This document shows positions 1 to 64,000 of a stretch of DNA of 64,000 nt, piece after piece. The position numbers were made by a program, and so were the translations under genes. The stretch comes from Halobacterium hubeiense (lineage in GTDB: Archaea; Halobacteriota; Halobacteria; Halobacteriales; Halobacteriaceae). Every line of letters starts with the position of its first letter. Position 1 is the first letter of the stretch. The stretch is from NCBI RefSeq assembly GCF_001488575.1, contig NZ_LN831305.1, positions 1 through 64,000 on the forward strand. The letters run 5' to 3'. The notes under the pieces are model-generated. The model was not told the DNA's origin. It saw only the letters and a list, made by a program, of their open reading frames with translations, and did no database searches.

Positions 1-251
1 ATTTGATATAGCAGAATATACTTTATACTAGTATGGGTATCGACTACTCAACGGATAGGGACCTGGAAACCGTCGAAACCGACGCATTTCGGATCTAACC
101 CTGATGGTCCTGATTATACCAGTAATCACGACCACTTTGAAGTACCCCGGCGCCGTCGGTGAAGCACGAATGCTGCAACCGCCTCACGACGACGCTTCCC
201 CCAGGGTAGAGGACCCGAGACCGGGGCTGCAGGACGGTGGAGGGCCGGTGA
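1..251. other. Intergenic left edge
   Basis: I see no gene here. The first 60 bases are AT-rich and contain a 10-bp perfect palindrome, ATACTAGTAT, at 25-34. The rest is GC-rich leader before the integrase. A recombination site could lie here because integrase genes often sit next to their att site, but no direct repeat supports that. Confidence 0.4.
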
Positions 252-1484
252 ATGCCTGACCGAGCGCTTTCGACGCCGCTCGACGACAGCTTCGAGCGCT
301 ACCTCCAAGACAAGGGGAAAGGCCGGGGCGGCGGCGGTGGGAACTATCGACGTAACGCTGCACGCGAGCTCGAACGGTTCGCCGAGTGGGCCGCCGGCGA
401 CCGCGGCGCCGACGACTGGACCGGGATCGCCGACGACGTCGGCCGCGAGCCGACCTTCGACGATCTCGACGAACGCGTGTTCCGGGAGTACGCCCGACAT
501 CTCGGTGGAGATCGGGGACTCAAGCAGAACACAGTACAAACCTATTACCGCTATATCTCTGCGTGGTGTGGCTGGTGCGTCAACGAGGGATATCTCGAAG
601 CGCATTACGCGCAGCGAGCGAGTGCGATGGCGCCGCTGCCGGAGGACGACGGTCGCAAGCCCGGCGACCAGCAGGCCTGGACGTCCGAACAGCGCCACGC
701 CCTCACCCGTCACGTCGACGAACGGGCCCGCGACGCCGTCGAGGCGTACACGACACTCCCGGAGGATACTGATCCCCTCGACAAGCAGCGAGCACGCTAC
801 GCGGCGTTGAAGGCGGCTCGTGACCGGGCGCTGGTGTTTGTCCTCGCGTACACCGCCGTCCGCGTTGGCGAACTCCTCCGCGATCCGAACGACCCGCGCC
901 GGCGCGGCGTCCGCTGGGAGGACCTCTCCGTCGACGACGGGAGTATGGACGTCTACCGGAAGAAACAGCAATGGGATGCCGCGAGCCTTCCCGATCCGGT
1001 GATCTCGCCGTTGCGAAGCTATCGCCAGTTGATGGACCCACCAACGGAGCGCTGGCCGGTGTTTCCGACGTTCGACCAACGGACGCTCGCAGGGCTCGTC
1101 CGGGAAAACCTCGCCGAACGAGGGGAACGCCCAGAAGCAATCATTGAACGCCGTGCGGAGTACGCTCGCGACCTGCTGCTGGCGCTCGATGTGGACATTC
1201 GGCCGCCGTCGATCACGACGGACGGCGCACGGTCGATTCTCCAACGACTCTCGGAGGCCGCGGAGATCGACATCGACCATCCGAAACACGATTATCTTGC
1301 TCCGCACGGTGGCCGTCGTGGCATGGGCGAGGTTCTGGTCCGGGCATTCGGATATACTGTGGCGGCCCGATATCTCGATAATTCTGAGGAGATGGTTCGT
1401 GAGCGGTACTCGCATATCGAGGCTGGTGAGTTAGGTGATGTCGCTACTGAGGCCCTTGAGGAGATCGATAGTGTACCGCAGTAA
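252..1484 (+). CDS. Tyrosine recombinase / phage-type integrase
   Basis: Site-specific DNA recombinase of the tyrosine family, 410 aa. An N-terminal SAM-like DNA-binding domain spans about residues 10-125 (REYARHLGG, then TVQTYYRYISAW). The catalytic domain follows. Box-I arginine is Arg204 in TAVRVGELL, a beta-turn lysine is near 237-238, the HxxR motif is His352 to Arg355 (HGGRRG), and the nucleophile is Tyr386 in RERYSHI. The usual second His before the tyrosine looks replaced in LDNSEE. The ATG at 252 directly precedes the domain. Such genes in haloarchaea are carried by integrative elements and plasmids. It is the only recombinase of this type in the window. The family is clear from the motifs; the element it mobilises is not. 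Confidence 0.9.
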   Translation: MPDRALSTPLDDSFERYLQDKGKGRGGGGGNYRRNAARELERFAEWAAGDRGADDWTGIADDVGREPTFDDLDERVFREYARHLGGDRGLKQNTVQTYYRYISAWCGWCVNEGYLEAHYAQRASAMAPLPEDDGRKPGDQQAWTSEQRHALTRHVDERARDAVEAYTTLPEDTDPLDKQRARYAALKAARDRALVFVLAYTAVRVGELLRDPNDPRRRGVRWEDLSVDDGSMDVYRKKQQWDAASLPDPVISPLRSYRQLMDPPTERWPVFPTFDQRTLAGLVRENLAERGERPEAIIERRAEYARDLLLALDVDIRPPSITTDGARSILQRLSEAAEIDIDHPKHDYLAPHGGRRGMGEVLVRAFGYTVAARYLDNSEEMVRERYSHIEAGELGDVATEALEEIDSVPQ

Positions 1485-1517
1485 CTTATTTCGAGTGAGA
1501 GGGGTAGACCGTCGCGT

Positions 1518-2171
1518 TCACACCGCGTCGACGGTGAACAGCGAGTCGTCGCTGAGGACGACCTGTACCCGGCGGTGCCAGGCGTCAGCGAAAGCCTCTC
1601 GTTGCTGGTCAGTTGCCGATTCGTCGAGAATCCCTTGGAGGTTCCCGATTGCGGGTCCACCGTCAGGAACGTCGCTGACGTGGTAGGTCACTTCGACGGT
1701 CTCGTCCGTGTCGGTTCGCCGGAACCGGAACGTCGGGTCCGCCGTGTCCGGGTCGAACGCGTCGAAGCGCAGGAGGTCGCGGCGGCCGCCATAGCCGCCG
1801 GCGAGCCCGCTGAATCCGTCATCGCCGGTCGCGCCAGTCACGTACGAGATGATGCGGCTCATCACGCCGTACGCGGCATCGTCCTGCGGGCCGGCCGTCT
1901 GGACCTCGATTTCGCTCCGGACTGGATAGTCGTCGGGATACAGGGCGTCGAGCCCGAGCTGGACGATCCGATAGGCACCCGAGGCTGTCGGACAGGAGTG
2001 TCCGGCTTCTTTCACCGCGTCCCGGTAGGTGACGACGAACGGCTCGCCCGGTTCGAGGACGCCGAGGGCCTCCGCGACGGGGTCGCGGATTTCGATCGGG
2101 TCGGCGTCGTAGTCGACCTGCCAATTGGTTCTCGTCTGGGTCGTGTCAGTCGCCGTCGAATTCGATGTCAT
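1518..2171 (-). CDS. FmdE-like protein
   Basis: A 217-aa cytosolic protein resembling the FmdE domain (named after a formylmethanofuran dehydrogenase subunit, but widespread outside methanogens). The characteristic motif is EAGHSCPTASGAYRI, with His58 and Cys60 as candidate metal ligands, followed by the glycine-rich stretch VTGATGDDGFSGLAGGYGG. Stand-alone FmdE-like proteins have no settled function; metal binding is likely. It is the last gene of a minus-strand operon, 28 bp after the metal ATPase, which suggests a role in metal handling rather than C1 metabolism. The assignment rests on the GHxCP and TGxxGDxGF patterns, and a profile search would be needed to confirm it. Confidence 0.6.
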   Translation of the reverse strand: MTSNSTATDTTQTRTNWQVDYDADPIEIRDPVAEALGVLEPGEPFVVTYRDAVKEAGHSCPTASGAYRIVQLGLDALYPDDYPVRSEIEVQTAGPQDDAAYGVMSRIISYVTGATGDDGFSGLAGGYGGRRDLLRFDAFDPDTADPTFRFRRTDTDETVEVTYHVSDVPDGGPAIGNLQGILDESATDQQREAFADAWHRRVQVVLSDDSLFTVDAV

Positions 2172-2199
2172 GAGTTGTGGTTGTGATCGTGTCTCGTGG

Positions 2200-4119
2200 T
2201 CAGTAGCGGAGCAGTCGCATCCCGTTGAGGATGACGAGGAGGACGCTGGCCTCGTGGACCAGCATTCCCGACGCGAGGGTGACGTAGCTGGTGAGCACGC
2301 CCGCGAGGAGGACGGTCACGGTCAGCACCGCGAGCCCGACGTTCTCGAGGACGTTCCAGCGCGTCGCCTTGCTGAGTTTGACCGCGTACGGGATGCGTTC
2401 GAGGTCGTCGGCCATCAACGCCATGTCAGCCGTTTCGATAGCGGTGTCCGTTCCCGCAGCACCCATCGCGATGCCGACATCGGCAGTGGCCAGCGATGGC
2501 GCGTCGTTGATGCCGTCGCCGACCATCGCGACGACGTGGCCGTCGGCCTGGTAGCCCTCGATGACGGACTGCTTGTCCTCGGGGAGGAGTTCGGCACGGT
2601 ACTCGTCGATACCGACCTCCTCGGCAACGGCAGCGGCCGTCCGATCGTTGTCGCCGGTGAGCATCACCGTCTCGATGCCAGCGTCTTGGAGCGCCGCGAC
2701 GACCCCAGGAGCGGCCTCCCGGAGCTCGTCCCGCATCGCAATCGCGCCGATGATGTCCCCGTCCCGAACGACGTGGACGACTGTCTCGCCGCGCCCCTCA
2801 CGCTCGCGGACGTAGTCGGCGACCCGATCGGGGACATCGACGTCGCGGTCGTCCAGCAGCGCGCGGTTGCCGACGACGACTTCCTGGCCATCGGCATGGG
2901 CGATGACGCCCTTGCCGGCGACCACGTCGAAGTCGTCGGGATCGGGGACCGACCTGCGCCCCACGTCCGTATCGTCCGCTTGGGCGACCGTCGCTCCACC
3001 GTCCGTCGCAGCCGTCTGGCGTTCGCGGGCCATGTCGACGATGGCGTCCGCGAGGTGGTGTTCGCTCTTCTTCTCGGCGGTCGCTGCGAGCGAGAGGACG
3101 TCGGCGGCGGCGACGCCGAACCCCTCGATACCGGAGACGGTGGTCTCGCCCTTCGTGAGCGTCCCCGTCTTGTCGAAGGCGACGAGATCGATCTTGCCGG
3201 CGCGTTCGAGGTGTTCGCCGCCCTTCATCAGCACGCCCGACCGGGCGGCGTTACCGATGGCCGAGACGATGCTGACCGGTGGCCCGATGACCAGCGCGCC
3301 CGGACAGCCGATGACCAGCAGCGTCAGCGACAGGATCGCGTTCTGCGTGACCGCGTACGCGCCGATAGCCAGGGCAATGACGGCCGGCGTGTAGTACTTC
3401 GCGAACCGGTCGATGAGACTCTCCGTGGGCGACTGAGCCTCCTGGGCCTCCTCGACGCGACGGATGATCCGTTCGAGAGTCGTATCCGATCCCGCTCCCG
3501 TCGTCCGGATTTCTAGCGCGCCCTCCTGGTTGACCGTCCCGGCGTACACCTCGTCGCTGTCGGCCTTGTGGACGGGCGCGCTCTCGCCGGTGACCGGCGC
3601 CTGGTTGACTGCGCTCTCGCCGTCGACGACGGTTCCGTCGACCGGGATCTTCCCGCCCGGCTTTACGACGACGACTTCGCCCTCTTCGACATCGCGGGCG
3701 GAGACCTTTTGGAGTGTCCCGTCGCGACGGACGGTCGCCGTGTCGGGCGTCATCTCCAGTAGCTCCTGAAGTGCCGTCCGGGTCTTCCGCATCGTCCGGC
3801 CTTCGAGGTAGCTGCCAAGGCTGAACAGGAAGACGACGGCGGCGGCTTCCCAGTACTCCCCGATGACGATAGCACCGATGGCGGCCAGCGTCACCAGCGT
3901 CTTGATGCCGAGCGTCCGGTTGGTGACCTCGTGGTAAGCGGTCTTGGCGATGTCGTAGCCACCCACGACCGTCGCGAGGACGAGGATGGCGGCGCTTGCC
4001 ATCTCGAAACTCGTGAGGTAGCCGAGACTCCAGCCACCGCCGTACAGCAGGCCGCTTGTCGCCGTGACGATGGCCTTCCGGTGGTTCCGGTAGTACTGCG
4101 TGATCGATTGTTTGTTCAT
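2200..4119 (-). CDS. P1B-type heavy-metal ATPase with CPG motif
   Basis: Membrane pump of 639 aa that would export a transition-metal ion using ATP. The N terminus lacks an HMA domain. Membrane helices run from about residue 17. The actuator TGES is at 177-180, the membrane metal-site motif is CPG at 272-274 (IGCPGALVIGPP) instead of CPC, and the phosphorylation motif DKTGT is at 316-320. A hinge motif GDGINDAPSL follows, and the C terminus reads HEASVLLVILNGMRLLRY. The second motif cysteine is therefore Gly, so substrate cannot be read by analogy with CopA or ZntA. The missing HMA domain is encoded separately, four bases upstream. Downstream comes an FmdE-like gene. A divergent winged-helix gene is the likely regulator. 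Confidence 0.92.
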   Translation of the reverse strand: MNKQSITQYYRNHRKAIVTATSGLLYGGGWSLGYLTSFEMASAAILVLATVVGGYDIAKTAYHEVTNRTLGIKTLVTLAAIGAIVIGEYWEAAAVVFLFSLGSYLEGRTMRKTRTALQELLEMTPDTATVRRDGTLQKVSARDVEEGEVVVVKPGGKIPVDGTVVDGESAVNQAPVTGESAPVHKADSDEVYAGTVNQEGALEIRTTGAGSDTTLERIIRRVEEAQEAQSPTESLIDRFAKYYTPAVIALAIGAYAVTQNAILSLTLLVIGCPGALVIGPPVSIVSAIGNAARSGVLMKGGEHLERAGKIDLVAFDKTGTLTKGETTVSGIEGFGVAAADVLSLAATAEKKSEHHLADAIVDMARERQTAATDGGATVAQADDTDVGRRSVPDPDDFDVVAGKGVIAHADGQEVVVGNRALLDDRDVDVPDRVADYVREREGRGETVVHVVRDGDIIGAIAMRDELREAAPGVVAALQDAGIETVMLTGDNDRTAAAVAEEVGIDEYRAELLPEDKQSVIEGYQADGHVVAMVGDGINDAPSLATADVGIAMGAAGTDTAIETADMALMADDLERIPYAVKLSKATRWNVLENVGLAVLTVTVLLAGVLTSYVTLASGMLVHEASVLLVILNGMRLLRY

Positions 4120-4123
4120 AGTG

Positions 4124-4339
4124 TTAGGCGGGCTGGGGAGTGTACCCCTGGTTTTCGATGGTCTCTGCGAAGGCGTCGGGGTCAGCGACGCTGTCGTCGT
4201 ACTCGATCTCGACGCGGCCGGTCGCGTAGTGGACTTCGACGTGCTGGACGCCGTCGACGTTCGACAGGGCGCGTTCGACGGTACTCGCGCAGGTCGGGCA
4301 GTCGAAGTCGAGGACGCGGAATTGGGTTGTGTCGCTCAT
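4124..4339 (-). CDS. Stand-alone HMA metal-binding protein
   Basis: A 71-aa heavy-metal-associated domain with the ferredoxin-like metallochaperone pattern. The ligand motif is CPTC (Cys14, Cys17) in DFDCPTCASTVERAL, followed by the usual GVQHVEVHYATGRVEI strand. It is the first gene of the operon. Its stop lies four bases before the start of a P1B ATPase that lacks its own HMA domain, so it probably serves as that pump's detached metal-delivery domain. The proline inside the CxxC and the acidic DFD lead-in differ from the GMTC or GMSC of the CopZ-like proteins elsewhere in the window, which fits a different metal or partner. Confidence 0.85.
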   Translation of the reverse strand: MSDTTQFRVLDFDCPTCASTVERALSNVDGVQHVEVHYATGRVEIEYDDSVADPDAFAETIENQGYTPQPA

Positions 4340-4370
4340 TACAGTTTGAGATAGTGCCCGTACCTCAATA

Positions 4371-4385
4371 AGTATTTTTTATATG
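4371..4385 (-). promoter_or_regulatory. Candidate TATA box for the HMA-ATPase operon
   Basis: Read on the minus strand this AT-rich stretch is CATATAAAAAATACT, about 32-46 bases upstream of the HMA start codon at 4339. That spacing suits an archaeal TATA element with a short leader. Inferred from sequence and position only. Confidence 0.4.
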
Positions 4386-4540
4386 ATATGTTTGAATTCG
4401 GATACGAGTCGTTGGAACAGTCAAACGGGTCGTCTAGGGCTTTCGCTATCGCGGGTCCATCCTGTACTGGATACCTCGACAGACACCTACCCGACTCCTG
4501 CCCCGCTACCTTTTCCCGCGTGCTCGCGCTCAGTCCTCGT

Positions 4541-5065
4541 ATGAGTGATTCCGATACCGACCACCGTCTCGACGACATCGCGGTGCGAGACACTCGGATT
4601 TCGGACGCCATCGACGAGCCGATGCGGGCGATGGTCCTCGACATTCTGTCCGAGGAAGCCCTAACTGCGACCGAGGTCCACGAACGCCTCGACGATCGCG
4701 GCATCGACCGGACGGAGAACACGGTCCGCCATCACATCAACGAGCTCCGGGATGCGGGCCTCGTCGACGTCGTTCGCTTCGAGGAGGGGCGTGGTGGGAC
4801 GACGAAGTACTACCACGCGAACACGATCGTCCTCTCGTACTCACTACCAGATTCGGCCGACGCCGCCGTCGAGGAGATGATCGACGCTGCCCAGCCCCAG
4901 ATCACGGACGCGCTCACTACGCTCACCGACGAGTACGACGACGCTATTGAGGAGATCGTCGAGGATATGCAGCCCTGCGAGCACTGCCAGACCCAGAAGT
5001 ACGAGACGTACGTTCTTCTGACCGTCCTGCGACGTGCGTTCGTTCGCGCCCACAGAAATTCCTGA
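4541..5065 (+). CDS. Winged-helix regulator with C-terminal CxxC
   Basis: A 174-aa transcriptional regulator with an ArsR/PadR-like winged helix over about residues 25-90: AMVLDILSEEALTATEVHERL, then NTVRHHINELRDAGLVDV as recognition helix, then the wing with TTKYYH. The C-terminal part is helical and ends with CEHC (Cys146, Cys149), a likely metal-sensing site. The ATG at 4541 is chosen because the upstream in-frame extension is not protein-like. It is transcribed divergently from the HMA and CPG-ATPase operon, so it is probably that operon's metal-responsive regulator. Which metal it senses is unknown. Confidence 0.8.
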   Translation: MSDSDTDHRLDDIAVRDTRISDAIDEPMRAMVLDILSEEALTATEVHERLDDRGIDRTENTVRHHINELRDAGLVDVVRFEEGRGGTTKYYHANTIVLSYSLPDSADAAVEEMIDAAQPQITDALTTLTDEYDDAIEEIVEDMQPCEHCQTQKYETYVLLTVLRRAFVRAHRNS

Positions 5066-5094
5066 GGGGGAACCACCCCTACGCTGGCAGGGTC

Positions 5095-6561
5095 TTAGAA
5101 GGAGAACCGATCACGCGCGGATTGCATCGCGAGGCGAGTCAGGAGTCGCGCAGGGCCACGCTTTGGGAGGTCCCGTACAGTCTCGATGCTGGTCGGCGGT
5201 TCACTACCACCAATGTCTAACTCCCAGCCTGTCTCGTCCATGAAGCGTTCGACAGCCTGATTTACTCGCTGTCGCACGTCGTCCGAGTCCATTGTCTCGG
5301 GCACACCATTCCGGAGGACGACGTCGCCGTCAACGATCACTGTCTCGACGTCGGCCGGGACCGCGTTGTTCACGACGTGTGCGGGAACGTTGGTCAGTGG
5401 CGTGAACTTCGGTTTGTCGACGTCGAGGAGGATAATATCCGCGCGCTTTCCCGCTTCGATACTGCCGATCTCGTCGCCCATCCCCAGCGCGCGTGCGCCC
5501 TCGATAGTGAGCATTCGTATCAGTTCCATCGAGTCGAACTGCCCGGCTGAACGCTTGAGATTTGCCGCCAGCCGAGCTTGCCGCGCTTCACCGAACATGC
5601 TGTACGAGTCGTGCCAGTAGTGGTCGTCAATCCCTACTCCGACGTCGACGCCGGCGGCTCGAAGCTCGGGAACGGGCGTCCACTGCGTCTCCCCGTCCGG
5701 ATTCCAGTAACAGAAGACGGACGGGCAGTGCGCAACAGCCGCGTCCGCCTCGGCGGTTCGCTGGATGTCCTCTTCGTCGCCGAGGCGGAAGTGAGCAGCG
5801 ACCAGTCGGTCGTCCAGGAGTCCAACGTCGTCGAGCAATCCTACCGAGTCCTCGCCACCGTTCGCTCGTGCCATCGTGTTACTCTCCTCGAGTTCGAGCA
5901 AGTGCGTGTGGACGAGCAGGTCCGGATACTCTGCGGCGAGGGATGCGGTCCGTTCCCACAGCTGCCGGGTACACGACCAGTCGTCGTGCGGGCAGATCGT
6001 CGCCCTGATTCGGCCGTCGTACGTGTCGTGGTACGTTTCGACGAACTCGCGAGCACGGGAGAACTGCTGATCGACTGGTTGGTCCCAGAAGAGGTCCGAG
6101 ATCGCCGGGCCGAAAAATCCGCGGAGCCCTGCTTCCCCGAACGCCTCTGCACCTGCGGCAGGCCGTGCGTCCATCGAGTTCACGGTCGTGACACCGCCCA
6201 GGAGGAAATTGAGCGCTGCGAGCTCGACGCCTGCCTCGACGAGGTACTCGAATTCGCCGTTCCCTAATCTGTTAAACAAGGCCGTCCCACTCCCGAGCAT
6301 CTCCGTCAGCTCGAGTTCGCTAAACGCACCGATGAGCGGTGTCATCTCCAAGTGCGTGTGGGCGTTCACCAACCCCGGCATCACCAGTTTCCCGTTCCCG
6401 TCGATAACGGTGGATGCTTCTAATTCTCCGTCTCCTGCACGTGATGGTCGGACTTCTTCGATACAGCCATCGGTGATGCATACTGTGCCGCGCTCGTACA
6501 GGCGGTTCCGCTCGTCGGCTGTGAGAACGAGTGCATCATGGATTGCCAGATCGACAGCCAT
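5095..6561 (-). CDS. Amidohydrolase-superfamily deaminase/chlorohydrolase
   Basis: A 488-aa cytosolic hydrolase of the metal-dependent amidohydrolase superfamily (TrzN/AtzA/SsnA/cytosine-deaminase-like). The metal ligands can be followed: HTH at 68-70 in MPGLVNAHTHLEMTP, His218/His220 in LLVHTHLLELEE, His257 in AAHFRLGDEED, and Asp312/Asp313 in GVGIDDHYWHDS. The flanking composite beta domain ends in GSIEAGKRADIILLD. Substrate cannot be told from sequence; aminated heterocycles such as cytosine, guanine or triazines are typical. It is a single gene between the metal-efflux operon and the YHS permease and shows no clear functional tie to either. Confidence 0.88.
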   Translation of the reverse strand: MAVDLAIHDALVLTADERNRLYERGTVCITDGCIEEVRPSRAGDGELEASTVIDGNGKLVMPGLVNAHTHLEMTPLIGAFSELELTEMLGSGTALFNRLGNGEFEYLVEAGVELAALNFLLGGVTTVNSMDARPAAGAEAFGEAGLRGFFGPAISDLFWDQPVDQQFSRAREFVETYHDTYDGRIRATICPHDDWSCTRQLWERTASLAAEYPDLLVHTHLLELEESNTMARANGGEDSVGLLDDVGLLDDRLVAAHFRLGDEEDIQRTAEADAAVAHCPSVFCYWNPDGETQWTPVPELRAAGVDVGVGIDDHYWHDSYSMFGEARQARLAANLKRSAGQFDSMELIRMLTIEGARALGMGDEIGSIEAGKRADIILLDVDKPKFTPLTNVPAHVVNNAVPADVETVIVDGDVVLRNGVPETMDSDDVRQRVNQAVERFMDETGWELDIGGSEPPTSIETVRDLPKRGPARLLTRLAMQSARDRFSF

Positions 6562-6889
6562 CGTAAATTAGGAAGTGGATGTGACAGTTACCGTACTGGA
6601 CAACCGAGCAGGCCGGCGAAGGCTGTTCTTCCAGGTGGTGTTCCCCTCATTTGGGATATCATCGGTCTCTACTGGTCCCATTAGCCTCTAATACGTCGGC
6701 GTGATTTAATCAGATTCCCCTTTTGAATCTGAAGTCGGATTCCGTGGAGCTTGTGGAGGTTTGCAATGTTTTCCCCTCTTCACGATAGATCATCTATGGC
6801 CGACGGTTACGATGCCATAGTACTGATACCCTCATAGGCAGTATATTCTAATCAAAACCGCAATAGATGATCCCTACAATGATACACCT
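6562..6889. other. 328-bp divergent intergenic region
   Basis: No gene seen. It separates the divergent amidohydrolase and permease genes. It holds an 8-bp inverted repeat (6710-6732) followed immediately by the palindromic core CGGATTCCG, and an AT-rich TATATTCTAATC stretch near 6841. It is probably the control region of the permease. Confidence 0.5.
6710..6732. repeat. Inverted repeat, possible operator
   Basis: TCAGATTC and GAATCTGA form perfect 8-bp arms around a 7-base spacer. It lies about 160 bp before the permease start and is followed within a few bases by CGGATTCCG. The GGATTC core recalls the near-palindromes before the copper genes. Regulatory role is inferred. Confidence 0.5.
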
Positions 6890-8278
6890 ATGCAGGCGAC
6901 GATAATCGACGGAGTTCTTGAATCCCTTCGTATCGGTGTCGGATTTCTCTGGACGGCGGCGTGGGCGATCATCATGGGCCTCACGATTACGAGTCTCGTC
7001 CAGGTCTACGTCTCGAAGGAGCGGATGGCACAGGTGCTGGGTGAGGGCGATCTAACTGGACTTACCAAGGCGACTGTGTTCGGAGCAGCAAGCAGTGGCT
7101 GTAGTTTCGGCGCCGTCGCCATCGGGAAGGGCCTGTTCAAGAAGGGGGCGCACGCGGTGAACTTCCTCGCGTTCATGTTCGCGTCGACGAACCTCATCGT
7201 CGAACTAGGGCTGATGATTCTCATCCTGCTTGGCTGGGAGTTCCTCGTCGCGGAACTGCTCGGCGGCCTGATTCTCATCGCCGTCATGGCCGCCATCGTC
7301 CACCTCACGCTTCCCGAAAACCTGTTTAACGAAGTCCGCGAGAAGCTCAACGAGCGCGACCGCCAGGCGGGCGTCACGGAAGATCCCACCTGCGGGATGG
7401 AGGGGAAAGACGAGTACACGCTCACGACCGACGGCGGTGAGACGCTCAAATTCTGCTCGGAGGGCTGTATGGAGACCTATCGCCAGGAGACGTCGAGTAG
7501 CGGCGGGTGGCGTGACGAGTTGCTGTCGTGGGGTGGCTGGTACAAGGTCGGGAATCAGTACCGCAAGGAGTGGTCGATGATCTGGAAAGACATCGTCGCC
7601 GGCTTCCTTATTTCTGGGTTCGTCATCGTCTTCGTCCCGCAGTGGGTGTGGAACACGCTGTTCATTCAGGGCGACGGCCTGCTCGTGACTGCCGAGAACG
7701 CCGTCATGGGCGTCATCATCGCCGTCCTCAGTTTCGTCGGCAGTATGGGCAACGTCCCGTTCGCCGTCGCGCTCTGGGGTGGTGGCGTCAGCTTCGCCGG
7801 GATCATCGCGTTCGTCTACGCCGACCTCATCACCGTGCCCGTCCTGAACGTCTACCGGAAGTACTACGGCTGGAAGGTGATGCTGTACATCCTCGGCGTC
7901 TTCTTCGTCACGATGGCGTTCACCGGCTTCCTCATGGAGCTGCTGTTCGACGCGCTGGGTATCGTTCCAGATCTGGCGGGCGGCGAGACGGCGACTGAAC
8001 AGACGTACTTCGAGCTCAACTACACGTTCTACCTCAATATTATCGCCTTTGCGCTCTCCGGGTTCCTTCTGTATGTCTACCGGCGGGGACTCGGCGCACC
8101 AGGTCAGTATCGAGATCCGGTGTGCGGGATGCGAACCGACGATGAGGGCCCGAGTGCGTCCCACGATGGGACGACGTACTATTTTTGCTCAAAGAAATGC
8201 AAGCGTACGTTCGAAGAAGAACCAACGGAATTTACGGCTCTGGTGAATCGCCAGAAGGCGTTTGATTTCACGGTGTGA
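6890..8278 (+). CDS. Permease (UPF0718/ArsP-like) with two YHS domains, IS-altered C terminus
   Basis: Integral membrane permease of 462 aa related to the DUF318/UPF0718 (ArsP-type) family. The first membrane block (about 10-140) carries SSGCSFGAVAIGKG with Cys71. A cytosolic YHS domain follows at about 165-197 (DPTCGM, then FCSEGCMETY). A second membrane block has SFVGSMGNVPFAVALWGGG. A second YHS domain is at 409-444 (DPVCGM, then YYFCSKKCKRTF). It probably exports a soft metal or metalloid, with the YHS domains binding metal. An IS inserted at codon 449 replaced the native end with 13 IS-encoded residues. Removing the IS and one duplication copy restores a frame ending in alternating His and Asp residues. 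Confidence 0.85.
   Translation: MQATIIDGVLESLRIGVGFLWTAAWAIIMGLTITSLVQVYVSKERMAQVLGEGDLTGLTKATVFGAASSGCSFGAVAIGKGLFKKGAHAVNFLAFMFASTNLIVELGLMILILLGWEFLVAELLGGLILIAVMAAIVHLTLPENLFNEVREKLNERDRQAGVTEDPTCGMEGKDEYTLTTDGGETLKFCSEGCMETYRQETSSSGGWRDELLSWGGWYKVGNQYRKEWSMIWKDIVAGFLISGFVIVFVPQWVWNTLFIQGDGLLVTAENAVMGVIIAVLSFVGSMGNVPFAVALWGGGVSFAGIIAFVYADLITVPVLNVYRKYYGWKVMLYILGVFFVTMAFTGFLMELLFDALGIVPDLAGGETATEQTYFELNYTFYLNIIAFALSGFLLYVYRRGLGAPGQYRDPVCGMRTDDEGPSASHDGTTYYFCSKKCKRTFEEEPTEFTALVNRQKAFDFTV
8228..8235. repeat. Target-site duplication, left copy
   Basis: GAATTTAC directly abuts the left inverted repeat of the IS and is repeated exactly at 9174-9181. It lies inside the permease reading frame. 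Confidence 0.95.
8236..8251 (+). repeat. Left terminal inverted repeat of the IS
   Basis: GGCTCTGGTGAATCGC, an exact inverted match to 9158-9173. It also encodes part of the new C terminus of the interrupted permease. Confidence 0.95.
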
Positions 8279-9095
8279 CGGCCCGCTTGATATTGTGGAC
8301 GACACATTTCAAGACGATTTCTCGAAACTCGCGGAACCACGCTCGCGCACGCACGGCGTCGCCGAGCGTGCGCTTGATCGTCGAGAAGACGGTCTCACAC
8401 ATCGCTCGTTGGCGGTAGCGAGGCCCATCGACCCGCGCGTTGTGCGCGTGGTCGATGGGCCGGAAGATCCGATGCTTGATCAACGGTCTCACGCCATCTT
8501 CCCTGAGTTTCTTGCGGAGTTCCATCCAATCGTAGCCCTTGTCAGCGGCGAGGCTGGCGAGGTCGCCCGCGTTGCGGCGGGCGACCTGCCAGCCGAGCTG
8601 TGTGTCGTGTGGTTTCCCGGTCGAGCAATGCACGTCGAGGATAGCCTGCGTTTCTGTATCGACGAGTGCGGTGGTTTTGAGCGTCTGAACGCGGTAGTTC
8701 GTCCGACGGCAGTAGTGCTTGCTGGCGGTTTCGCGGTCGAAGAACGTCGCGTCGATGGCGGCGTGTCCGCTCGGGTCGTGCAGCTGCGCCGACAGGCGCA
8801 GCAGCACTCGCCAGAGTGCTGTTTTGAGTCTGTCAAACGCCTTCACTAGCGTCGAGTGGTCGGGGAGATCGGCCTCGTTGAGGCCGATCTCGGCCAGTAT
8901 GTGTGGCATCTCGCTCAGCAGATCAAGCGTTTCCCGGTACGATTTCTCCAGGTACACCCGCAGACAGTGCAGCGACACAATCGCGTAGTCGGCGAAGCCG
9001 CCACCCCCTTCGGGGGCGGCGACTTCGCCTCGGCCACCGACAGCATTTTTAGCTAACTGAACCGCTTTCTTCGTGAAGCGGGAAATCTTCGACAT
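8268..9095 (-). CDS. IS5-family transposase
   Basis: A 275-aa DDE transposase that cuts and pastes its own IS. The N terminus MSKISRFTKKAVQLAKN is typical of haloarchaeal IS5-group enzymes. The catalytic triad can be read as Asp115 (AAIDATFFDRE), Asp185 (SLAADKGYDW) and Glu234 (RQRAMCETVFSTIKRTLG). The frame is intact, so the element may still be active. The stop codon lies inside the IS. The gene overlaps the last 11 bases of the permease's shifted reading frame on the opposite strand. Confidence 0.95.
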   Translation of the reverse strand: MSKISRFTKKAVQLAKNAVGGRGEVAAPEGGGGFADYAIVSLHCLRVYLEKSYRETLDLLSEMPHILAEIGLNEADLPDHSTLVKAFDRLKTALWRVLLRLSAQLHDPSGHAAIDATFFDRETASKHYCRRTNYRVQTLKTTALVDTETQAILDVHCSTGKPHDTQLGWQVARRNAGDLASLAADKGYDWMELRKKLREDGVRPLIKHRIFRPIDHAHNARVDGPRYRQRAMCETVFSTIKRTLGDAVRARAWFREFREIVLKCVVHNIKRAVTP

Positions 9096-9157
9096 GGATC
9101 ATCGGCGGTTTCCCGCTTCATTCCACTAGTTCTGACGGTCGAAGCCGGCGCTGTCCA

Positions 9158-9173
9158 GCGATTCACCAGAGCC
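9158..9173 (-). repeat. Right terminal inverted repeat of the IS
   Basis: GCGATTCACCAGAGCC, the reverse complement of the left end at 8236-8251. The match is perfect over 16 bp and becomes imperfect further in. Confidence 0.95.
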
Positions 9174-9181
9174 GAATTTAC
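9174..9181. repeat. Target-site duplication, right copy
   Basis: GAATTTAC, identical to the left copy at 8228-8235, immediately outside the right inverted repeat. Confidence 0.95.
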
Positions 9182-9230
9182 TAATCAAAGCCCGCAAATA
9201 TCGAGCCACGATCACGATCATGACCACTGA
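9182..9230 (+). pseudogene. Severed 3' end of the YHS permease gene
   Basis: This is the original end of the permease, now cut off by the IS. Joining the left flank at GAATTTAC to this segment keeps the frame and reads T-N-Q-S-P-Q-I-S-S-H-D-H-D-H-D-H followed by TGA at 9228-9230. The ancestral protein would have been 464 aa with a C-terminal (HD)3H metal-binding tail, which the present product lacks. Confidence 0.85.
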
Positions 9231-9252
9231 TGATCGCACTGTGGTTCATCCG

Positions 9253-9276
9253 CTGTGATGGGGTTCATCATCACAG
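9253..9276 (+). terminator. Hairpin after the ancestral permease stop
   Basis: CTGTGATG and CATCACAG are perfect 8-bp arms around an 8-base loop, 22 bases after the ancestral stop codon, followed by TTTC. It could be a transcript-end hairpin or an operator for the next gene at 9356. Confidence 0.4.
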
Positions 9277-9355
9277 TTTCAATCCGCAATTGTCACACCT
9301 ACTGCGCTCAAATAGACGGTATGAATAGTCAAATCCCGCAACTCGGGGCTGTCAT

Positions 9356-9955
9356 ATGAATCGCCGTCGAGCAGATACTGTCGTCGGTGTGCTTCTCGGG
9401 TTCGTTCTCCTGGCCGGCGGGGTACTCAGTTGGCGGGCCTATCAACAGCGTCGGGCTATCGAGCAATCGATGGGGTCAATGATGGGTTCATCTATGGGAA
9501 CGATGCACGGCCCAGACCCCCTCTGGTACGTGGTTGGAACCCTGCTGGTTGCTGGCGTTATCGGTGGCGTCTATTACGTGGTCCGGGGAGAACTCACCGA
9601 TCCAGAAGTGGCCGACACAACGGCGCCTGTCGATCCTGCACAGACATCGGCGGCAACAGCTACGTCGATGGATGATGACGCTGCACCGGCGACGTCTATC
9701 AATCCTGAATCGGACCCCCAAGCACGCGTTCTCGATCTCTTACCGGATGATGAACGACGCGTCCTCGAACCCGTCCTGAACTCCCCCGGAATCACGCAGA
9801 TTGAACTTCGGGATCGATCTGAGTTCTCGAAGAGTAAAGTAAGCCAGACCGTGAGTTCACTCGAGGAGCGAGGTCTGCTGTATCGGGAACGACAGGGTCG
9901 GACCTATCGTGTGTATCCGAGTGATGACCTTCGGCAGCAACAACCGGGAAAATAG
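9356..9955 (+). CDS. Membrane-anchored winged-helix regulator with Met-rich loop
   Basis: A 199-aa protein with two membrane helices (about 8-28 and 57-77) and a cytosolic winged helix at the C terminus (about 125-195): RRVLEPVLNSPGITQIEL, then SKSKVSQTVSSLEERGLLYRER. The short loop between the helices is Met-rich, MGSMMGSSMGTMHG, and should lie outside the cell, a good Cu(I)-binding candidate. A one-component transmembrane copper sensor is a reasonable inference. It heads a run of secreted or membrane Met-rich proteins that it may control. The fold is clear; the ligand and DNA targets are inferred. A Ser/Thr/Asp/Ala-rich linker joins membrane and DNA-binding parts. Confidence 0.8.
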   Translation: MNRRRADTVVGVLLGFVLLAGGVLSWRAYQQRRAIEQSMGSMMGSSMGTMHGPDPLWYVVGTLLVAGVIGGVYYVVRGELTDPEVADTTAPVDPAQTSAATATSMDDDAAPATSINPESDPQARVLDLLPDDERRVLEPVLNSPGITQIELRDRSEFSKSKVSQTVSSLEERGLLYRERQGRTYRVYPSDDLRQQQPGK

Positions 9956-10123
9956 TCGCTATCTATCGGGCGCTCTCCCTCTCGAATTCCGTAGGTATGA
10001 ACGGTCTCCCTCGAGCAAAACGGTTAGAAGATGTTATAGACGTTCTCGAACGTTCTCCTGTATGGATTCACACCCATGTCGATAACTCCCGAGCAGGCCT
10101 ACGAGTAACCGAGGAGAGAGACA

Positions 10124-10444
10124 ATGACCAACTTCAAACTCGGCCGGTGGCTGCTCGTGGCGCTCGCGATTGTCGGACTCGCGTTCGCCGCACCGGCAGT
10201 CAGCGCACACGACAACGCAACGACCGCTGACGACGCGCCTACGGACAATGCCACCGCAGATGAATGGGCCACTTGGATGGAGGCACAGATGACCGAACAC
10301 ATGGGCCCGGGTAGCGTCGAGTGGATGGAGTCGCACATGGGTGTGACCGTCGACGAGATGGCCCAGGACATGGCTGACGGGGAATACCACGACGGGGCTG
10401 ACGACGGCTACAACGGCGGGATGTACGGGCAGGGCCACTGCTGA
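10124..10444 (+). CDS. Small secreted Met/His/Asp-rich protein
   Basis: A 106-aa protein with a signal peptide (WLLVALAIVGLAFAAPAVSA, cleaved near residue 28). The short mature chain has repeated Met and His: WMEAQMTEHMGPG, VEWMESHMGVTVDEM, and a C terminus GGMYGQGHC ending in a lone Cys. The density of Met, His and acidic residues suggests an extracytoplasmic copper-binding protein, but I recognise no named family. A GAGGAG ribosome-binding site precedes the ATG. It sits between the membrane-anchored regulator and the first SHOCT protein and probably belongs to the same regulon. Confidence 0.7.
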   Translation: MTNFKLGRWLLVALAIVGLAFAAPAVSAHDNATTADDAPTDNATADEWATWMEAQMTEHMGPGSVEWMESHMGVTVDEMAQDMADGEYHDGADDGYNGGMYGQGHC

Positions 10445-10501
10445 CGGCTCTGGCCGTTTCGATCGCTCCAATCGAACACCACAACTCACCAACGCAAGAT
10501 A

Positions 10502-10855
10502 ATGACGCAACTCACCACTCACATCGGACGCACTGCTCGGCGACTCGCGATCCTCGCCGTCCCGCTGCTAGTTGCGGCGACTGGACCGGCTGTTGCCCAC
10601 GGTAGTGGGAGCTACGGCGGCGGCATGATGGGGGGCGGCTGGGGCCTCTTCGGTGGAGCGATGGGGCTCTGGGGGTTCCTCTGGATGGGGCTCCTCATCG
10701 CCGTTCCGCTCTACATTGTCTATGCGCTCCTCAATCGAGGCTCCGGTGGGAACGAAGAGCAGTCGCTGTCGGTTCTCCGTGAGCGCTACGCCCGCGGAGA
10801 GCTCTCGGATGACGAATTCGATCGGCGGCGAGAACAGCTCGAACGCACCGGATGA
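10502..10855 (+). CDS. Membrane protein with Met/Gly-rich segment and SHOCT domain
   Basis: A 117-aa protein. An N-terminal signal or helix (about 12-33, ending AVAHG) is followed by a Gly/Met segment (YGGGMMGGGWGLFGGAMG), one membrane helix (about 57-77) and a C-terminal SHOCT domain (SLSVLRERYARGELSDDEF, then DRRREQL). SHOCT is a short C-terminal oligomerisation-type domain of unclear function. Three further proteins here share this layout (11371, 12176, 27508). The Met-rich outer segment fits copper contact; the role is inferred from the neighbourhood. Confidence 0.8.
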   Translation: MTQLTTHIGRTARRLAILAVPLLVAATGPAVAHGSGSYGGGMMGGGWGLFGGAMGLWGFLWMGLLIAVPLYIVYALLNRGSGGNEEQSLSVLRERYARGELSDDEFDRRREQLERTG

Positions 10856-10950
10856 CTGGAGCAGCTGCTGTTCCAGCCGATACATCATATTCCCAACGGC
10901 CGCCGTTGCGGCACCCAACCGTTAACCCCGTAGACGGGGTATGATACTTC

Positions 10951-11367
10951 ATGGAATACACAATACAGACTTCAGTCACCGGTGAGTTCGACGACGTCGT
11001 CGACACGACGATTGCGGCGCTCAAAGACGAAGGATTCGGCGTCCTCTGTGACATCGACGTCCAAGCGACGCTCGAGGAGAAACTCGGCGAGGAGTTTCGA
11101 CAGTACTGCATCCTCGGTGCGTGCAACCCGGGGCTGGCACACGAGGGCCTGAACGAAGAGATCGAACTCGGCGCACTCCTCCCGTGTAACGTCATTGTCT
11201 ACGAAACCGACGGCGGCGAGGTCATGGTGAGTGCCGTCGACCCACAACAGCTCGTCGGCATCGCCGACAACGAGGCACTCGACTCGATCGCGAACGAGGT
11301 CCACGACCGGTTCGAACGCGTTCTCGCCAGCGTCGCGGACGAACTCGAATCATCGACCGAGATCTGA
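10951..11367 (+). CDS. DUF302 family protein
   Basis: A 138-aa cytosolic protein of the DUF302 family. Recognisable features are the start YTIQTSVTGEFDDVVDTTI, the stretch GFGVLCDIDVQATLEEKL, the YCILGACNPGLAHEGL motif with two Cys, and LLPCNVIVYE. DUF302 proteins often occur beside SHOCT proteins and metal or sulfur genes, but their biochemical role is unknown. The stop at 11367 is three bases before the next SHOCT gene, so the two are co-transcribed. Cys residues in CILGACNP and LLPC are possible ligands. Confidence 0.9.
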   Translation: MEYTIQTSVTGEFDDVVDTTIAALKDEGFGVLCDIDVQATLEEKLGEEFRQYCILGACNPGLAHEGLNEEIELGALLPCNVIVYETDGGEVMVSAVDPQQLVGIADNEALDSIANEVHDRFERVLASVADELESSTEI

Positions 11368-11370
11368 ACC

Positions 11371-11724
11371 ATGACATCATCAAACCAACTCGACACCACA
11401 ACCATCGTCCTCCTCATCCTCGGGGCGATCATCGTCCTCCCCTTGCTCACGATGGGGATGGGATTCGGCGGGATGATGGGATACGGTGGAATGATGGGTG
11501 GATACGGGACGACCAGCGGCTGGTGGCCACTCGTCGGGATGCTCGTCCAGCTGGTCTTCCTCCTCCTCCTGCTCGGTGGCGGATATCTCGTCTTCCGTCG
11601 CGTGACGGCATCGCAGTCGTCGCGGAATCCCGCAATGGAGGAGCTGCGTATGGCATACGCCCGCGGAGATCTCACCGAGGAAGAGTTCGAGGCGCGTCGG
11701 AACAAGCTCGAACGCTCGGAGTGA
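11371..11724 (+). CDS. Membrane protein with Met/Gly-rich loop and SHOCT domain
   Basis: A 117-aa protein with two membrane helices (about 11-31 and 50-72). Between them is a strongly Met/Gly-rich loop, MGMGFGGMMGYGGMMGGYG. The C-terminal SHOCT domain reads MEELRMAYARGDLTEEEFEARRNKLE. It is co-transcribed with the DUF302 gene just upstream. The layout repeats that of the proteins at 10502 and 27508. A Met-rich extracellular loop is a plausible Cu(I) site. No function is established for this architecture. Confidence 0.82.
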   Translation: MTSSNQLDTTTIVLLILGAIIVLPLLTMGMGFGGMMGYGGMMGGYGTTSGWWPLVGMLVQLVFLLLLLGGGYLVFRRVTASQSSRNPAMEELRMAYARGDLTEEEFEARRNKLERSE

Positions 11725-11766
11725 CGGTCCGACCACCAACCTCCGGCGTTACTCACGTCCGGCCCC

Positions 11767-11778
11767 TTGGAATCCGAA
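11767..11778 (+). promoter_or_regulatory. TTGGAATCCGAA, candidate copper-regulon operator
   Basis: TTGGAATCCGAA ends 69 bases before the thioredoxin-like start. It matches the near-palindrome seen before copA (23699), the CopZ-like genes (24390, 29834) and, less well, the mini-YHS gene (16381). Function inferred. Confidence 0.45.
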
Positions 11779-11847
11779 ATCTGTGACCCTCACAGCTTTC
11801 GGATGTGAATAGAAGTGTGCTAAAAGCATAAGACCATACTAGCTACT

Positions 11848-12156
11848 ATGACGGAAGTTATCCTGTTCACACAGGAGACTTGTGGAGCGTGCGCAACGCA
11901 GCGAGAGAAAAACGAGGGTATCGAAGATGCGTATCCGGATGTCGAGTTCCGGGAGGTCGACATCCAGACCGATCTGGAGACGGCCGAGGAGTACGGTGTC
12001 CGAAAGACGCCAACGACGCTCGTGTATGCAAACGGGGAACAGACGGCCGAGTTCATCGGCATCGTCGACCGGGACGAATTGGAGGCTGCCATCGAGAGCG
12101 CCGGCCAGCAATCGCCCGGACTCACGAACCGGCTCGCCAGCATCATCCGTGGATAA
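11848..12156 (+). CDS. Thioredoxin-fold protein (CGAC active site)
   Basis: A 102-aa cytosolic thioredoxin/glutaredoxin-like protein. The redox motif CGAC is in LFTQETCGACATQRE, and the cis-proline loop is VRKTPTTLVY. It would reduce or exchange disulfides. A link to copper stress is plausible because Cu(I) attacks thiols and the next gene is a copper protein. The stop is 19 bases before the halocyanin-SHOCT start, suggesting one transcript. A near-palindromic element shared with copper genes lies upstream. Confidence 0.88.
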   Translation: MTEVILFTQETCGACATQREKNEGIEDAYPDVEFREVDIQTDLETAEEYGVRKTPTTLVYANGEQTAEFIGIVDRDELEAAIESAGQQSPGLTNRLASIIRG

Positions 12157-12175
12157 CAGAAGCCAACCAGCTACA

Positions 12176-12922
12176 ATGACAGACTACAGTAGACGCCAGT
12201 TCCTGGGAGCGCTCGGTGCTGGCACAGTCGCGAGTGCGGGATTCACCCAACCAGTCGCCGCACAGGAGACGCCCGTCGTGAAGATGGGCAACAACTACTT
12301 CGACCCGATCGGGCTCCACGTCGAACCTGGCACGACCGTCCGCTTCGAGATAGCAGCCGGAGCTCACTCGGCGACGGCCTATCCGGACCGCGTTCCCGCC
12401 GACGCCACCGCCTTCGACAGCGGGACCATCTCGCAGGGGAGCTTCGAGCACACGTTCGAGGTGCCCGGAACGTACGACTACTACTGCATCCCTCACAAGA
12501 CGGTCGGCATGGTCGGTCGCATCGTCGTTGGTAGCCCTGGCGGTCCAGCTGAAGACAGCCCGATCCCGGACGGCGAGGTCCCAGACAGCGAAACGATCGT
12601 CCAGAACGGCGCCGTTGCCGTCGGCTCGGACGTCGACGGCAGTGGGAGTACCGATGGCGGAATGATGGGTCCAGGGATGATGCACGGCCGGAACGGTGGA
12701 TGGTTCGGTGGGCTGCCGTTCGTCGGCGGGGCACTCGGGATGCTGGGGCTGGTCGGCGGCTTCCTCTACTGGGCAATGGGTCGAGGCGATGCACCTCCAG
12801 AGAGTGACGATTCCGCTATGGAAACCCTCCAACGTCGTTACGCACGAGGCGAGATCGACGAAGAAGAGTTCCAGAAGCGTCGTGAACGGTTGGAGACTGG
12901 GAGTGAAGACCCATCTCGGTAA
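12176..12922 (+). CDS. Halocyanin-type cupredoxin fused to TM-SHOCT
   Basis: A 248-aa secreted, membrane-tethered blue-copper protein. A twin-arginine signal (SRRQFLGALGAG) leads to a plastocyanin-like domain at about 33-120 with type-1 copper ligands His64 (GAHSATAY), Cys104 and His107 (YYCIPH) and Met112 (VGMVG). A linker with GGMMGPGMMHGRNGG, one membrane helix (about 178-202) and a C-terminal SHOCT domain (METLQRRYARGEIDEEEF) follow. The start at 12176 is chosen because it gives the Tat signal; the longer in-frame reading runs through the thioredoxin gene. It merges an electron carrier with the Met-rich TM-SHOCT module found in its neighbours. Confidence 0.9.
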   Translation: MTDYSRRQFLGALGAGTVASAGFTQPVAAQETPVVKMGNNYFDPIGLHVEPGTTVRFEIAAGAHSATAYPDRVPADATAFDSGTISQGSFEHTFEVPGTYDYYCIPHKTVGMVGRIVVGSPGGPAEDSPIPDGEVPDSETIVQNGAVAVGSDVDGSGSTDGGMMGPGMMHGRNGGWFGGLPFVGGALGMLGLVGGFLYWAMGRGDAPPESDDSAMETLQRRYARGEIDEEEFQKRRERLETGSEDPSR

Positions 12923-12950
12923 GGCGCGGTGTCGTCGCCATTTCTACACG

Positions 12951-12970
12951 CCTGAGGTCCCTCGCTCAGG
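12951..12970 (+). terminator. Short hairpin downstream of halocyanin-SHOCT
   Basis: CCTGAG and CTCAGG form 6-bp arms around an 8-base loop, 28 bases after the stop. Possible transcript end for the 9.3-12.9 kb gene run. No strong T tract follows. Confidence 0.3.
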
Positions 12971-13206
12971 AGTCCTTCGAAGACCTGTTCCTACGCCGCG
13001 GCACTTCTCCGCGGAACGTAAGCCGCACTCATCGGTGCCCAGAGAACGAGGAACACAGCAGCAACCAGAGTCCACCGAACCGTTTGCCCGATCAGACGGT
13101 CGTAGTGAAATCCGAGTCAAACTATCCAATTGAGCGAAGCTGGATATAGTGCTGTTTGGGTCTTCTCCCCTACAGTTACCGGAGTAAGTAGTCTACTGGC
13201 CTGATC

Positions 13207-13959
13207 TTACTTCTCCTGTGTAATTCGGTAGTAGACGCCGATTGTGAGGACAGCTACGAGGAGGAGGTATCCAGTAGCCCACACCAATGAGAGAGTCGTA
13301 TCTACGTCCGTTGTGAGTCCGGTATCGACCATCACACGGACGGGCCAATAGCCGGGGAGTAGTTTCATCCACCATTCGGGCTCGGACTGGATGAACAGCG
13401 GATCCTGGAAGAGTCCGATATCGAGCATCGGGAGAATCAGCATTAGCCACATCCCGGCTAGGCGGTCGAAAACGGCCCCGACGAGCATCCCGATGAGACC
13501 ATACGTGACCGAGACGACGAGCATCGCTGCGACGAACCACCAGAGATGCTCAGGCTGGAAATCGACGAGCATCACGCCGACTGAGACGCCGGTAACGATG
13601 AGAGTGATTGCTGCGAGGACCCCAAACCGGGCAGTGATTACCTGTCGTGCACGATAGCCGGCGACTGCCAGACGACCGTCTGTGTCTTTGGCTTCTCGCA
13701 TCAGGAACAACCCGGCGAGTCCCGCGATGAGGGCGCTCGTAATCGGCGTCATAATCACGCCGTGGACCTCAGGCATCCCTCGCATGACCGTCACCGTCTC
13801 ACCGTCGACGAGCGTCCGAACCGGCATCTCGACGTCCTGGGTGACTGCGAACGCCAACGTGATGAACGAGACCGGTAGGACGACCAGTAGAGCGACGAGG
13901 ACGTAGTTTCGCGCCTGTTCTTTGATGCCGATTGTGAACGCCGTTGTCGTACGACTCAT
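13207..13959 (-). CDS. ABC transporter permease (triplet A, second permease)
   Basis: A 250-aa integral membrane subunit of an ABC exporter with about six helices, of the ABC-2/NosY-like type. The start MSRTTTAFTIG at 13959 overlaps the previous permease stop as ATGA, indicating translational coupling. It closely resembles the permease at 45466: both have GLFLM(R/Q) followed by DDRL or DGRLAVAGYRAR, and both end with a helix before a short basic tail. With the genes at 13956 and 14686 it forms an ATPase-permease-permease transporter. Substrate unknown; placement beside a TRASH regulator hints at metal or envelope stress. Confidence 0.82.
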   Translation of the reverse strand: MSRTTTAFTIGIKEQARNYVLVALLVVLPVSFITLAFAVTQDVEMPVRTLVDGETVTVMRGMPEVHGVIMTPITSALIAGLAGLFLMREAKDTDGRLAVAGYRARQVITARFGVLAAITLIVTGVSVGVMLVDFQPEHLWWFVAAMLVVSVTYGLIGMLVGAVFDRLAGMWLMLILPMLDIGLFQDPLFIQSEPEWWMKLLPGYWPVRVMVDTGLTTDVDTTLSLVWATGYLLLVAVLTIGVYYRITQEK

Positions 13960-14693
13960 GCGGACCACCCACCACTGGTGCGCATCGTCACTCCGAACAC
14001 TGCGGTGACGAGTACAAGCAGGACTAGCAGGTATCCGGCGACGAAGCCGAGATCACCCGTCGTATATGTGCCTTGGAACATCGCCTCCTGAAGGAGTTCC
14101 TTTGGATGATAGAGCGGGAAGTATTCCACGAACTCGGGAACGTCGGCGGCCAGCGGACTGTCGCCACTGAGGAACGCATCCATCATTGCAAGGAACACCA
14201 CGACGAGCGAGCCTTCGAACAGTCGTGGAAGGAGCGCCCCGACGAGTGCGCCAAGAAACGCATAGACGAGGCCGGCAAGTACGAGGAATACGAACGTCAG
14301 GACAGGGGCTCCCGGTGAAATCGTCAGCCAGAGAACGCCGTAGTTTACGGCAGCCACGACAACGGTCACTCCTCCGAGCGCCGCTAATCGAGTCGCAAGC
14401 AGTGTTCGGGGTGGATAGCCTGTCTGAACGAGTCGCCGATCGGCTGCACGCGCACTAATCATCTGCGCGAGTCCCATCAGGCCGGCAATGATGGCGACCC
14501 CGAATATCGCTCCGAGAAGGCGACCTAGCTCGATCGGAATCGCCTCGACCGTCGGCATACTTGGTAACCCAGCCATTGCTTGTCCCCAGCCTTCGATAAC
14601 GACAATCGGAAGGAGAAGTGCTAGGACAACATTCAGGGGGGTTCTGAGGAAGGTGGAGACGTTCGCCCGAATCCCCGTCCAAACCCTATTCAT
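13956..14693 (-). CDS. ABC transporter permease (triplet A, first permease)
   Basis: A 245-aa multi-spanning permease. It begins NRVWTGIRANVSTFLRTPLN, a cytosolic amphipathic lead into helix 1, as in ABC-2 export permeases. The segment QMISARAADRRLVQTGYPPR matches the DADHRLSICGFP region of the permease at 44711, so the two are paralogs. The ATG at 14693 overlaps the end of the ATPase gene by eight bases. Start choice follows this overlap and the NRVWTG beginning; the longer reading is less natural. Confidence 0.82.
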   Translation of the reverse strand: MNRVWTGIRANVSTFLRTPLNVVLALLLPIVVIEGWGQAMAGLPSMPTVEAIPIELGRLLGAIFGVAIIAGLMGLAQMISARAADRRLVQTGYPPRTLLATRLAALGGVTVVVAAVNYGVLWLTISPGAPVLTFVFLVLAGLVYAFLGALVGALLPRLFEGSLVVVFLAMMDAFLSGDSPLAADVPEFVEYFPLYHPKELLQEAMFQGTYTTGDLGFVAGYLLVLLVLVTAVFGVTMRTSGGWSA

Positions 14694-15417
14694 CGGTCTC
14701 TTCCCCCCGTTCACTGGCCGTTGCATCAGTCTCGCCTTCCTGGTCAGTCACGTCGTAGACCTGTCCGTCACGAACCTCATAGATGCGGTCGAGACGACTT
14801 TGCTCTTCGATCAGGTGTGAAATCATCGTGACAGCTGTTCCGTCGGCAGCGAGTTCCTCGGCGAGATCCCAGAACGTGAGATACGTTTCCCAGTCGAATC
14901 CAGTGTAGGGCTCGTCCAGCATGAGGACGTCCGGATCGTGCATCAGGGCGATACTGAGATTGATTTTCTGCCGGTTTCCACCACTGAGTTGGTCGATTCG
15001 GTAGTCAAGGTACTGCTCGAAATCGAGTTTCGACGCCAAGCGGTGTTTGGCCTCGTCGATTTCTTCGGCGGTCATTCCGTATCCGGAACCGAACAGTCGG
15101 AACGTCTCTCCGACCGTCAAGCGGTCGTAAAGCAGTGGTTCCTGTGGACACCAGCCAACGGTTCCCGTCCGTTCGACTGTTCCGGAATCCTGTTCGAGGA
15201 CACCGACGAGGATGTTCATGAGCGTGGATTTGCCCGACCCGTTCGCGCCGACGATCCCGACGATTTCCCCCGTCCGAATTTCGAGATCGGCATCGGTGAG
15301 GACGGTCACTGACCGCGTAAATGGAAAACTCGATCCGTACGTTTTTTCAATCTCATTAGCACGGACGAGTACCTTGTTGCTTGTAGCTTCTCCTTTGGTG
15401 GTTGTGGACGCTTCCAT
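14686..15417 (-). CDS. ABC transporter ATPase (triplet A)
   Basis: A 243-aa nucleotide-binding subunit. Walker A is GANGSGKST, the signature is LSGGNRQK, Walker B is VLMLDEP followed by YTGFDWETY, and the switch His is in MISHLIEE. GWCPQEPLLYDRLTV is shared almost word for word with the ATPase at 43953, its paralog. NosF-like ATPases that pair with two permeases are the nearest type. It heads an operon ATPase-permease-permease. The start MEAST at 15417 is preferred over one four codons earlier. Confidence 0.9.
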   Translation of the reverse strand: MEASTTTKGEATSNKVLVRANEIEKTYGSSFPFTRSVTVLTDADLEIRTGEIVGIVGANGSGKSTLMNILVGVLEQDSGTVERTGTVGWCPQEPLLYDRLTVGETFRLFGSGYGMTAEEIDEAKHRLASKLDFEQYLDYRIDQLSGGNRQKINLSIALMHDPDVLMLDEPYTGFDWETYLTFWDLAEELAADGTAVTMISHLIEEQSRLDRIYEVRDGQVYDVTDQEGETDATASERGEETDE

Positions 15418-15525
15418 AGGTGTATACACACGCTTCTAATTCACTGCGATTACTGTTTCAAATCAAAACTATTTGCAGCAAACTCGTAAGCAATCAGGAA
15501 TTGAGTATACAGCTAATGCTAGACT

Positions 15526-16128
15526 CTAAGCATCAGATTTCTCTTGACTTTCTGTATACTGTTCCCTATACGTTGTTTCACAGTTCTCACTGCAAAACTG
15601 CTGGAGTGAACCACCGACACGGGTGGCTAGTCCGTCTTCACCGACAGTGGTTCCGCAATTTGCACATTTGAGTGCGGATTCAGTCCCCTCGGCATACGCT
15701 GATTGAGCAGCGTTCGACAGCAGTTGTACGTCGTATCGCCGCACGTCAGTCAGTGGTAGATATTGCTGCGCCCAGTTTCCGACTGTATTCCGCGGCGGCG
15801 TCGCAACAGCTACGATTTCGCCCTCCGCAGTTGTGAATACGTGTTCTACGGCTGGGGTCTCGAGGATCGATTCTCGAAGAGAATCCGTCTTTCCGAGCTC
15901 AGGCTGGAGGCGTACCATGACGTGTATCCGGTTTTCGTACTGTGTGAGGTCGAGATCAACGGTGAATCGACGAATGACATCTTCTTGCTCCAACTGACGG
16001 ACGCGTGCTGAAACGGACGGGGGTGAAAGATTTACAGCCTCAGCAATAGTGCTGTAGGGTCGTCTCGCGTTCTCCGCTAAAAGACGGAGGATTTCGCGAT
16101 CCGTGTCGTCAAGTTCTGGTTGGGTCAT
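15526..16128 (-). CDS. Lrp/AsnC-type regulator with TRASH metal-binding domain
   Basis: A 200-aa transcription factor. The N-terminal winged helix (residues 5-60: DDTDREILRLLAENARRPYS, then SPPSVSARVRQLEQE) is of AsnC/Lrp type. A ligand/dimer domain (about 65-140) and a C-terminal TRASH domain follow, with Cys155, Cys158, Cys179 and Cys183 (CANCG, then FCSENCETTY). Lrp-TRASH proteins in haloarchaea are known copper-responsive regulators. It lies between the ABC triplet and a mini-YHS gene, both on the same strand. A second such protein is at 23719. Likely target is the neighbouring copper regulon; inferred. Confidence 0.92.
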   Translation of the reverse strand: MTQPELDDTDREILRLLAENARRPYSTIAEAVNLSPPSVSARVRQLEQEDVIRRFTVDLDLTQYENRIHVMVRLQPELGKTDSLRESILETPAVEHVFTTAEGEIVAVATPPRNTVGNWAQQYLPLTDVRRYDVQLLSNAAQSAYAEGTESALKCANCGTTVGEDGLATRVGGSLQQFCSENCETTYREQYTESQEKSDA

Positions 16129-16187
16129 CGAAAGGCGGAATGGGGGTGGGTGTGGGGGAGCTACGACGCAGGTGTGGGGTGTGACGG

Positions 16188-16328
16188 TTAGACGTACTCC
16201 TCCGGTGTCGAGGTGAACGTCTCCTTGCAGCCCTCGGCACAGAAGTAGTACGTCTGACCGTCGTACTCAGCTGTGGCCGCCGGATCACTTTCATCGACGT
16301 CCATTCCACAGACTGGATCAGTTGCCAT
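16188..16328 (-). CDS. Minimal YHS-domain protein (46 aa)
   Basis: Translating the minus strand from the ATG at 16328 gives a 46-aa protein that is almost only a YHS domain: MATDPVCGMDVDESDPAATA, then YYFCAEGCKETFTSTPEEYV. Three Cys and the DPVCGM signature are intact. Stand-alone YHS proteins are thought to bind soft metals and may act as small chaperones or buffers. It is upstream of, and on the same strand as, the Lrp-TRASH regulator gene, 59 bases away, so the two may be one transcript. Strong signature despite the small size. Confidence 0.9.
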   Translation of the reverse strand: MATDPVCGMDVDESDPAATAEYDGQTYYFCAEGCKETFTSTPEEYV

Positions 16329-16380
16329 TCGGTTTCACCCCACATCAATGGTACGAGGGCCTGAATCAAGCAATTTGTTC

Positions 16381-16394
16381 TTAGCAATCCAAAG
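16381..16394 (-). promoter_or_regulatory. TTTGGATTGCTAA-like site before mini-YHS gene
   Basis: On the minus strand this reads CTTTGGATTGCTAA, a weaker version of the TTGGATTCTAA/TTTGGATTCCAAA element found before copper genes, 52 bases before the YHS start. Candidate only. Confidence 0.3.
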
Positions 16395-16518
16395 TCGGGA
16401 TACATAGCGATTTGAGCCGTGCTGCACGGTTTGGCTTTTCTGACTCCACAATCAACGGTTAGTACCTCACAATCCCGAACTATCGTTCGAGTATACCAAC
16501 GGATTCCTATCTGTGTCC

Positions 16519-16530
16519 TATATAAATACT
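16519..16530 (+). promoter_or_regulatory. TATA box before UspA leader
   Basis: TATATAAATACT matches a strong archaeal TATA box. An initiation point about 25 bases downstream falls near 16548, only a few bases before the ATG at 16555, so the transcript would be nearly leaderless at the short reading frame described next. Confidence 0.55.
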
Positions 16531-16554
16531 GGAGTCTGAACCAATTCTAAACCT

Positions 16555-16593
16555 ATGGGTCACGATCCACCACACGACAATCACGAGCAGTGA
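16555..16593 (+). CDS. Possible His-rich leader peptide (12 aa)
   Basis: ATG at 16555 opens a 12-codon frame, MGHDPPHDNHEQ, whose TGA overlaps the GTG start of the UspA gene (GTGA at 16590-16593). It has three His and follows a good TATA box at leaderless spacing. It could be a translated, coupled leader or chance. Low confidence. Confidence 0.3.
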   Translation: MGHDPPHDNHEQ

Positions 16594-17162
16594 AGACCCT
16601 TCCTGTCTTGACGATACCTGATATGGATCCCTCTGATCCGGTAGGAGAGTTATCTACTAGTCAGTTCACAGATATTCTCGTGCCTACGGATGGATACGAC
16701 GAGGCATCTGTGGCCTTCAAACATGGGCTACAAATTGCTAAACGGTATGATGCAACCCTACATGGACTTTTTATCATTTCCGAACAGTCCTATTCGAGTC
16801 GGCCTGGATTCACGTGGGAAGAGGTCACTGACTCTTGGGAACAGCGGGGAACTCGGCTCTTGGAGGACATTACGGAGAAGGAAGCGACCTTGGACGTTCC
16901 TGTCCGAACTACGTTGAGCTTTGGTCAACCTCAGCAGGAGATTCTCAAATACACTGAGGTGACTGACATCGACCTTGTTACAATGGGGACACGAGGATTG
17001 ACTGGCATTCGTCGGCTATTACAGGGAAGCGTCGCAGCTCAAGTGATCGAGGAAGCAGATTACCCCGTTCTAACGATTAACCGAAGGACAGCTGAATTGA
17101 AAAAACACCCGTACACCTTTCTTCGAAAGACAAACCAGAATCGGAAGTCAAGGCTATATTGA
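16590..17162 (+). CDS. Universal stress protein (UspA family)
   Basis: A 190-aa cytosolic stress protein. The UspA fold begins at about residue 26 (FTDILVPTDGYDEASVAF). The nucleotide-loop motif appears in VTMGTRGLTGIRRLLQGSVA, close to the ATP-binding GxxG-9x-G(S/T) form. A basic tail (HPYTFLRKTNQNRKSR) follows the domain. The GTG at 16590 is used because it overlaps a preceding short frame; an ATG at 16623 is an alternative and would remove an unneeded N-terminal extension. The role is general stress resistance; nothing ties it specifically to metal except its position. Confidence 0.9.
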   Translation: MKTLPVLTIPDMDPSDPVGELSTSQFTDILVPTDGYDEASVAFKHGLQIAKRYDATLHGLFIISEQSYSSRPGFTWEEVTDSWEQRGTRLLEDITEKEATLDVPVRTTLSFGQPQQEILKYTEVTDIDLVTMGTRGLTGIRRLLQGSVAAQVIEEADYPVLTINRRTAELKKHPYTFLRKTNQNRKSRLY

Positions 17163-17426
17163 AATATTATTTGTAATATACTAATTTCAGTCTTAAATTC
17201 GGAAATTCTAATTGCGTATTAATCCCCGTTTCTTCTACCAAACCAAAGAGTGTTAAGTTCGTTCTGCTGAATAAAGCGCGCGTACTGACCAGAAGGAAAA
17301 CCAAGAAACGACAGGGCTACTCCTAAAAATCGTGTTTGTCTTCACGTTTAGGTGCATCAGATGGACGTTAGTGCGAGCAACGCGAAAAGTTAACTGGCAA
17401 ATGGCTCCACGGACTGAGTTGTTGAA

Positions 17427-17714
17427 CTAGTCGTCCATGCCGGATGGGGTTTGGCCCGTAGTCGATCCCGACGGTGCCGACCCTGCGGCAAACTTGTAAA
17501 CGGCGACGAGTCCCCAAATCACCAAGCCGAGCAGGATGATGCCCGCCCTAATGTCGATGGGGACCACTGCAGCGTGTTCGATTGCTCCCTCGCTATCGAC
17601 TGGGTGCCCGGCTCCCAGTAGCATGTCGAGCAGGCCGATCACGACGACGCCCAAGACAACCAGGCCACCGCCGACGTACATGGCGATTTGGTCTGCCGTT
17701 GATAAGTCACTCAT
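17427..17714 (-). CDS. Small two-helix membrane protein
   Basis: A 95-aa protein with two predicted membrane helices (about 10-33 and 55-76) separated by an acidic/His loop (GHPVDSEGAIEHAAVVPIDI) and a Gly/Ser/Thr-rich tail ending GMDD. I do not recognise the family. It lies seven bases after the DoxX gene on the same strand and is probably co-transcribed with it, so a role with that membrane protein is likely. Confidence 0.65.
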   Translation of the reverse strand: MSDLSTADQIAMYVGGGLVVLGVVVIGLLDMLLGAGHPVDSEGAIEHAAVVPIDIRAGIILLGLVIWGLVAVYKFAAGSAPSGSTTGQTPSGMDD

Positions 17715-17720
17715 TGGTAG

Positions 17721-18254
17721 TCACCCGAGGAGTTTCCGTAATCGCGTGTTCTCGAACAGTTCCATCTCACGCAGGCGGTTATCGACTGCCAGGACGCCGC
17801 CCGCTCCAAGTGCCACAATGGTTCCGAAGACCATGATCCCAAGGAGTTCACCCGTGACCATACCGTTGGCCCAGCCGCCACCGTAGCCGTTGATGAAGTA
17901 GAAGAACAGCATCATGAAGGCACCAAAGAAGGCGGCGGTCCTCGTGAGGACACCGAGTATCAGCCCGAGACCGATGGCGGTTTGCCCAAGCGGTACCGCC
18001 ACGTTGACGAACGCCAACAGGATGCCGTCGCTGAACGGCGTGACGAAGGGGGCGAGAATCGTGCCCTGAGCGGCTCCGCCGACGAACCAGCTGGCGTCGA
18101 AGGGCCACGCCCAGATTTTGTCAAGGCCAGCGTGGAGCATCCACCACCCGGCGGTCAGCCGGAGCAGCAGGATCCAATACGACAACCAGGCTCCCGAGAC
18201 CGAGAACGACGTCTCGGTTCCGAGAAAATTCGTACGGATGGATTGAGTTGACAT
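17721..18254 (-). CDS. DoxX family membrane protein
   Basis: A 177-aa DoxX-type protein with four membrane helices. Typical features are LRLTAGWWMLHAGLDKIWAW near the N terminus, FVNVAVPLGQTAIGLGLILG in the middle and the GAFMMLFFYFINGYGGGW region. DoxX proteins are linked to quinone/thiosulfate chemistry and redox stress in other organisms; the precise role here is unknown. The start MSTQSIRTNFLG at 18254 is preferred over four extra residues. A second DoxX protein is at 27935, with the same VAVPxGxxxIGLGLxxG core. Confidence 0.88.
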   Translation of the reverse strand: MSTQSIRTNFLGTETSFSVSGAWLSYWILLLRLTAGWWMLHAGLDKIWAWPFDASWFVGGAAQGTILAPFVTPFSDGILLAFVNVAVPLGQTAIGLGLILGVLTRTAAFFGAFMMLFFYFINGYGGGWANGMVTGELLGIMVFGTIVALGAGGVLAVDNRLREMELFENTRLRKLLG

Positions 18255-18573
18255 GGCATACTTCACCTCACGGCTGATTTTGTCAGATGTAGTAAAAAAG
18301 ATTGATGGTGTTCGTGATTTCTAAGAGTCGGGGCTCATTTCAGGAACGCGGATATCCGAGGTGAGTTGGATGATTCTCAAGAAGGAATTCGGTCACCCTC
18401 TACGGACTGATTGTGTGCTGGGGCGTGTAAGCGGGAACACTGATGAAGCCGAGCCCACCGAATTCTGGATCTCGGAAAATTCGCTTGAGGGACTCCATTT
18501 GCTGATTTAATCCTCTGTACTTACCGATCCTCCCAGTAGCTAACAGATTCTGAGAATTTAACTCGAGCGGATG
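18255..18573. other. 319-bp intergenic region
   Basis: No gene seen between the DoxX start and the end of the oxidoreductase, both on the minus strand. It must hold the DoxX promoter; a TTTTTTACTA stretch (minus strand, near 18289) is the best AT-rich candidate. The rest is unremarkable. Confidence 0.4.
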
Positions 18574-19749
18574 TCAATTAATCAACTCCCATTGGTTAGT
18601 CATTCCTCCATAGACACGGTTTAAAACTCGTCGTCTCGAGAAAATACGGGCAAACAAAACAGGGTGGCGGAGGAGACGCAGTAGAACTGTACTCGGAGAC
18701 CGGTCAACGTCTTCAATATCGATCCCGGCAGCGGCACGAATTGCTGCTCCCAGAACCTTGGGATTACGAGTTTCAAGAAAGTATCTCACAACTGTGGCGA
18801 AAATGTACTCCGTTTTCATCCTCTGATATAAACTGTCAGGAAAATTGTGTAATTGGCCGCTGTTAGCCAACTCTGCGGCCAAGAATCCCGATTCAACGGC
18901 CTGTGAGATCCCCTTTCCGGTGAGTCGGTTTGCGATACCTGCAGCATCACCCACCCGTACGACGGAATGCTCCGGTAGATAGGTTCTGTCGGGATCAAGG
19001 CTTGGTCCCTCGGGAATGATTGCGACGTTCGTCCGTTCCTGCGACGGGACTGGCCACCCATTCCGCTTACAGGCTTCCCTCAATGCCTTCATATAATCAC
19101 TAGGCCGGTCACTGACCGTCCAGCCGATACCAACGTTGGCTCGTTGCGATGTCTTCGGGAATGCCCACGAGTACCCTGTATAGTTCTCCAGAATTATCCG
19201 GCTGTTCGGGTACAACTCGGTGAAGTCCCCTTCGACATCACTGTTAAGCGCTACCATATATCCTGAATACTCGTTGGTTGTTCCGAGCGCTTTACTAGAG
19301 AGTGATGGCTGACCGGTTGCATCAACGACGAGATCATACTCATCGGTGAACTCGTGGAAATCTGTCCGTGTGATAGACTGGTTTTCGTGGATGTCAACAC
19401 CCTTCTCTGAGAGTTGTTCTGCCCAGGACTGCTCAACGACATTTCGGTCCGTTATATATGTATCCGCAGCAGGAAAGGTGCCGGCTCCAGTGCGGTGGCG
19501 ATCGGCGTCGATTCCGTCATACACCTCCACTTCCATCGCTGGCAGCGGATTGAGAAAGCCGTTCTCTACAGTCGGCTCGAGTGGGATCTTCGATACCGCT
19601 GTCATCGCTTCTCCGCAATTAACGCGTTTGCTATCGTAGGACTGCCGCTCATATAGTTCGACGACGAATCCAGCGTCGTCGAATCCAGCAGCTGCTGCAA
19701 GCCCGGCCATCCCTCCACCTATTACCGCAATTTTGGACGTTCGTGTCAT
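18574..19749 (-). CDS. FAD-dependent oxidoreductase, geranylgeranyl-reductase-like
   Basis: A 391-aa flavoprotein. The Rossmann FAD motif is IAVIGGGMAGLAAAAGF at the N terminus. The second FAD motif, VVRVGDAAGIANRLTGKGI, is typical of geranylgeranyl reductase/PHBH-type enzymes. LVVDATGQPSLSSKAL is the conserved DxxG region. Relatives reduce isoprenoid double bonds in lipids or quinones or hydroxylate aromatic substrates; which applies cannot be told. The start MTRTSK at 19749 places the FAD motif at the usual distance. It follows the DUF63 gene on the same strand with a 28-bp gap. Confidence 0.88.
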   Translation of the reverse strand: MTRTSKIAVIGGGMAGLAAAAGFDDAGFVVELYERQSYDSKRVNCGEAMTAVSKIPLEPTVENGFLNPLPAMEVEVYDGIDADRHRTGAGTFPAADTYITDRNVVEQSWAEQLSEKGVDIHENQSITRTDFHEFTDEYDLVVDATGQPSLSSKALGTTNEYSGYMVALNSDVEGDFTELYPNSRIILENYTGYSWAFPKTSQRANVGIGWTVSDRPSDYMKALREACKRNGWPVPSQERTNVAIIPEGPSLDPDRTYLPEHSVVRVGDAAGIANRLTGKGISQAVESGFLAAELANSGQLHNFPDSLYQRMKTEYIFATVVRYFLETRNPKVLGAAIRAAAGIDIEDVDRSPSTVLLRLLRHPVLFARIFSRRRVLNRVYGGMTNQWELIN

Positions 19750-19777
19750 CGGTTTTTGCCAATCTTTGAGGCCATCG

Positions 19778-20779
19778 TTAAGCTCCCAACAGCATCCGAA
19801 GTGACCCACGAACGCCCATCGGGAGTCCGATCGCTCCGATGAAGAACGTCATAAGCCACCACCACGTGTGATTCATCTCCTCTTTCGCATCGGCGAGATA
19901 CCACACGATGCCGACAGTCACGACGAGTTTCAGCACGAACGTCGATCCGGAGAATCCAGTCGCCTGGTACACGAGATTCGTCACGACCAGCTTTGGGGAG
20001 TAGCCGAGGAACGTCACACCGATGAGATTCTGCGCAGCGTCCCACAACTGGCCGAAAACGGCCAGCAGAATTAGCGGGTGTCGAAGGTGTGTGATATTGA
20101 CGAAACTCGCGCCCCAGTAGTAGAGTGCGGTTACGCCGAGCGCTATCCCCGTCGTCGCGACAGGAACCCATAGGCGGAGTGGGGTCGATGTCGAGAGGCC
20201 GTGCCAAACAGCCCACCAGACGGCCCCGACAGCCCACACCGACCCGACGAGCCCGACTGTTAGCGGGATAGATCCGATATTTTGGTCACGCAAGAGTGCA
20301 CCGACACCGAGCGCGAGGATGGTGACAGCGGTGACGACGATGTAAATCGATGGCGTGATGAACCACACCGCGTAGTCCCCGAGCAGCCCGAGATCCTCGA
20401 GGGCGCGCATCGCCCCACCTGCGATGATGATCGGAGCGAACCCGTAGGCCAGTCGTGCGTCGAACGTGACGTCGAGTTGGTCGAGATACGCACGTAGTCC
20501 GGGGAGGCTGTATACGACTGCCGCGAGGTAGATTACCGTGTTCACCGCGTTGTAGCCCTGGACAGCACGAACCCCCTCGTGCGTGACTGGCTGACCGGCC
20601 GCATCGGCGACGACTGGTCCCCAGAGATACTGCCAGATGAACCGGTCGTAGACCAACGTCGGAAACACGAGGATGCCCCCACCGAGGAGGACGAGCGGGG
20701 CCAGCAGGTACAGCGCCCACCACTCGCGTGAGCCGGTCTCCGGAAGGACAGTCTCGACGCGGCGGGTGACAGTACTCAC
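19778..20779 (-). CDS. DUF63 membrane protein
   Basis: A 333-aa archaeal integral membrane protein of the DUF63 family with about eight or nine helices. Recognisable segments are GGAMRALEDLGLLGDYAVWFITPSIY (shortened: the RALEDLG motif) and FGQLWDAAQNLIGVTFLGY. Function of DUF63 is unknown. The GTG at 20779 is chosen because it overlaps the previous stop (GTGA), leaving a natural N terminus STVTRRVETVLP; a GGAGGTG ribosome-binding site precedes it. It is translationally coupled to the small winged-helix gene at 20776. Confidence 0.85.
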   Translation of the reverse strand: MSTVTRRVETVLPETGSREWWALYLLAPLVLLGGGILVFPTLVYDRFIWQYLWGPVVADAAGQPVTHEGVRAVQGYNAVNTVIYLAAVVYSLPGLRAYLDQLDVTFDARLAYGFAPIIIAGGAMRALEDLGLLGDYAVWFITPSIYIVVTAVTILALGVGALLRDQNIGSIPLTVGLVGSVWAVGAVWWAVWHGLSTSTPLRLWVPVATTGIALGVTALYYWGASFVNITHLRHPLILLAVFGQLWDAAQNLIGVTFLGYSPKLVVTNLVYQATGFSGSTFVLKLVVTVGIVWYLADAKEEMNHTWWWLMTFFIGAIGLPMGVRGSLRMLLGA

Positions 20780-21000
20780 GACCCGTTCACCTCCAATCGC
20801 CACGTCGTGCTTTTCGAGCGCCCCCACTGTTCGAGTGAAACGATTGTGAGTTCGTCCTGGAGCTGGCTGAGATACTGCGCGACTGCCTTGGGAGATCCGT
20901 CGAGGTCGCTGGCAATCTCGCGAGCCCGGAGGTATGTCGGTTCGCTACTGGCTGTCTCGACGAGGTACCTTCGAACCGTGTGCCGGGAAATATTCGACAT
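20776..21000 (-). CDS. Small winged-helix-like protein (DUF7123-type)
   Basis: A 74-aa protein starting MSNISRHTVRRYLVETASSE. The core TYLRAREIASDLDGSPKAVA then QYLSQLQD looks like a compact winged helix, followed by a basic C-terminal strand. I match it tentatively to the haloarchaeal DUF7123 group. The start at 21000 is far more natural than a 64-residue upstream extension. It is 17 bases from the end of copA on the same strand and overlaps the DUF63 start, so it may be the tail of the copA transcript. Confidence 0.7.
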   Translation of the reverse strand: MSNISRHTVRRYLVETASSEPTYLRAREIASDLDGSPKAVAQYLSQLQDELTIVSLEQWGRSKSTTWRLEVNGS

Positions 21001-21017
21001 TGATCTAGAGGTGACGG

Positions 21018-23624
21018 TTAGCGAAGAAATCCGAAGAGCTTGTAGTCGTGATCGGGGGTGTACCGCCGGAACAGGAGACTGTTCGTCAGCACCGACACCG
21101 ACGAGAACGCCATTGCTGCTGCAGCGAGCACGGGCTGGAGGAGGCCGAGCGACGCTAACGGAATCATCGCCGTGTTGTAACCGAGCGCCCACACGAGGTT
21201 CTGTTTGATCTTCTGGAGTGTCGCGTCTGAGATTCGGATCGCCTTTACCACGTCGAGCGGGTCGTCTCGCATCAGCGTGACGTCTGCAGCTTCGATGGCG
21301 ACGTCGGTGCCGGAGCCGATTGCTGTCCCGACGTGTGCGACCGCGAGTGCCGGAGCGTCGTTGACGCCGTCACCGACCATCATCGCCTGCCGGCCCTCGT
21401 CTTGAATACTGTCGACCGCGTTGGACTTGTCCTCAGGAAGGACTCCTGCGCGGACGTTCTTCGGGTCGATACCCACCTGTTTAGCGACCGCACGGGCAGT
21501 TCGCTCGTTGTCGCCCGTAATCATCATCACGTCAACTCCCCGCTCTTGGAGTGCTGTGACAGCCTGCTTGGAGCTTTCCTTCACTGTGTCGGCGTCGGCG
21601 ACCACACCCACGAGCTCCCCCTCGTAGGCGACCAGCATCGCCGTCTTCCCCTCGTTCTCGAGGCGTTCCATCGTCTCCTCAGCGGGAGAGGGGTCGATCC
21701 CGTTGTCCCGCAGCAGCTTGCGGTTGCCGACCAGCACCTCGCTGTCACCAATGACTGCTTTGATCCCGTGGCCCGGAACGTTCTCGAAGTCGTCAGGCTC
21801 AGTCACGTCCAGGCCGCGTTCTTCGGCCCCTTCGACGATTGCACGGGCGAGCGGGTGTTCGCTGCCGCTTTCAGCTATCGCCGCCAGTCGAAGCACATCA
21901 TCCTCTGAGAGGCGCTCACGGGTGCTGAGCTGTCCACCATCTGGGGTCGGCTCGCCACCGTCAGTCACCACATTTCCATCGCTATCAAAGACGACCACGT
22001 CGGTGAGTTCCATTTCACCCTCCGTGAGGGTGCCCGTCTTGTCGAAGACGACCGTGTCGACGTCTTTTGCGCGTTCGAGGATGTCACCGCCCTTGAACAG
22101 GACGCCGTTCTGGGCACCAATCGTCGTCCCGACCATCGTCGCTGCGGGCGTCGCCAGCCCCAGCGCACAGGGACAGGCGATGAGGATCGAGGACGCGAAG
22201 ACAATTATCGCGAACTCGAAGACTGAAACGGTCCCACCGACCGGGGCCGGGCCGCCAGCAACCTGACCCCACAGCGGGAGCCAGTCGACGAAGCCAGCGA
22301 GAGCCTCGGGGAACAGGAACCAGACGACACCCCAGAGAAGGGCGTTCGCGATGACCGCAGGCACGAAGTACGCGGAGATGCGGTCGGCGAGATTCTGGAT
22401 GTCGGGCTGGCGCGACTGGGCCTCCTTGACTGTCTGGACGATCTGTTGGAGGGCCGTGTCTTCTCCAACCTTCGTCGCCTCCACGACAAGGACGCCGTTC
22501 TCGTTAATCGTCGAGCCGACGACCTCATCGCCCTCCTCTTTCTCGACAGGCACAGATTCGCCAGTGACCATTGACTCGTCGACGGCAGACTGACCGTCGA
22601 CAACGACACCGTCAGTGGGAATCTTCTCACCTGGACGAATTTTCATCCGGTCACCAGTTGTGACCTCTTCGAGTGGAACTTCTTCTTCACTGCCGTCCTC
22701 GCGGACAATGGTCGCCGTTTCGGCTTCCATTTCGAGGAGCTTTCGGAGGGCCTCACCCGCTTGGCCCTTCGACCGAGCTTCGAGATAGTTACCCAACGTG
22801 ATGAACACGAGGATGAGGGCTGCCGTGTCGAAATAAAGTCCACCTGCAATGAGTTCAGCAAGGACTGCCACAGAGTATAGATAGGCCGTTGTTGAACCGA
22901 TCGCAATCAGCACGTCCATATTGGCGCGGCCGTTCTTCACGATCGCCTTGTACGAGTTCTTATAGAACGGCCAGCCGAGGATCGCCTGTACCGGCGTGGC
23001 GAGGAGGAACTCAACCCAGCCAAGTTCCACACCGAAGACGGCTTCAGGGACGATCGCGCCACCGAGCAGATAATTGTCGATGAGGAAGAAGAGCAACGGT
23101 GCCGATAACACTGCCCCAAAGAGGGTCAACCTGAGTTGTTTCCGAGTTTCGGCTTGACGGGCGGCATCTCGTGCGTCCTGGCCCGACTCTTCGTCGGCAC
23201 CATCTTCGCGGACGGGCGAGTAGCCAGCCTCCTCGATAGCATCGTACAGCGCACCAATAGATACTTCCGCAGGATTGTAGGTGACCTGTGCTTCGTCGGT
23301 TGCGTAATTGACCTCCGCATTAACGACGCCCGGAATATTTTCAAGAGCGGTTTGGTTGGTCTCGGCGCAGTTGGCACAGGTCATATCGGAGATGGCAATC
23401 GTTACCGTCTCAGAGACTGCGCCGTACCCGGCCTCGTCGATCGCGTCGTAGATTTCTTTGAGCGATACCTCTTCAGGGTCGTAGGTGACGGAACCCTCGT
23501 CGGTGGCGAAGTTCGCATCCGCCTCCGATACCCCGTCGAGCGATTCGAGAGTGTCCTGGATCGTCGCCGAACAGTTGGCGCAGGACATTCCCGTGATATC
23601 AAGATGGATTGTTTGGCTTGTCAT
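21018..23624 (-). CDS. copA: Copper-exporting P1B-1 ATPase with two HMA domains
   Basis: Membrane Cu(I) pump of 868 aa. Two N-terminal HMA domains carry CANC (Cys15/Cys18, GMSCANCSA) and CANC (Cys83/Cys86, DMTCANCAE). The actuator TGES is at 354-357. The transmembrane metal motif is CPC (484-486, [13 protein letters not shown]), and the phosphorylation motif is DKTGT (528-532). The C-terminal helices have [17 protein letters not shown] and [17 protein letters not shown], the Cu(I)-type YN and MSS residues. All motifs are intact. A TTTGGATTCCAAA palindrome lies 74 bases upstream. The Lrp-TRASH gene upstream on the same strand is the likely regulator. Confidence 0.97.
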
Positions 23625-23698
23625 GCTTGTTCTACTATACGGGGTCTAGGTTTAGGCGATTTACTGCTTCGAGAGGCGGGGTTTCGACTGCAGGAAAA

Positions 23699-23711
23699 TT
23701 TGGATTCCAAA
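23699..23711. promoter_or_regulatory. TTTGGATTCCAAA palindrome before copA
   Basis: A perfect palindrome around a central T, between the Lrp-TRASH stop and copA, 74 bases before the copA start. It is the best copy of an element also found before two CopZ-like genes and a thioredoxin. Candidate operator for an Lrp-TRASH regulator; inferred. Confidence 0.55.
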
Positions 23712-23718
23712 GACGGCG

Positions 23719-24309
23719 TTACGCTCCCTCTTCGAGTCGCTGATACCGATCGTCGAACCGTGTGAGACAGGACGGACAACAGAAGTGATAGATCTCTCCG
23801 TCGATTCTCGTCGTTTCACCTTGATTATCAACGGTATTGTTACATTCAGCACAGGTGAGTGCAAATTCGACGCCATCAACGGACGGCGTCCATTCAAGCT
23901 CGTCAATTAGTGTGACGGTGTAATCTGCTACATCGATCTCGTTAAAGAGTCCATCTACCCACTGACGTACGTTCTGGGCTTCAACACGGGCATAGAACCA
24001 AAGATCTCCTTCGGAGGTCGTGAAGACGTGTTCAACGCCATCTGACTCTCGAGCCCGCTCGCGGGCGGCCTCCAACGACGCTGAGCCGATTTCGGCCTGA
24101 ATAAATACCGGTACACCAGCTCGGAGATGAGCCCGGTTGACGTCAATCGTGAAGTTGTTAATGATGCCAGCTTCCTGTAATCGCTTTACCCGGTCAGAAA
24201 CGGCTGGCCCCGACAAGTCGACCTCCTCGCCAATATCGCTGAACGGGCGGCGGGCGTCATCAGCGAGTAACGAGAGGATTTCTAAGTCGGTTTCATCCAA
24301 ATCGCGCAT
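23719..24309 (-). CDS. Lrp/AsnC-type regulator with TRASH domain (copper regulator)
   Basis: A 196-aa regulator. The winged helix is at 3-55 (LDETDLEILSLLADDARRPF, then SGPAVSDRVKRLQEAG). A central domain follows with GVEHVFTTSEGDLWFYARVE, also found in the protein at 15526. The TRASH domain has Cys153, Cys156, Cys177/178 and Cys181 (CAECN, then FCCPSC). It sits directly upstream of copA on the same strand and divergent from a CopZ-like gene, the arrangement known for haloarchaeal copper regulators. The start MRDLDE at 24309 is chosen as the natural Lrp N terminus. It is the best candidate for control of copA and both chaperones. Confidence 0.93.
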   Translation of the reverse strand: MRDLDETDLEILSLLADDARRPFSDIGEEVDLSGPAVSDRVKRLQEAGIINNFTIDVNRAHLRAGVPVFIQAEIGSASLEAARERARESDGVEHVFTTSEGDLWFYARVEAQNVRQWVDGLFNEIDVADYTVTLIDELEWTPSVDGVEFALTCAECNNTVDNQGETTRIDGEIYHFCCPSCLTRFDDRYQRLEEGA

Positions 24310-24388
24310 ACGACCGCTTCGTCTCGCAGGATACATTATTGTTGCCCACAACACACCTTCGAAATCGGTGATCTAGGGCTGCGACAAC

Positions 24389-24400
24389 ATTGGATTCTAA
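24389..24400 (+). promoter_or_regulatory. ATTGGATTCTAA site before CopZ-like gene
   Basis: TTGGATTCTAA ends 37 bases before the chaperone start at 24438, in the divergent region shared with the Lrp-TRASH gene. It matches the element before copA and the second chaperone. Confidence 0.5.
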
Positions 24401-24437
24401 GCAGAAAACCACATAGAATACTCGCCCCTATCTACGA

Positions 24438-24641
24438 ATGGATATGACTCAGACAATCACCGTCGAAGGAATGACCTGTGAACATTGCGAGCAGACCGTC
24501 GAAGAGGCACTCGAAGAAGTTGAGGGGGTTACGTCCGCTACTGCGGATCGTGACTCAGAATCCGCGACGGTCGAGGGGTCCGCTGAACGGGATGAGCTTG
24601 TGACTGTGGTCGAAGACGCTGGATACGATGCCTCTGCGTAA
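24438..24641 (+). CDS. CopZ-like copper chaperone (HMA domain)
   Basis: A 67-aa HMA-domain protein: [20 protein letters not shown] with Cys in CEHC, then VEGVTSATADRDSESATVEG and GYDASA. It would bind Cu(I) in the cytosol and hand it to a P1B ATPase. The start may be two codons later (ATG at 24444). It lies divergently from the Lrp-TRASH gene and close to copA. The protein at 29918 is nearly a copy ([20 protein letters not shown]), so two chaperones serve the several pumps in this region. Confidence 0.92.
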   Translation: MDMTQTITVEGMTCEHCEQTVEEALEEVEGVTSATADRDSESATVEGSAERDELVTVVEDAGYDASA

Positions 24642-24712
24642 CAAATCCCGATTCTCGTCGAATCGGATTCGGAGAGGGATTGATACGACTGCCAATCCCA
24701 GGTGTAGATACT

Positions 24713-27496
24713 ATGACTGATACACTTCCGTTCGATGCCGTCCGCGAGCTCGACGTCGACGGGACGACGTACAAGATGGCCGATCTTCGAGCACTCGAAG
24801 AGCAGGGGCTCTGTGACCTCGACACGCTCCCTGTGAGCATCCGTATTCTGCTTGAGTCGGTGCTCCGGAACGCCGACGGCGAAACTGTTACTGCAGCGGA
24901 TGTCAAGAATGCTGCTGGCTGGAAGCCAGACGTACCGGACGCAGAGGTTCCGTTCTCTCCATCACGAGTCGTCCTGCAAGATCTCACCGGTGTACCCGCA
25001 GTCGTCGACCTGGCGGCCCTTCGATCCGAGGTCGACCGCAAAGACCGAGATCCCACCCTGGTCGAACCGGAGATTCCTATTGATCTCGTGATCGACCACA
25101 GCGTCCAGGTCGACTACTTCGACTCCGAGGACGCCTACGAGAAGAACGTCGAACTGGAGTACGAGCGAAACGCCGAACGGTATCGCGCGATCAAGTGGGC
25201 GCAGAACGCCTTCGAGAACTTCAACGTCGTCCCGCCGGGGACCGGTATCGTCCACCAGGTGAATCTCGAACATCTGGGTCGGGTCGTCCACGCCCGCGAG
25301 CAAGACGGCGAGAACTGGCTCCTGCCGGACACGCTCGTCGGCACGGACAGCCACACCCCGATGATCGGTGGCATCGGTGTGGTCGGTTGGGGCGTCGGCG
25401 GCATCGAAGCGGAAGCGGCGATGCTCGGTCAACCGGTCACGATGAAACTCCCCGAGGTCGTCGGCGTCCGTCTCGAAGGCGAATTACCCGAGGGCGCGAC
25501 GGCTACGGATCTCGTGCTCCACATCACCGAACGACTCCGCGAGGTCGGCGTCGTCGACCGGTTCGTGGAGTTCTTCGGTCCCGGTGTGGAGAATCTCACA
25601 GTCCCCGACCGGGCCACGATCGCCAATATGGCGCCCGAACAGGGCTCGACGATCAGTATGTTCCCGGTCGACGAGCAGACGCTCGAGTATCTCGAACTCA
25701 CCGGGCGTGATCCCGACCACGTCGACCTCGTTCGCGAGTACCTCGAAGCCCAAGGGCTGTTCGGGGAACAGGAACCAGAATATACTGAGGTCGTCGAGTT
25801 CGACCTCTCGACAGTCGAACCGAGTCTGGCCGGACACAAGCGGCCACAGGACCGGATTCCGATGGGGGACGTGAAACAGAGCTTCCGGGGACTTCTCCAC
25901 GGGGAGTTCGAGGACGACCTCGATGATGTCGACGAGGACGCCTTGCAGCGGTGGCTCGGTGAGGGTGGTGCAGCTGATGCGGAGACCGACGGTGGCGTTC
26001 AGGTCGAACCCGAATCGGAACTGCACCCGTTAACCAAACGTGTCGAGGTCGACCTCGACGGTGAGACGGTCGAAATCGGACACGGAGACGTCCTCGTCAG
26101 CGCCATCACGAGCTGTACGAACACGTCGAACCCGTCGGTGATGATCGCTGCTGGACTGCTCGCCCAGAACGCCGTCGAGAAAGGCCTAGACGTCCCGCCG
26201 TACGTCAAGACGAGTCTCGCACCGGGTAGCCGTGTCGTCACGCAGTATCTCGAAGAATCGGGGCTGCTTCCGTATCTCGAAGAGCTCGGGTACGCCGTCG
26301 TCGGCTACGGCTGTACCACCTGTATCGGTAACGCTGGGCCGCTTCCCGATCCCATCGAGCAGGCAATCGACGACCACGACCTCTGGACGACGAGCGTTCT
26401 CTCCGGGAACCGGAACTTCGAGGCGCGTATCCACCCGAAGATCCGCGCGAACTACCTCGCGAGCCCGCCGCTCGTCGTCGCCTACGGGCTCGCAGGGCGG
26501 ATGGACATCGATCTCGAACACGAGCCGCTGGGCACTGACGATGAGGGTAACCCAGTCTATCTGGCGGACATCTGGCCGGACGCAGCGGACGTGCAGGCCG
26601 CAATCCACGAGAACGTCTCTCCGGAGATGTTCGAGGAGAAGTACGCCTCCGTGTTCGAGGGCGATGAGCGATGGGCTGCTCTCGACGCGCCCACGGGTGA
26701 CGTCTACGAGTGGGATGAGGACTCGACATACATCCGTGAACCGCCGTTCTTCAAGGACTTCCCGGTAGAGAAACCCGGCGTCGCCGATATCGAGGACGCA
26801 CGCTGTCTACTGACGCTCGGCGATACCGTTACGACCGACCACATCAGTCCAGCCGGCCCGTTCGGTCCCGACCTCCCCGCAGGTCAGTGGCTGCTCGATC
26901 ACGGTGTCGAGCCACACGAGTTCAACACCTACGGCGCACGTCGGGGCAATCACGAGGTGATGATGCGGGGGACGTTCGCCAACGTCCGAATCGAGAACGA
27001 GATGCTCGACGACGTCGAGGGTGGCTACACGATCCACCACCCGACCGACGAACAAACCACGGTGTTCGAAGCCAGTCGCCGCTATCGGGACGAGGGGATA
27101 CCGCTCGTCGTGATGGCTGGCGAGGAGTTCGGAACTGGGTCTAGCCGGGACTGGGCGGCGAAAGGAACGGACCTGCTCGGTGTCCGCGCAACCATCGCCG
27201 AGAGTTACGAGCGCATCTACCGCGACAACCTCGTCGGCATGGGTGTGCTTCCCCTGCAGTTCGATGATGGCGACTCGTGGGAATCTCTCGGTCTGGATGG
27301 GTCGGAGGTCTTCACGATCCACGGCCTCGATGACGGGCTCGACGTGATGGACGAACTGACCGTTATCGCCGAGCGTGCGGACGGGTCGACTGTCGAGTTC
27401 CCGGTCACAGCACAGGTCGGCACGCCGGCCGCCGTAACCTATATCGAACACGGCGGAATCCTCCACTACGTCCTCAGACGCCTCCTCAGACAGTAA
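24713..27496 (+). CDS. acn: Aconitate hydratase
   Basis: A 927-aa iron-sulfur enzyme converting citrate to isocitrate in the tricarboxylic acid cycle. The [4Fe-4S] ligands are in SAITSCTNTSNPSVMIAAG and VVGYGCTTCIGNAGPL (one plus two Cys). The swivelling C-terminal domain shows TDHISPAGPFGPD and GEEFGTGSSRDWAAKGT. Length is usual for the AcnA/IRP1 type. The start MTDTLPFD at 24713 is chosen for its clean N terminus. It is the one central-metabolism gene inside the copper cluster. Exposed Fe-S clusters of dehydratases are known copper targets, so location next to copper genes may be meaningful. Confidence 0.97.
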   Translation: MTDTLPFDAVRELDVDGTTYKMADLRALEEQGLCDLDTLPVSIRILLESVLRNADGETVTAADVKNAAGWKPDVPDAEVPFSPSRVVLQDLTGVPAVVDLAALRSEVDRKDRDPTLVEPEIPIDLVIDHSVQVDYFDSEDAYEKNVELEYERNAERYRAIKWAQNAFENFNVVPPGTGIVHQVNLEHLGRVVHAREQDGENWLLPDTLVGTDSHTPMIGGIGVVGWGVGGIEAEAAMLGQPVTMKLPEVVGVRLEGELPEGATATDLVLHITERLREVGVVDRFVEFFGPGVENLTVPDRATIANMAPEQGSTISMFPVDEQTLEYLELTGRDPDHVDLVREYLEAQGLFGEQEPEYTEVVEFDLSTVEPSLAGHKRPQDRIPMGDVKQSFRGLLHGEFEDDLDDVDEDALQRWLGEGGAADAETDGGVQVEPESELHPLTKRVEVDLDGETVEIGHGDVLVSAITSCTNTSNPSVMIAAGLLAQNAVEKGLDVPPYVKTSLAPGSRVVTQYLEESGLLPYLEELGYAVVGYGCTTCIGNAGPLPDPIEQAIDDHDLWTTSVLSGNRNFEARIHPKIRANYLASPPLVVAYGLAGRMDIDLEHEPLGTDDEGNPVYLADIWPDAADVQAAIHENVSPEMFEEKYASVFEGDERWAALDAPTGDVYEWDEDSTYIREPPFFKDFPVEKPGVADIEDARCLLTLGDTVTTDHISPAGPFGPDLPAGQWLLDHGVEPHEFNTYGARRGNHEVMMRGTFANVRIENEMLDDVEGGYTIHHPTDEQTTVFEASRRYRDEGIPLVVMAGEEFGTGSSRDWAAKGTDLLGVRATIAESYERIYRDNLVGMGVLPLQFDDGDSWESLGLDGSEVFTIHGLDDGLDVMDELTVIAERADGSTVEFPVTAQVGTPAAVTYIEHGGILHYVLRRLLRQ

Positions 27497-27507
27497 CACC
27501 AACGCGG

Positions 27508-27906
27508 TCAGAAACGATCGTCGTCGGACACCAGGCGGGCGCGACGGTGATCAAACTCCTCGTCGTCGATTTCGCCACGAGCGTACCGTTCTTGGAGAAC
27601 AGCGAGTGCGCTGTCATCAGTATGGCCGTCCGTAGGGGACCGCGTTGTCAGCCAGTAAACGGCGTAGACTGGGAGGGCGATCAGAAGTGCCATCCACAGG
27701 AGCCCGAACAGTATCATCCCCCAGCCCCAGCCACCCCAGCCGGCCATATGGCCGCCGTTCCACATACTGTCGTGCCACCCCCACATCATTGCATCCGGGA
27801 CGGTCGCGTGCGTTAGAACCATCCCGGCGACGACGGCCAGAGTCAGTGCCCCAACGACGATGAATCCCAGAGAACGAATCCCGCGTGCTTGAATTGGATT
27901 TTGCAT
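27508..27906 (-). CDS. Membrane protein with Trp/Met/Gly/His-rich loop and SHOCT domain
   Basis: A 132-aa protein. Two membrane helices (about 11-32 and 60-85) flank a loop rich in Trp, Met, Gly and His (MMWGWHDSMWNGGHMAGWGG). The C-terminal SHOCT domain reads LAVLQERYARGEIDDEEFDH. It shares the layout of the proteins at 10502 and 11371. It lies just downstream of a DoxX gene on the same strand and converges with aconitase. The loop residues suggest copper contact outside the membrane; no function is established. Confidence 0.82.
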   Translation of the reverse strand: MQNPIQARGIRSLGFIVVGALTLAVVAGMVLTHATVPDAMMWGWHDSMWNGGHMAGWGGWGWGMILFGLLWMALLIALPVYAVYWLTTRSPTDGHTDDSALAVLQERYARGEIDDEEFDHRRARLVSDDDRF

Positions 27907-27934
27907 TGTTGTACTCCCAAAGGTCTCGGCGTGG

Positions 27935-28495
27935 TTAGCCGAGGATGTATTCGAGGGCGGGATAGCGCTCGACGAGCGTCTCGCCGCCGACGTCGTAGTT
28001 CTCGATGTACTGGTCGAGGCCCAGGATGCGGCCCGCGGCGAACGCGGCGACCGCGAGGAACACGAGCATGTACGCGAAGTCACCGTTGATGAACCCGTGA
28101 CCCATGTCCCAGTTCCCGAAGTAGAACATGAGCATCATCAGCGCGCCGAAGAACGCCGCGAGGCGGACGAACGCGCCGACGAGGAGGCCGAGGCCGATGA
28201 ACAGCTCGCCGTACGGCACGGCGACGTTCGCGAACTCGACAAACCACGGCGTCGAACCCATCCACGCGAACAGGCCCGCCAGCGGGTTGCCGTTCGTCGC
28301 CGCAACGTTCGAGAGGTAGCCGCCGGCCGCGAACTCGCCGGTGATCTTCGTGAACCCGGAGTACGCGAACGCGTAGCCCATCATGAGACGGAGCGCCAGC
28401 ACGAACCACGCGCTGAGGCTGTGGACTTTCCCGCCGACGGTCAGGCCGCCGACTCTGCTCTCAAGCTGGTTCATGCCGGAGTCGAGTGTGGACAT
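27935..28495 (-). CDS. DoxX family membrane protein
   Basis: A 186-aa DoxX-type protein with four helices. LALRLMMGYAFAYSGFTKIT marks helix 1, EFANVAVPYGELFIGLGLLVG the middle (here given in short as VAVPYGELFIGLGLLVG), and GALMMLMFYFGNWDMGHGFI the third helix. The C terminus has a soluble tail, GGETLVERYPALEYILG. It is 28 bases upstream of the SHOCT gene. Paralog of the protein at 17721, with a longer N and C terminus. Likely in membrane redox protection; inferred from the family. Confidence 0.9.
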   Translation of the reverse strand: MSTLDSGMNQLESRVGGLTVGGKVHSLSAWFVLALRLMMGYAFAYSGFTKITGEFAAGGYLSNVAATNGNPLAGLFAWMGSTPWFVEFANVAVPYGELFIGLGLLVGAFVRLAAFFGALMMLMFYFGNWDMGHGFINGDFAYMLVFLAVAAFAAGRILGLDQYIENYDVGGETLVERYPALEYILG

Positions 28496-28609
28496 AATTA
28501 TTGCACCTTCAACTATCAGTAGGCGGGTAGAGACGATATAATAGCGAGCCGGCGTTCTGAGTCAGAAAACCGGCGGGCTATATTACCCTCCTGTAGCGAG
28601 TACGGACGT

Positions 28610-28960
28610 GTGACTGAGGAGGCCGACCCGTCGGACATCTTCGCCACACTCGACGACGAGTACGCCCGCAACATCCTCGTGGCGACGAAGACCGACCGAC
28701 TCTCCGCGAAGGAGCTCAGCGAGGAATGCGATATGTCACGCCCGACCGTCTCGCGGCGTGTCACCCGCCTCGTCGAGCAGGGCCTCCTCGAGGAGTACAC
28801 GCACGTCGACCCCGGCGGACGGCACTACAGCGAGTACGAGGCGCGACTCGAGCGTGTCGAAGTACTCCTCCAAGCAGAGGGCTTCGACGTGCAGATCGAT
28901 GTTCGGCCGGACCCCGCCGACCGGATTACGTCCATCTTCGAGGAAATGCGGGGAGACTGA
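28610..28960 (+). CDS. Winged-helix regulator (ArsR-like)
   Basis: A 116-aa regulator with GTG start. The winged helix covers about 8-75: DIFATLDDEYARNILVATKT, SAKELSEECDMSRPTVSRRV, TRLVEQGLLEEYTHVDPGG. A short C-terminal region (VQIDVRPDPADRITSIFEEM) resembles that of the regulator at 60397. It is followed after three bases by a small membrane protein. The same pair occurs at 60397/60771. It may control the divergent DoxX gene or its partner; inferred. Confidence 0.85.
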   Translation: MTEEADPSDIFATLDDEYARNILVATKTDRLSAKELSEECDMSRPTVSRRVTRLVEQGLLEEYTHVDPGGRHYSEYEARLERVEVLLQAEGFDVQIDVRPDPADRITSIFEEMRGD

Positions 28961-28963
28961 CTC

Positions 28964-29239
28964 ATGGAACACACGTTATTCGTCATCGGCAAGCTGTTCA
29001 CGACCGCCCTGGCGCTGGTGATCGCCTACCAGGCCTATCGCGGATACCAACGGCATCACACGCAGTTACTCCTGTACGTCGCGGCTGGCTTCGCGCTGGT
29101 CGGGCTCGGCGGCCTCCTCGAGGGCGTGCTCTTCGAACTCCTCCAAGTGTCGATTTTCGAAGCAGGATTCGTCGCAGCACTCGTCACCGCCGCCGGGATG
29201 CTGTCGATTCTCTACGCCCTGTATGCCCCGAACCCCTGA
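28964..29239 (+). CDS. Small three-helix membrane protein (DUF7521-like)
   Basis: A 91-aa membrane protein with three helices. It starts LFVIGKLFTTALALVIAYQA and has AYRGYQRHHTQLLLY, GFALVGLGGLLEGVLFEL and ILYALYAPNP. It matches the protein at 60771 in layout (K at the end of the first segment, AYRxY, GF, ILYSLY). I assign it tentatively to the haloarchaeal DUF7521 group. It always follows a winged-helix gene here, suggesting a sensor/regulator pair in which the membrane protein provides the signal. Confidence 0.75.
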   Translation: MEHTLFVIGKLFTTALALVIAYQAYRGYQRHHTQLLLYVAAGFALVGLGGLLEGVLFELLQVSIFEAGFVAALVTAAGMLSILYALYAPNP

Positions 29240-29376
29240 GGATTCGGGACGTTCATTCGAGAAGCGGCCTCTGGGCGTTGTTCCTCATTCGAAGTCGCTA
29301 TTGTTCGGATTCCCCTTATTCTCACCAGTGTAGGGTCGCAGCGGGAATTATGTCCGTACCGGTCGTACAGTATCGT

Positions 29377-29772
29377 ATGATTCGAACACTCGTGGGTGTC
29401 CTTGGCGCTCTCTCAGCGCTGTTCCCGGACAAAATCGTCAGTCTCTTCGAGAAACTTGCGATTGCGAATCGAAGCGGGGGAACAGTGAGAGGGTGGGTCC
29501 GCCCAGCTATCCGGTCTGAGGGCGTTCTGATAGCTGCGATTTCCCTCCTCAATGGGCGAGCATACGCGTGGCTGATGAATCTTACCGGTGTGTTCGGCGC
29601 TATCGTCTTCCTGTTTCCCGATCTGTATCGAAGATTTGCCACCGCGTTCCTGTACGAGCGTCCGGAGTCGGTCGAATGGAACGAGCGATTCCGCTCGGGT
29701 ATTCGGGCTATCGGCGCACTATACGTCTTTTTAGCGGCGAAGACGTATCTGGAGCGCCACAACGGTACCTGA
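29377..29772 (+). CDS. Small membrane protein with internal repeat
   Basis: A 131-aa protein with about four helices. I do not recognise the family. The chain looks like two related halves: GVLGALSALFPDKIVSLFEK then a Trp and PAIRSEGVLIAAIS, against GVFGAIVFLFPDLYRRFATA then a Trp and FRSGIRAIGALYVFLA. An ATG nine codons earlier (29350) is an alternative start. It stands alone between the DUF7521-like gene and the CopZ-like gene. Confidence 0.6.
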   Translation: MIRTLVGVLGALSALFPDKIVSLFEKLAIANRSGGTVRGWVRPAIRSEGVLIAAISLLNGRAYAWLMNLTGVFGAIVFLFPDLYRRFATAFLYERPESVEWNERFRSGIRAIGALYVFLAAKTYLERHNGT

Positions 29773-29833
29773 GTCTTCCCGCATCGTCAGTTGCTGAATC
29801 TGAAATTTGGTTCGTTTCGGCTGCACGTATCAC

Positions 29834-29845
29834 TTGGAATCTAAA
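29834..29845 (+). promoter_or_regulatory. TTGGAATCTAAA site before CopZ-like/CopB genes
   Basis: TTGGAATCTAAA ends 72 bases before the chaperone start at 29918, nearly the same spacing as the copA site (74). Same element as at 23699 and 24389. Confidence 0.5.
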
Positions 29846-29917
29846 GTTTGACCCCCAAGAGACCAGTATAATCGAAGGGGAAATCCGCTAAAGAGAGGGA
29901 GCCGTATGTACCTCTGT

Positions 29918-30115
29918 ATGACGACGACCATCACCGTGGAAGGAATGTCGTGCGGTCACTGTGAGCAGACGGTCGAAGAGGCCCTCGAAGAGGTATCCGG
30001 CGTGACTGACGTGACCGTCGACAGGGAGAGCGAACAGGCGAGCGTCGATGGTGAGGCAAATGTCACAGCTCTCGTGGAGGCCGTCGAAGACGCCGGGTAC
30101 ACCGCTTACGCCTGA
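29918..30115 (+). CDS. CopZ-like copper chaperone (HMA domain)
   Basis: A 65-aa HMA protein, [20 protein letters not shown] with the CGHC copper site, then [20 protein letters not shown] and AGYTAYA. Start at 29918 is preferred; an in-frame ATG four codons earlier exists. It precedes the CopB-type ATPase by 131 bases on the same strand and probably shares its regulation. The CGHC and CEHC motifs of the two chaperones differ in one residue, as do their partner pumps (CPH and CPC). Confidence 0.9.
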
Positions 30116-30246
30116 GAATCGCGCGGACCACTCCGAGACAACGGCCAACCGTTGTCTTTGAAGCTTCGCTACGCTGGTCCTGCTGTACAGTTCAGTGGGG
30201 AAGATTCAGGGGGCCAGCGGATCCACCTCTACAGAGAATATGGGCT

Positions 30247-32529
30247 ATGGACGACCACAAAGATACAAATGAGAATCTCCCTGGAGGGGAACACCAGCAG
30301 GACGACAGCAGTCACCAGCACGAACACGGCGAGCAGGATGAATCGGACGCCGAGTCGGACGAGCAGCGGGTAGAACAGGACCTACTGGAAGAAGAGGCAC
30401 ACCCTGCTGCGGAGAGTGAGACAGTGCTCGACGAGCAGCACGAGCACGCTGGACACGAGGGCGAAGGACACGACCACGGTTCCCATGAGGGCCACGGTGA
30501 GGGGCATGGCGGGATGCACAAGGGCCACGAGCAGATGTTCCGCCGGCGCTTCTTCGTCTCGACGCTCCTGTCGATCCCAGTCCTGCTATACAGCGAAATG
30601 CTGCAGGAGTGGCTCGGGTTCTCCGTCCCCGCGTTCCCGGGCAGCGAGTGGATCAACCCCGTCTTCGCGGTCATCGTCTTCGCGTACGGTGGGATGCCGT
30701 TCCTCCAGATGGCGGTACCGGAGCTGAAAGATCGGTCGCCGGGGATGATGACGCTCATCTCGATGGCGATCACCGTCGCGTTCGTCTACAGCCTCGCGAG
30801 CGTGGTCTTCCCGACGCAGTCGGCGTTCTTCTGGGAGCTCGTCACGCTGATCGACATCATGCTGCTGGGCCACTGGATCGAGATGCGGTCGGTCCGGCGG
30901 GCCTCCAGCGCGCTCGACGAACTGGCGAAACTGATGCCAGACACCGCCGAGCGTATCACCGACGACGGGGAGACCGAAGAAGTTCCCGTCAGTGAGCTCT
31001 CGGAAGGCGATCTCGTGCTCGTCCGGCCGGGCGCGAGTGTCCCTGCTGACGGCACCGTCGAGGAGGGTGACTCCGACGTCAACGAGTCGATGATCACCGG
31101 CGAGTCCAAGCCCGTCTCGAAAGAGCCTGGCGACGAGGTCATCGGCGGCACCATCAACGGCGACGGCAGTCTCCGTGTTCGCGTCGGTGCGACGGGCGAG
31201 GAGACAACACTCGCGGGCATCATGCGCCTCGTCGAGGAAGCTCAACAGAGCAAGTCCAAGACGCAAGTGTTGGCCGACCGGGCGGCCGGCTGGCTGTTCT
31301 ACGTCGCGCTCGGGGCGGCAGTCGTGACCGCGATTGCGTGGACGGTCGCAGTCTCGTTCGACGCGACGGTCATCGAGCGAGTCGTGACGGTGCTCGTCAT
31401 CGCCTGCCCACACGCCCTCGGGCTCGCCATCCCGCTGGTCGTCGCGATCAACACCTCACTTGCAGCGCGCAACGGGATGCTCGTCCGCGACCGAATTGCG
31501 ATGGAGGACGCGCGGAACTTGGATGCCATCATCTTCGACAAGACAGGGACGCTTACTGAGGGTGAACACGGCGTCGTGGATATGGCGACCGTCGACGGCG
31601 TTGACGAGGACGACGCGCTCGGGCTGGCGGCAGCCGTCGAGAGTGACTCCGAACACATGATCGCCCGAGCGATCCGTGAGGCCGCCGACGAGCGAGATGT
31701 AACTACTCCTGACGCGACAGCCTTCGAGGCGATTAAAGGCAAGGGTGTCCGGGCGAATGTCGACGGAAACGAGGTGTACGTCGGTGGCCCGAACCTGTTG
31801 GCCCAACTCGATAGCGAAATTCCCGACCATCTCCAGCACTTCGCTGACGAGGCCGGTCAGAACGCCCAGACTGTGGTGTATCTCGTTCGTGACGGAGAGC
31901 TGATCGCCGCCTTCGCGATGGCCGACGTGATCCGCGAGGAGAGTTTCCGCGTCGTCGACGCGCTCCACGATCTGGGCATCGAGGTGGCGATGCTGACTGG
32001 GGACTCCCAGGACGTCGCCAACGCTGTCGCCGACGAACTGGGCATCGACACGGTGTTCGCGGAGGTCCTACCCCAAGACAAGGACGAGAAAGTCCAGGAA
32101 CTCCAGGACCAGGGCAAACTCGTGGGGATGGTCGGCGACGGCGTCAACGACGCGCCGGCGCTGACGCGAGCCGACGTCGGCATTGCGATCGGGAGTGGCA
32201 CCGACGTCGCGGTCCAGTCGGCCGACGTTATTCTCGTGCAGAACAACCCGATGGACGTCGTTCGGCTGGTGAAGCTCAGTAAGGCGAGCTACCGGAAGAT
32301 GCAGGAGAACATCGTCTGGGCCGCCGGCTACAACGTCTTCGCGATTCCGCTCGCAGCAGGCGTGTTGGCACCGATTGGGATTCTGCTGTCCCCCGCTGTG
32401 GGTGCGCTCTTGATGTCGTTGAGTACAGTCATCGTCGCGATCAACGCCCAGCTGCTCCGCCGCGTGGACCTGTCCATTCCCGAGCTTCCAGGCGGGACAC
32501 CAGCGACTGACGCACAACCTGCAGACTGA
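30247..32529 (+). CDS. copB: P1B-3-type ATPase CopB with His-rich N terminus and CPH motif
   Basis: Membrane pump of 760 aa. Residues 1-95 form a soluble His/Glu/Asp-rich tail (for example [20 protein letters not shown]) in place of an HMA domain. TGES is at 284-287, the metal motif is CPH at 387-389 ([16 protein letters not shown]), and DKTGT is at 431-435. The C-terminal part has [18 protein letters not shown] and [22 protein letters not shown] with a His tail is typical of CopB pumps that move Cu(II) or Cu(I) outward. The gene follows a CopZ-like chaperone. All motifs are intact. Confidence 0.95.
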
Positions 32530-32743
32530 AACGCTCCCGAACGCTTCGGAGCTTCTTTCAATTGAGTCCGGTTGGTGGACAGCAAATGGCGACACTGCGT
32601 AATTTCGGTGGGTATCGCTACGCGGTCACCGGTTCCACAGTTTTCCGAAGGGTGCATAGTTCGGTATACACAGACGCTCGTCTGATGGGCTACATTGCTG
32701 CGTCAGCACTAGGTTTATACCGCTTGACGGACTTCTTTCCAAT

Positions 32744-32848
32744 ATGAGCCTCGAAGAGACGGTTGACTACCTCGCCGAGGAACTCGACCTCGAGCGAAGT
32801 GAACACGTCCGTGAGGTTGGTCAGTCAGTCGCCGAGCTTCGCGACTGA
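32744..32848 (+). CDS. Possible 34-aa acidic peptide
   Basis: ATG at 32744 opens a 34-codon frame: MSLEETVDYLAEELDLERSE, then HVREVGQSVAELRD. It is acidic and helical with haloarchaeal codon use. Its TGA ends exactly one base before the end of the convergent Doc-like gene. It could be a real small protein, an antitoxin-like partner, or a fragment. No family recognised. Confidence 0.35.
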   Translation: MSLEETVDYLAEELDLERSEHVREVGQSVAELRD

Positions 32849-33736
32849 TCAGAACATTTCTCTGAAGTCCCGTTCGACGAGTCCGTCCTCCAGATAGGTG
32901 ATGAACTCGTGTTTCGTTGGCCCTTGCTGGTCGAGTAGATCGTCCCGTCCTGCACGTTGGAGGACTGCCTGCGCAAAGTCCGTACAGTGGGATTCATGCT
33001 GCTCAGCGTACTTCGAAAGGGCCTCTCGCCAGTGCATATCCAGCTCGAACTCGGCTAATCGAATTTGGATCCCGTCTTTCCGTTCGACGAGGTCGACGTC
33101 CAGCTCTTCGAGTTGCTTGAAACGGAGGTTGTTCCGGCGGACCGTGATGAGCCGCTTGGAATCCACGATGTAGGGATCGACCCACTCTCGCCAGGTATTG
33201 TCGTCGACATGCGTTCGTGGCATCCCAAAATCCGGGTCCACACTCTCAATACAGAACTGAAGCATCGCGATACCAGTTCGATGATTCGCATTCGGGAGGG
33301 AATGTCGGAGAATCAAATTCGACATCACCTCTCCAGCGACGGTCGGAAGTGGGGCTTCCCAAGATACGTGATTGAGGGCTTGCTGGATCTTTTGTGGTTC
33401 GAACTCCTTGTAGAGTCGGAACTCATCCTCATCTCGAACATCGACAGCAGCTTCGAGCAATTCCACTAACCGGAAGGCGACAACTTGCCCAGGACGGGGA
33501 AGGTCACGAATACGGTCGCTCAACCATTCCTGATCGAAGTTGATGTCTTGGGCTAATTCGACATCTGTATCGCCTTCGTAGAGCACATAGACCGGTGTTT
33601 CGAAGGAATACCCGATGAGCTTTGTCGACTCGTCGGATCGCTCCCGCTGAGAACGAATTTCTGCTACCGATGCCGAGCTATATTTGAGTGAGAAATTCTC
33701 GGCCTGTGGGTGGTGATAGAAAACGAGCCGAGCCAT
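32849..33736 (-). CDS. Doc/Fic-like protein (variant HxxxxANxRT motif)
   Basis: A 295-aa protein that I place in the Fic/Doc fold on one motif: HSLPNANHRTG at 145-155 aligns position by position with the Doc core (HxFxDANKRT) and the Fic core (HPFxxGNGR), keeping His145, Asn151 and Arg153. Fic enzymes transfer AMP and Doc transfers phosphate to target proteins such as EF-Tu. The chain is longer than Doc, with an N-terminal beta-rich part (LVFYHHPQAENFSLKYSSAS) and a C-terminal helical part ending in GLVERDFREMF. No Phd-type antitoxin gene is adjacent. Enzyme activity is not proven by the motif alone. Confidence 0.6.
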   Translation of the reverse strand: MARLVFYHHPQAENFSLKYSSASVAEIRSQRERSDESTKLIGYSFETPVYVLYEGDTDVELAQDINFDQEWLSDRIRDLPRPGQVVAFRLVELLEAAVDVRDEDEFRLYKEFEPQKIQQALNHVSWEAPLPTVAGEVMSNLILRHSLPNANHRTGIAMLQFCIESVDPDFGMPRTHVDDNTWREWVDPYIVDSKRLITVRRNNLRFKQLEELDVDLVERKDGIQIRLAEFELDMHWREALSKYAEQHESHCTDFAQAVLQRAGRDDLLDQQGPTKHEFITYLEDGLVERDFREMF

Positions 33737-33804
33737 CTCACTGTGTATTCGTGGAAAGTGGGTAAAGCAGTCCCGCTTTTATATTGAGTTCTACTTGCCT
33801 GGTT

Positions 33805-34101
33805 CTACGACGTCGTGGGTGCGTTCACGTCCTCTAAATATTGGCTTTCCCACTCACGTCGCGCCTTGATTTCCCGCACCCCGCGTTGTGTGACCGTGTA
33901 CACGTTCGTCCGTTTGTCGAGTTCACCCTTCTCGAGCAGTCCTTTCTCGACGAGATCGTCGAGATTCGGATAGAGCCGCCCATGATTGATCTCCTGTTCG
34001 TAGTAGTCGTCGAGTTCGGCCTTTACTGCGAGCCCGTGAGGTTCCTGGAGCCCGGCGATCACGTACAAGATGTCCCGCTGAAACCCAGTTAGATCGTGCA
34101 T
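33805..34101 (-). CDS. PadR-family transcriptional regulator
   Basis: A 98-aa PadR-type winged-helix protein: MHDLTGFQRDILYVIAGLQE, then HGLAVKAELDDYYEQEINHG, RLYPNLDDLVEKGLLEKG and the wing KRTNVYTVTQRG. The family is common in haloarchaea and represses adjacent genes in response to small molecules or stress. It is divergent from the CPW-motif ATPase at 34311. A TACTAGTA palindrome lies between them (34179-34186), a possible binding site. Confidence 0.92.
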   Translation of the reverse strand: MHDLTGFQRDILYVIAGLQEPHGLAVKAELDDYYEQEINHGRLYPNLDDLVEKGLLEKGELDKRTNVYTVTQRGVREIKARREWESQYLEDVNAPTTS

Positions 34102-34310
34102 CCGTCTGTTTTCAATTTTTGAGGGGTGGCATGTGTTCTCTCTGGTACCCCGAGGCGGAGATTGGGACCAAGGGTATCTACTAGTATACTCGTCACCGAA
34201 TAGCGTTTAATATCGAGGCATCTGTATCTCCGGTAATGTCCTTTCGGCTGAGGTCGCCGTTGAGGCTCCGTGGCTGTGATCGGCCCGCTGTCAGCAGGTG
34301 GTAATCAATT

Positions 34311-36839
34311 GTGCCTTCATCTCAATCACTATCTCCCCCGTGCGCGCTTTGTGGTAGGGCTGTCCCCGACGATCGAGTCGTGGCTGAGGACGACATCGTC
34401 TTCTGCTGTGATGGTTGTCGAAACGTCCATCGAGGGCTCGGTAGCGATGGGGTTCACAGTCAGATGGCCCCGACAGACGGCACTATACATGAATCCGGAA
34501 CTAGAGCGGGCGAACGCGAGGCAGATCCGCGTCCAACGGGGACTGAGGAACGGGCCTTCTTCCAGGTCGACGGAATGCACTGTGCGACGTGTGAAGCGTT
34601 TCTGGAATCGGTTGCTGAAGGCTGCGAGGGCGTCACTGACGCCGCGGCGAGTTACGTCACCGAGACGATCCGTATCACATACGACCCTGACCGCGTCTCG
34701 AAGGAGACTCTCTGTGATACCCTGAGTACACTCGGCTATTCGGCAACCCTCCGTGCTGGAGGGAGCGATGACGCACCGACTATAATCGGGCAGTCGCGCC
34801 GGTCGGACGAGCAGAATGAACGAGGGATTGACGAGGTGCTGGGATTTCGTTACGCTGCTGGCGTCATTTTCGGGACGTTCATGCTCCTCCCGTATGCGGT
34901 CCTCCTCTATCCGGCGCAGCTCTCGTCGTTCTTTGGTGAGGGGACGCTCGATATGTACGCGAGTGCGTCCGGGATCGGCGGTGGAGATGGCCTGTTGATC
35001 CTGCCGCTCTTTCTCGTTCTGACGGGTGTCGTCCTCGTGTTCACCGGCCTTCCGCTGTTACAGGGTGCATATGTCAGTCTGAAGATGCGACAGCCGAACA
35101 CGGACCTGCTTGTCGCACTCCCCATCGTGAGTGCCTACGTGTACAGTACGATCGCCTTTCTCCTCGGTCGGATCGATATTTTCTACGATCTCACAATCGT
35201 GGTTGCCGCGAGTGTGGTGGCTGCCATCTTCTACGAATCACTGAGCAAGCAGCGAGCGATGGATCGCCTGACTAATCTCACTATCTCCCACGTCACCGAA
35301 GCCAGGCGGTATGGCGCCGATGGGACGACGACGATGGTCGACGTACACGGTCTTGAACCCGGGGAACGGGTTCTCGTCCGTGAGGGCGAACGCATCCCAG
35401 TCGATGGTGTTCTCGCTGAGGGTGAGTGCACGGTCGATGAAGCGATCGTGACAGGCGAGTCGCTACCGGTATCGAAACAAGCTGGGGACGAGGTCGTCGG
35501 CGGGGCGATCGTCACAAATGGGGCTGCTGTCCTCACGGTGAGCGATGAGACAACCAGTAGTATCGATCGCCTCATCACCTCTGTCTGGAATCTCCAGAGT
35601 GGGGATCACGGTGTCCAGCGGCAGGCCGATAGGCTCGCGTCAGTCATCATCCCGGTCGTCGTCGGTGGGGCGGTACTCGCTGGATTGGGGTCGCTTCTGG
35701 TGGGGGCTGGCATTCCCGTCGCCGTCCTGACAGCGCTGGTAGTTCTCTTGGTGGGGTGTCCGTGGGCACTTGGCCTGGCAACCCCGCTCTCGGTGGCAAC
35801 CAGTATCGAACAAGCGGTAGAGCGGGGCATCGTCATCTTCGACGAGACCGTCTTCGAGCGCCTTCGGGACGTCGATGTCGTCGTCTTCGACAAAACGGGG
35901 ACGCTCACGACCGGCCAGATGGATGTCCTCGAGGCGGATGCACCGTCGGATCTGCTTGCAATCGTCGCGGCCCTCGAACAGCGAGCATCCCACCCAGCGG
36001 CCGACGCAATCGTGAATACGTTTGTACAAAGGAATCAGGAGGGCGATCGCTCGAGAGCCGATGGGGGGGTTGCCGATGGCAGTGACCACGAGTACGCAGC
36101 GGACATCACTGAATTCACGAGCCACGCGACCGGCGTCGAAGGAGTCGTCGAGGACACGCGCGTTCTCGTAGGGAATCTCGATCTCTTCGCGGAACTGGGG
36201 TGGTCGGTTAGCGAGCGGATCGAGACGCGTGCCGCAGAGGCACGAACGACCGGTCACCTTCCGGTCGTCGTCGGTCGTGACGGTCATGCAGAGGGCGTCA
36301 TCGTCGTGGGCGACGAACCACGGGCAGGTTGGGATGACACACTCACGCAGCTGAATGACCGTGATATCGATATCGTCGTTCTGACCGGTGATGACGAGGC
36401 TGCCACTGACTTTCTCGACAGTCATCCTGGCATCGATCACGTGTTTGCGGGGGTCCCGCCGGCAGGCAAGACCGCGACGATCCGGCGGTTACAGTCCCGG
36501 GGACAGGTTACGATGGTTGGTGATGGAACGAACGATGCACCGGCTCTTGCGACCGCAGACCTGGGAATCTCGCTCGGTGGTGGAACGGCACTCGCGTCCG
36601 ATGCCGCGGATATTTCTCTCGTCGATGACGACCTCGCAGCGGTGGGGACGACGTTCGACCTCGCAGATGCAGCTCGTCGGCGTGTCAAACAGAACAACGG
36701 GCTAGCGCTGCTCTACAATGGGCTCACGATGCCCCTTGCGGCGACGGGGTTGCTGAATCCGGTGTTTGCGATGGGAGCGGTCGTGGCGACCGGCGGTCTC
36801 CTCGCGGCGAATTCGTTTCGAGACCTGCTTACCGAGTAG
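34311..36839 (+). CDS. CcoI/FixI-like P1B ATPase with N-terminal Cys domain, HMA and CPW motif
   Basis: Membrane pump of 842 aa, GTG start. The N terminus has a zinc-finger/TRASH-like Cys domain (Cys11, Cys14, Cys32/33, Cys36: CALCG, then FCCDGCRNVH) as in CcoI/FixI/CtpA pumps, which load copper into cytochrome oxidases. An HMA domain follows with Cys91/Cys94 (GMHCATCEAF). TGES is at 381-384 and DKTGT at 527-531. The transmembrane metal motif is CPW (483-485, VGCPWALGLATPL), with Trp replacing the second Cys. ATP-binding and hinge motifs (ASHPAAD, GDGTNDAPAL) are intact. A role in oxidase assembly is inferred from domain order and neighbours. Confidence 0.92.
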   Translation: MPSSQSLSPPCALCGRAVPDDRVVAEDDIVFCCDGCRNVHRGLGSDGVHSQMAPTDGTIHESGTRAGEREADPRPTGTEERAFFQVDGMHCATCEAFLESVAEGCEGVTDAAASYVTETIRITYDPDRVSKETLCDTLSTLGYSATLRAGGSDDAPTIIGQSRRSDEQNERGIDEVLGFRYAAGVIFGTFMLLPYAVLLYPAQLSSFFGEGTLDMYASASGIGGGDGLLILPLFLVLTGVVLVFTGLPLLQGAYVSLKMRQPNTDLLVALPIVSAYVYSTIAFLLGRIDIFYDLTIVVAASVVAAIFYESLSKQRAMDRLTNLTISHVTEARRYGADGTTTMVDVHGLEPGERVLVREGERIPVDGVLAEGECTVDEAIVTGESLPVSKQAGDEVVGGAIVTNGAAVLTVSDETTSSIDRLITSVWNLQSGDHGVQRQADRLASVIIPVVVGGAVLAGLGSLLVGAGIPVAVLTALVVLLVGCPWALGLATPLSVATSIEQAVERGIVIFDETVFERLRDVDVVVFDKTGTLTTGQMDVLEADAPSDLLAIVAALEQRASHPAADAIVNTFVQRNQEGDRSRADGGVADGSDHEYAADITEFTSHATGVEGVVEDTRVLVGNLDLFAELGWSVSERIETRAAEARTTGHLPVVVGRDGHAEGVIVVGDEPRAGWDDTLTQLNDRDIDIVVLTGDDEAATDFLDSHPGIDHVFAGVPPAGKTATIRRLQSRGQVTMVGDGTNDAPALATADLGISLGGGTALASDAADISLVDDDLAAVGTTFDLADAARRRVKQNNGLALLYNGLTMPLAATGLLNPVFAMGAVVATGGLLAANSFRDLLTE

Positions 36840-36902
36840 CGGCTCTAACCCCGCGAAGCGGCAGATACCTGCTGTAACCGGGTGGAGTCGGTTCATATCG
36901 CT

Positions 36903-37097
36903 TCATTTGAGAAGTTCGAAGACACTGAGGCCCGCGTACCCGACCGCAAAGCCTGCGACGATGATAGCTCCAGAGAAGATCTGGTAGAACGGGGTCGACG
37001 GGAGGAAGCCGGTCGCGAGGGTACCGACAACGATCAGTACCGCTGCCAGTACCAAAAACACGTACTGACGACGTTTCCCCTTCATATATTGAGACAT
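36903..37097 (-). CDS. Small two-helix membrane protein
   Basis: A 64-aa protein with a basic N terminus (MSQYMKGKRRQYV) and two membrane helices (about 13-31 and 39-60), ending FELLK. No family recognised. It is the last gene of the minus-strand set with the CTCGCC membrane protein, 43 bases after its stop, and converges with the CPW ATPase. It may be a small subunit of a membrane complex. Confidence 0.6.
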   Translation of the reverse strand: MSQYMKGKRRQYVFLVLAAVLIVVGTLATGFLPSTPFYQIFSGAIIVAGFAVGYAGLSVFELLK

Positions 37098-37140
37098 TTG
37101 TACCCCCTAGGTACCGTGAGATCACGGTAGATACCTTACC

Positions 37141-38472
37141 TCAGTCCGCCGGGATGATGGCAGCCGATTGATCGGGCTGTCGGGCTGCTTGGACCGAGTA
37201 GATCAGACTTCCGGTGAAGAGGACGAAGCTTCCAACGATGAATACTGCACTGAGCGGCGAGGCCGAATCGACGAACACCCAGTAGAGAGGGGCGGCAATC
37301 GATGGCCCGGCAGCAAGTACCGCGATCTTCGCGACGAGTGGCCCACAGCAGCCACAGGTACACGTCCCGACGATTGCAGCACTTCCGGCGGTCCCTTCGG
37401 TCATGCCGGCTCGTTCCTCGACGCGCCAGTGCCGGGCTATGAGAGCGGCGTTTAATCCGATAAGTGCGCTCAGCATCCCGACGACGATGACCTGGCCGGG
37501 TGACAGGGCTAAGAAGAACGGGATATGTATGAACGGGAGATGCGGAATCGCGATTTCGAGCGTCGGCCACGATACTAGCTGATAGATTGCGGGTAGAACG
37601 ACGACCGTCACCTCTTCGGGGAAGCCCTCCTCGGGGAAAAACGAGAGGTAGCCTGTTATAGAGACGAAAAAGAGTGCTAACACGACACCGACGCCGATGC
37701 CGAAGCGACGCGCAACCGGATCACGCATGACTGCGCGGATGACACTCCCTGCGTCCTTCCAGACGACATAACCGACCAGGATTAGCGTGCCGAGGACGAT
37801 TGCGTACCCGAGTGGATGCGTATCGCTTGCCAGTCCTGGAAGGAGGTAGGGGTACGAGATCCACAATCCCATGAGGATGCCGAGAAACGTGTACCGTGGT
37901 CGGGATGGCCAGCGGAGCCACCCAACGACGAAGCTCGCTACCATGATGCCCAATCCACTCAGCAGCGCCAGTGGCTGATACCACGCTCGGGGGAACGGCA
38001 TCGAACTCGCAGTATATGTCGGATCTGGGGAGAGCCCTTCGAAGAGTACGGCTCCGAGTGCAGTGATAGCGATACCGGCGAACACGCCGTACAGAGCGGT
38101 TGTCGCCGTAATCCGATCTGTCCGTTTGAGAAGGATGAATCCACCGAGAATAACGGCACCAACGAAAGCAATAATTACACCGTGTCCTTGCGAGAGTCCA
38201 CCGCTTCCGGTTGTACCGTGGGCGGACGCGACGGGAACCTGAGTGAGCGTAACAATCGATGCGAGAAGTACAGAGAGTGGCCGAATAGATCCGATTCGAG
38301 AGGTCTGTCCACGGGAGGGCCCCCACGTGGTTGACGCTCTTCTGGTGACAATATTCTGTCTTGGACAGGGAGCCACTTCTACCTGACTGATCCACCCCTG
38401 ATATCCTAGGTTTGACTGTCGTTGGATCATGCTGAGTGTGGAAATATCCTCCTCCGAAAGTATGACCGGCAC
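37141..38472 (-). CDS. Polytopic membrane protein with CTCGCC motif (copy A)
   Basis: A membrane protein of up to 443 aa with about ten helices after a signal-like helix ending QVPVASAHG. Its hallmark is CTCGCCGPLVAKIAVLAAGP near the C terminus: four Cys in six residues, then a hydrophobic helix. Other conserved segments are SSMPFPRAWYQPLALLSGLG and PSRPRYTFLGILMGLWISYP. The protein at 61068 is a full-length paralog. I recognise no named family. Cys clustering and the copper surroundings suggest metal handling or thiol redox at the membrane. GTG at 38472 gives the longest form; an ATG 14 codons later is an alternative. Confidence 0.75.
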   Translation of the reverse strand: MPVILSEEDISTLSMIQRQSNLGYQGWISQVEVAPCPRQNIVTRRASTTWGPSRGQTSRIGSIRPLSVLLASIVTLTQVPVASAHGTTGSGGLSQGHGVIIAFVGAVILGGFILLKRTDRITATTALYGVFAGIAITALGAVLFEGLSPDPTYTASSMPFPRAWYQPLALLSGLGIMVASFVVGWLRWPSRPRYTFLGILMGLWISYPYLLPGLASDTHPLGYAIVLGTLILVGYVVWKDAGSVIRAVMRDPVARRFGIGVGVVLALFFVSITGYLSFFPEEGFPEEVTVVVLPAIYQLVSWPTLEIAIPHLPFIHIPFFLALSPGQVIVVGMLSALIGLNAALIARHWRVEERAGMTEGTAGSAAIVGTCTCGCCGPLVAKIAVLAAGPSIAAPLYWVFVDSASPLSAVFIVGSFVLFTGSLIYSVQAARQPDQSAAIIPAD

Positions 38473-38479
38473 GGTGAAT

Positions 38480-38899
38480 TCACTCGCTGTTCAGAAATAC
38501 GAGGAACTGTATATGCTTGAGGAACCAGACCGGAAGAACGGCTCCAACCACTGCAGCGAGTAGGAGACTATTCGCTGCTGTCCACACGATTTGCCCGAGG
38601 ACGGTGCTAATAATCAAGACGCCGTTGTATGCGATCGCATTCACCGCTAAATCGCCTCTTGACTCAGGCCGGGGCCACTTGATGAGACTGGGCTTGATTG
38701 CTGATGTCCGACCGGAAGCTACGGCGACAAGAAGCCCGAGTAAGCCGGATACAAACCATCCAAGAACAGCCGGTGGCCAGCTGTATACGACCGTGGCGGT
38801 GGCAAGAACAATTAGACACGGGCTGGTGATTGCACAGATCTCTACAGAGACATAACGGGTTAAAATGTGTTCCTCGGTTTCTTCTTGTGCGGTGGCCAT
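38480..38899 (-). CDS. Four-helix membrane protein, partner of CTCGCC copy A
   Basis: A 139-aa protein with a soluble N terminus (MATAQEETEEHILTRYVSVE) and four membrane helices. DLAVNAIAYNGVLIISTVLG and VLPVWFLKHIQFLVFLNSE are the recognisable parts. It precedes the CTCGCC gene by seven bases on the same strand, so the two are one operon. A decayed homolog lies at 58246-58661 near the second CTCGCC gene, with IAYNGVL and IPIWFLKHI conserved. Function unknown. Confidence 0.72.
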   Translation of the reverse strand: MATAQEETEEHILTRYVSVEICAITSPCLIVLATATVVYSWPPAVLGWFVSGLLGLLVAVASGRTSAIKPSLIKWPRPESRGDLAVNAIAYNGVLIISTVLGQIVWTAANSLLLAAVVGAVLPVWFLKHIQFLVFLNSE

Positions 38900-38938
38900 C
38901 TGTGAGGGTTATGAGTAGAGCAGTGGAACGACTGGGGA

Positions 38939-39013
38939 TGCTCCGTCGAGGATTTGAACCTCGGTCCGCGACGTGAGATGCCGAGATGATTGGCCGAGCT
39001 ACACTAACGGAGC
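38939..39013 (-). tRNA. tRNA-Glu (CTC), atypical anticodon arm
   Basis: On the minus strand a cloverleaf folds: acceptor GCTCCGT with ACGGAGC, T-arm CGAGG-TTCAAAT-CCTCG (both perfect), and a D-arm beginning GTGTAGCTCGGCCAATCAT as in haloarchaeal tRNA-Glu. The anticodon loop is ATCTCAC, giving anticodon CTC. The top pair of the anticodon stem (TCGGC against GTCGC) is a T/C mismatch and loop position 32 is A rather than a pyrimidine. The discriminator is A; CCA is not encoded. Confidence 0.85.
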
Positions 39014-39111
39014 ATCTCGAACTTGTGGCCCCAGTACTTCAAATTCAGGCGGTGTCCTATTCACTAGGAATCCGCCGTTTCCCCTTATGCTGAGGGCTTT
39101 GATATCCCGGT

Positions 39112-39675
39112 ATGGAACGTCGACAAGTTCTCAAGACAGCTGGAATCTTTGCAACAGGTGGCGTAACTGGTCTCGCAGGGTGTAGCAGCTCGGGGAACGG
39201 GGACGGTGGCGACGAGCCGACCACGACCGCAACGCAGGAGACGGCTGGTGGGTCGGGCGACTCGAATACTGTCATGATGGTCACCGAAGGGAGCGAGTAT
39301 TATTTCGATCCAATCGGGCTGTTGGTCGAATCAGGGGAGACAGTCACGTTCGAAATCCAGAGTGGGAGCCACTCAGCAACCGCTTACAAAGAGGGCACGA
39401 GTTCGGCCTCAGTAACTCGGATCCCCGAGGGAGCGGAGGCGTTCAATAGTGAAACGCTGAGCGAACAGGGTGCGACCTACGAGCATACGTTCGAGACCAC
39501 GGGGACGTACGATTACTTCTGTATCCCGCACAAGTCCTTGGGGATGGTCGGTCGAATCGTCGTCGGTGAACCTGGCGGTCCCGCGGAGGAAAGTATGCCG
39601 CCGGACGGAGACGTTCCCGAAAGCCAGACCATCGTCGATCAAGGCAGCGTCTCGTACAGCTCGTTCTCCGGGTAG
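39112..39675 (+). CDS. Halocyanin-like blue-copper lipoprotein
   Basis: A 187-aa secreted cupredoxin. A Tat-type signal (RRQVLKTAGIFATGG) ends in a lipobox (GLAGC, Cys24) for membrane anchoring, followed by a Gly/Thr/Asp linker. The plastocyanin-like domain (about 55-155) has type-1 copper ligands His87 (GSHSATAY), Cys137 and His140 (YFCIPH) and Met145 (LGMVG). It carries electrons, probably to or from a membrane oxidase or the multicopper oxidase nearby. It shares FDPIGLxVE and GRIVVGxPGGPAE with the halocyanin-SHOCT protein at 12176, so they are paralogs. Confidence 0.94.
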   Translation: MERRQVLKTAGIFATGGVTGLAGCSSSGNGDGGDEPTTTATQETAGGSGDSNTVMMVTEGSEYYFDPIGLLVESGETVTFEIQSGSHSATAYKEGTSSASVTRIPEGAEAFNSETLSEQGATYEHTFETTGTYDYFCIPHKSLGMVGRIVVGEPGGPAEESMPPDGDVPESQTIVDQGSVSYSSFSG

Positions 39676-39778
39676 GCAGCCGCGTACACTGCGAGCTGTG
39701 CGCTCCGGAATCGCTCGTACACCATATGGCCGACACTGACTGTGCTTCGGACCACCAGTATGGAGACACACGCTGCCG

Positions 39779-40531
39779 ATGACGCTCGCACAAGGCTCGT
39801 GGCCGACATACACGGATGCTGCCCTCGATAGTGTTCGGCAGGAACGACGCGAGGTCGAACGCGAATGTCGAGCATTCCAACGGTTTCGCCAGCGTATTCA
39901 GACCGTCGACACACGGACTCCTCGGTTCGAACGGTCCGTTGTTGGAGTGAATCAGAACCTTACATCCGAAGAGAAGCCGGTCCGTGATACCATCGAGCCA
40001 TGGTATCGCGATACTGTGATGGCGGTCGACCACTACGGCGACGTGTACGGTGATTCGTTCGAGGCGAGCATCAGCGCTGAATTCGGGGTCGATGTACTGG
40101 TTCTGATCTCGGAAGCGACTACGTTCTCACCGCTCATCAAACAACGACTCCTCGAGACTGCACAGCAGTGTATTGACAACCGTCGGGTCTTTCTAGAAAC
40201 TCTCGAAGACGAATTCCATACGCTCAAAGACGCGCAATCTACAGTTCAAGAGATTCGAGAGGCGATAGCAGAATTTGATTCGACGGAATTACAGGGGATC
40301 TCAGATACTGAATTGACCGACAGATACGACACGCTTCACACGTTGAGTGATGAATGTAAGAGTTGGATCCAGCAACGGCAGGAGGAAATCCACGCTCATC
40401 GAATCAATCGGTCGGCAGACGTGGATGCCCACACTGACCTCTGTTCGTATCTCTATGAGGGTCTGGAGGTTGATTATCCGGTATTGGCGACGTTTGTCGA
40501 TATCTTGGAGATTATCTCCCAATATGAGTAG
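39779..40531 (+). CDS. Conserved haloarchaeal protein (DUF7260-like), helical
   Basis: A 250-aa soluble, largely alpha-helical protein: LDSVRQERREVERECRAFQR, then TIEPWYRDTVMAVDHY, YGDSFEASISAEFG, and VFLETLEDEFHTLKDAQSTV as a likely coiled coil. I place it tentatively in the haloarchaeal DUF7260 group, whose function is unknown. An in-frame stop at 39737 limits the start to 39779. No clear link to the copper genes on either side. Confidence 0.7.
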   Translation: MTLAQGSWPTYTDAALDSVRQERREVERECRAFQRFRQRIQTVDTRTPRFERSVVGVNQNLTSEEKPVRDTIEPWYRDTVMAVDHYGDVYGDSFEASISAEFGVDVLVLISEATTFSPLIKQRLLETAQQCIDNRRVFLETLEDEFHTLKDAQSTVQEIREAIAEFDSTELQGISDTELTDRYDTLHTLSDECKSWIQQRQEEIHAHRINRSADVDAHTDLCSYLYEGLEVDYPVLATFVDILEIISQYE

Positions 40532-40936
40532 TCTCCCGTTTCACCTCCTACTCAGTCGTCATCTACGGCGAGGCGATATGTTAAGGATCCCCGTGATGTA
40601 CAGCGAATTCATCCGAAAGAAGCACTTACTTGTTGGCTTGTTTCGGGGTTTGTCGTGATCTTGGATCAGTTTGGACTGACGCCTCGCTCCGGAATGGGGT
40701 ACGTGTTCTAGCGAGGATACCAGCCACCGTGCCCAACGATGGGGTTAGAAACTAATCCCCAGCAAGGATTTTCCCGAGAGCTTGCGGCTCACGGAATCTG
40801 TTGGAGTCGGTAGACTCTAGCAGGATTGGCAAATATATGCCGCTGATATAGAGCATCCATATGGTAGCCGATTACTGCCGGTTTTCAGCAAATCTACTTT
40901 GTTAACGGTTTTGTCTATCCGGTCACAACAGTACAT
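40532..40936. other. 405-bp intergenic region
   Basis: No supported gene. Short frames such as the one at 40580 (MLRIPVMYSEFIRKKHLLVG) have no recognisable features. The last 70 bases, with ATATATGCCGCTGATATA and CTTTGTTAACGG, probably hold the promoter of the small membrane gene at 40937. Confidence 0.4.
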
Positions 40937-41122
40937 ATGGAATTCGACTTTGTGCGCTCGGTGGCTCCCCTTGTCGTAATTGTCGGCGTCGCGGCGATTG
41001 CGCTCACGACCGTGATGACCTCCTCGACAGTCTTCATGATGGTTCTGCCCTCGATGATCGTCTTCTCAGTCATCGCGTTCTTCTTCGGAATGAAACACGG
41101 CGAATTCCGCGCCAGTCCGTAA
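40937..41122 (+). CDS. Small two-helix membrane protein with FFFGMKHGE end (copy A)
   Basis: A 61-aa membrane protein, MEFDFVRSVAPLVVIVGVAA then TSSTVFMMVLPSMIVFSVIA and FFFGMKHGEFRASP. Two helices; the soluble C terminus has Lys-His-Gly-Glu. A close paralog, unusually well conserved in the second helix, is at 57570. Both lie near a CTCGCC membrane-protein gene and other satellites. Met-rich helix 2 may face a cofactor. No named family is recognised; it looks like a small subunit of a membrane complex. Confidence 0.72.
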   Translation: MEFDFVRSVAPLVVIVGVAAIALTTVMTSSTVFMMVLPSMIVFSVIAFFFGMKHGEFRASP

Positions 41123-41322
41123 CAGGCCGACCCAGTCGCCGAAATCCGCTGGGTTGTGGTCCATGCTAGCCGCCAGCTAGTGTTGATTCAGATTTATTTC
41201 GATGACCGGTTCGCAGTCCTACCGACGGCTGTTTCAGCGGGACGGTGTCGAACTAACAGGAGTCCACCAGAGCCGGGTAACCACTATCGTTCAGTTACCA
41301 GTCCTGGTCGTGTAGATCGTTT

Positions 41323-42477
41323 CTACGCGGAGTAGCCGGCATACTCCATAAGCTGGTTGAAGATGTCCGTATCCATGACGGATCGATAGATTATGCCGGT
41401 GAGCATGCCGCCGGGATAGAACGTACCGTTCATCACGTGGTTGACCTTGTGGCAGTGCATCAGGTAGATGCCGGGGTCTGCATCGGCAGTAAATTCGATC
41501 GTGTGTCGTTCAGCAGGGGCGACGTTCGTGACGTCCATGTCGTGGCGGGCAGCCTCCGGAATCGTCCCGCCGTCCTTTTCGACACGCTGGAAGCGGTGGT
41601 TATGGATGTGCATCGGGTGCGACATGTACCCGCCGTTGACGAGGTGGATGCGAACTGAGTCGCCCTCGTCGACGATGATCGGCGACCCTTCTTCGGGGTG
41701 CAGCGTTCGGGGTGCGCTCTTCCCGTTAACGGTAAATACGTCTGGATTTCGACTGGCAGCGTCATAGGTAAAGTCCGCATTCCCAGCCCACTTCCTCGGG
41801 ACTCGGGAATCCCAGTCTTTGACCGTCATGAAGTACTCGCGATCTGCCGGCTCATAGCCTTCCGGATCGACGCGGAAGATACCATACATCCCCATATCGA
41901 TATGCCGATGAGTCTGGAAGTGGCAGTGGTAAAAATGCGTCCCCGGCACGTTTGCCGGGATTTTGTAAGTGTGTTTCTCACCTGCGGGGACCTGAATCCC
42001 GGTTGTCGTCGGGACACCGTCATTTTTCCAGGTTTTTCGAACACCATGGAAGTGAATCGTGTGGGGCCGACGGCCGTCCGTGTTGTCGAGCGTTACTTCC
42101 ATGGCATTACCCTCGGTGGTCCGGAGGATCGGACCGGGTACACTGGGGTCGTTGTCGTCGGCTTGCCACGCCCAGACGCGGGGGAATTCGACTGGTCCAC
42201 CCATCGTTTCGAGCGGGTGGACAGCATGGCGAGCTCGCTGCGTTCGCATCGTTACTTCGCCGCCCTGTTCGTCAACGTCGACGACTGTCGGCGGACTCGT
42301 AAACGGAAGAGGAGCCGACGTGGATTGGCTACTAGTCTCTGTCGCTGTGGTGGCGACTGGCTGGCCTCCGTTGTCTCCAGTACAGCCCGCGATGGCTGAG
42401 AAGCTGGTGGCGCCAGTTGCTGCGAGAAATTCTCGACGCAATAGCCCAGATCCGGGAGCGCCAAAGCGTTTTGTCAT
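41323..42477 (-). CDS. Multicopper oxidase, two-domain type, lipoprotein
   Basis: A 384-aa secreted copper enzyme. The N terminus has a Tat-like signal and lipobox (SAIAGC, Cys32). Domain 1 shows HFHG (His142, His144) and HCH at 184-186 followed by THRHIDMGM, a type-1 copper set. Domain 2 shows HPMHIHNH (287-294) and HCH at 341-343 followed by KVNHVMNG. These are the HxH pairs of a trinuclear centre and two Cys-containing type-1 sites, as in two-domain laccase/nitrite-reductase-like oxidases. It would oxidise Cu(I) or phenolics in the cell exterior, consistent with copper resistance. Confidence 0.92.
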   Translation of the reverse strand: MTKRFGAPGSGLLRREFLAATGATSFSAIAGCTGDNGGQPVATTATETSSQSTSAPLPFTSPPTVVDVDEQGGEVTMRTQRARHAVHPLETMGGPVEFPRVWAWQADDNDPSVPGPILRTTEGNAMEVTLDNTDGRRPHTIHFHGVRKTWKNDGVPTTTGIQVPAGEKHTYKIPANVPGTHFYHCHFQTHRHIDMGMYGIFRVDPEGYEPADREYFMTVKDWDSRVPRKWAGNADFTYDAASRNPDVFTVNGKSAPRTLHPEEGSPIIVDEGDSVRIHLVNGGYMSHPMHIHNHRFQRVEKDGGTIPEAARHDMDVTNVAPAERHTIEFTADADPGIYLMHCHKVNHVMNGTFYPGGMLTGIIYRSVMDTDIFNQLMEYAGYSA

Positions 42478-42715
42478 AGAACAACCCGGATTTTGGACTA
42501 CCTATACATAGGGGGACGGCGATGTCTCGCCCCGCGAGACAAGGACCGATGATGTTCGACACAACCCACATGAGTCACAGTCCGCGGACGCGACTTCCTA
42601 TGAATCCAGTCCAGACAAACCAAACGAAAACACGCACCTCTAGCAGGTACGCCCTAGAGTGCTGACATCCGCGTCTTCGCCCATCGGTAGACCAGCACAG
42701 CCCGTAAAACCAGTA

Positions 42716-43618
42716 TCAGTCGCTGTGCTCGGTCGGCCGAGTGTGCGAATCCGCTCCAAGAACATCCACTGTAACATGCTCGATGCCGAATTCGTCATGG
42801 AGCAGCTCAGTGATCGTCCGCTTAAGTTCGTCACGTTCCTCAACGGTAGCTACGTCACTAGTCACGTGGACTGTCGCCACATCGAGTCGACTCGACAGCG
42901 ACCAGACGTGAATGTCCAAAACCGCAGTTACGTCGTCGAAAGCTTCGATGCGTGCTTCCAGATCTTCGACCGAGATGGGGCTGCGCTGAAAGAAAATTGC
43001 GCCGCTCTCCCGGAGCAGCTTGACTGCCGACCAAATGATGATGGCAGCGATGAGGACTGCCGTAATCGGGTCCGCGATGTAGTACCCACCGAACTCCACG
43101 AACAGCATCGAGACGATGACAGCGACCGACGCACCTGCATCCCCGAGAAGGTGATAGAACGCGCCACGCTCGTTCAGCGACATCTCACCACCCTGAACAA
43201 CGTATACTGACAGGAGATTTATGACCAATCCCCCAGTTCCGAGGAGGATGGTCATCTGGGGATTGATATCGACGGGTGCGAGGTAGCGCTGATAGGATTC
43301 CCAGACCAGGAACACCACCATCGGGACGAGTAACACGCCGTTCAAGAACGCTGCAAACGGCTCTACCCGGCTCAAGCCGTAACTCCAGTACTCCCCGGGA
43401 TTCGAATTCGTTCCGATGTAGGCCGCGCCCAGAGCGATCACGTATGCCAGCGAGTCGAACAGCATGTGGAACGCGTCCCCGATAAGTGCGACAGACCCGA
43501 ACGTCAGCCCCCCCACAAGCTCGATGACGAAGCCGGCGAGATTGATAGCTGCTACTGCTCCGAGCGTACGAACACTGCTGTCCTCGTTGTGCTCATGGCT
43601 GTGCCCTGCTGAACTCAT
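42716..43618 (-). CDS. Cation diffusion facilitator (Zn/Co/Cd efflux)
   Basis: A 300-aa proton-coupled divalent metal exporter of the CDF family with six helices. The N terminus is His-rich (MSSAGHSHEHNEDSS). The metal-site HxxxD motifs are in LIGDAFHMLFDSLAYV (helix 2) and FYHLLGDAGASVAVIV (helix 5), and a cytosolic ferredoxin-like domain forms the C terminus (IHVWSLSSRLDVATVHVTSD). Typical substrates are Zn, Cd or Co; HxxxD suits Zn/Cd. The start at 43618 is preferred; an ATG five codons upstream exists. Confidence 0.95.
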   Translation of the reverse strand: MSSAGHSHEHNEDSSVRTLGAVAAINLAGFVIELVGGLTFGSVALIGDAFHMLFDSLAYVIALGAAYIGTNSNPGEYWSYGLSRVEPFAAFLNGVLLVPMVVFLVWESYQRYLAPVDINPQMTILLGTGGLVINLLSVYVVQGGEMSLNERGAFYHLLGDAGASVAVIVSMLFVEFGGYYIADPITAVLIAAIIIWSAVKLLRESGAIFFQRSPISVEDLEARIEAFDDVTAVLDIHVWSLSSRLDVATVHVTSDVATVEERDELKRTITELLHDEFGIEHVTVDVLGADSHTRPTEHSD

Positions 43619-43952
43619 CTTGTTATATTTCATGTGAGAGCCCGGAGTGCCTTCAATCCCAACAACGGTGGGGCGATAACTTGTATGTGGTCCGTGGCAA
43701 TAGGCCGTCCTCGTAGTGGAAGATTCTATGAGTGAGTATGAGAGCCGCCATTCCGTAGAGTCCACTCTTCTGGGGTAGTCGTGTGAATGGTTAGCCCGAC
43801 TATCGAACGGATTGCCCGGGAATCAGCTGTCGGGGGCTGGTAGCAACCCATATTATTAATAAAACAAGAATATATTATTATAGATGGAATAAGATAGTTC
43901 GTTTTTTAGCAGCTAATTTAACAAAAGTGCGTGTTCACATTTCAAGCAAGAC
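43619..43952. other. 334-bp divergent intergenic region, AT-rich part
   Basis: No gene. It separates the divergent CDF exporter and ABC triplet B. Bases 43850-43930 are strikingly AT-rich (ATATTATTAATAAAACAAGA and a T tract), unlike the surroundings, and give several TATA-like elements for the ABC operon. Confidence 0.5.
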
Positions 43953-44714
43953 ATGAGCAGCCCACAGCGGAGCACACAAAGTAGTCAATCAGGAAATACT
44001 GTCGTCGAAGCAATCAACATCCAAAAGACATACGACTCCTGGCTGCCGTTCTCTCGCTCTGTCGACGTTCTTGACAGAGCGACATTAGAGATCGGTAGTG
44101 GTGAAATCGTCGGCATTATGGGCGAAAACGGCAGCGGCAAGTCGACGTTGATGCAGGTTCTGGCTGGTGTGCTGGACTACGACGACGGCACCGTCGCTCG
44201 GTCGGGACGTATCGGTTGGTGTCCCCAGGAGCCGCGGCTCTACGACCGGCTGACCGTCGACGAAACATTCGAATTATTCGGCGAGGCCTACGAGATGTCC
44301 CCCAGCGAAGTCGACGCGGCGCGGTCGTGGTTGCTGACAGAACTTGATTTCGAGCGGTTCCGGGACCGGCAGGTTCGGAATTTGAGCGGTGGGAACAAAC
44401 AAAAGCTCAATCTCAGTGTCGCGCTGATGCACGAACCCGACCTTCTGCTGCTTGACGAACCATATACAGGCTTCGACTGGCAGACCTTCCAAGCATTCTG
44501 GGACCTCACCGAAGACCTCCGTGACCGCGGTGTCGGTATCGCCATTATCTCCCACATCATCAACGAACGTGACCGCTTCGACGTGATCTACGAACTTCAC
44601 GACGGCCACCTCCACAGGGAGGTCGTCGATGAGGAAGGCGGTCCGGCATCCACGCCAACCGAAGATAAAATCGACTGCGAACAACCCGATACCACCGGAG
44701 GCAAGTCCGAATGA
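43953..44714 (+). CDS. ABC transporter ATPase (triplet B)
   Basis: A 253-aa nucleotide-binding subunit. Walker A is GENGSGKST, the signature LSGGNKQK, Walker B LLLLDEP followed by YTGFDWQTF, and the switch His is in IISHIINE. It is the paralog of the ATPase at 14686, sharing IVGIxGxNGSGKSTLM and GWCPQEPxLYDRLTV. It starts the three-gene operon ATPase-permease-permease; the stop overlaps the next ATG by four bases. Substrate unknown. Confidence 0.9.
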   Translation: MSSPQRSTQSSQSGNTVVEAINIQKTYDSWLPFSRSVDVLDRATLEIGSGEIVGIMGENGSGKSTLMQVLAGVLDYDDGTVARSGRIGWCPQEPRLYDRLTVDETFELFGEAYEMSPSEVDAARSWLLTELDFERFRDRQVRNLSGGNKQKLNLSVALMHEPDLLLLDEPYTGFDWQTFQAFWDLTEDLRDRGVGIAIISHIINERDRFDVIYELHDGHLHREVVDEEGGPASTPTEDKIDCEQPDTTGGKSE

Positions 44715-45469
44715 GTCTACTCAGCCGATACGCCGCGGGCATCCGGGCGAGCGCACTGTCGTTCTTTCGCGAACCGCTGAACCTCGTGCTCTTAGTCGTG
44801 CTCCCGGCCGCCTCCATTCAGATCTTCGGCGTCGCGTACGGTCAGTTCCCCGAGTTCGGATTTCTGAACCTCCCCGCGTCGCTTGATGCCACCGCCAGAA
44901 TCACGGGCGCAACGTTTGCGACCGGGGCTCTGGCGGGAGTGCTCGGGCTCTTCCAACTCATCAGCGCACGTGATGCCGATCACCGCCTCTCTATCTGTGG
45001 GTTTCCCGCGCTAGATTTGCTCGTCGCCCGATTTGCGACGCTCGTCGTAATCAGCTTGGTGATTGCGGGCGTCTCCACGCTGACGCTAGTTGGACTGTTG
45101 TCCGAACCCGTCGCCTCGCCGCTGTTCGTGTTCATGGGCCTCACGCTCGTTGGTGTCATTTACGCGATGCTGGGAATCCTGGTCGGAGCAGTCCTCCCTC
45201 GAGCGCTAGAGGGCTCGCTCGCCCTGGTTATCCTCGCGGATATGGACAACGTCATTGCCAGTGGCATTTTCCCGATTCAGGACCGAATCACGCAATTGTC
45301 GCCGACCTCGTACGGCCACGAGGTGGTCACCCGCGCTGTCCTCGACGGGGAACTCGCGACAGGTGAGTTGCTACCGGCGCTGACAATCGTCGCAGTTCTG
45401 GGCGGCCTCGCAATACTGGCCTACACACACACTGTCGAACCTATCGTTTCGGGGGGTGTCGTGCAATGA
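44711..45469 (+). CDS. ABC transporter permease (triplet B, first permease)
   Basis: A 252-aa permease with six helices of the ABC-2 type. It starts SLLSRYAAGIRASALSFFRE, with the typical cytosolic lead into helix 1, and has LISARDADHRLSICGFPALD, matching the permease at 13956. It overlaps both neighbours by ATGA, showing translational coupling. With the next gene it would form the membrane channel of the exporter. Confidence 0.85.
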   Translation: MSLLSRYAAGIRASALSFFREPLNLVLLVVLPAASIQIFGVAYGQFPEFGFLNLPASLDATARITGATFATGALAGVLGLFQLISARDADHRLSICGFPALDLLVARFATLVVISLVIAGVSTLTLVGLLSEPVASPLFVFMGLTLVGVIYAMLGILVGAVLPRALEGSLALVILADMDNVIASGIFPIQDRITQLSPTSYGHEVVTRAVLDGELATGELLPALTIVAVLGGLAILAYTHTVEPIVSGGVVQ

Positions 45470-46200
45470 ATACCCGCATCACAACGGCTGTGACGATGGG
45501 GCTGCGGGAATTTCGTCGAACGCCGGCCCTGATCGGATTACTGATCGCCCTCCCGCTGTACTTCATCGGGGGATTCATGTACATCGTCCCGGAGGCGACG
45601 TTGACTATCCCGATTAGCGGCGAGTCAGTGACGGTTACGCTCTCGGAATTCGTCGCAGCGCTGGTGACGCCCGTCACCGCCGGGCTGCTGTCGGGTATCG
45701 TCGGACTGTTCCTAATGCAGTCCTCGAAAGCCGCCGACGACCGGCTTCGTCTGGCTGGGTATCGCTCGCGTGACCTCGTCGTCTCCCGTGTGAGTCTGCT
45801 CGCTGCTGGTGGCCTAATCGTCAGTGCTGTCTCGCTAGCAATCGTCCTGGTCGGATTTTCTCCGGTGTCGATACCTGCCTTCGTCGCCGCAACTGTGCTG
45901 ACGGCTCTGATTTACGGCGTCTTGGGTGTGATTATCGGTGTTTCTCTGAGTCGCTTGGCTGGGGTGTATGTCATGCTCTTCTTCCCGTACGTGGACATGC
46001 TGCTGTTCCAGAACCCGATGGCGACCGACTCCACAGCCTGGACGAAGGCGCTTCCGGGGTACTTTACGACGAAGGCGACGATGGACGCAGCCTTCACTCA
46101 AGGGCTGGACCTCTGGAACTTCATCGGCGCCGTGGGATACTTCACCATCGTCTTGCTCGTTGGTGTAGTCGTCTTCCACCGTGTCACCGCTATCGAATAA
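45466..46200 (+). CDS. ABC transporter permease (triplet B, second permease)
   Basis: A 244-aa permease with six helices. It has VTMGLREFRRTPALIGLLIA, SESVTV-type strand ISGESVTVTLSEFVAALVTP, and IVGLFLMQSSKAADDRLRLA, matching the permease at 13207 in order and content. NosY-like and ABC-2 permeases are the nearest types. It completes the second copy of the three-gene transporter set. Confidence 0.85.
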   Translation: MNTRITTAVTMGLREFRRTPALIGLLIALPLYFIGGFMYIVPEATLTIPISGESVTVTLSEFVAALVTPVTAGLLSGIVGLFLMQSSKAADDRLRLAGYRSRDLVVSRVSLLAAGGLIVSAVSLAIVLVGFSPVSIPAFVAATVLTALIYGVLGVIIGVSLSRLAGVYVMLFFPYVDMLLFQNPMATDSTAWTKALPGYFTTKATMDAAFTQGLDLWNFIGAVGYFTIVLLVGVVVFHRVTAIE

Positions 46201-46251
46201 ATCGGCACCTTGAGGTGTCGACAGTAATCACGGCACCAGCGAGCCGTTGCG

Positions 46252-47172
46252 TTAACCGAGTGTACCGTAAGCCGCTGCGTACGCGATAGCACCAGCTGTG
46301 ACGGCGGCGAGCCCTGTGACGAGCGTTTCACCGCGTCTGTGGTGATTGAATGGCCGTGTCGGAATTCCGACTCCGACGATAGCGAGCGCGAGAATGCTGA
46401 AGACGAATGGAGGAGCCGTGTGAATCGTTGGTGTCGGAATGACGAGGACCGCAGCCGCGTACCCGCTTCCAGCTACGGCACGCGGACGAAGCAGGCCACG
46501 GATTGGAATCTGCTGCAACCGCGTGTACGCGAATATAGCAAACCAAATCGTTCCAAGTTCAAGGAGGAATGCCGCTAGCAAGTGGGCCGTCGGGTCCGGA
46601 TGCAGCGCGACCCGACTGGTCATCAAGACAACGTCGAACGGATAGAGAAAGTCAGCAGGTCCGCCGGTAAAGAGGTCGCCGAACGGATGTGATACCAGAC
46701 CAATCAGCGCCGCACCAAACAGCCAGCGTGTTGCAGCTCCGTTTCGGCGGGCCCATTCCCCGATTCCAAGCCCTGAAGCGACGTACACGACTAGGACTCC
46801 CGCGTTCACGAGGCCGTCGACGACCGCTCCGATCGCGATGATGGACAGGAAGCCGCCGACAGCAACAATCCGGCTACGTCGTGCCGGGACATTCCATGCT
46901 GCGACAGCGGCAGCGAGAATCGCTCCGACAACAAGCGAGTGCGTCGCTCCTCGATGAATCGTATTCGCAGTCCCCCAGAACACATCAGGAGACACCGTCT
47001 GTATGGACCGTGCGAGCAACCCGATAGGGGCGTACACGATATCCACGTCGGGAACGAATGCGAACAGGCCGGCGATGATGCCCACTCGTATCGCTCGCTC
47101 ACGGCTACAACCCATCACCGTCGCTAGAAACGCGACGAGGGCGAATGCCCCGAGGCCGTGCCCGACGAACAT
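46252..47172 (-). CDS. YdjM/DUF457-type membrane metal-dependent hydrolase
   Basis: A 306-aa membrane protein of the LexA-regulated YdjM-like family. Motifs include VGHGLGAFALVAFLATVMGC at the N terminus, PDVDIVYAPIG, the signature IHRGATHSLVVG, and VSHPFGDLFTGGP. The His/Asp residues in these motifs are the proposed metal site. Relatives are linked to membrane lipid or phosphate hydrolysis, with no firm substrate. The start MFVGHG at 47172 removes a 65-residue upstream extension without family character. Confidence 0.85.
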   Translation of the reverse strand: MFVGHGLGAFALVAFLATVMGCSRERAIRVGIIAGLFAFVPDVDIVYAPIGLLARSIQTVSPDVFWGTANTIHRGATHSLVVGAILAAAVAAWNVPARRSRIVAVGGFLSIIAIGAVVDGLVNAGVLVVYVASGLGIGEWARRNGAATRWLFGAALIGLVSHPFGDLFTGGPADFLYPFDVVLMTSRVALHPDPTAHLLAAFLLELGTIWFAIFAYTRLQQIPIRGLLRPRAVAGSGYAAAVLVIPTPTIHTAPPFVFSILALAIVGVGIPTRPFNHHRRGETLVTGLAAVTAGAIAYAAAYGTLG

Positions 47173-47438
47173 AGACTTCCTACTTCGCTTACGGCAATAA
47201 GCGGCGCGTGACACGGTGACACACGAATCGCTCAACGGCACTTGTCGTCCAGCCGATTGTGAATCCGGATCCTCAAGCCCCCGCCTAGGGAGGTTTCTGA
47301 TTACAAAGTGGTCAGGCGCATAGAGTCCCACCCCCATCGCCGTCAGATAGACTGCTGCGAACTGCACTGCGTTATACGTCTCGTCTTCGAAGTGAGCCGG
47401 TGAAGTTTAGTCACCGGGATCGTCTCACACACACGAAC

Positions 47439-48029
47439 TCATGGTACCTGCTCGTACTGCATTTTTTCTCGGCTGGAAAGCCAGCCGGTGAGGAATGTGG
47501 TTAGCAGGCAGAGTAGAATGAGCGTTGCGACGCCAAGATGCGTAGTGACGACGAACGGTTGGAGGTTTTCCGTCACCGTTAATCCACCCAGGAGGACCTG
47601 TGTCGGAAGGAGGACCAGTGCTCCCGTCGCGGACCATGTGACGAGTCGATTGTTGGGATACGCAAGCCACGCTCCGATCGTCGTCCCCAAGATGATGAAG
47701 CCGGCTGTCATCGCCAGTCCACGGTGTGCCCACTCCGCGAAGATTTGGAGTGTGGAATACGAGGAACTGGCAACGATCCCAGAGTGGAGAAAGGGGACCC
47801 ACGTTCCGTAGCACGTTGGCCAGTCTGGGCACGATAATCCAGCGCCGATCGCGCTCGTATATGCGCCGAGGAGCATCACGGCATAGGTTACGACGAGTGT
47901 GACCCCTGATAGATGCGTATATGTGACGGGGGACTCCCGGAAGCCGTATCGAACTCGCGTGACGATTGAGGATACCTGCATAGTATCTTGAAGTGAGCCG
48001 TGCGTTGTTACCGTGTCATCCTTTTTCAT
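47439..48029 (-). CDS. ctaA: Heme A synthase-like protein (CtaA/COX15), short archaeal form
   Basis: A membrane protein of about 196 aa with four to five helices, from the CtaA/COX15 family. Motifs are LGAYTSAIGAGLSCPDWPTC, with the conserved Cys pair, EWAHRGLAMTAG with the heme-ligand His, and VVTTHLGVATLILL with a second His. It converts heme O to heme A for cytochrome oxidases. The short form suits archaeal CtaA. The start may be at 48029 or 47981. No oxidase subunits are in the window, so its client lies elsewhere. Confidence 0.88.
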   Translation of the reverse strand: MKKDDTVTTHGSLQDTMQVSSIVTRVRYGFRESPVTYTHLSGVTLVVTYAVMLLGAYTSAIGAGLSCPDWPTCYGTWVPFLHSGIVASSSYSTLQIFAEWAHRGLAMTAGFIILGTTIGAWLAYPNNRLVTWSATGALVLLPTQVLLGGLTVTENLQPFVVTTHLGVATLILLCLLTTFLTGWLSSREKMQYEQVP

Positions 48030-48201
48030 CTGACTCGGTAAACCGTATCGGCGGGTTCCTACTTGTTGGGAATCAGCCCCGTACTCAACTAGGCAGTGCC
48101 GCATTTCTAATAAAGCGCGAAGACGCAGTTCTTACTGCAATCGAAGAATCAGAACCGTTTCAAACCGCCCAACAATAGTACGAGATAACTGGCTGAGGGT
48201 T

Positions 48202-48468
48202 ATGACAACTATCCAGACTTCAGTCCCACCGAACGACTCGCCAGAGATTTGCCAGTACTGCGGTGACCCCTTCCCCACTGTGGAACGTCTCACCCTTCAT
48301 CGGGGCCTCGAACATTGGCCTGACATCGATGAGGCAGAACGAACAGCCTTCCACGATGCACGAGCAGACGAACAAGATGCCTTGAGTTCGTTTCGGCTGC
48401 GGGCGCTCGCCTGCCTCGTCGCAGTATACTTCGGGTTCCTATTTCTCTATGCTATCTTCGCCATTTAA
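48202..48468 (+). CDS. Zinc-finger plus membrane-helix protein (DUF7410-like)
   Basis: An 88-aa protein with a C2H2-like finger (ICQYCGDPFPTVERLTLHRG, then LEHW) and one C-terminal membrane helix (CLVAVYFGFLFLYAIFAI). I link it tentatively to haloarchaeal DUF7410. The next gene begins 20 bases before this stop, so the two are coupled. A finger tethered to the membrane suggests an assembly or docking factor for a membrane complex; inferred. Confidence 0.75.
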   Translation: MTTIQTSVPPNDSPEICQYCGDPFPTVERLTLHRGLEHWPDIDEAERTAFHDARADEQDALSSFRLRALACLVAVYFGFLFLYAIFAI

Positions 48469-49957
48469 CGCCGAGAGCCCCGAGACTGACGAGTCCACGG
48501 CAAAGACAACCGACCCGAAGGAGGGCCGTTCAAGCAGCGTGAGCGGTTCCGCTCTCCGCGTCGGAGTGCAGGCCCTTGCGTGGGCAGCAATATTGATTGT
48601 TCTCGTCGAGAGTGTCACCGCCGCTAACGGAATGACGCTCTCCAAACAGCCCCGGGAAACGTTAGCTGTCCCTCGCTGGCTGTATCTGGCAACAGGGGGA
48701 GCTACAATCGGTGCCTCGGCACTCCTTGCTAGCTTCGTCACCGACCGCGCATTCATCTACGCGCTGCACTCGTGGTCCGTTCAGCTGCCTGGCGTCCCAG
48801 CTATCCGGCGTGGAGCCTCCAGACTCGGCCAGCTACTTGCCCTCGCTACGCTCGGTCTCATGGTCTATGTCGGGTACAGTGGCCCCCAACTCCCAGCTGC
48901 GAGTCTCACAGTTCTCGTAACGTTTGTCGGGATTCGTGGTGGACTGCCGGTCGTCGCGTATCTGATCGGGAATCCCTGGCCTGCGATTAACCCGTGGCGT
49001 GCTCTCACGACGTTCCTCCCAGAAGGCTTCATCGAATATCCCGACTCGTTCGCTCGCTGGCCAGCAGTCGTGGGCGTCCTTGCGCTTGTTTGGGTGGAGG
49101 TAATCTTCCCGGTCAGTACCGTCCCGCGCGTGCTGGCGAGTGCGATCCTCGGTTATTCACTGTGCACGGTTACTGGGGCAATCGTCTTCGGCTCTGATGC
49201 GTGGTTCAAGCACGCCGACCCGCTGGCTGTTTTGTTCCGGTGCTACGGGACGGTTGCACCAATTCAAATCGTAGACGGCTCGTTAGAGGTGTCGCTTCCC
49301 GGGAACAACCTCGCAGATTCAGCCATCGTAACTGACGAGTCCGACGTCGCCTTTATCATCGCCCTCGTTTGGGAACTCACGTACAGTGGATTCATCACGA
49401 CGACCGCTGGCGCGCAGACGATTAGCGCCGTTGTGGAGTCGCCACTCGGCGCAGTACTTCCGACTGTACCGATGGCTATACTCGTCTATACAGTTCTGTT
49501 CCTCGCGGGATACGTCCTGTTCCTCACAGCCTATTGGTATGCTGGAAAGGCCGCTCGACGACTGACAAACACGTACGTCACCAGCCGTTCGATCGCGTTG
49601 CGACTCGCTCCACCACTGTTGGCTATCGCAGCTGGCTATCACCTCGCCCACTACGCCAATCTGGTCGTCTCGTTGAGTCCCGCACTTGCGATTGCAGCCG
49701 TGTCCCCACTCACCCCGCCTGCAAATCCATTAGTCCTCGCTCCTCCTGGTTGGTTCACCGGCCTCAGCGTCGCGTTCGTATTGATCGGGCACCTGCTCGC
49801 CATCTGGGAAGCACATGCGGCCGCGTACGATCTGTTCCCGAGCCGTCTCGTCGCGATTCGTAGCCAGTACCCGTTTATTGTTGTGATGATCGGATATACG
49901 GTGATCAGTCTCTGGATTCTCTCCCTCGCTGGCGCGACACCACCGTATCTAGGGTAA
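48449..49957 (+). CDS. Conserved polytopic membrane protein
   Basis: A 502-aa protein with about twelve membrane helices. The central segment LIGNPWPAINPWRALTTFLP recalls a family sometimes annotated as fenitrothion-hydrolase-like, whose true role is unknown. His residues in AGYHLAHYANL and LIGHLLAIWEAHAAAY are possible heme or metal ligands in helices. It overlaps the finger-membrane gene and is near ctaA and the Dsb pair, so a role in maturation or transport for a redox enzyme is possible. Confidence 0.7.
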   Translation: MLSSPFNAESPETDESTAKTTDPKEGRSSSVSGSALRVGVQALAWAAILIVLVESVTAANGMTLSKQPRETLAVPRWLYLATGGATIGASALLASFVTDRAFIYALHSWSVQLPGVPAIRRGASRLGQLLALATLGLMVYVGYSGPQLPAASLTVLVTFVGIRGGLPVVAYLIGNPWPAINPWRALTTFLPEGFIEYPDSFARWPAVVGVLALVWVEVIFPVSTVPRVLASAILGYSLCTVTGAIVFGSDAWFKHADPLAVLFRCYGTVAPIQIVDGSLEVSLPGNNLADSAIVTDESDVAFIIALVWELTYSGFITTTAGAQTISAVVESPLGAVLPTVPMAILVYTVLFLAGYVLFLTAYWYAGKAARRLTNTYVTSRSIALRLAPPLLAIAAGYHLAHYANLVVSLSPALAIAAVSPLTPPANPLVLAPPGWFTGLSVAFVLIGHLLAIWEAHAAAYDLFPSRLVAIRSQYPFIVVMIGYTVISLWILSLAGATPPYLG

Positions 49958-50125
49958 CCGAATCCCCACCATAGACGGTCGGATTCTCGCCTCGTAGAAG
50001 AGTCGAGCCAGTGCAACAGAGACCCCAAAGCTTCGACCCTTACGGGACTCCTGAGAGAACACACTCCAAACGAACGCGACAGCACCAAAGCAATCTTACT
50101 GTGAAGAACCAAACGGATAATTATC

Positions 50126-50848
50126 ATGCGCTCTTCTAACGTTACTGAGGCGTTGTCGTCTCGAATGTCGCGGCGACAGGTCCTCGCAACGGGGAGCATC
50201 GTTGCTCTGAGTGGCTGTCTTGGTGGTGGTTCGAATAGCTCGACTGACGGGAACGTGAACGAAGACGTTGCGAATGCGCCTCTCTCGAACTCACCAGATT
50301 CGTTGACGTACGCGACGATGGGGTCGAGTGACGGACCGACGATAACCTACTATGGAAACTGGAAATGCCCCTACTGTGCCGAGTTCAGTACCGGCACTCT
50401 CGGCGACTTCGTCACCGACTACGTCGAGAACGGGAACGTCAATATCCAGTTTCGAGCGCTGGCGTACATCAACGGCGAACCGTTCCTCGGGGCCGATTCT
50501 CCTCGAGCTGCGCGTGCTGGGCTGGCAGTTTGGAACGTGAACCCCGAGACGTACTGGCGCTACCATGAGCACGTCTTCGCAAATCAGCCTCCTGAAGGTG
50601 AAACGTGGGCGACGGCTGAAAAGCTCCTCTCGTTCGCTGAATCCGCGGGCGTGGGTGATCTCGATCGCGTCCGAGAGCAACTCGACGAGGGAATGTACGA
50701 ATCCGAAGTTCAAAACACCACTGACGCGGCTGCATCAGCAGGAGTCTCCGGAACACCCACGCTCGTCATCGACGGCGAAACGGTCAACCCGTTAAGCGAC
50801 GAGTCACGGGCTCGAACACTGATTGAAGGCCTCACGGATGCCTCTTGA
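50126..50848 (+). CDS. DsbA-like thiol oxidoreductase, lipoprotein
   Basis: A 240-aa secreted thioredoxin-fold protein. The Tat-type signal (SRRQVLATGSIVALSG) ends in a lipobox Cys31. The active site is CPYC (Cys81-Cys84) in YYGNWKCPYCAEFS, and the cis-Pro loop is GVSGTPTLVIDG. It would form or shuffle disulfides on extracytoplasmic proteins. It overlaps the DsbB-like gene by 11 bases, giving a complete DsbA/DsbB pair. An ATG at 50165 is an alternative start. Confidence 0.93.
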   Translation: MRSSNVTEALSSRMSRRQVLATGSIVALSGCLGGGSNSSTDGNVNEDVANAPLSNSPDSLTYATMGSSDGPTITYYGNWKCPYCAEFSTGTLGDFVTDYVENGNVNIQFRALAYINGEPFLGADSPRAARAGLAVWNVNPETYWRYHEHVFANQPPEGETWATAEKLLSFAESAGVGDLDRVREQLDEGMYESEVQNTTDAAASAGVSGTPTLVIDGETVNPLSDESRARTLIEGLTDAS

Positions 50849-51269
50849 CCGGGACCGAGTTGTACTCGGTGTGGCGACACTGGTTGCCATGATCGCTACG
50901 TTGGGGAGCCTCTGGTTCAGTCTCGGGTTGGGGTTAGTCCCCTGTGACCTCTGCTGGTATCAACGCATCCTGATGTACCCACAAGTAGTTATTCTGGGGG
51001 TGGCGACGCTCGAATCACGACTCAACGTCTGGCGGACTGTTTTGCCGTTGTCAGCAGCCGGAATCATCATCGCTGCGTATCAATCTTACTTACAGGCGAC
51101 AACCACAACATGTGGCTTTGAAGGAGCCTGTGCCGTGGTCCAGTGGCGCTCGCCAATACTCAGAGTGACCATTCCGAACCTCTCGCTGATTGCGTTCGTA
51201 CTGGTGACGGCGCTACTCCTGTCCTCACTCTTAGTGGACAGGAATGCTGGGATGCAAGTAGACGAGTGA
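50838..51269 (+). CDS. dsbB: DsbB-like quinone-linked thiol oxidase
   Basis: A 143-aa four-helix membrane protein that reoxidises DsbA with quinone. The first Cys pair is in LVPCDLCWYQRILMYPQ and the second in CGFEGACAVVQW, both in the expected outer loops. Arg in CWYQRI is the conserved quinone-site residue. It overlaps the DsbA gene. The start at 50838 (MPLDRDRVVLG) is preferred over five residues earlier. Confidence 0.93.
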   Translation: MPLDRDRVVLGVATLVAMIATLGSLWFSLGLGLVPCDLCWYQRILMYPQVVILGVATLESRLNVWRTVLPLSAAGIIIAAYQSYLQATTTTCGFEGACAVVQWRSPILRVTIPNLSLIAFVLVTALLLSSLLVDRNAGMQVDE

Positions 51270-51286
51270 GTGAGTGCTCGGCGGAA

Positions 51287-52354
51287 TCAAACAGTGAATT
51301 CAACAGTGGACATCTGCATGAATGCGGTTTCGTAACCGTCGTGGCGCGACACCTGGGGTGGTGTCTCAACGCGAACCACAATGGTATCATCCCGCCTGAT
51401 GGTCTTTGCGGTCGTTCCGTAGTAGTAGCCGAGGTCGGGGTCGATTGTACCGTCAAGTCCCGTTTCCAATACAGTGTCCCCGTTACGCTTGACGACCATC
51501 GAGAGCGACATTCCAGGGAGTAGAACGCGATTATAGGGCGTACGCGGAGAGACAACGAGATACGGTCCGTCCGTCCCCGGGAATCGTCGTGCTGTGGAGA
51601 CGAGACTCGCGCAGAACACGGCACCGTCAGCGGACTGCTCGTCGAGCAATCTTCCGGGGAGTTGTTCCTTGGGCGGGGCGACTGGAGCTGGCACGCCGTC
51701 CATCTGCATCAGGTCTACCGTCCCCCGCGTGCCTGCCTTCTCATCGAGACGGCGAATCGGAAGGTCGTACGTTTCAGACGGCTCGAAGGTAAATTGGAAC
51801 TGTGCGGTCCGCGTCTCTGTAAACCGACGTTTGAACGGGCGGGTTCGTGCTGCCTGAACGGGCGCAGTCCGAACCGTTGCCTCATACTCGCCGCTCCCCG
51901 ACAGTGCCACGTTGTCCCCGTAGTGGAACCCCATATTTGGGGAGAGCATCGACCACAGATTCGTCGTTGAGACATTCCCCTCCTCATTCTGGATATCCAC
52001 TGACACCGCTGTCGGGAGCACCGTTTCGGATTCGGCATCCCAGACGCTCGCCATCAAATGCAGCGAGTCATTCGACGAGACAACGACTTTTGTTTTGTTC
52101 GTCCCGGTCACCGTCCAGAATCGGTGGGGGAACGAGTGCATCAACGCGACGCCGATACCATCGGCGGTCGTCGTTTCGTATACGCCCATCCCCTCAACAA
52201 TCGCCGGATAGTAGACACCGTCTGGCCGGTCTTCGACGAGCGGTGGATCTCGCCACGCGGACTGTGTCTCGAATCCGAGTCGCTGAAGACACCCGGAGAC
52301 GCCAGCTACGCCGACCAGCCCGCCCGTGGTTTTTAGAAACCGCCGCCGGTCCAT
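51287..52354 (-). CDS. P19/Tp34-like metal-binding lipoprotein
   Basis: A 355-aa secreted lipoprotein (RRRFLKTTGGLVGVAG then SGC lipobox). The central region resembles the P19/Tp34 family of Fe/Cu-binding periplasmic proteins: GIGVALMHSFPHRFW, then SMLSPNMGFHYGDNVALSGS and GEYEATVRT. In P19 a Met and several His bind copper; here the Met and His in NMGFHYGD are conserved. A longer C-terminal domain (SLVSTARRFPGTDGPYLVVS) is extra. I tentatively equate it with haloarchaeal DUF7350 proteins. It lies beside nosD, on the same strand, and the Dsb pair. Confidence 0.75.
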   Translation of the reverse strand: MDRRRFLKTTGGLVGVAGVSGCLQRLGFETQSAWRDPPLVEDRPDGVYYPAIVEGMGVYETTTADGIGVALMHSFPHRFWTVTGTNKTKVVVSSNDSLHLMASVWDAESETVLPTAVSVDIQNEEGNVSTTNLWSMLSPNMGFHYGDNVALSGSGEYEATVRTAPVQAARTRPFKRRFTETRTAQFQFTFEPSETYDLPIRRLDEKAGTRGTVDLMQMDGVPAPVAPPKEQLPGRLLDEQSADGAVFCASLVSTARRFPGTDGPYLVVSPRTPYNRVLLPGMSLSMVVKRNGDTVLETGLDGTIDPDLGYYYGTTAKTIRRDDTIVVRVETPPQVSRHDGYETAFMQMSTVEFTV

Positions 52355-52542
52355 ATTCTAGAATTCTCTCCGGGATTGAGTAGGCGTTGCGGTTTGCGAG
52401 AAGACACAGGGACCATCGCCGCAAGCCTTGTTTTGTATGACTCCAGGAGAGTGTATCTTTGGTTAGCCACTCATCAAGCAGGGGTATCAGCAAGGGGGTT
52501 GGTCGACCTGCCCGCCCGCCCAAACCGGAGTCACCGTAACCG

Positions 52543-54492
52543 CTAGAAGCTGAAATCCCAGTCGTCTTCATCGTCGAACTGTCCAGGGGGATACTGAGTG
52601 TCATCGAGTCGCTCCAAAACCGCCGGTCGCACTGGACTTGCTCGTGGAGCGGCATCCACGACACCACCAAAGCGGATCCCGGGCATCGTCTGCTGCAATT
52701 GACGTAGCAATTGAAGCGCAGGTGACCGTGCCAATGTCGGTGCACCAGTCCCTCTCTCCGCGACCATTCCGACCGGGCCTGTAACCCTGAAAGACCGCGA
52801 CAGGGAACCGTCACCGTCGGTATCGATACCGGGTGCGCCCCGCCAGTAGTTCCCCTTCCAGACGTGTAACACGTTGAACCGTGCTGTCGCGGCGTACCGC
52901 CGGTTATACGCGATGTCGTTGTCGTTGACGCGGTTCGTCGGGAACAACGACATCGCTCGAATGCCGACCCGGTTGAATGCCGCGACGTTTTCCTCATACA
53001 CTGAATATTGGCCTTGCACGACGACGCCGTGCTGGTTATGCGTCACAACATTCTCCGCGACGTAGCTCGACCGCCCGAACACAAGAACGCCGTTCTTGCT
53101 GTTCGTGACGGTATTCCCTGTCACAATGTTTCGGTTCGATCGGTCGTGGATGTAGACGCCAACGTACGTGTCCTCGATATCGTTGTCAGCGGCGAACGCA
53201 CCCTGAGCGAACACGCTGAACACGCCGATCATCATCCCCTCCATCGAGGAGTCGCGGACGGTGAACGACTGCGTGTCGTGTGCGAAGACACCAACTTTCC
53301 CGCCGTAGAACGTCGAGTTCTGAACTAGTGCGGGCGCGCCGAGAATCGAGACCCCGAGGAATCCATCCTCCCAGTCTCGCGTTCCCCGAACTGTGAGGTT
53401 CGTGACGGTGAGATTCGGGCTATTCCGCGCGATAATTCCATTCGCGCGCGTTTGGATTTGAACGTCGGCAACCAGCGACCGCGTGGACGCCTCGAAGACG
53501 ATACCTGCGTCGCCGTAGCCGTGCGTCGTCCAGTAGCGTTCCCGGAACGACCCGTTGCGGACGGGGACACTCGTAATGTTCGCTTGGCCGCGAGTTCGCA
53601 CTGTACCGATACCGGACAGCGAAACGTCCGTAATTGCGACGCGTGAGGCGTTCACGGAGACGACGCTGCGATTCTCGTCACCGATGATGCGCGTCTGGTT
53701 TACGCCACTGCCGCTGATCGTCAGGGGCTTGTCTACCGTGACGTCGGAGACAGAGTGATTCCCGGCTGACAGCTGGATGGTCGTATTGGGGGGGGCGCGC
53801 TGGATTGCTGCGGTCAGTGACTCGTTCGGTTCTACCGTCGTCGAAACTGGGCGTTCGAGTAGCGAGCGGGCACGTGCGCTCGTCTCGTTCGCCTGCTCGC
53901 TTCGTGCATCACTGGTGCGCTCCCATTCAGCGGTCGTCCGGGCCGCACTTCGGACATCGAGTTGTTTGACTGCGTCCCATTGTTTGATGCGACCACCGTA
54001 CTGTTGAGCGAATGCCGTTGCATCGTTCCGGTTCGAGAACGGCACGATTGCTTGCTTCCGCGTGGGGATACTGGCCGTACTGTTGACGACGAAGTACGCC
54101 GCATCAGCTGGTACCCACTCTGGATCTGCGTCTTGCGGTGTTCTGAGTAATCCATCGTCGCCAACGTAGACGCCGGTGCCAGAGAAATCCGAGACGTACA
54201 CTGCCATCGGCCGCCCAAATTCACGTTCCGTGCTCTCTTGCAATCCCGCGACCATGGACGTGATGCCGTAGTAGCCAACGGTGAATTTGAACTGAGAGAA
54301 CGATACCTGCCCGGTCGGCAACGCAATCGTCGAGTCGGCGGCTTGAACGACGACGCTTTCTGGAACACCCGTTGATTTCGTATCTGACATCGGGACCGCA
54401 GCCGCCTGCTGGCCACCCCCGCTCACGGCGAATGGCCCGACGACCGCCGCGAACACGAGGAGGCCAGCAGCAGCCACGTGCCAGAATTCCAT
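52543..54492 (-). CDS. nosD: NosD-like beta-helix protein
   Basis: A 649-aa secreted protein. A signal helix (EFWHVAAAGLLVFAAVVGPF) leads to a NosL-like front part and then a right-handed parallel beta-helix with repeated Asn/Val/Gly turns, for example NRNIVTGNTVTNSKNGVLVF and VVTHNQHGVVVQGQYSVYEE. This is the NosD/CASH form that helps load copper sulfide centres of nitrous oxide reductase, with NosF and NosY. The C terminus is acidic (FDDEDDWDFSF). NosF and NosY are encoded divergently 78 bases away. The front part contains PxxYFVVN-type motifs related to NosL. Confidence 0.9.
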   Translation of the reverse strand: MEFWHVAAAGLLVFAAVVGPFAVSGGGQQAAAVPMSDTKSTGVPESVVVQAADSTIALPTGQVSFSQFKFTVGYYGITSMVAGLQESTEREFGRPMAVYVSDFSGTGVYVGDDGLLRTPQDADPEWVPADAAYFVVNSTASIPTRKQAIVPFSNRNDATAFAQQYGGRIKQWDAVKQLDVRSAARTTAEWERTSDARSEQANETSARARSLLERPVSTTVEPNESLTAAIQRAPPNTTIQLSAGNHSVSDVTVDKPLTISGSGVNQTRIIGDENRSVVSVNASRVAITDVSLSGIGTVRTRGQANITSVPVRNGSFRERYWTTHGYGDAGIVFEASTRSLVADVQIQTRANGIIARNSPNLTVTNLTVRGTRDWEDGFLGVSILGAPALVQNSTFYGGKVGVFAHDTQSFTVRDSSMEGMMIGVFSVFAQGAFAADNDIEDTYVGVYIHDRSNRNIVTGNTVTNSKNGVLVFGRSSYVAENVVTHNQHGVVVQGQYSVYEENVAAFNRVGIRAMSLFPTNRVNDNDIAYNRRYAATARFNVLHVWKGNYWRGAPGIDTDGDGSLSRSFRVTGPVGMVAERGTGAPTLARSPALQLLRQLQQTMPGIRFGGVVDAAPRASPVRPAVLERLDDTQYPPGQFDDEDDWDFSF

Positions 54493-54570
54493 AGATGGCG
54501 ATACGGGAGGAGCCACAAAGAATGCTGGGGCAGTACACTTTTTCGAGTGGCACGGAAACCATAATACGTA

Positions 54571-55341
54571 ATGGGTAGTCGTGAGGCTCCTAACCGCGGT
54601 GACAACGATGCTGCGACGGCCGCGTCAGCCGTCGTCGAAGCGTCGGAACTCTCGAAATCATTCGGTGACGTCGAGGTTCTCTCGGAACTCTCCTTCTCAA
54701 TTCCAGATGATGCAGTTACGGCGATTATTGGGCCGAATGGCTCCGGAAAGACCACGCTCGCAGAACTCGTTACGGGCGTAGAGAGCCCGACAGCTGGCGA
54801 ACTCGCGCTCCATGCTGAGGGTGAGCGACCTGTCGGGTATCTTCCCCAAGACCCGCGGTTCCAGCCCTCGGCCACGGTCCGAGAGACGGTTGCGTTCTAC
54901 GCAGCACTGCTCGCTAGCGAGACCGATGTCGACGCCGCACTCGCTCGGGTCGGCCTCGAAGCCGCGGCCGACCGCCGAACGGACGCACTCTCCGGAGGTA
55001 TGCGCCGCCTCCTGGGAATTGCGGTGAGCCTTCTGGGGGCCCCAGACCTAGTCATGCTCGACGAACCGACGAGCGGTCTCGACCCGGAGATGACTCGCCA
55101 CGTGTATGACGTGATCGCGGGGTTGACCGAGCGCGACCAAGCCGTCGTGTTGACGACCCACGACCTTTCGCGCGCAGCAGACGCCGATTACATCCTTGTA
55201 ATGTCTGATGGCAACATCGTCTCGGCCGGGTCCCCGGCCGCTGTGCTTGCAGACACGGAGACGGAGACCCTAGAGGACGCGTTCGAGACAGCAGTAAGCG
55301 GTCGTACGGTCACATCCGCGGGAGGCGGTAATCGTGAGTGA
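54571..55341 (+). CDS. nosF: ABC ATPase NosF-like
   Basis: A 256-aa ABC ATPase. Walker A is GPNGSGKTT, the signature LSGGMRRLL, Walker B LVMLDEPTSGLDPE, and the switch His is in LTTHDLSRAA. Together with the NosY-like permease and NosD it forms the transporter used in copper-centre assembly. The stop overlaps the permease start by eight bases. It is distinct from the two ATPases of triplets A and B, which have LSGGN. Confidence 0.9.
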   Translation: MGSREAPNRGDNDAATAASAVVEASELSKSFGDVEVLSELSFSIPDDAVTAIIGPNGSGKTTLAELVTGVESPTAGELALHAEGERPVGYLPQDPRFQPSATVRETVAFYAALLASETDVDAALARVGLEAAADRRTDALSGGMRRLLGIAVSLLGAPDLVMLDEPTSGLDPEMTRHVYDVIAGLTERDQAVVLTTHDLSRAADADYILVMSDGNIVSAGSPAAVLADTETETLEDAFETAVSGRTVTSAGGGNRE

Positions 55342-56143
55342 CGCCACCCAGCAGTTTACTGCCGTCGTCGAACGGGAGGTGCGAGCACTCTCTCGGTCTC
55401 GGTCAGTTTGGCTGCTCGCAATCGGGTTCTTCGCACTGGTGGTGGCGATTGCGGCGCTCGGCGGGCAGGCCGGCTACGTCCCGCTCGTGCTGGCGCTCCT
55501 TACGCCAATCGAGGTTTTAGTACCGGTACTGGTGGTTGCACTCGGGTATCGGGCGATTCTCGGTGACCGGTTACGAGGCGAACTGAAAATCCTCGATACG
55601 TTCCCGATAACGCCCATCCGGTACGGACTCGGCGTCTACTGTGGCCGACTCGGAGTTGCGCTCGGGGTTGTCGTCGTGACGCTATTCGCTGCAGGGTTCG
55701 TCGTTCCACTCTCGGGCGACACCCCGAACGTGCTCGCACAACCGGGCGGACTAGACTCACCGGTATACTACGCGCGGTTTGTCGCGTTGACAATTCTCTT
55801 CACAGGCGTCGTCCTCGCCATCACGCTATTGATCTCGTCGGTGGCTCGGTCTGCGCGTCGCGGGCTCGTGTCGGCGGTCGGCCTATTACTCGTGCTTGTG
55901 GTCGGATTCGACCTCGTGATAATTGCCGGAGTTGGACAGGGCTGGATTGTCGAACGAGGGCTAAGCGAAGCGCTTGCCGCGAGTCCATTAAGCGCCTACC
56001 GTGGCCTTGTGATGACGTACGCTGTCGAACCGGCAGTGACGATGCCGGTTCGTGCAGCCTCACCAATTGCAAGCGTGTTTTCGCTGGCTGTATGGACGTC
56101 GCTTTCCCTCCTCACTGCCGCAGGTCTGACTGGGATTGAGTGA
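55334..56143 (+). CDS. nosY: ABC permease NosY-like
   Basis: A 269-aa permease with six helices and a GTG start. VEREVRALSRSRSVWLLAIG leads into helix 1, followed by EVLVPVLVVALGYRAILGDR with the conserved Gly-Asp-Arg, and LISSVARSARRGLVSAVGLL. It forms the membrane part with the NosF-like ATPase. The set nosD, nosF and nosY is complete but nosZ is not in the window. Confidence 0.9.
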   Translation: MSDATQQFTAVVEREVRALSRSRSVWLLAIGFFALVVAIAALGGQAGYVPLVLALLTPIEVLVPVLVVALGYRAILGDRLRGELKILDTFPITPIRYGLGVYCGRLGVALGVVVVTLFAAGFVVPLSGDTPNVLAQPGGLDSPVYYARFVALTILFTGVVLAITLLISSVARSARRGLVSAVGLLLVLVVGFDLVIIAGVGQGWIVERGLSEALAASPLSAYRGLVMTYAVEPAVTMPVRAASPIASVFSLAVWTSLSLLTAAGLTGIE

Positions 56144-56205
56144 CCGCCGAACTGTTGTACGAAGTCGCGTCAACAAAGCCTTCGTGAGCAGTAGCTGTGG
56201 TGGGG

Positions 56206-57240
56206 TCATGTGAACGTGAGATACGCGATAGCGAACTGAACAGCGTTGTACGTGCCGTGAACGACGACCGGCGCGAAGAGGTCGTCTGTCTGCTCGTACG
56301 TAGCTCCGAGTACGAGTGCGACTCCGAAAACTCGGGCGAGCGTGACGAGGATAGCGCCCGGTGTGGCACCCGTCCCTCCGTACGCGAGGATGTGGCTGGC
56401 AGCAAACACGAACGACGCGGTGATCACAGCACTCCGACGCGAATACGCACCGTATAGGTACTTCTGGAGCGCATTTCGCGCGAGTAGTTCCTCACCCGGG
56501 GCGACAACGACGAACGAAAGGACGATTAGCGGAAGCAGGATCTCGGGAGTTGTTTTGGCTGCCTCGATGAGAGAGTGCGACGTTTGTGGCAGTGAGAATA
56601 CAGCGACCGCGGCAGCCATCAGTACGTGGAGCGTGAAAATCGCGAGAATTCCCGCTGCTGCCACGATAAGGTCGCGGCGGGTTACCGTACTCACGTCGAT
56701 ACTACTGTTGGTGGATTTAATGAACACGACACCAACTATCGCATAGGCGATACTGGCGACAGCAGTGGACACTGAAACGCGGACTATTGGTGTTGAGGGG
56801 ACAAGAGAGACGGCTATACTATTGAGGAGGCCCCCAATGAGGAGTGCGAGCGCGGAGACGGCGAGTGCGAGGAGAGCTCGACGCTCCCGTATTTTGACTG
56901 CCGACTGGTTCAATTCGGTGATGACAGCACCACCCACTCCCAGCGCACTGAAGCCAGCCAGCAGCGAGACAATCGGTCCGAGTACTGTTGCTGTTTGAAG
57001 CTCGATGACCGCAGCCGCTGCTCCGATCGTCAGTCCAGCGGTGGCCGCCGTTGCGGCAGTGTCGACCCACGGCGGAGCAAGTCCGTGACGTCGGACAGTG
57101 AAAGCCAGAACGGCGATCGCTCCGAACACACGAGTAGCTTGTGCCGTGAAGTCTGTTGGTGCAGGCCACGAGAGGAACGTCCCGATTAGTCCGATCCCAG
57201 CAAGTACAACCCCAACTGAGTGCGCGTACTGTCGTTTCAC
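56206..57240 (-). CDS. CPBP-family intramembrane metalloprotease
   Basis: A 344-aa membrane protease-like protein (CAAX/Abi family). The EExxxR motif is in VAPGEELLARNALQKYLYG, the next His is in FAASHILAYGG and the third motif in APVVVHGTYNAVQFAIA. Eight helices are likely. Members process prenylated or other membrane proteins or act in immunity to peptides; no substrate can be inferred here. It lies last in a minus-strand run from 58922 down. Confidence 0.9.
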   Translation of the reverse strand: MKRQYAHSVGVVLAGIGLIGTFLSWPAPTDFTAQATRVFGAIAVLAFTVRRHGLAPPWVDTAATAATAGLTIGAAAAVIELQTATVLGPIVSLLAGFSALGVGGAVITELNQSAVKIRERRALLALAVSALALLIGGLLNSIAVSLVPSTPIVRVSVSTAVASIAYAIVGVVFIKSTNSSIDVSTVTRRDLIVAAAGILAIFTLHVLMAAAVAVFSLPQTSHSLIEAAKTTPEILLPLIVLSFVVVAPGEELLARNALQKYLYGAYSRRSAVITASFVFAASHILAYGGTGATPGAILVTLARVFGVALVLGATYEQTDDLFAPVVVHGTYNAVQFAIAYLTFT

Positions 57241-57304
57241 AAGACGAGGACTACCTCGTTTTCCGGTAGCACTTCCGCTCAGTATTCATTTCACTCATTC
57301 TTCG

Positions 57305-57391
57305 TCAGGCGAGTCGGATGACGAATCCGGTGAGGAATAGTGCGAAGACGATCCCTCCGAGAACCACCATCATGAGGAATTTATCATTCAC
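57305..57391 (-). CDS. Possible 28-aa single-helix peptide
   Basis: A GTG at 57391 opens a 28-codon frame with one helix: MNDKFLMMVVLGGIVFALFL then TGFVIRLA. It lies in the minus-strand satellite set between the CPBP gene and the FFFGMKHGE protein. Small one-helix peptides are common oxidase subunits. No ribosome-binding site is obvious; low confidence. Confidence 0.35.
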   Translation of the reverse strand: MNDKFLMMVVLGGIVFALFLTGFVIRLA

Positions 57392-57569
57392 AGCCGGTGG
57401 TTAGGTCTCCATGTATCTCTTCCTTCCGAAATGGTGAAAACCGAGCCGTTTTTGCTGTTGTACGAGGGGAATCGCTAAAGCGGCTTGCAAAGATGTGCGC
57501 AGGAAACCGCCTATCGACGCGGCGAGGAATAGAGCTCATTCCTGATCCGTTTAGAGAAGAGCCGGAACA

Positions 57570-57746
57570 CTACAAACTAGTACGGTATTCGCCGTGTTTC
57601 ATCCCGAAGAAGAACGCGATGACCGAGAAGGCAATCATCGAAGGAAGAACCATCATGAAGACTGTCGAGGTAGTCATCACTGACGTAAGGGCGACCGCAG
57701 CGATCGCGACGAGCGGGACTACCGAGCGCGGGAAGCCAAACTCCAT
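57570..57746 (-). CDS. Small membrane protein with FFFGMKHGE end (copy B)
   Basis: Reading the minus strand from 57746 gives a 58-aa protein, MEFGFPRSVVPLVAIAAVAL then TSVMTTSTVFMMVLPSMIAF and SVIAFFFGMKHGEYRTSL. It is a close paralog of the protein at 40937, with the second helix nearly identical. The match in length, start and C terminus makes it a real gene. It belongs with the copy-B satellite set, as its paralog sits near copy A. Confidence 0.85.
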   Translation of the reverse strand: MEFGFPRSVVPLVAIAAVALTSVMTTSTVFMMVLPSMIAFSVIAFFFGMKHGEYRTSL

Positions 57747-57825
57747 ACGCCACGTTGTGACTGGACGGATTAAGTCGTTAACCTAGATTGGTAACTACTG
57801 ATATCGGCTCGTGATTCTGTCGTTG

Positions 57826-58125
57826 TCAGGCGGTAGCGTCGTCGTATCGGCTGGCATTCGAAATGGCGAGCAGTCCGAGTCCGAGAAGTCCACCTACTGC
57901 CACTAAGCCGAAAATCGCTAAATTTGGCGGATTCAGTTCGAAAACGATTGGGCCGATTTTACCGTACTGCACTGCCGGCCCACCGTCGGTAAGCGGCCCC
58001 GACGGCCCACCGTTTCCATAGACAATAATTCCCAGCACGTACCCGAAGATGCCTGCGACAGCAACGGCGCTGAGATACATCCATAGTACGACTCCGCGCC
58101 CGTTGGTCACCTGTCTGTCTGTCAT
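57826..58125 (-). CDS. Two-helix membrane protein (DUF7520-like)
   Basis: A 99-aa protein: MTDRQVTNGRGVVLWMYLSA, VAVAGIFGYVLGIIVYGNGG, then a Gly/Pro loop, and FGLVAVGGLLGLGLLAISNA in helix 2. I link it tentatively to the DUF7520 group often found with haloarchaeal oxidase genes. Start at 58125 gives the natural N terminus. It is part of the minus-strand satellite run. Confidence 0.7.
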   Translation of the reverse strand: MTDRQVTNGRGVVLWMYLSAVAVAGIFGYVLGIIVYGNGGPSGPLTDGGPAVQYGKIGPIVFELNPPNLAIFGLVAVGGLLGLGLLAISNASRYDDATA

Positions 58126-58245
58126 TCGTCTAGGCGTATCAGTGAACTCCAGATGCAACAATCGCTCGTTTTCCAATATCGCTCAGCCACAGATACCAAG
58201 CGCAAAGGGTCTGCGGGGACATTCACCCTCTCCGAAAGCCGGATA

Positions 58246-58661
58246 TTACCGTGTCGCACGCGTCGGTAGCGTAAGGACGAAAGCGATGTGCTTGAGGAAC
58301 CAAATCGGGATGAGCAATGCAAGCAACGCGCCAACTGCGGGACTGCCGGTCCCACCCCAAGCGACCTCCGCGATAGCGATACTCGGGAACAACACACCAT
58401 TATACGCAATGGTGCTGACGACAATTCCCATCTGCTCCCGCGGCCAAATGACCACGTCAAACCGCTAACTGTTGTTCTGACCGAACCTTAGTACACCAAT
58501 AAGCCCTGCTACCGCGACAACTGCCCACCCGAGCAGTCGAATTGGACTCGCGAAGAGCATCCAGCCAGCTACGAGTAATCCCGTGGTCGGCGTAGTGACC
58601 AGGAGGACCTCCACCGTCGGTCGCCGTCGGAAGAACTCTGTTTTTCCGGTAATTCAGGCAT
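58246..58661 (-). pseudogene. Decayed homolog of the 38480-38899 membrane protein
   Basis: On the minus strand the homology runs from an ATG at 58661 (MPELPEK) but is broken twice. A one-base loss in the A run at 58641-58645 shifts the frame before FFRRRPTVEVLLVTTPTTG. A TAG at 58465-58467 then stops the frame between FGQNNS and RFDVVIWPREQ. After it, IAYNGVLFPSIAIAEVAWGG and IPIWFLKHIAFVLTLP align with the intact protein at 38480 (IAYNGVL, LPVWFLKHI). The copy is inactivated unless both defects are sequencing errors. Confidence 0.75.
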
Positions 58662-58706
58662 TCAGTGGCTTCCGCAGTCTCGAAGAATGAAGCAGAACTG
58701 TCGTAG

Positions 58707-58922
58707 TTACGCTTGGCGACCGGTCGATTTCGTAGCTAAATCCCGAGTCACCATCACTAGCAGAGCGACAAGCAAACCCAGTATTGCGACGATGCTGGCC
58801 ACGACGAACATACTGGCCAACCCACCTTCGGTGTATCCGGGGTTCACGATATGTATAATCGTAATTGCTACGAGTAGAACCAACATCGTGACGACCATCG
58901 CATCTCCCAGCCTCTTTCTCAT
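58707..58922 (-). CDS. Small two-helix membrane protein
   Basis: A 71-aa protein, MRKRLGDAMVVTMLVLLVAI then TIIHIVNPGYTEGG, and a second helix ASIVAILGLLVALLVMVTRD. No family recognised. Start at 58922 is chosen since the upstream extension is not membrane-like. It leads the minus-strand run toward the pseudogene. Similar in size, but not clearly in sequence, to the 64-aa protein at 36903. Confidence 0.6.
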   Translation of the reverse strand: MRKRLGDAMVVTMLVLLVAITIIHIVNPGYTEGGLASMFVVASIVAILGLLVALLVMVTRDLATKSTGRQA

Positions 58923-59090
58923 ATTCAAATGCCGATTGGGAAGAGGTGTGGAAATGTCTGAGCCGGTGTCCCGAATTTTGGGAATCCGCTTCAAACTCAT
59001 TAGCTGGGGCTGCTTGCTTCTAAATCAGAGCCACCCAATTGTCAACCGGGCTATCCGTGCGGTAGTGTAGAGCCGAATCCTCAAAAATAT

Positions 59091-60020
59091 ATGACGGAAC
59101 CACAAGAAAACCGCAGTCCAAAAGATCGAACAAATTGCCCGGAGTGTGGGGGACAGATTCGGTACAATAATTCACAGAGTGAGGTAGCATGTCAACAGTG
59201 TGGGTTGGTCATCGAAGAGGAAACTATCGACCATGGGCCAGAGTGGCGGTCGTTTACTGACGAACAACGCCAGAAAAAGAGCCGAGTCGGCGCACCGACG
59301 ACGCCACTGATGCACGATAAGGGACTCAGCACGACTATCAGCTGGCAGGACAAGGATGCGCGCGGCCAACATCTGTCAAGCAGAAAACGGGAGCGACTAC
59401 GACGGCTCCGCCGGTGGGACGAACGATTCCGCACGAAAGATGCCGCAGAGCGGAACCTCAAACAGGCATTCGACGAGATTGATCGGATGGCGTCGGCACT
59501 GGGCTTGCCTGAGGCAGTCCGTGAGACAGCGGGGGTCCTCTATCGGTGTGCCGTCGAGGAAGGGTTACTTCCGGGTCGTTCTATCGAAGGGATGGCAACG
59601 GCTGCACTGTACGCGAGCGCGCGGCAACATCAAACACCGAGATCTCCGTTCGTAGTCGAGACGGTAAGCAGAGTCGAAAAGAAACGCTTTCAGCGGGCAT
59701 ACCGGTATCTCTCTCGGGAGCTCAAGCTTGAAATCGAACCGGAATCTCCGGACCAGCATCTACCGCGGCTCGCATCAACACTTGACGTAACTGACGAGGC
59801 ACTTCGCCGTGCGCGAGACCTGCTCGACGTTGCCCAGCAGAACGGCATCCATAGTGGCAAAAGCCCGGTCGGAATGGCGGCATCAGCGCTGTATGCGGCG
59901 ACGTATTTGACGAACGAGAAACTCACCCAGGAGACCGTGAGTTCAGCGGCAAGCGTGAGCAAGGTCACGATTCGAACTCGCTATCAGGAACTGTTGGACG
60001 TATACGCTGAGCACAAGTGA
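59091..60020 (+). CDS. tfb: Transcription initiation factor TFB
   Basis: A 309-aa archaeal TFIIB homolog that recruits RNA polymerase to TATA-bound TBP. The zinc ribbon has Cys16, Cys19, Cys34 and Cys37 (CPECGGQ, then CQQCG). A B-reader/linker with EWRSFTDEQRQKKSRVGAP follows, then two cyclin repeats (about 120-205 and 215-305) with GRSIEGMATAALYASARQ and GKSPVGMAASALYAATYL. All parts are present. Haloarchaea carry several TFBs that set different promoter choices. This copy is next to winged-helix genes in an accessory area and is probably a specialised paralog. Confidence 0.97.
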   Translation: MTEPQENRSPKDRTNCPECGGQIRYNNSQSEVACQQCGLVIEEETIDHGPEWRSFTDEQRQKKSRVGAPTTPLMHDKGLSTTISWQDKDARGQHLSSRKRERLRRLRRWDERFRTKDAAERNLKQAFDEIDRMASALGLPEAVRETAGVLYRCAVEEGLLPGRSIEGMATAALYASARQHQTPRSPFVVETVSRVEKKRFQRAYRYLSRELKLEIEPESPDQHLPRLASTLDVTDEALRRARDLLDVAQQNGIHSGKSPVGMAASALYAATYLTNEKLTQETVSSAASVSKVTIRTRYQELLDVYAEHK

Positions 60021-60238
60021 TGTACCAGTACCCGAGCCAGATCGAAAGAGACATTCTAGAGGCACTCGCCGGCGAATCACCGATTCACACGGTCGAGATT
60101 GCGGCCACAATACATCGACATCCAGTACACGTTGAACGAGTATGCATCCAGCTTTGCGAACAAGGAATCCTCAACTCGAGCCGACGCGGATTCTACGAAC
60201 TCGCCGATGATAGCCCCCAGCAGTTCAGATGGCAGTGA
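60020..60238 (+). CDS. Small winged-helix protein coupled to TFB
   Basis: A 72-aa winged-helix protein: MYQYPSQIERDILEALAGES, then VEIAATIHRHPVHVERVCIQ and LCEQGILNSSRRGFYELADD. The ATG at 60020 shares its A with the end of the TFB stop codon (TGATG), so it is translationally coupled. A GTG one codon earlier is an alternative. It may modify TFB-dependent initiation or act as a separate repressor. Confidence 0.75.
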   Translation: MYQYPSQIERDILEALAGESPIHTVEIAATIHRHPVHVERVCIQLCEQGILNSSRRGFYELADDSPQQFRWQ

Positions 60239-60396
60239 CTCAGATTTCAATTGAAGGTGCACCACCAGAAGGCGTATCAACCAGACTCCGACGAAGAGGC
60301 CCAACAGCCAACACTCGGCGAACAGCTGAACGTTGTCACCTGGAATGACAGGCAGGAATCACACGAAGTATCCCGCGAAAAACCGAGGCGTGCAAC

Positions 60397-60774
60397 ATGG
60401 CGGATGATGCAACGACGCCGGACGACCAGCCGCCCCCGGAACTTGTCCTTGACGCGCTAGATGACCCCGATTGCCAATCAATACTCCGCAAAACCGCCGA
60501 GCCAATGACTGCTACCGAACTCACTGAAGCGTGTGACATTCCTCGTTCGACGCTGTACCGAAAGCTTGACCAACTCAGTGATGCCGCACTCCTGCGAGAA
60601 CACGACAAGATAAACCCCGACGGTGGGCGAACGGCGTACTATCAGCGGAATTTTGAGAACGTGAACATCACGATTGACCAGGATGACACGTTTTCAGTGA
60701 CAATCGACCACAGACAGCAAGGAACTGATGAGCGGCTTCGAGATATCTGGTCGAAGATGGGTGACGAACTATGA
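60397..60774 (+). CDS. Winged-helix regulator (ArsR-like)
   Basis: A 125-aa regulator. LVLDALDDPDCQSILRKTAE, then MTATELTEACDIPRSTLYRK and LDQLSDAALLREHDKINPDG form the winged helix; GGRTAYYQRNFENVNITIDQ is the wing and dimer strand. The C terminus ERLRDIWSKMGDEL matches the style of the regulator at 28610. It overlaps the next membrane gene by four bases. The regulator plus membrane-protein pair repeats the one at 28610/28964. Confidence 0.85.
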   Translation: MADDATTPDDQPPPELVLDALDDPDCQSILRKTAEPMTATELTEACDIPRSTLYRKLDQLSDAALLREHDKINPDGGRTAYYQRNFENVNITIDQDDTFSVTIDHRQQGTDERLRDIWSKMGDEL

Positions 60775-61049
60775 ATGAGATCATGGCTGCGATTGTCGCT
60801 GTGAAAGCCCTCATACTGGGGCTTGGCGGGGGAATTACGTATATCGCGCACAGAGCGTATCATCGGACGGGCGACCCCTCACTCGGACTGCTGCGGGTTG
60901 GCTTCGGGATTGTGACGTTCGGTGCATTGTTCACTGGTGCTATCAATATGTTCTATTCCGTATCGCTCCCTCTCGGCGTCCTCGTTAACAGCACCTTCGT
61001 GGCCGCTGGTCTCGCGGTGATTCTGTATTCGCTGTATGTACAAGACTGA
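60771..61049 (+). CDS. Small three-helix membrane protein (DUF7521-like)
   Basis: A 92-aa membrane protein: MNEIMAAIVAVKALILGLGG, GITYIAHRAYHRTGDPSLGL, and LAVILYSLYVQD at the end. It matches the protein at 28964 in order and ends. ATGA overlap with the regulator gene shows coupling. Probable membrane partner or sensor for the regulator; inferred. Confidence 0.78.
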   Translation: MNEIMAAIVAVKALILGLGGGITYIAHRAYHRTGDPSLGLLRVGFGIVTFGALFTGAINMFYSVSLPLGVLVNSTFVAAGLAVILYSLYVQD

Positions 61050-61067
61050 CAACACGTTCACACACTC

Positions 61068-62285
61068 ATGCTCCAAGGATATCCCCGACATCAAATCGGA
61101 CGAACCGCCGCAGCCGTACAAAACCTGAACGAACGCATCTCAATTCCCGCACAAAGCAAAGGCAATCGTGGGAGTGCTCGCTTCGACTTCCTTCTCGTGT
61201 TGGTCGTAGTCGTGGTTCTCGCACAGGTTCCGGTTGCGTCAGCTCATGGCGGCGACGGACCTCTTGTCATCTCCAAACAGGCGAGTATCGCCGTATTTCT
61301 CGGCGGAGTTGGCCTCGTCGCTGGCTGTGCATTATTGAAGCGTCGGGAATACGTCTCACCGACAACGGCACTGTATGGAATTGGAGTGGGATTATTCGTC
61401 GCTATCCTCGGCATCATCATTTTTGACGGGGTTACACCAGATCCGGCCTATGCAGCCAGTTCGATGCCGTTCCCCCGGTCGTGGTACGAATTGTTCGGGC
61501 TCGGTATCGGGGTCAGTGTTGTGGTAGCGAGTTTTGGTATCGGATTACATCGGTGGCCGACCCGCCCACGATACACATTCCTCGGTATTCTCATGGGCTT
61601 GTGGATCTCGTACCCATACATAATCCGCGGATCCGCAAGCTACACCCACCCGCTGGGGTATCTCATCGTACTAGGCACGCCGATTCTCGTCGGATATATT
61701 GTCTGGACGGACCGAGGAGACGTCGTCCGGACAGCGTTCCGGGATTGTGTTGCGCGACGGTTCGGGGCGACCGTCACGCTTCTCTCTGGGCTGTTTTTCC
61801 TCACGTCGAGCGGGTATCTCTCCTTCTTCTGGGAAGAGGGGCTGCCACGTGAGCGCGTTGTCACAGTTCTACCAGTCAATTATCAGCTTGTCCAGTGGGA
61901 TACGCTCGAAATTGTGCTCCCGCAGTTTCCCTTGACCGTTGCACTCTCAATTGGTGTCGTCACGATAGTAGGGCTGCTGAGTGTCCTAATTGGAGTGAAC
62001 GCCCTACTAATTGCTTGGCAGTGGCGGCTTGAGGAGAAGGCGGGGATGATGCAAGGAACAGCCGGCACAGGGTCTGTAATTGGTGCTTGCACGTGTGGTT
62101 GCTGCGGGCCGCTCGTCGCGAAGATCGCTGTACTCGCAGCCGGCCCGTCCGTTGCAGCTCCACTATACTGGGTCTTCGTCGATTCATCTTCCCCACTCAG
62201 CGCGTTGTTTATAGTGGCGACGGTGGTCATCTTCACTGCAACACTCATCTATTCGACTGAAGAGTTGGTGCCGTCAGCGACGTAA
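61068..62285 (+). CDS. Polytopic membrane protein with CTCGCC motif (copy B)
   Basis: A 405-aa membrane protein with about ten helices, the paralog of 37141. Shared marks are QVPVASAHGG after the first helix, SSMPFPRSWYELFGLG, PTRPRYTFLGILMGLWISYP and CTCGCCGPLVAKIAVLAAGP near the end. It starts 18 bases after the DUF7521-like gene. The four Cys in six residues are invariant between copies. No named family recognised; membrane metal or thiol chemistry is inferred. Confidence 0.8.
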   Translation: MLQGYPRHQIGRTAAAVQNLNERISIPAQSKGNRGSARFDFLLVLVVVVVLAQVPVASAHGGDGPLVISKQASIAVFLGGVGLVAGCALLKRREYVSPTTALYGIGVGLFVAILGIIIFDGVTPDPAYAASSMPFPRSWYELFGLGIGVSVVVASFGIGLHRWPTRPRYTFLGILMGLWISYPYIIRGSASYTHPLGYLIVLGTPILVGYIVWTDRGDVVRTAFRDCVARRFGATVTLLSGLFFLTSSGYLSFFWEEGLPRERVVTVLPVNYQLVQWDTLEIVLPQFPLTVALSIGVVTIVGLLSVLIGVNALLIAWQWRLEEKAGMMQGTAGTGSVIGACTCGCCGPLVAKIAVLAAGPSVAAPLYWVFVDSSSPLSALFIVATVVIFTATLIYSTEELVPSAT

Positions 62286-62413
62286 CCACGATGTCCACGG
62301 GAACGGTAGCCTTGCGAGAAAACCACACCTCCACACGACTGGTTTCCTTCCCGTACTAACTACGCTGAAGTTTGCTGCGCACGGTTCGCGTTCGAAGGTA
62401 CGGCGTTGGTGTG

Positions 62414-62608
62414 TTACGCTCCTTGCATGTCCATTGGCCGGAGCCAATGATACCACACAAACAGTACCATCCCACCGTATCCCGCTGCCCAGACAACCTG
62501 GCTGAGCGTATCTGCACCCATCTCAGAGAGGAAGTAGCTAGTCACCCCGGGGATAGCGATACCCGCGAAGACGATCGCTCCGAATACGACCCGGTCGTCG
62601 AGGTCCAT
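62414..62608 (-). CDS. Small two-helix membrane protein, oxidase-satellite type
   Basis: A 64-aa protein: MDLDDRVVFGAIVFAGIAIP, then GVTSYFLSEMGADTLSQVVW and WYHWLRPMDMQGA. Two helices; the RPMDMQG end looks like a family found near haloarchaeal oxidase genes. Its ATG overlaps the upstream stop (TAATG) so it is coupled to the DUF7541-like gene. Function unknown. Confidence 0.7.
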   Translation of the reverse strand: MDLDDRVVFGAIVFAGIAIPGVTSYFLSEMGADTLSQVVWAAGYGGMVLFVWYHWLRPMDMQGA

Positions 62609-62961
62609 TAGGCGACACCTCGCCATCGAACCAGTTGACGGCCAACAATCCCGGTTGTAATGCCGATACCACCAGCTATCAACAGTGAAACACCGCGGAA
62701 GCTCGCTTCGTAGCGAAGGAGAAGCAGTCCGCCCACCGCTGCGAGTGTACTCAGCACAGCAATCACACGAAGTGGTCGCGTAACGTGTTGGGACTCTGTG
62801 AGAATTCCTGCAACAGAGCCAATAAACAGTAGCAGGCCGCCGATGGTTACCGGTCGTAGTCCGAACACGACACCGATCTCGGACGTAACGAGCGCGAGCG
62901 CTACCAGTGGTGGCCAGGGGCTCGCGCGGGGATAGGCGTCACTCAAGCCGGCGTCACTCAT
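62608..62961 (-). CDS. Four-helix membrane protein (DUF7541-like)
   Basis: A 117-aa protein: MSDAGLSDAYPRASPWPPLV, then VFGLRPVTIGGLLLFIGSVA, GILTESQHVTRPLRVIAVLS and GGIGITTGIVGRQLVRWRG. The ASPWP start and GILTE motif match my recollection of haloarchaeal DUF7541 proteins of oxidase clusters. ATGA overlap with the ATPase upstream places it in the same operon. Confidence 0.72.
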   Translation of the reverse strand: MSDAGLSDAYPRASPWPPLVALALVTSEIGVVFGLRPVTIGGLLLFIGSVAGILTESQHVTRPLRVIAVLSTLAAVGGLLLLRYEASFRGVSLLIAGGIGITTGIVGRQLVRWRGVA

Positions 62962-64000
62962 GGGGCCACCTCGTCAGTATCTATCCCAGCTGGCGTGATG
63001 CGGGAGAGCCGCATGGCGTTTCCGGTGACGCCGAGCGTCATGCCGGCGTCGCCAACGAGGACAGCCATCCAAATCGGGACGAATCCGAACGGCACGCCGA
63101 GTGCGAGTACGGCCTTCGCACCTAGACTCGTCCAGATGTTCTGCTGGATGACGCTGTTCGCGTCGTGCGAGAGTTCGTAGAGATACGGCAGCTTCGACAG
63201 ATCGTCACTCATCAGTGCGATGTCGGCGGTTTCGAGGGCGGTATCTGTCCCAGCGGCGCCCATCGCGATTCCCACAGTCGCAGTCGCGAGCGCGGGTGCG
63301 TCGTTGACGCCGTCACCGATCATCGCGACCCCGTCGTGCTGTTCGTCGAGTTCCTTGATTGCTGACACCTTCTGGTCCGGCAGGAGTTCGGCGCGATACT
63401 CGTCAACGCCGACCTGCTCGGCAATCGCTCGGGCGGTCCGCTCGTTGTCACCCGTAAGCATGACAATCTGTTCGACGCCGAGGTCGTGGAGCTGCTGGAT
63501 CGCCTGCTTCGCCCCGGGCCGAATCTCGTCGGCCACGGCGATCACACCCTCGATCTCGTCCTCCGTACCGACGAGGACGACAGTCTTCCCCTCGGACTGG
63601 AGGTCGGGAACCGTTCCCTCGAGGAGGTCGAGGCAGTCGTTGCGTTCGCACATCTGCCGGCTCTTCGTCGTGACGACCCCGCCGTCGGTCGTCGCGTGGA
63701 CATGTTCGAGGTCGAACCCAAGGTCCGCGAAGAATCCCGGCTTCCCGGCGTAGTGTTTCTCGCCGTCGAGAGAGGCCTCGACGCCTTTCCCGGTGATACT
63801 CTCGAAGTCATCGACGGTCGGCGCCCCAATATCGCTGTCCTTTGCGTATTCGATGATTGCGTCGCCGATAGGGTGTTCGGACCGTGATTCCAGCCCGCGT
63901 GCACACCGGAGAACGTCGTCCTTGCTTTTGTCGTTCAGCGGGATGACGTCCGTGACCGTGAGTTCGCCCTTGGTGATTGTGCCGGTCTTGTCCATCGCGA
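62958..64000 (-). CDS. P1B-type heavy-metal ATPase, C-terminal part (cut by window edge)
   Basis: The 3' part of a metal pump gene that begins beyond the right edge. The phosphorylation motif is read as AMDKTGTITKGE at the edge (Met before DKTGT, where Phe is usual). The ATP-binding domain has SRSEHPIGDAI and the hinge [20 protein letters not shown]. The last helices read NIWTSLGAKAVLALGVPFGF and LVGDAGMTLGVTGNAMRLSR; a conserved Asp in the last helix resembles Zn/Cd/Pb-type (P1B-2) pumps. The CPx motif and N terminus are outside the window. Confidence 0.9.
   Translation of the reverse strand, partial: AMDKTGTITKGELTVTDVIPLNDKSKDDVLRCARGLESRSEHPIGDAIIEYAKDSDIGAPTVDDFESITGKGVEASLDGEKHYAGKPGFFADLGFDLEHVHATTDGGVVTTKSRQMCERNDCLDLLEGTVPDLQSEGKTVVLVGTEDEIEGVIAVADEIRPGAKQAIQQLHDLGVEQIVMLTGDNERTARAIAEQVGVDEYRAELLPDQKVSAIKELDEQHDGVAMIGDGVNDAPALATATVGIAMGAAGTDTALETADIALMSDDLSKLPYLYELSHDANSVIQQNIWTSLGAKAVLALGVPFGFVPIWMAVLVGDAGMTLGVTGNAMRLSRITPAGIDTDEVAP

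Follow-up and report, generated by a model that had tools for sequence, protein, structure and literature searches.

The locus described here is most closely related to the bacterial NosDFY-NosL system (Pseudomonas stutzeri NosD, PDB 7o0y), with which it shares a NosD beta-helix, a NosF-like ATPase, a NosY-like permease and a NosL-like domain, and to the haloarchaeal NosL-NosLD-NosF-NosY clusters (Haloferax mediterranei pHME322, PMC9240420), with which it shares a NosL-NosD fusion that usually has no nosZ beside it. nosFY genes without nosZ are also present in Hfx volcanii (PMC9240420). Compared with the bacterial system, the NosL domain of the locus is fused and devoid of Cys, linkage to nosZ is absent and three His/Met/Met positions of NosD are replaced. 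In the common haloarchaeal form the genes run in one direction, NosL is a separate lipoprotein and the His/Met residues are intact, whereas the form described here is divergently oriented and belongs to a clade of its own.

Three further systems resemble other parts of the locus. The Campylobacter FetMP-FetABCDEF (P19) system likewise unites a P19-family protein, a permease, an ABC transporter and thioredoxin-like proteins (PMC10783030), but here the ABC unit is NosFY-like and accompanied by NosLD, the membrane partner is a 12-helix (12TM) family, and there is linkage to cytochrome oxidase. The haloarchaeal cytochrome c oxidase (cox) locus has CtaA, C2H2, 12TM, DUF7541 and DUF7520 in common with the plasmid locus, which lacks cox1, cox2 and cox3 and has the genes in a different arrangement, joined with P19, DsbA/B and NosLD-FY. 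The copper island of Haloarcula marismortui pNG600 and its sister plasmids shares halocyanin, multicopper oxidase (MCO), CPBP, DsbB, DsbA, CtaA, TFB, CDF, P-type ATPase, DUF7541-like, C2H2, 12TM and P19 genes with it; NosLD-FY is absent there in the examined stretches, and the gene order differs.

A plasmid-borne cluster of three modules

The cluster at 46252-57240 lies in a 64-kb stretch (the window) that forms the first part of a 112-kb plasmid-sized contig of a Halobacterium-like genome. All of its genes are intact (Table 1), and the preliminary description was accurate in placing nosDFY-like genes together with CtaA, the DsbA/B pair, a lipoprotein of P19 type and two membrane proteins, one with 12 helices and one with a zinc finger; no nosZ or oxidase gene was found within the window. 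The gene described as nosD is present, not as a plain NosD but as a fusion of NosL (PF05573, residues 67-185) and NosD (PF05048, residues 398-559). Cluster genes are under purifying selection throughout (dN/dS 0.05-0.19) and some of the arrangement is found again in other genomes, such that the cluster is more than a chance assembly. The window is also dense in metal-resistance genes, with five P-type ATPases, a CDF transporter and an SO_0444-type efflux protein. A TFB gene (59091) and an HTH gene (60397) are present as well.

Table 1 Features of the cluster and associated genes in the window.
Feature	Position	Strand	Domain evidence
Two-domain multicopper oxidase (MCO), candidate client	41323..42477	-	PF07731/PF07732/PF00394
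Halocyanin-type blue copper protein	39112..39675	+	PF00127
YdjM-type hydrolase	46252-47367	-	
CtaA, compact heme A synthase	47439..48104	-	PF02628, 88.3 bits (cut-off 29.9)
C2H2 zinc-finger protein, one TM segment, precedes 12TM	48202..48468	+	weak DUF7410
12TM membrane protein (12-helix protein)	48449..49957	+	no Pfam/NCBIfam match
DsbA-like lipoprotein, CPYC	50126..50848	+	PF13462, PF01323
DsbB-like protein	50823..51269	+	PF02600
P19/FtrA-like lipoprotein	51287..52354	-	PF10634, 27.2 bits (cut-off 21); PF24041
NosL-NosD fusion (NosLD)	52543..54516	-	PF05573 + PF05048
NosF-like ABC ATPase	54571..55341	+	PF00005 (ABC_tran)
NosY-like ABC-2 permease	55334..56143	+	PF12679 (ABC2_membrane_2)
CPBP (CAAX) protease	56206..57240	-	PF02517
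DUF7520 small membrane protein	57826..58176	-	PF24364
DUF7541 protein	62608..62961	-	PF24396, 115 bits

The cluster combines three modules that travel separately, as a mosaic and not as one pathway: NosLD with NosF/NosY, C2H2-12TM-P19, and CtaA-DsbA-DsbB-CPBP-MCO. The earlier proposal that the set may mature a copper enzyme other than NosZ, with the MCO at 41323 as a plausible client, is retained, while the idea of a single maturation pathway gives way to these three modules. An otherwise syntenic cluster in H. noricense (L054/L188) has no DsbA/B, CtaA or MCO around it, so the genes need not occur as a full set and the modules are perhaps only loosely connected; a single co-inherited operon was rejected on the same grounds, and because the sister plasmids show no NosLD.

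By a slight balance of probability, we read the cluster as a plasmid-borne assembly and copper-handling mosaic for extracytoplasmic copper enzymes, carried on a metal-resistance plasmid and not maturing NosZ. We infer both the metal and the clients, likely the MCO encoded on the plasmid and the aa3-type oxidase of the chromosome. On the outer side of the membrane P19 would capture copper (or iron) and hand the metal to 12TM, whose invariant His, Met and acidic residues may pass it to apo-enzymes. DsbA/B would oxidize client disulfides, for example the Cys pair of CtaA, and CtaA would supply heme A for the chromosomal oxidase, with NosLD-FY putatively driving loading or release on an extracytoplasmic client at the expense of ATP.

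Genomic linkage of C2H2 and 12TM to cytochrome oxidase loci

The absence of nosZ and oxidase genes noted in the preliminary description does not extend to the genome, as a genome-wide search returned a chromosomal nosZ and four chromosomal genes of the COX1 (heme-copper oxidase) family. The genome's own cox locus (L117) encodes CtaA-CtaB, cox2-like, cox3, 12TM, C2H2, DUF7541, cox1 and DUF7520, and five window genes, CtaA, C2H2, 12TM, DUF7520 and DUF7541, are paralogues of its accessory genes. The window C2H2 is 54% identical to the paralogue beside 12TM in that locus, DUF7520 is 67% identical to the gene after cox1 (L117:10554-10844), and DUF7541 is 60% identical over 58 aa to the gene between C2H2 and cox1. 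Since C2H2, 12TM, DUF7520 and DUF7541 are cox-locus paralogues, the chromosomal oxidase is as good a client as the MCO.

This association is found beyond the genome itself: 16 of the 25 chromosomal 12TM loci examined lie within cox clusters, C2H2 homologues adjoin 12TM in 12 cases, and P19 and 12TM are a conserved haloarchaeal pair, adjacent in at least 45 genomes. 12TM itself had no match in 77 of 293 genomes. At five chromosomal loci the 12TM-P19 pair stands beside Sco1 and a TlpA-like gene. Sco1 was not found in the genome carrying the cluster. In Rhodococcus, a 12TM relative is encoded near methanol dehydrogenase genes and not near cox, which counts against a cox-linked explanation.

Alignment of the 12TM family identified E217, D257, H401, H448, H456 and M480 as invariant. 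An AlphaFold2 model (pLDDT 77, pTM 0.79) had no significant match in a fold search against the PDB, which, the model being of medium confidence, argues weakly for a new fold, and literature searches returned no description of the family. 12TM does not match PF04442 or PF09678. Neither CtaG/Cox11 (PF04442) nor Caa3_CtaG (PF09678) was detected in any of 116 haloarchaeal genomes, with positive controls, which puts 12TM forward as a candidate for the copper-insertion factor that is missing. What is shown for 12TM is genomic linkage to cox loci; copper delivery to cytochrome oxidase is a putative role. A bolder version, which we regard as less likely than not, is that 12TM and C2H2 together are the missing factor that inserts copper into haloarchaeal cytochrome oxidase, fed by P19 and standing in CtaG/Cox11's place, and that the plasmid carries a portable spare alongside a NosLD-FY of changed cargo or client.

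CtaA, Dsb proteins and multicopper oxidase

CtaA combines a COX15-CtaA domain with an extracellular Cys pair, C92/C98 (CPDWPTC), the equivalent of which is important for activity in B. subtilis CtaA (PMC8239418). Its oxidase partner is chromosomal; a fused CtaA-CtaB gene is present at the cox locus, and there is another CtaA match on C1. DsbA carries CPYC, and DsbB carries CDLC together with C97/C103. On the sister plasmids (L098, L100, L102, Haloarcula pNG600) CtaA, DsbA, DsbB, CPBP and MCO form one co-directional operon, with an MCO ~89% identical to that of the window and, between DsbB and MCO, a smaller homologue of the window CPBP. The halocyanin likewise accompanies the MCO on sister plasmids, with 81-94% identical proteins near the MCO in L097, L098, L100, L102 and L112.

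The nearest solved relatives of the MCO at 41323, 2zwn and 3g5w, are two-domain laccase-type oxidases. Its assignment as the copper nitrite reductase NirK was not supported, given these relatives and a TIGR02376 score of 63 bits against a cut-off of 296. Among NCBIfam models it is closest to copper-resistance oxidases (TIGR01480), as would be expected if the MCO, P-type ATPases, CDF, P19 and NosFY instead oxidized, sequestered or exported copper or another heavy metal, with CtaA and DsbA/B as spares of copper-sensitive functions. The density of metal-resistance genes, the plasmid location of the islands and a gene for organomercurial lyase close to the H. noricense cluster are consistent with such detoxification, but it is hard to account in this way for the cox-locus accessory genes C2H2, 12TM, DUF7520 and DUF7541, or for chromosomal 12TM-P19 pairs beside Sco1/TlpA, and we consider it unlikely.

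P19, iron uptake and chance association

The P19-like lipoprotein, from a family that binds copper or iron, has a conserved set of His, Met and acidic residues, and its profile matches FtrA/P19 structures through the HYGDN metal-site motif. No FTR1/FetM-type iron permease was found as its operon partner; its neighbor is 12TM, which has no Pfam match. Bacterial P19 homologues serve iron uptake, which counts against a copper reading, and PF10634 is an Fe2+ transport family, with an iron-transporter annotation. Iron uptake in the Campylobacter style, with 12TM as permease, NosFY as ABC transporter and DsbA/B as the thioredoxin-like components, would fit this annotation and the resemblance in composition to FetMP-FetABCDEF (PMC10783030). 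It appears rather improbable, however, given the linkage of 12TM and C2H2 to cox loci, the scarcity of NosLD at P19-12TM loci, most of which lack it among those examined, and the membership of DsbA/B in the CtaA-MCO operon on sister plasmids, with DsbA/B separating 12TM from P19 in no locus other than the window and G129.

That restricted position of DsbA/B, together with the occurrence of the modules apart in other genomes, could also mean that unrelated modules with no common function were gathered on a recombinogenic plasmid. We give this little credence, as every module concerns extracytoplasmic metal or cofactor assembly and NosLD is near genes of the other modules in separate families, namely MCO (L058, L059), 12TM (L072, L168, L169) and P19 (L083).

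An altered NosLD clade separate from NosZ

Returning to the mosaic, domain searches identified a NosD-type beta-helix protein, a NosF ATPase and a NosY permease in its first module. The NosD part scored 58.9 bits with PF05048 (cut-off 23.6) and 141.7 bits with TIGR04247, below the cut-off of 300. NosF is 82% identical to a copy on C3 and 37% to the nosZ-linked NosF, and NosY is 86% identical to its C3 copy. Window-type NosLD proteins form a separate, derived and divergently oriented clade (support 100/100). Three His/Met/Met residues conserved in NosD are kept in none of 9 window-type sequences in the alignment, where they are replaced by Phe, by Val, Phe or Leu, and by His or Glu; P. stutzeri NosD, nosZ-linked NosD and all 36 other haloarchaeal NosLD sequences keep them. 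The fused NosL domain has no Cys and hence no Cys-Gly-Met motif as in the NosL copper chaperone, a motif mostly kept in the standalone NosL of other clusters, and no standalone NosL was seen beside the window NosLD. With the loss of the three residues, normal NosD-type copper handling is not to be assumed, which, judged from the alignment, weakens a putative copper role for the NosLD-FY module. Window-type NosLD adjoins an MCO of ~70% identity in two other genomes, and NosLD-NosFY was seen together with the other modules only in Halobacterium loci (G000, G129, G146). Searches of the literature likewise returned no mention of this clade.

Of 293 haloarchaeal genomes, 161 have NosLD, and its somewhat higher frequency in genomes with nosZ (59/79, compared to 102/214 in others, not corrected for phylogeny) is what would be expected if the plasmid encoded a further set of maturation genes for the chromosomal NosZ, but we rejected this role and hold it to be very improbable, because the chromosomal nosZ (C1:49377) has its own nosD and nosF, nosZ is missing from 102 of the 161 genomes with NosLD, NosLD and nosZ are at least about 20 kb apart among the same-contig pairs listed, and the window clade has lost the residues kept by Pseudomonas and nosZ-linked NosD. 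Genetic linkage of the window NosLD to nosZ was not found; a nosZ adjoining the cluster beyond the edge of the window, which would have refuted the preliminary proposal, is absent.

Implications

The altered NosLD clade suggests a reuse of NosDFY-type machines for purposes other than nitrous oxide reduction, and nosD or nosF alone should therefore not be taken as a sign of N2O reduction. 12TM bears on the copper loading of archaeal cytochrome oxidase in the absence of CtaG/Cox11, and its invariant His, Met and acidic residues, lack of a PDB match, place in the cox locus, Sco1 neighbor elsewhere and pairing with P19 make it a specific and testable candidate.

Putative copper-enzyme assembly genes on a plasmid-sized contig

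The haloarchaeal genome (3.13 Mb, four contigs, 99.8% complete) carries the window as bases 1-64000 of a plasmid-sized contig, C4 (112,459 bp); among named relatives, the one closest to the cluster is found on a plasmid of Halobacterium noricense. All genes named in the preliminary description were recovered intact, although the gene it took for a plain nosD encodes a NosL-NosD fusion (NosLD). Its claim that the window is free of nosZ and oxidase genes also held, and a genome-wide search placed nosZ on the chromosome, with its own nosD, nosF and halocyanin, together with four COX1-family genes, all chromosomal. An ABC ATPase with two ABC-2-type permeases occurs twice in the window in identical gene order.

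Features in the window and in compared loci (C1, chromosome; C3, plasmid-sized contig; L numbers, compared loci)
Feature	Position	Locus
P-type ATPases	2200, 21018, 30247, 34311, 62958	window
SO_0444-type efflux protein	6890	window
ABC ATPase and permeases	13207-15429, 43953-46200	window
Multi-TM paralogues	37141-38472, 61068-62285	window
Multicopper oxidase (MCO)	41323	window
CDF	42716	window
12-helix protein (12TM)	48449-49957	window
NosLD	52543-54516	window
TFB paralogue	59091-60020	window
HTH regulator	60397-60774	window
Small TM protein	60771-61049	window
nosZ	49377	C1
nosZ-linked nosD	51309	C1
Cytochrome oxidase (cox) locus	605001-625000	C1 (L117)
Second window-type NosLD set	12093-18368	L012 (C3)
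Tandem NosLD genes	7991-11939	L074
DUF7405 Tat-signal protein	13978-15357	L083
DUF7405 Tat-signal protein	5178-6557	L164
Bacterial 12TM relative	5737-7095	L187

Cox-locus paralogues and the P19-12TM pair

The cytochrome oxidase locus of this genome holds paralogues of 12TM, of the zinc-finger protein preceding it (C2H2), and of CtaA, DUF7541 and DUF7520. It runs ABC ATPase, DUF7546, CtaA-CtaB fusion, cox2-like, cox3, 12TM, C2H2, DUF7541, a small gene, cox1 and DUF7520; identity to the window copies is 27-67%. Among 25 chromosomal 12TM loci examined, 16 were in cox clusters (4 of these entered the sample on account of a nearby MCO), 4 had P19 together with Sco1 and a TlpA-like gene product, and the remaining 5 had neither setting; L156 is another P19-12TM-Sco1-TlpA locus. 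A search of 116 haloarchaeal genomes, with positive controls, turned up neither CtaG/Cox11 nor Caa3_CtaG, the known families for CuB insertion, and Sco1 was not found in this genome. From these absences and the cox linkage we infer a link to copper, making 12TM a candidate copper-insertion factor. 12TM had no match in Pfam or NCBIfam, and its AlphaFold2 model (pLDDT 77, pTM 0.79) no significant match in the PDB; E217, D257, H401, H448, H456 and M480 are invariant across 16 sequences, down to 28% identity.

The P19-like lipoprotein has matches to PF10634 and, at its HYGDN motif, to structures of FtrA/P19. Its gene adjoins that of 12TM in at least 45 genomes of several families, a lower bound resting on the best ~150 matches of each, mostly less than 500 bp away and often convergent; DsbA/B are interposed in the window and in one other genome (G129). 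At L083/L164 a DUF7405 Tat-signal protein adjoins a P19 (DUF7350) gene, and on Haloarcula marismortui pNG600 a second P19 is likewise beside a Tat-signal protein, which may be a recurring pair. A bacterial 12TM relative on a Rhodococcus plasmid adjoins methanol dehydrogenase, MoxR ATPase and VWA genes.

An operon on sister plasmids

CtaA, DsbA, DsbB, a CAAX protease (CPBP) and MCO are co-directional in this order on sister plasmids of Haloarcula marismortui (pNG600), Halobaculum and Halorussus aquaticus. These sister islands carry TFB, HTH, CDF, P-type ATPase, DUF7541-like, C2H2, 12TM and P19 genes elsewhere; no NosLD was seen on them. In the window these island genes are dispersed between 37 and 64 kb. 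Window CtaA has a Cys pair in CPDWPTC, and since the corresponding pair matters for activity in B. subtilis CtaA (PMC8239418), it is a plausible DsbA/B substrate. The MCO is laccase-like with two domains, and a paralogue on the chromosome (73%) has a quinol NO reductase-like gene about 5 kb away. Two paralogous multi-TM proteins, matching no Pfam family, share a conserved Cys-rich motif (GTCTCGCCGPLVAK / GACTCGCCGPLVAK) and co-travel with the copper island. The TFB paralogue, HTH regulator and small TM protein occur together on several sister islands, possibly as a dedicated transcription factor set.

A NosLD family mostly without nosZ

NosLD constitutes a separate family, found mostly without nosZ. 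Scored by profile (E <= 1e-30) among 293 genomes of the order, it occurs in 161 and nosZ in 79 (both in 59, NosLD only in 102, nosZ only in 20), and the two are at least about 20 kb apart in the same-contig pairs listed. The absence of nosZ has precedent: an earlier paper (PMC9240420) lists a NosL+NosD protein encoded on a plasmid of Haloferax mediterranei, and in Hfx volcanii it records nosFY but no nosZ. Two further NosLD-F-Y sets lie on plasmid-sized contigs of this genome: one on C3 (NosLD 81% identical, window-type), directly adjoining apparent cytochrome bd subunit genes, and one on C2 (about 37%) that includes NosL as a separate protein. Such a NosL lipoprotein is present in 27 of 42 NosLD loci compared, typically in a co-directional NosL-NosLD-NosF-NosY row. 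One locus has tandem NosLD genes followed by a single NosF-NosY, and coordinates in G112, G222 and G242 likewise show closely spaced NosLD pairs.

NosLD is divergent from NosF-NosY in nine loci, and these window-type sequences group as a single branch in a 45-sequence tree, supported at 100/100 and with a long stem of 0.59 changes per column. Positions 433, 435 and 457 of the window protein, putative copper ligands, correspond to His, Met and Met in P. stutzeri NosD (7o0y fragment), in the chromosomal nosZ-linked NosD and in 36/36 other NosLD sequences; all nine window-type sequences have Phe, Val/Phe/Leu and His/Glu. The window protein's fused NosL domain has no cysteine, and Cys-Gly-Met is kept in most standalone NosL. 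Purifying selection on window-type genes (dN/dS 0.12-0.13 for NosLD, 0.11-0.15 for NosF, 0.09 for NosY) argues for altered function of the clade and against decay.

Where the modules meet

MCO adjoins window-type NosLD in two genomes of another family (L058 and L059), where NosLD-NosFY is flanked by the two-domain MCO on one side and by a quinol NO reductase-like gene beside NosY on the other; neither genome had a nosZ match. 12TM is close to NosLD in another three genomes (L072, L168 and L169), as is P19 at L083/L164, and the H. noricense cluster reads C2H2-12TM-P19-NosLD-NosFY, without DsbA/B, CtaA or MCO.

Metal-handling genes are abundant in the window, and detoxification and iron uptake are both live alternatives for the function of the cluster. 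The analysis establishes what the genes are, their paralogy to the cox locus, the recurrence of their linkage and purifying selection. These results best fit a mobile kit that would provide extracytoplasmic copper enzymes with assembly and copper-handling factors; we infer its metal, the direction of transfer and its clients, which are likely the MCO of the plasmid and the oxidase of the chromosome.
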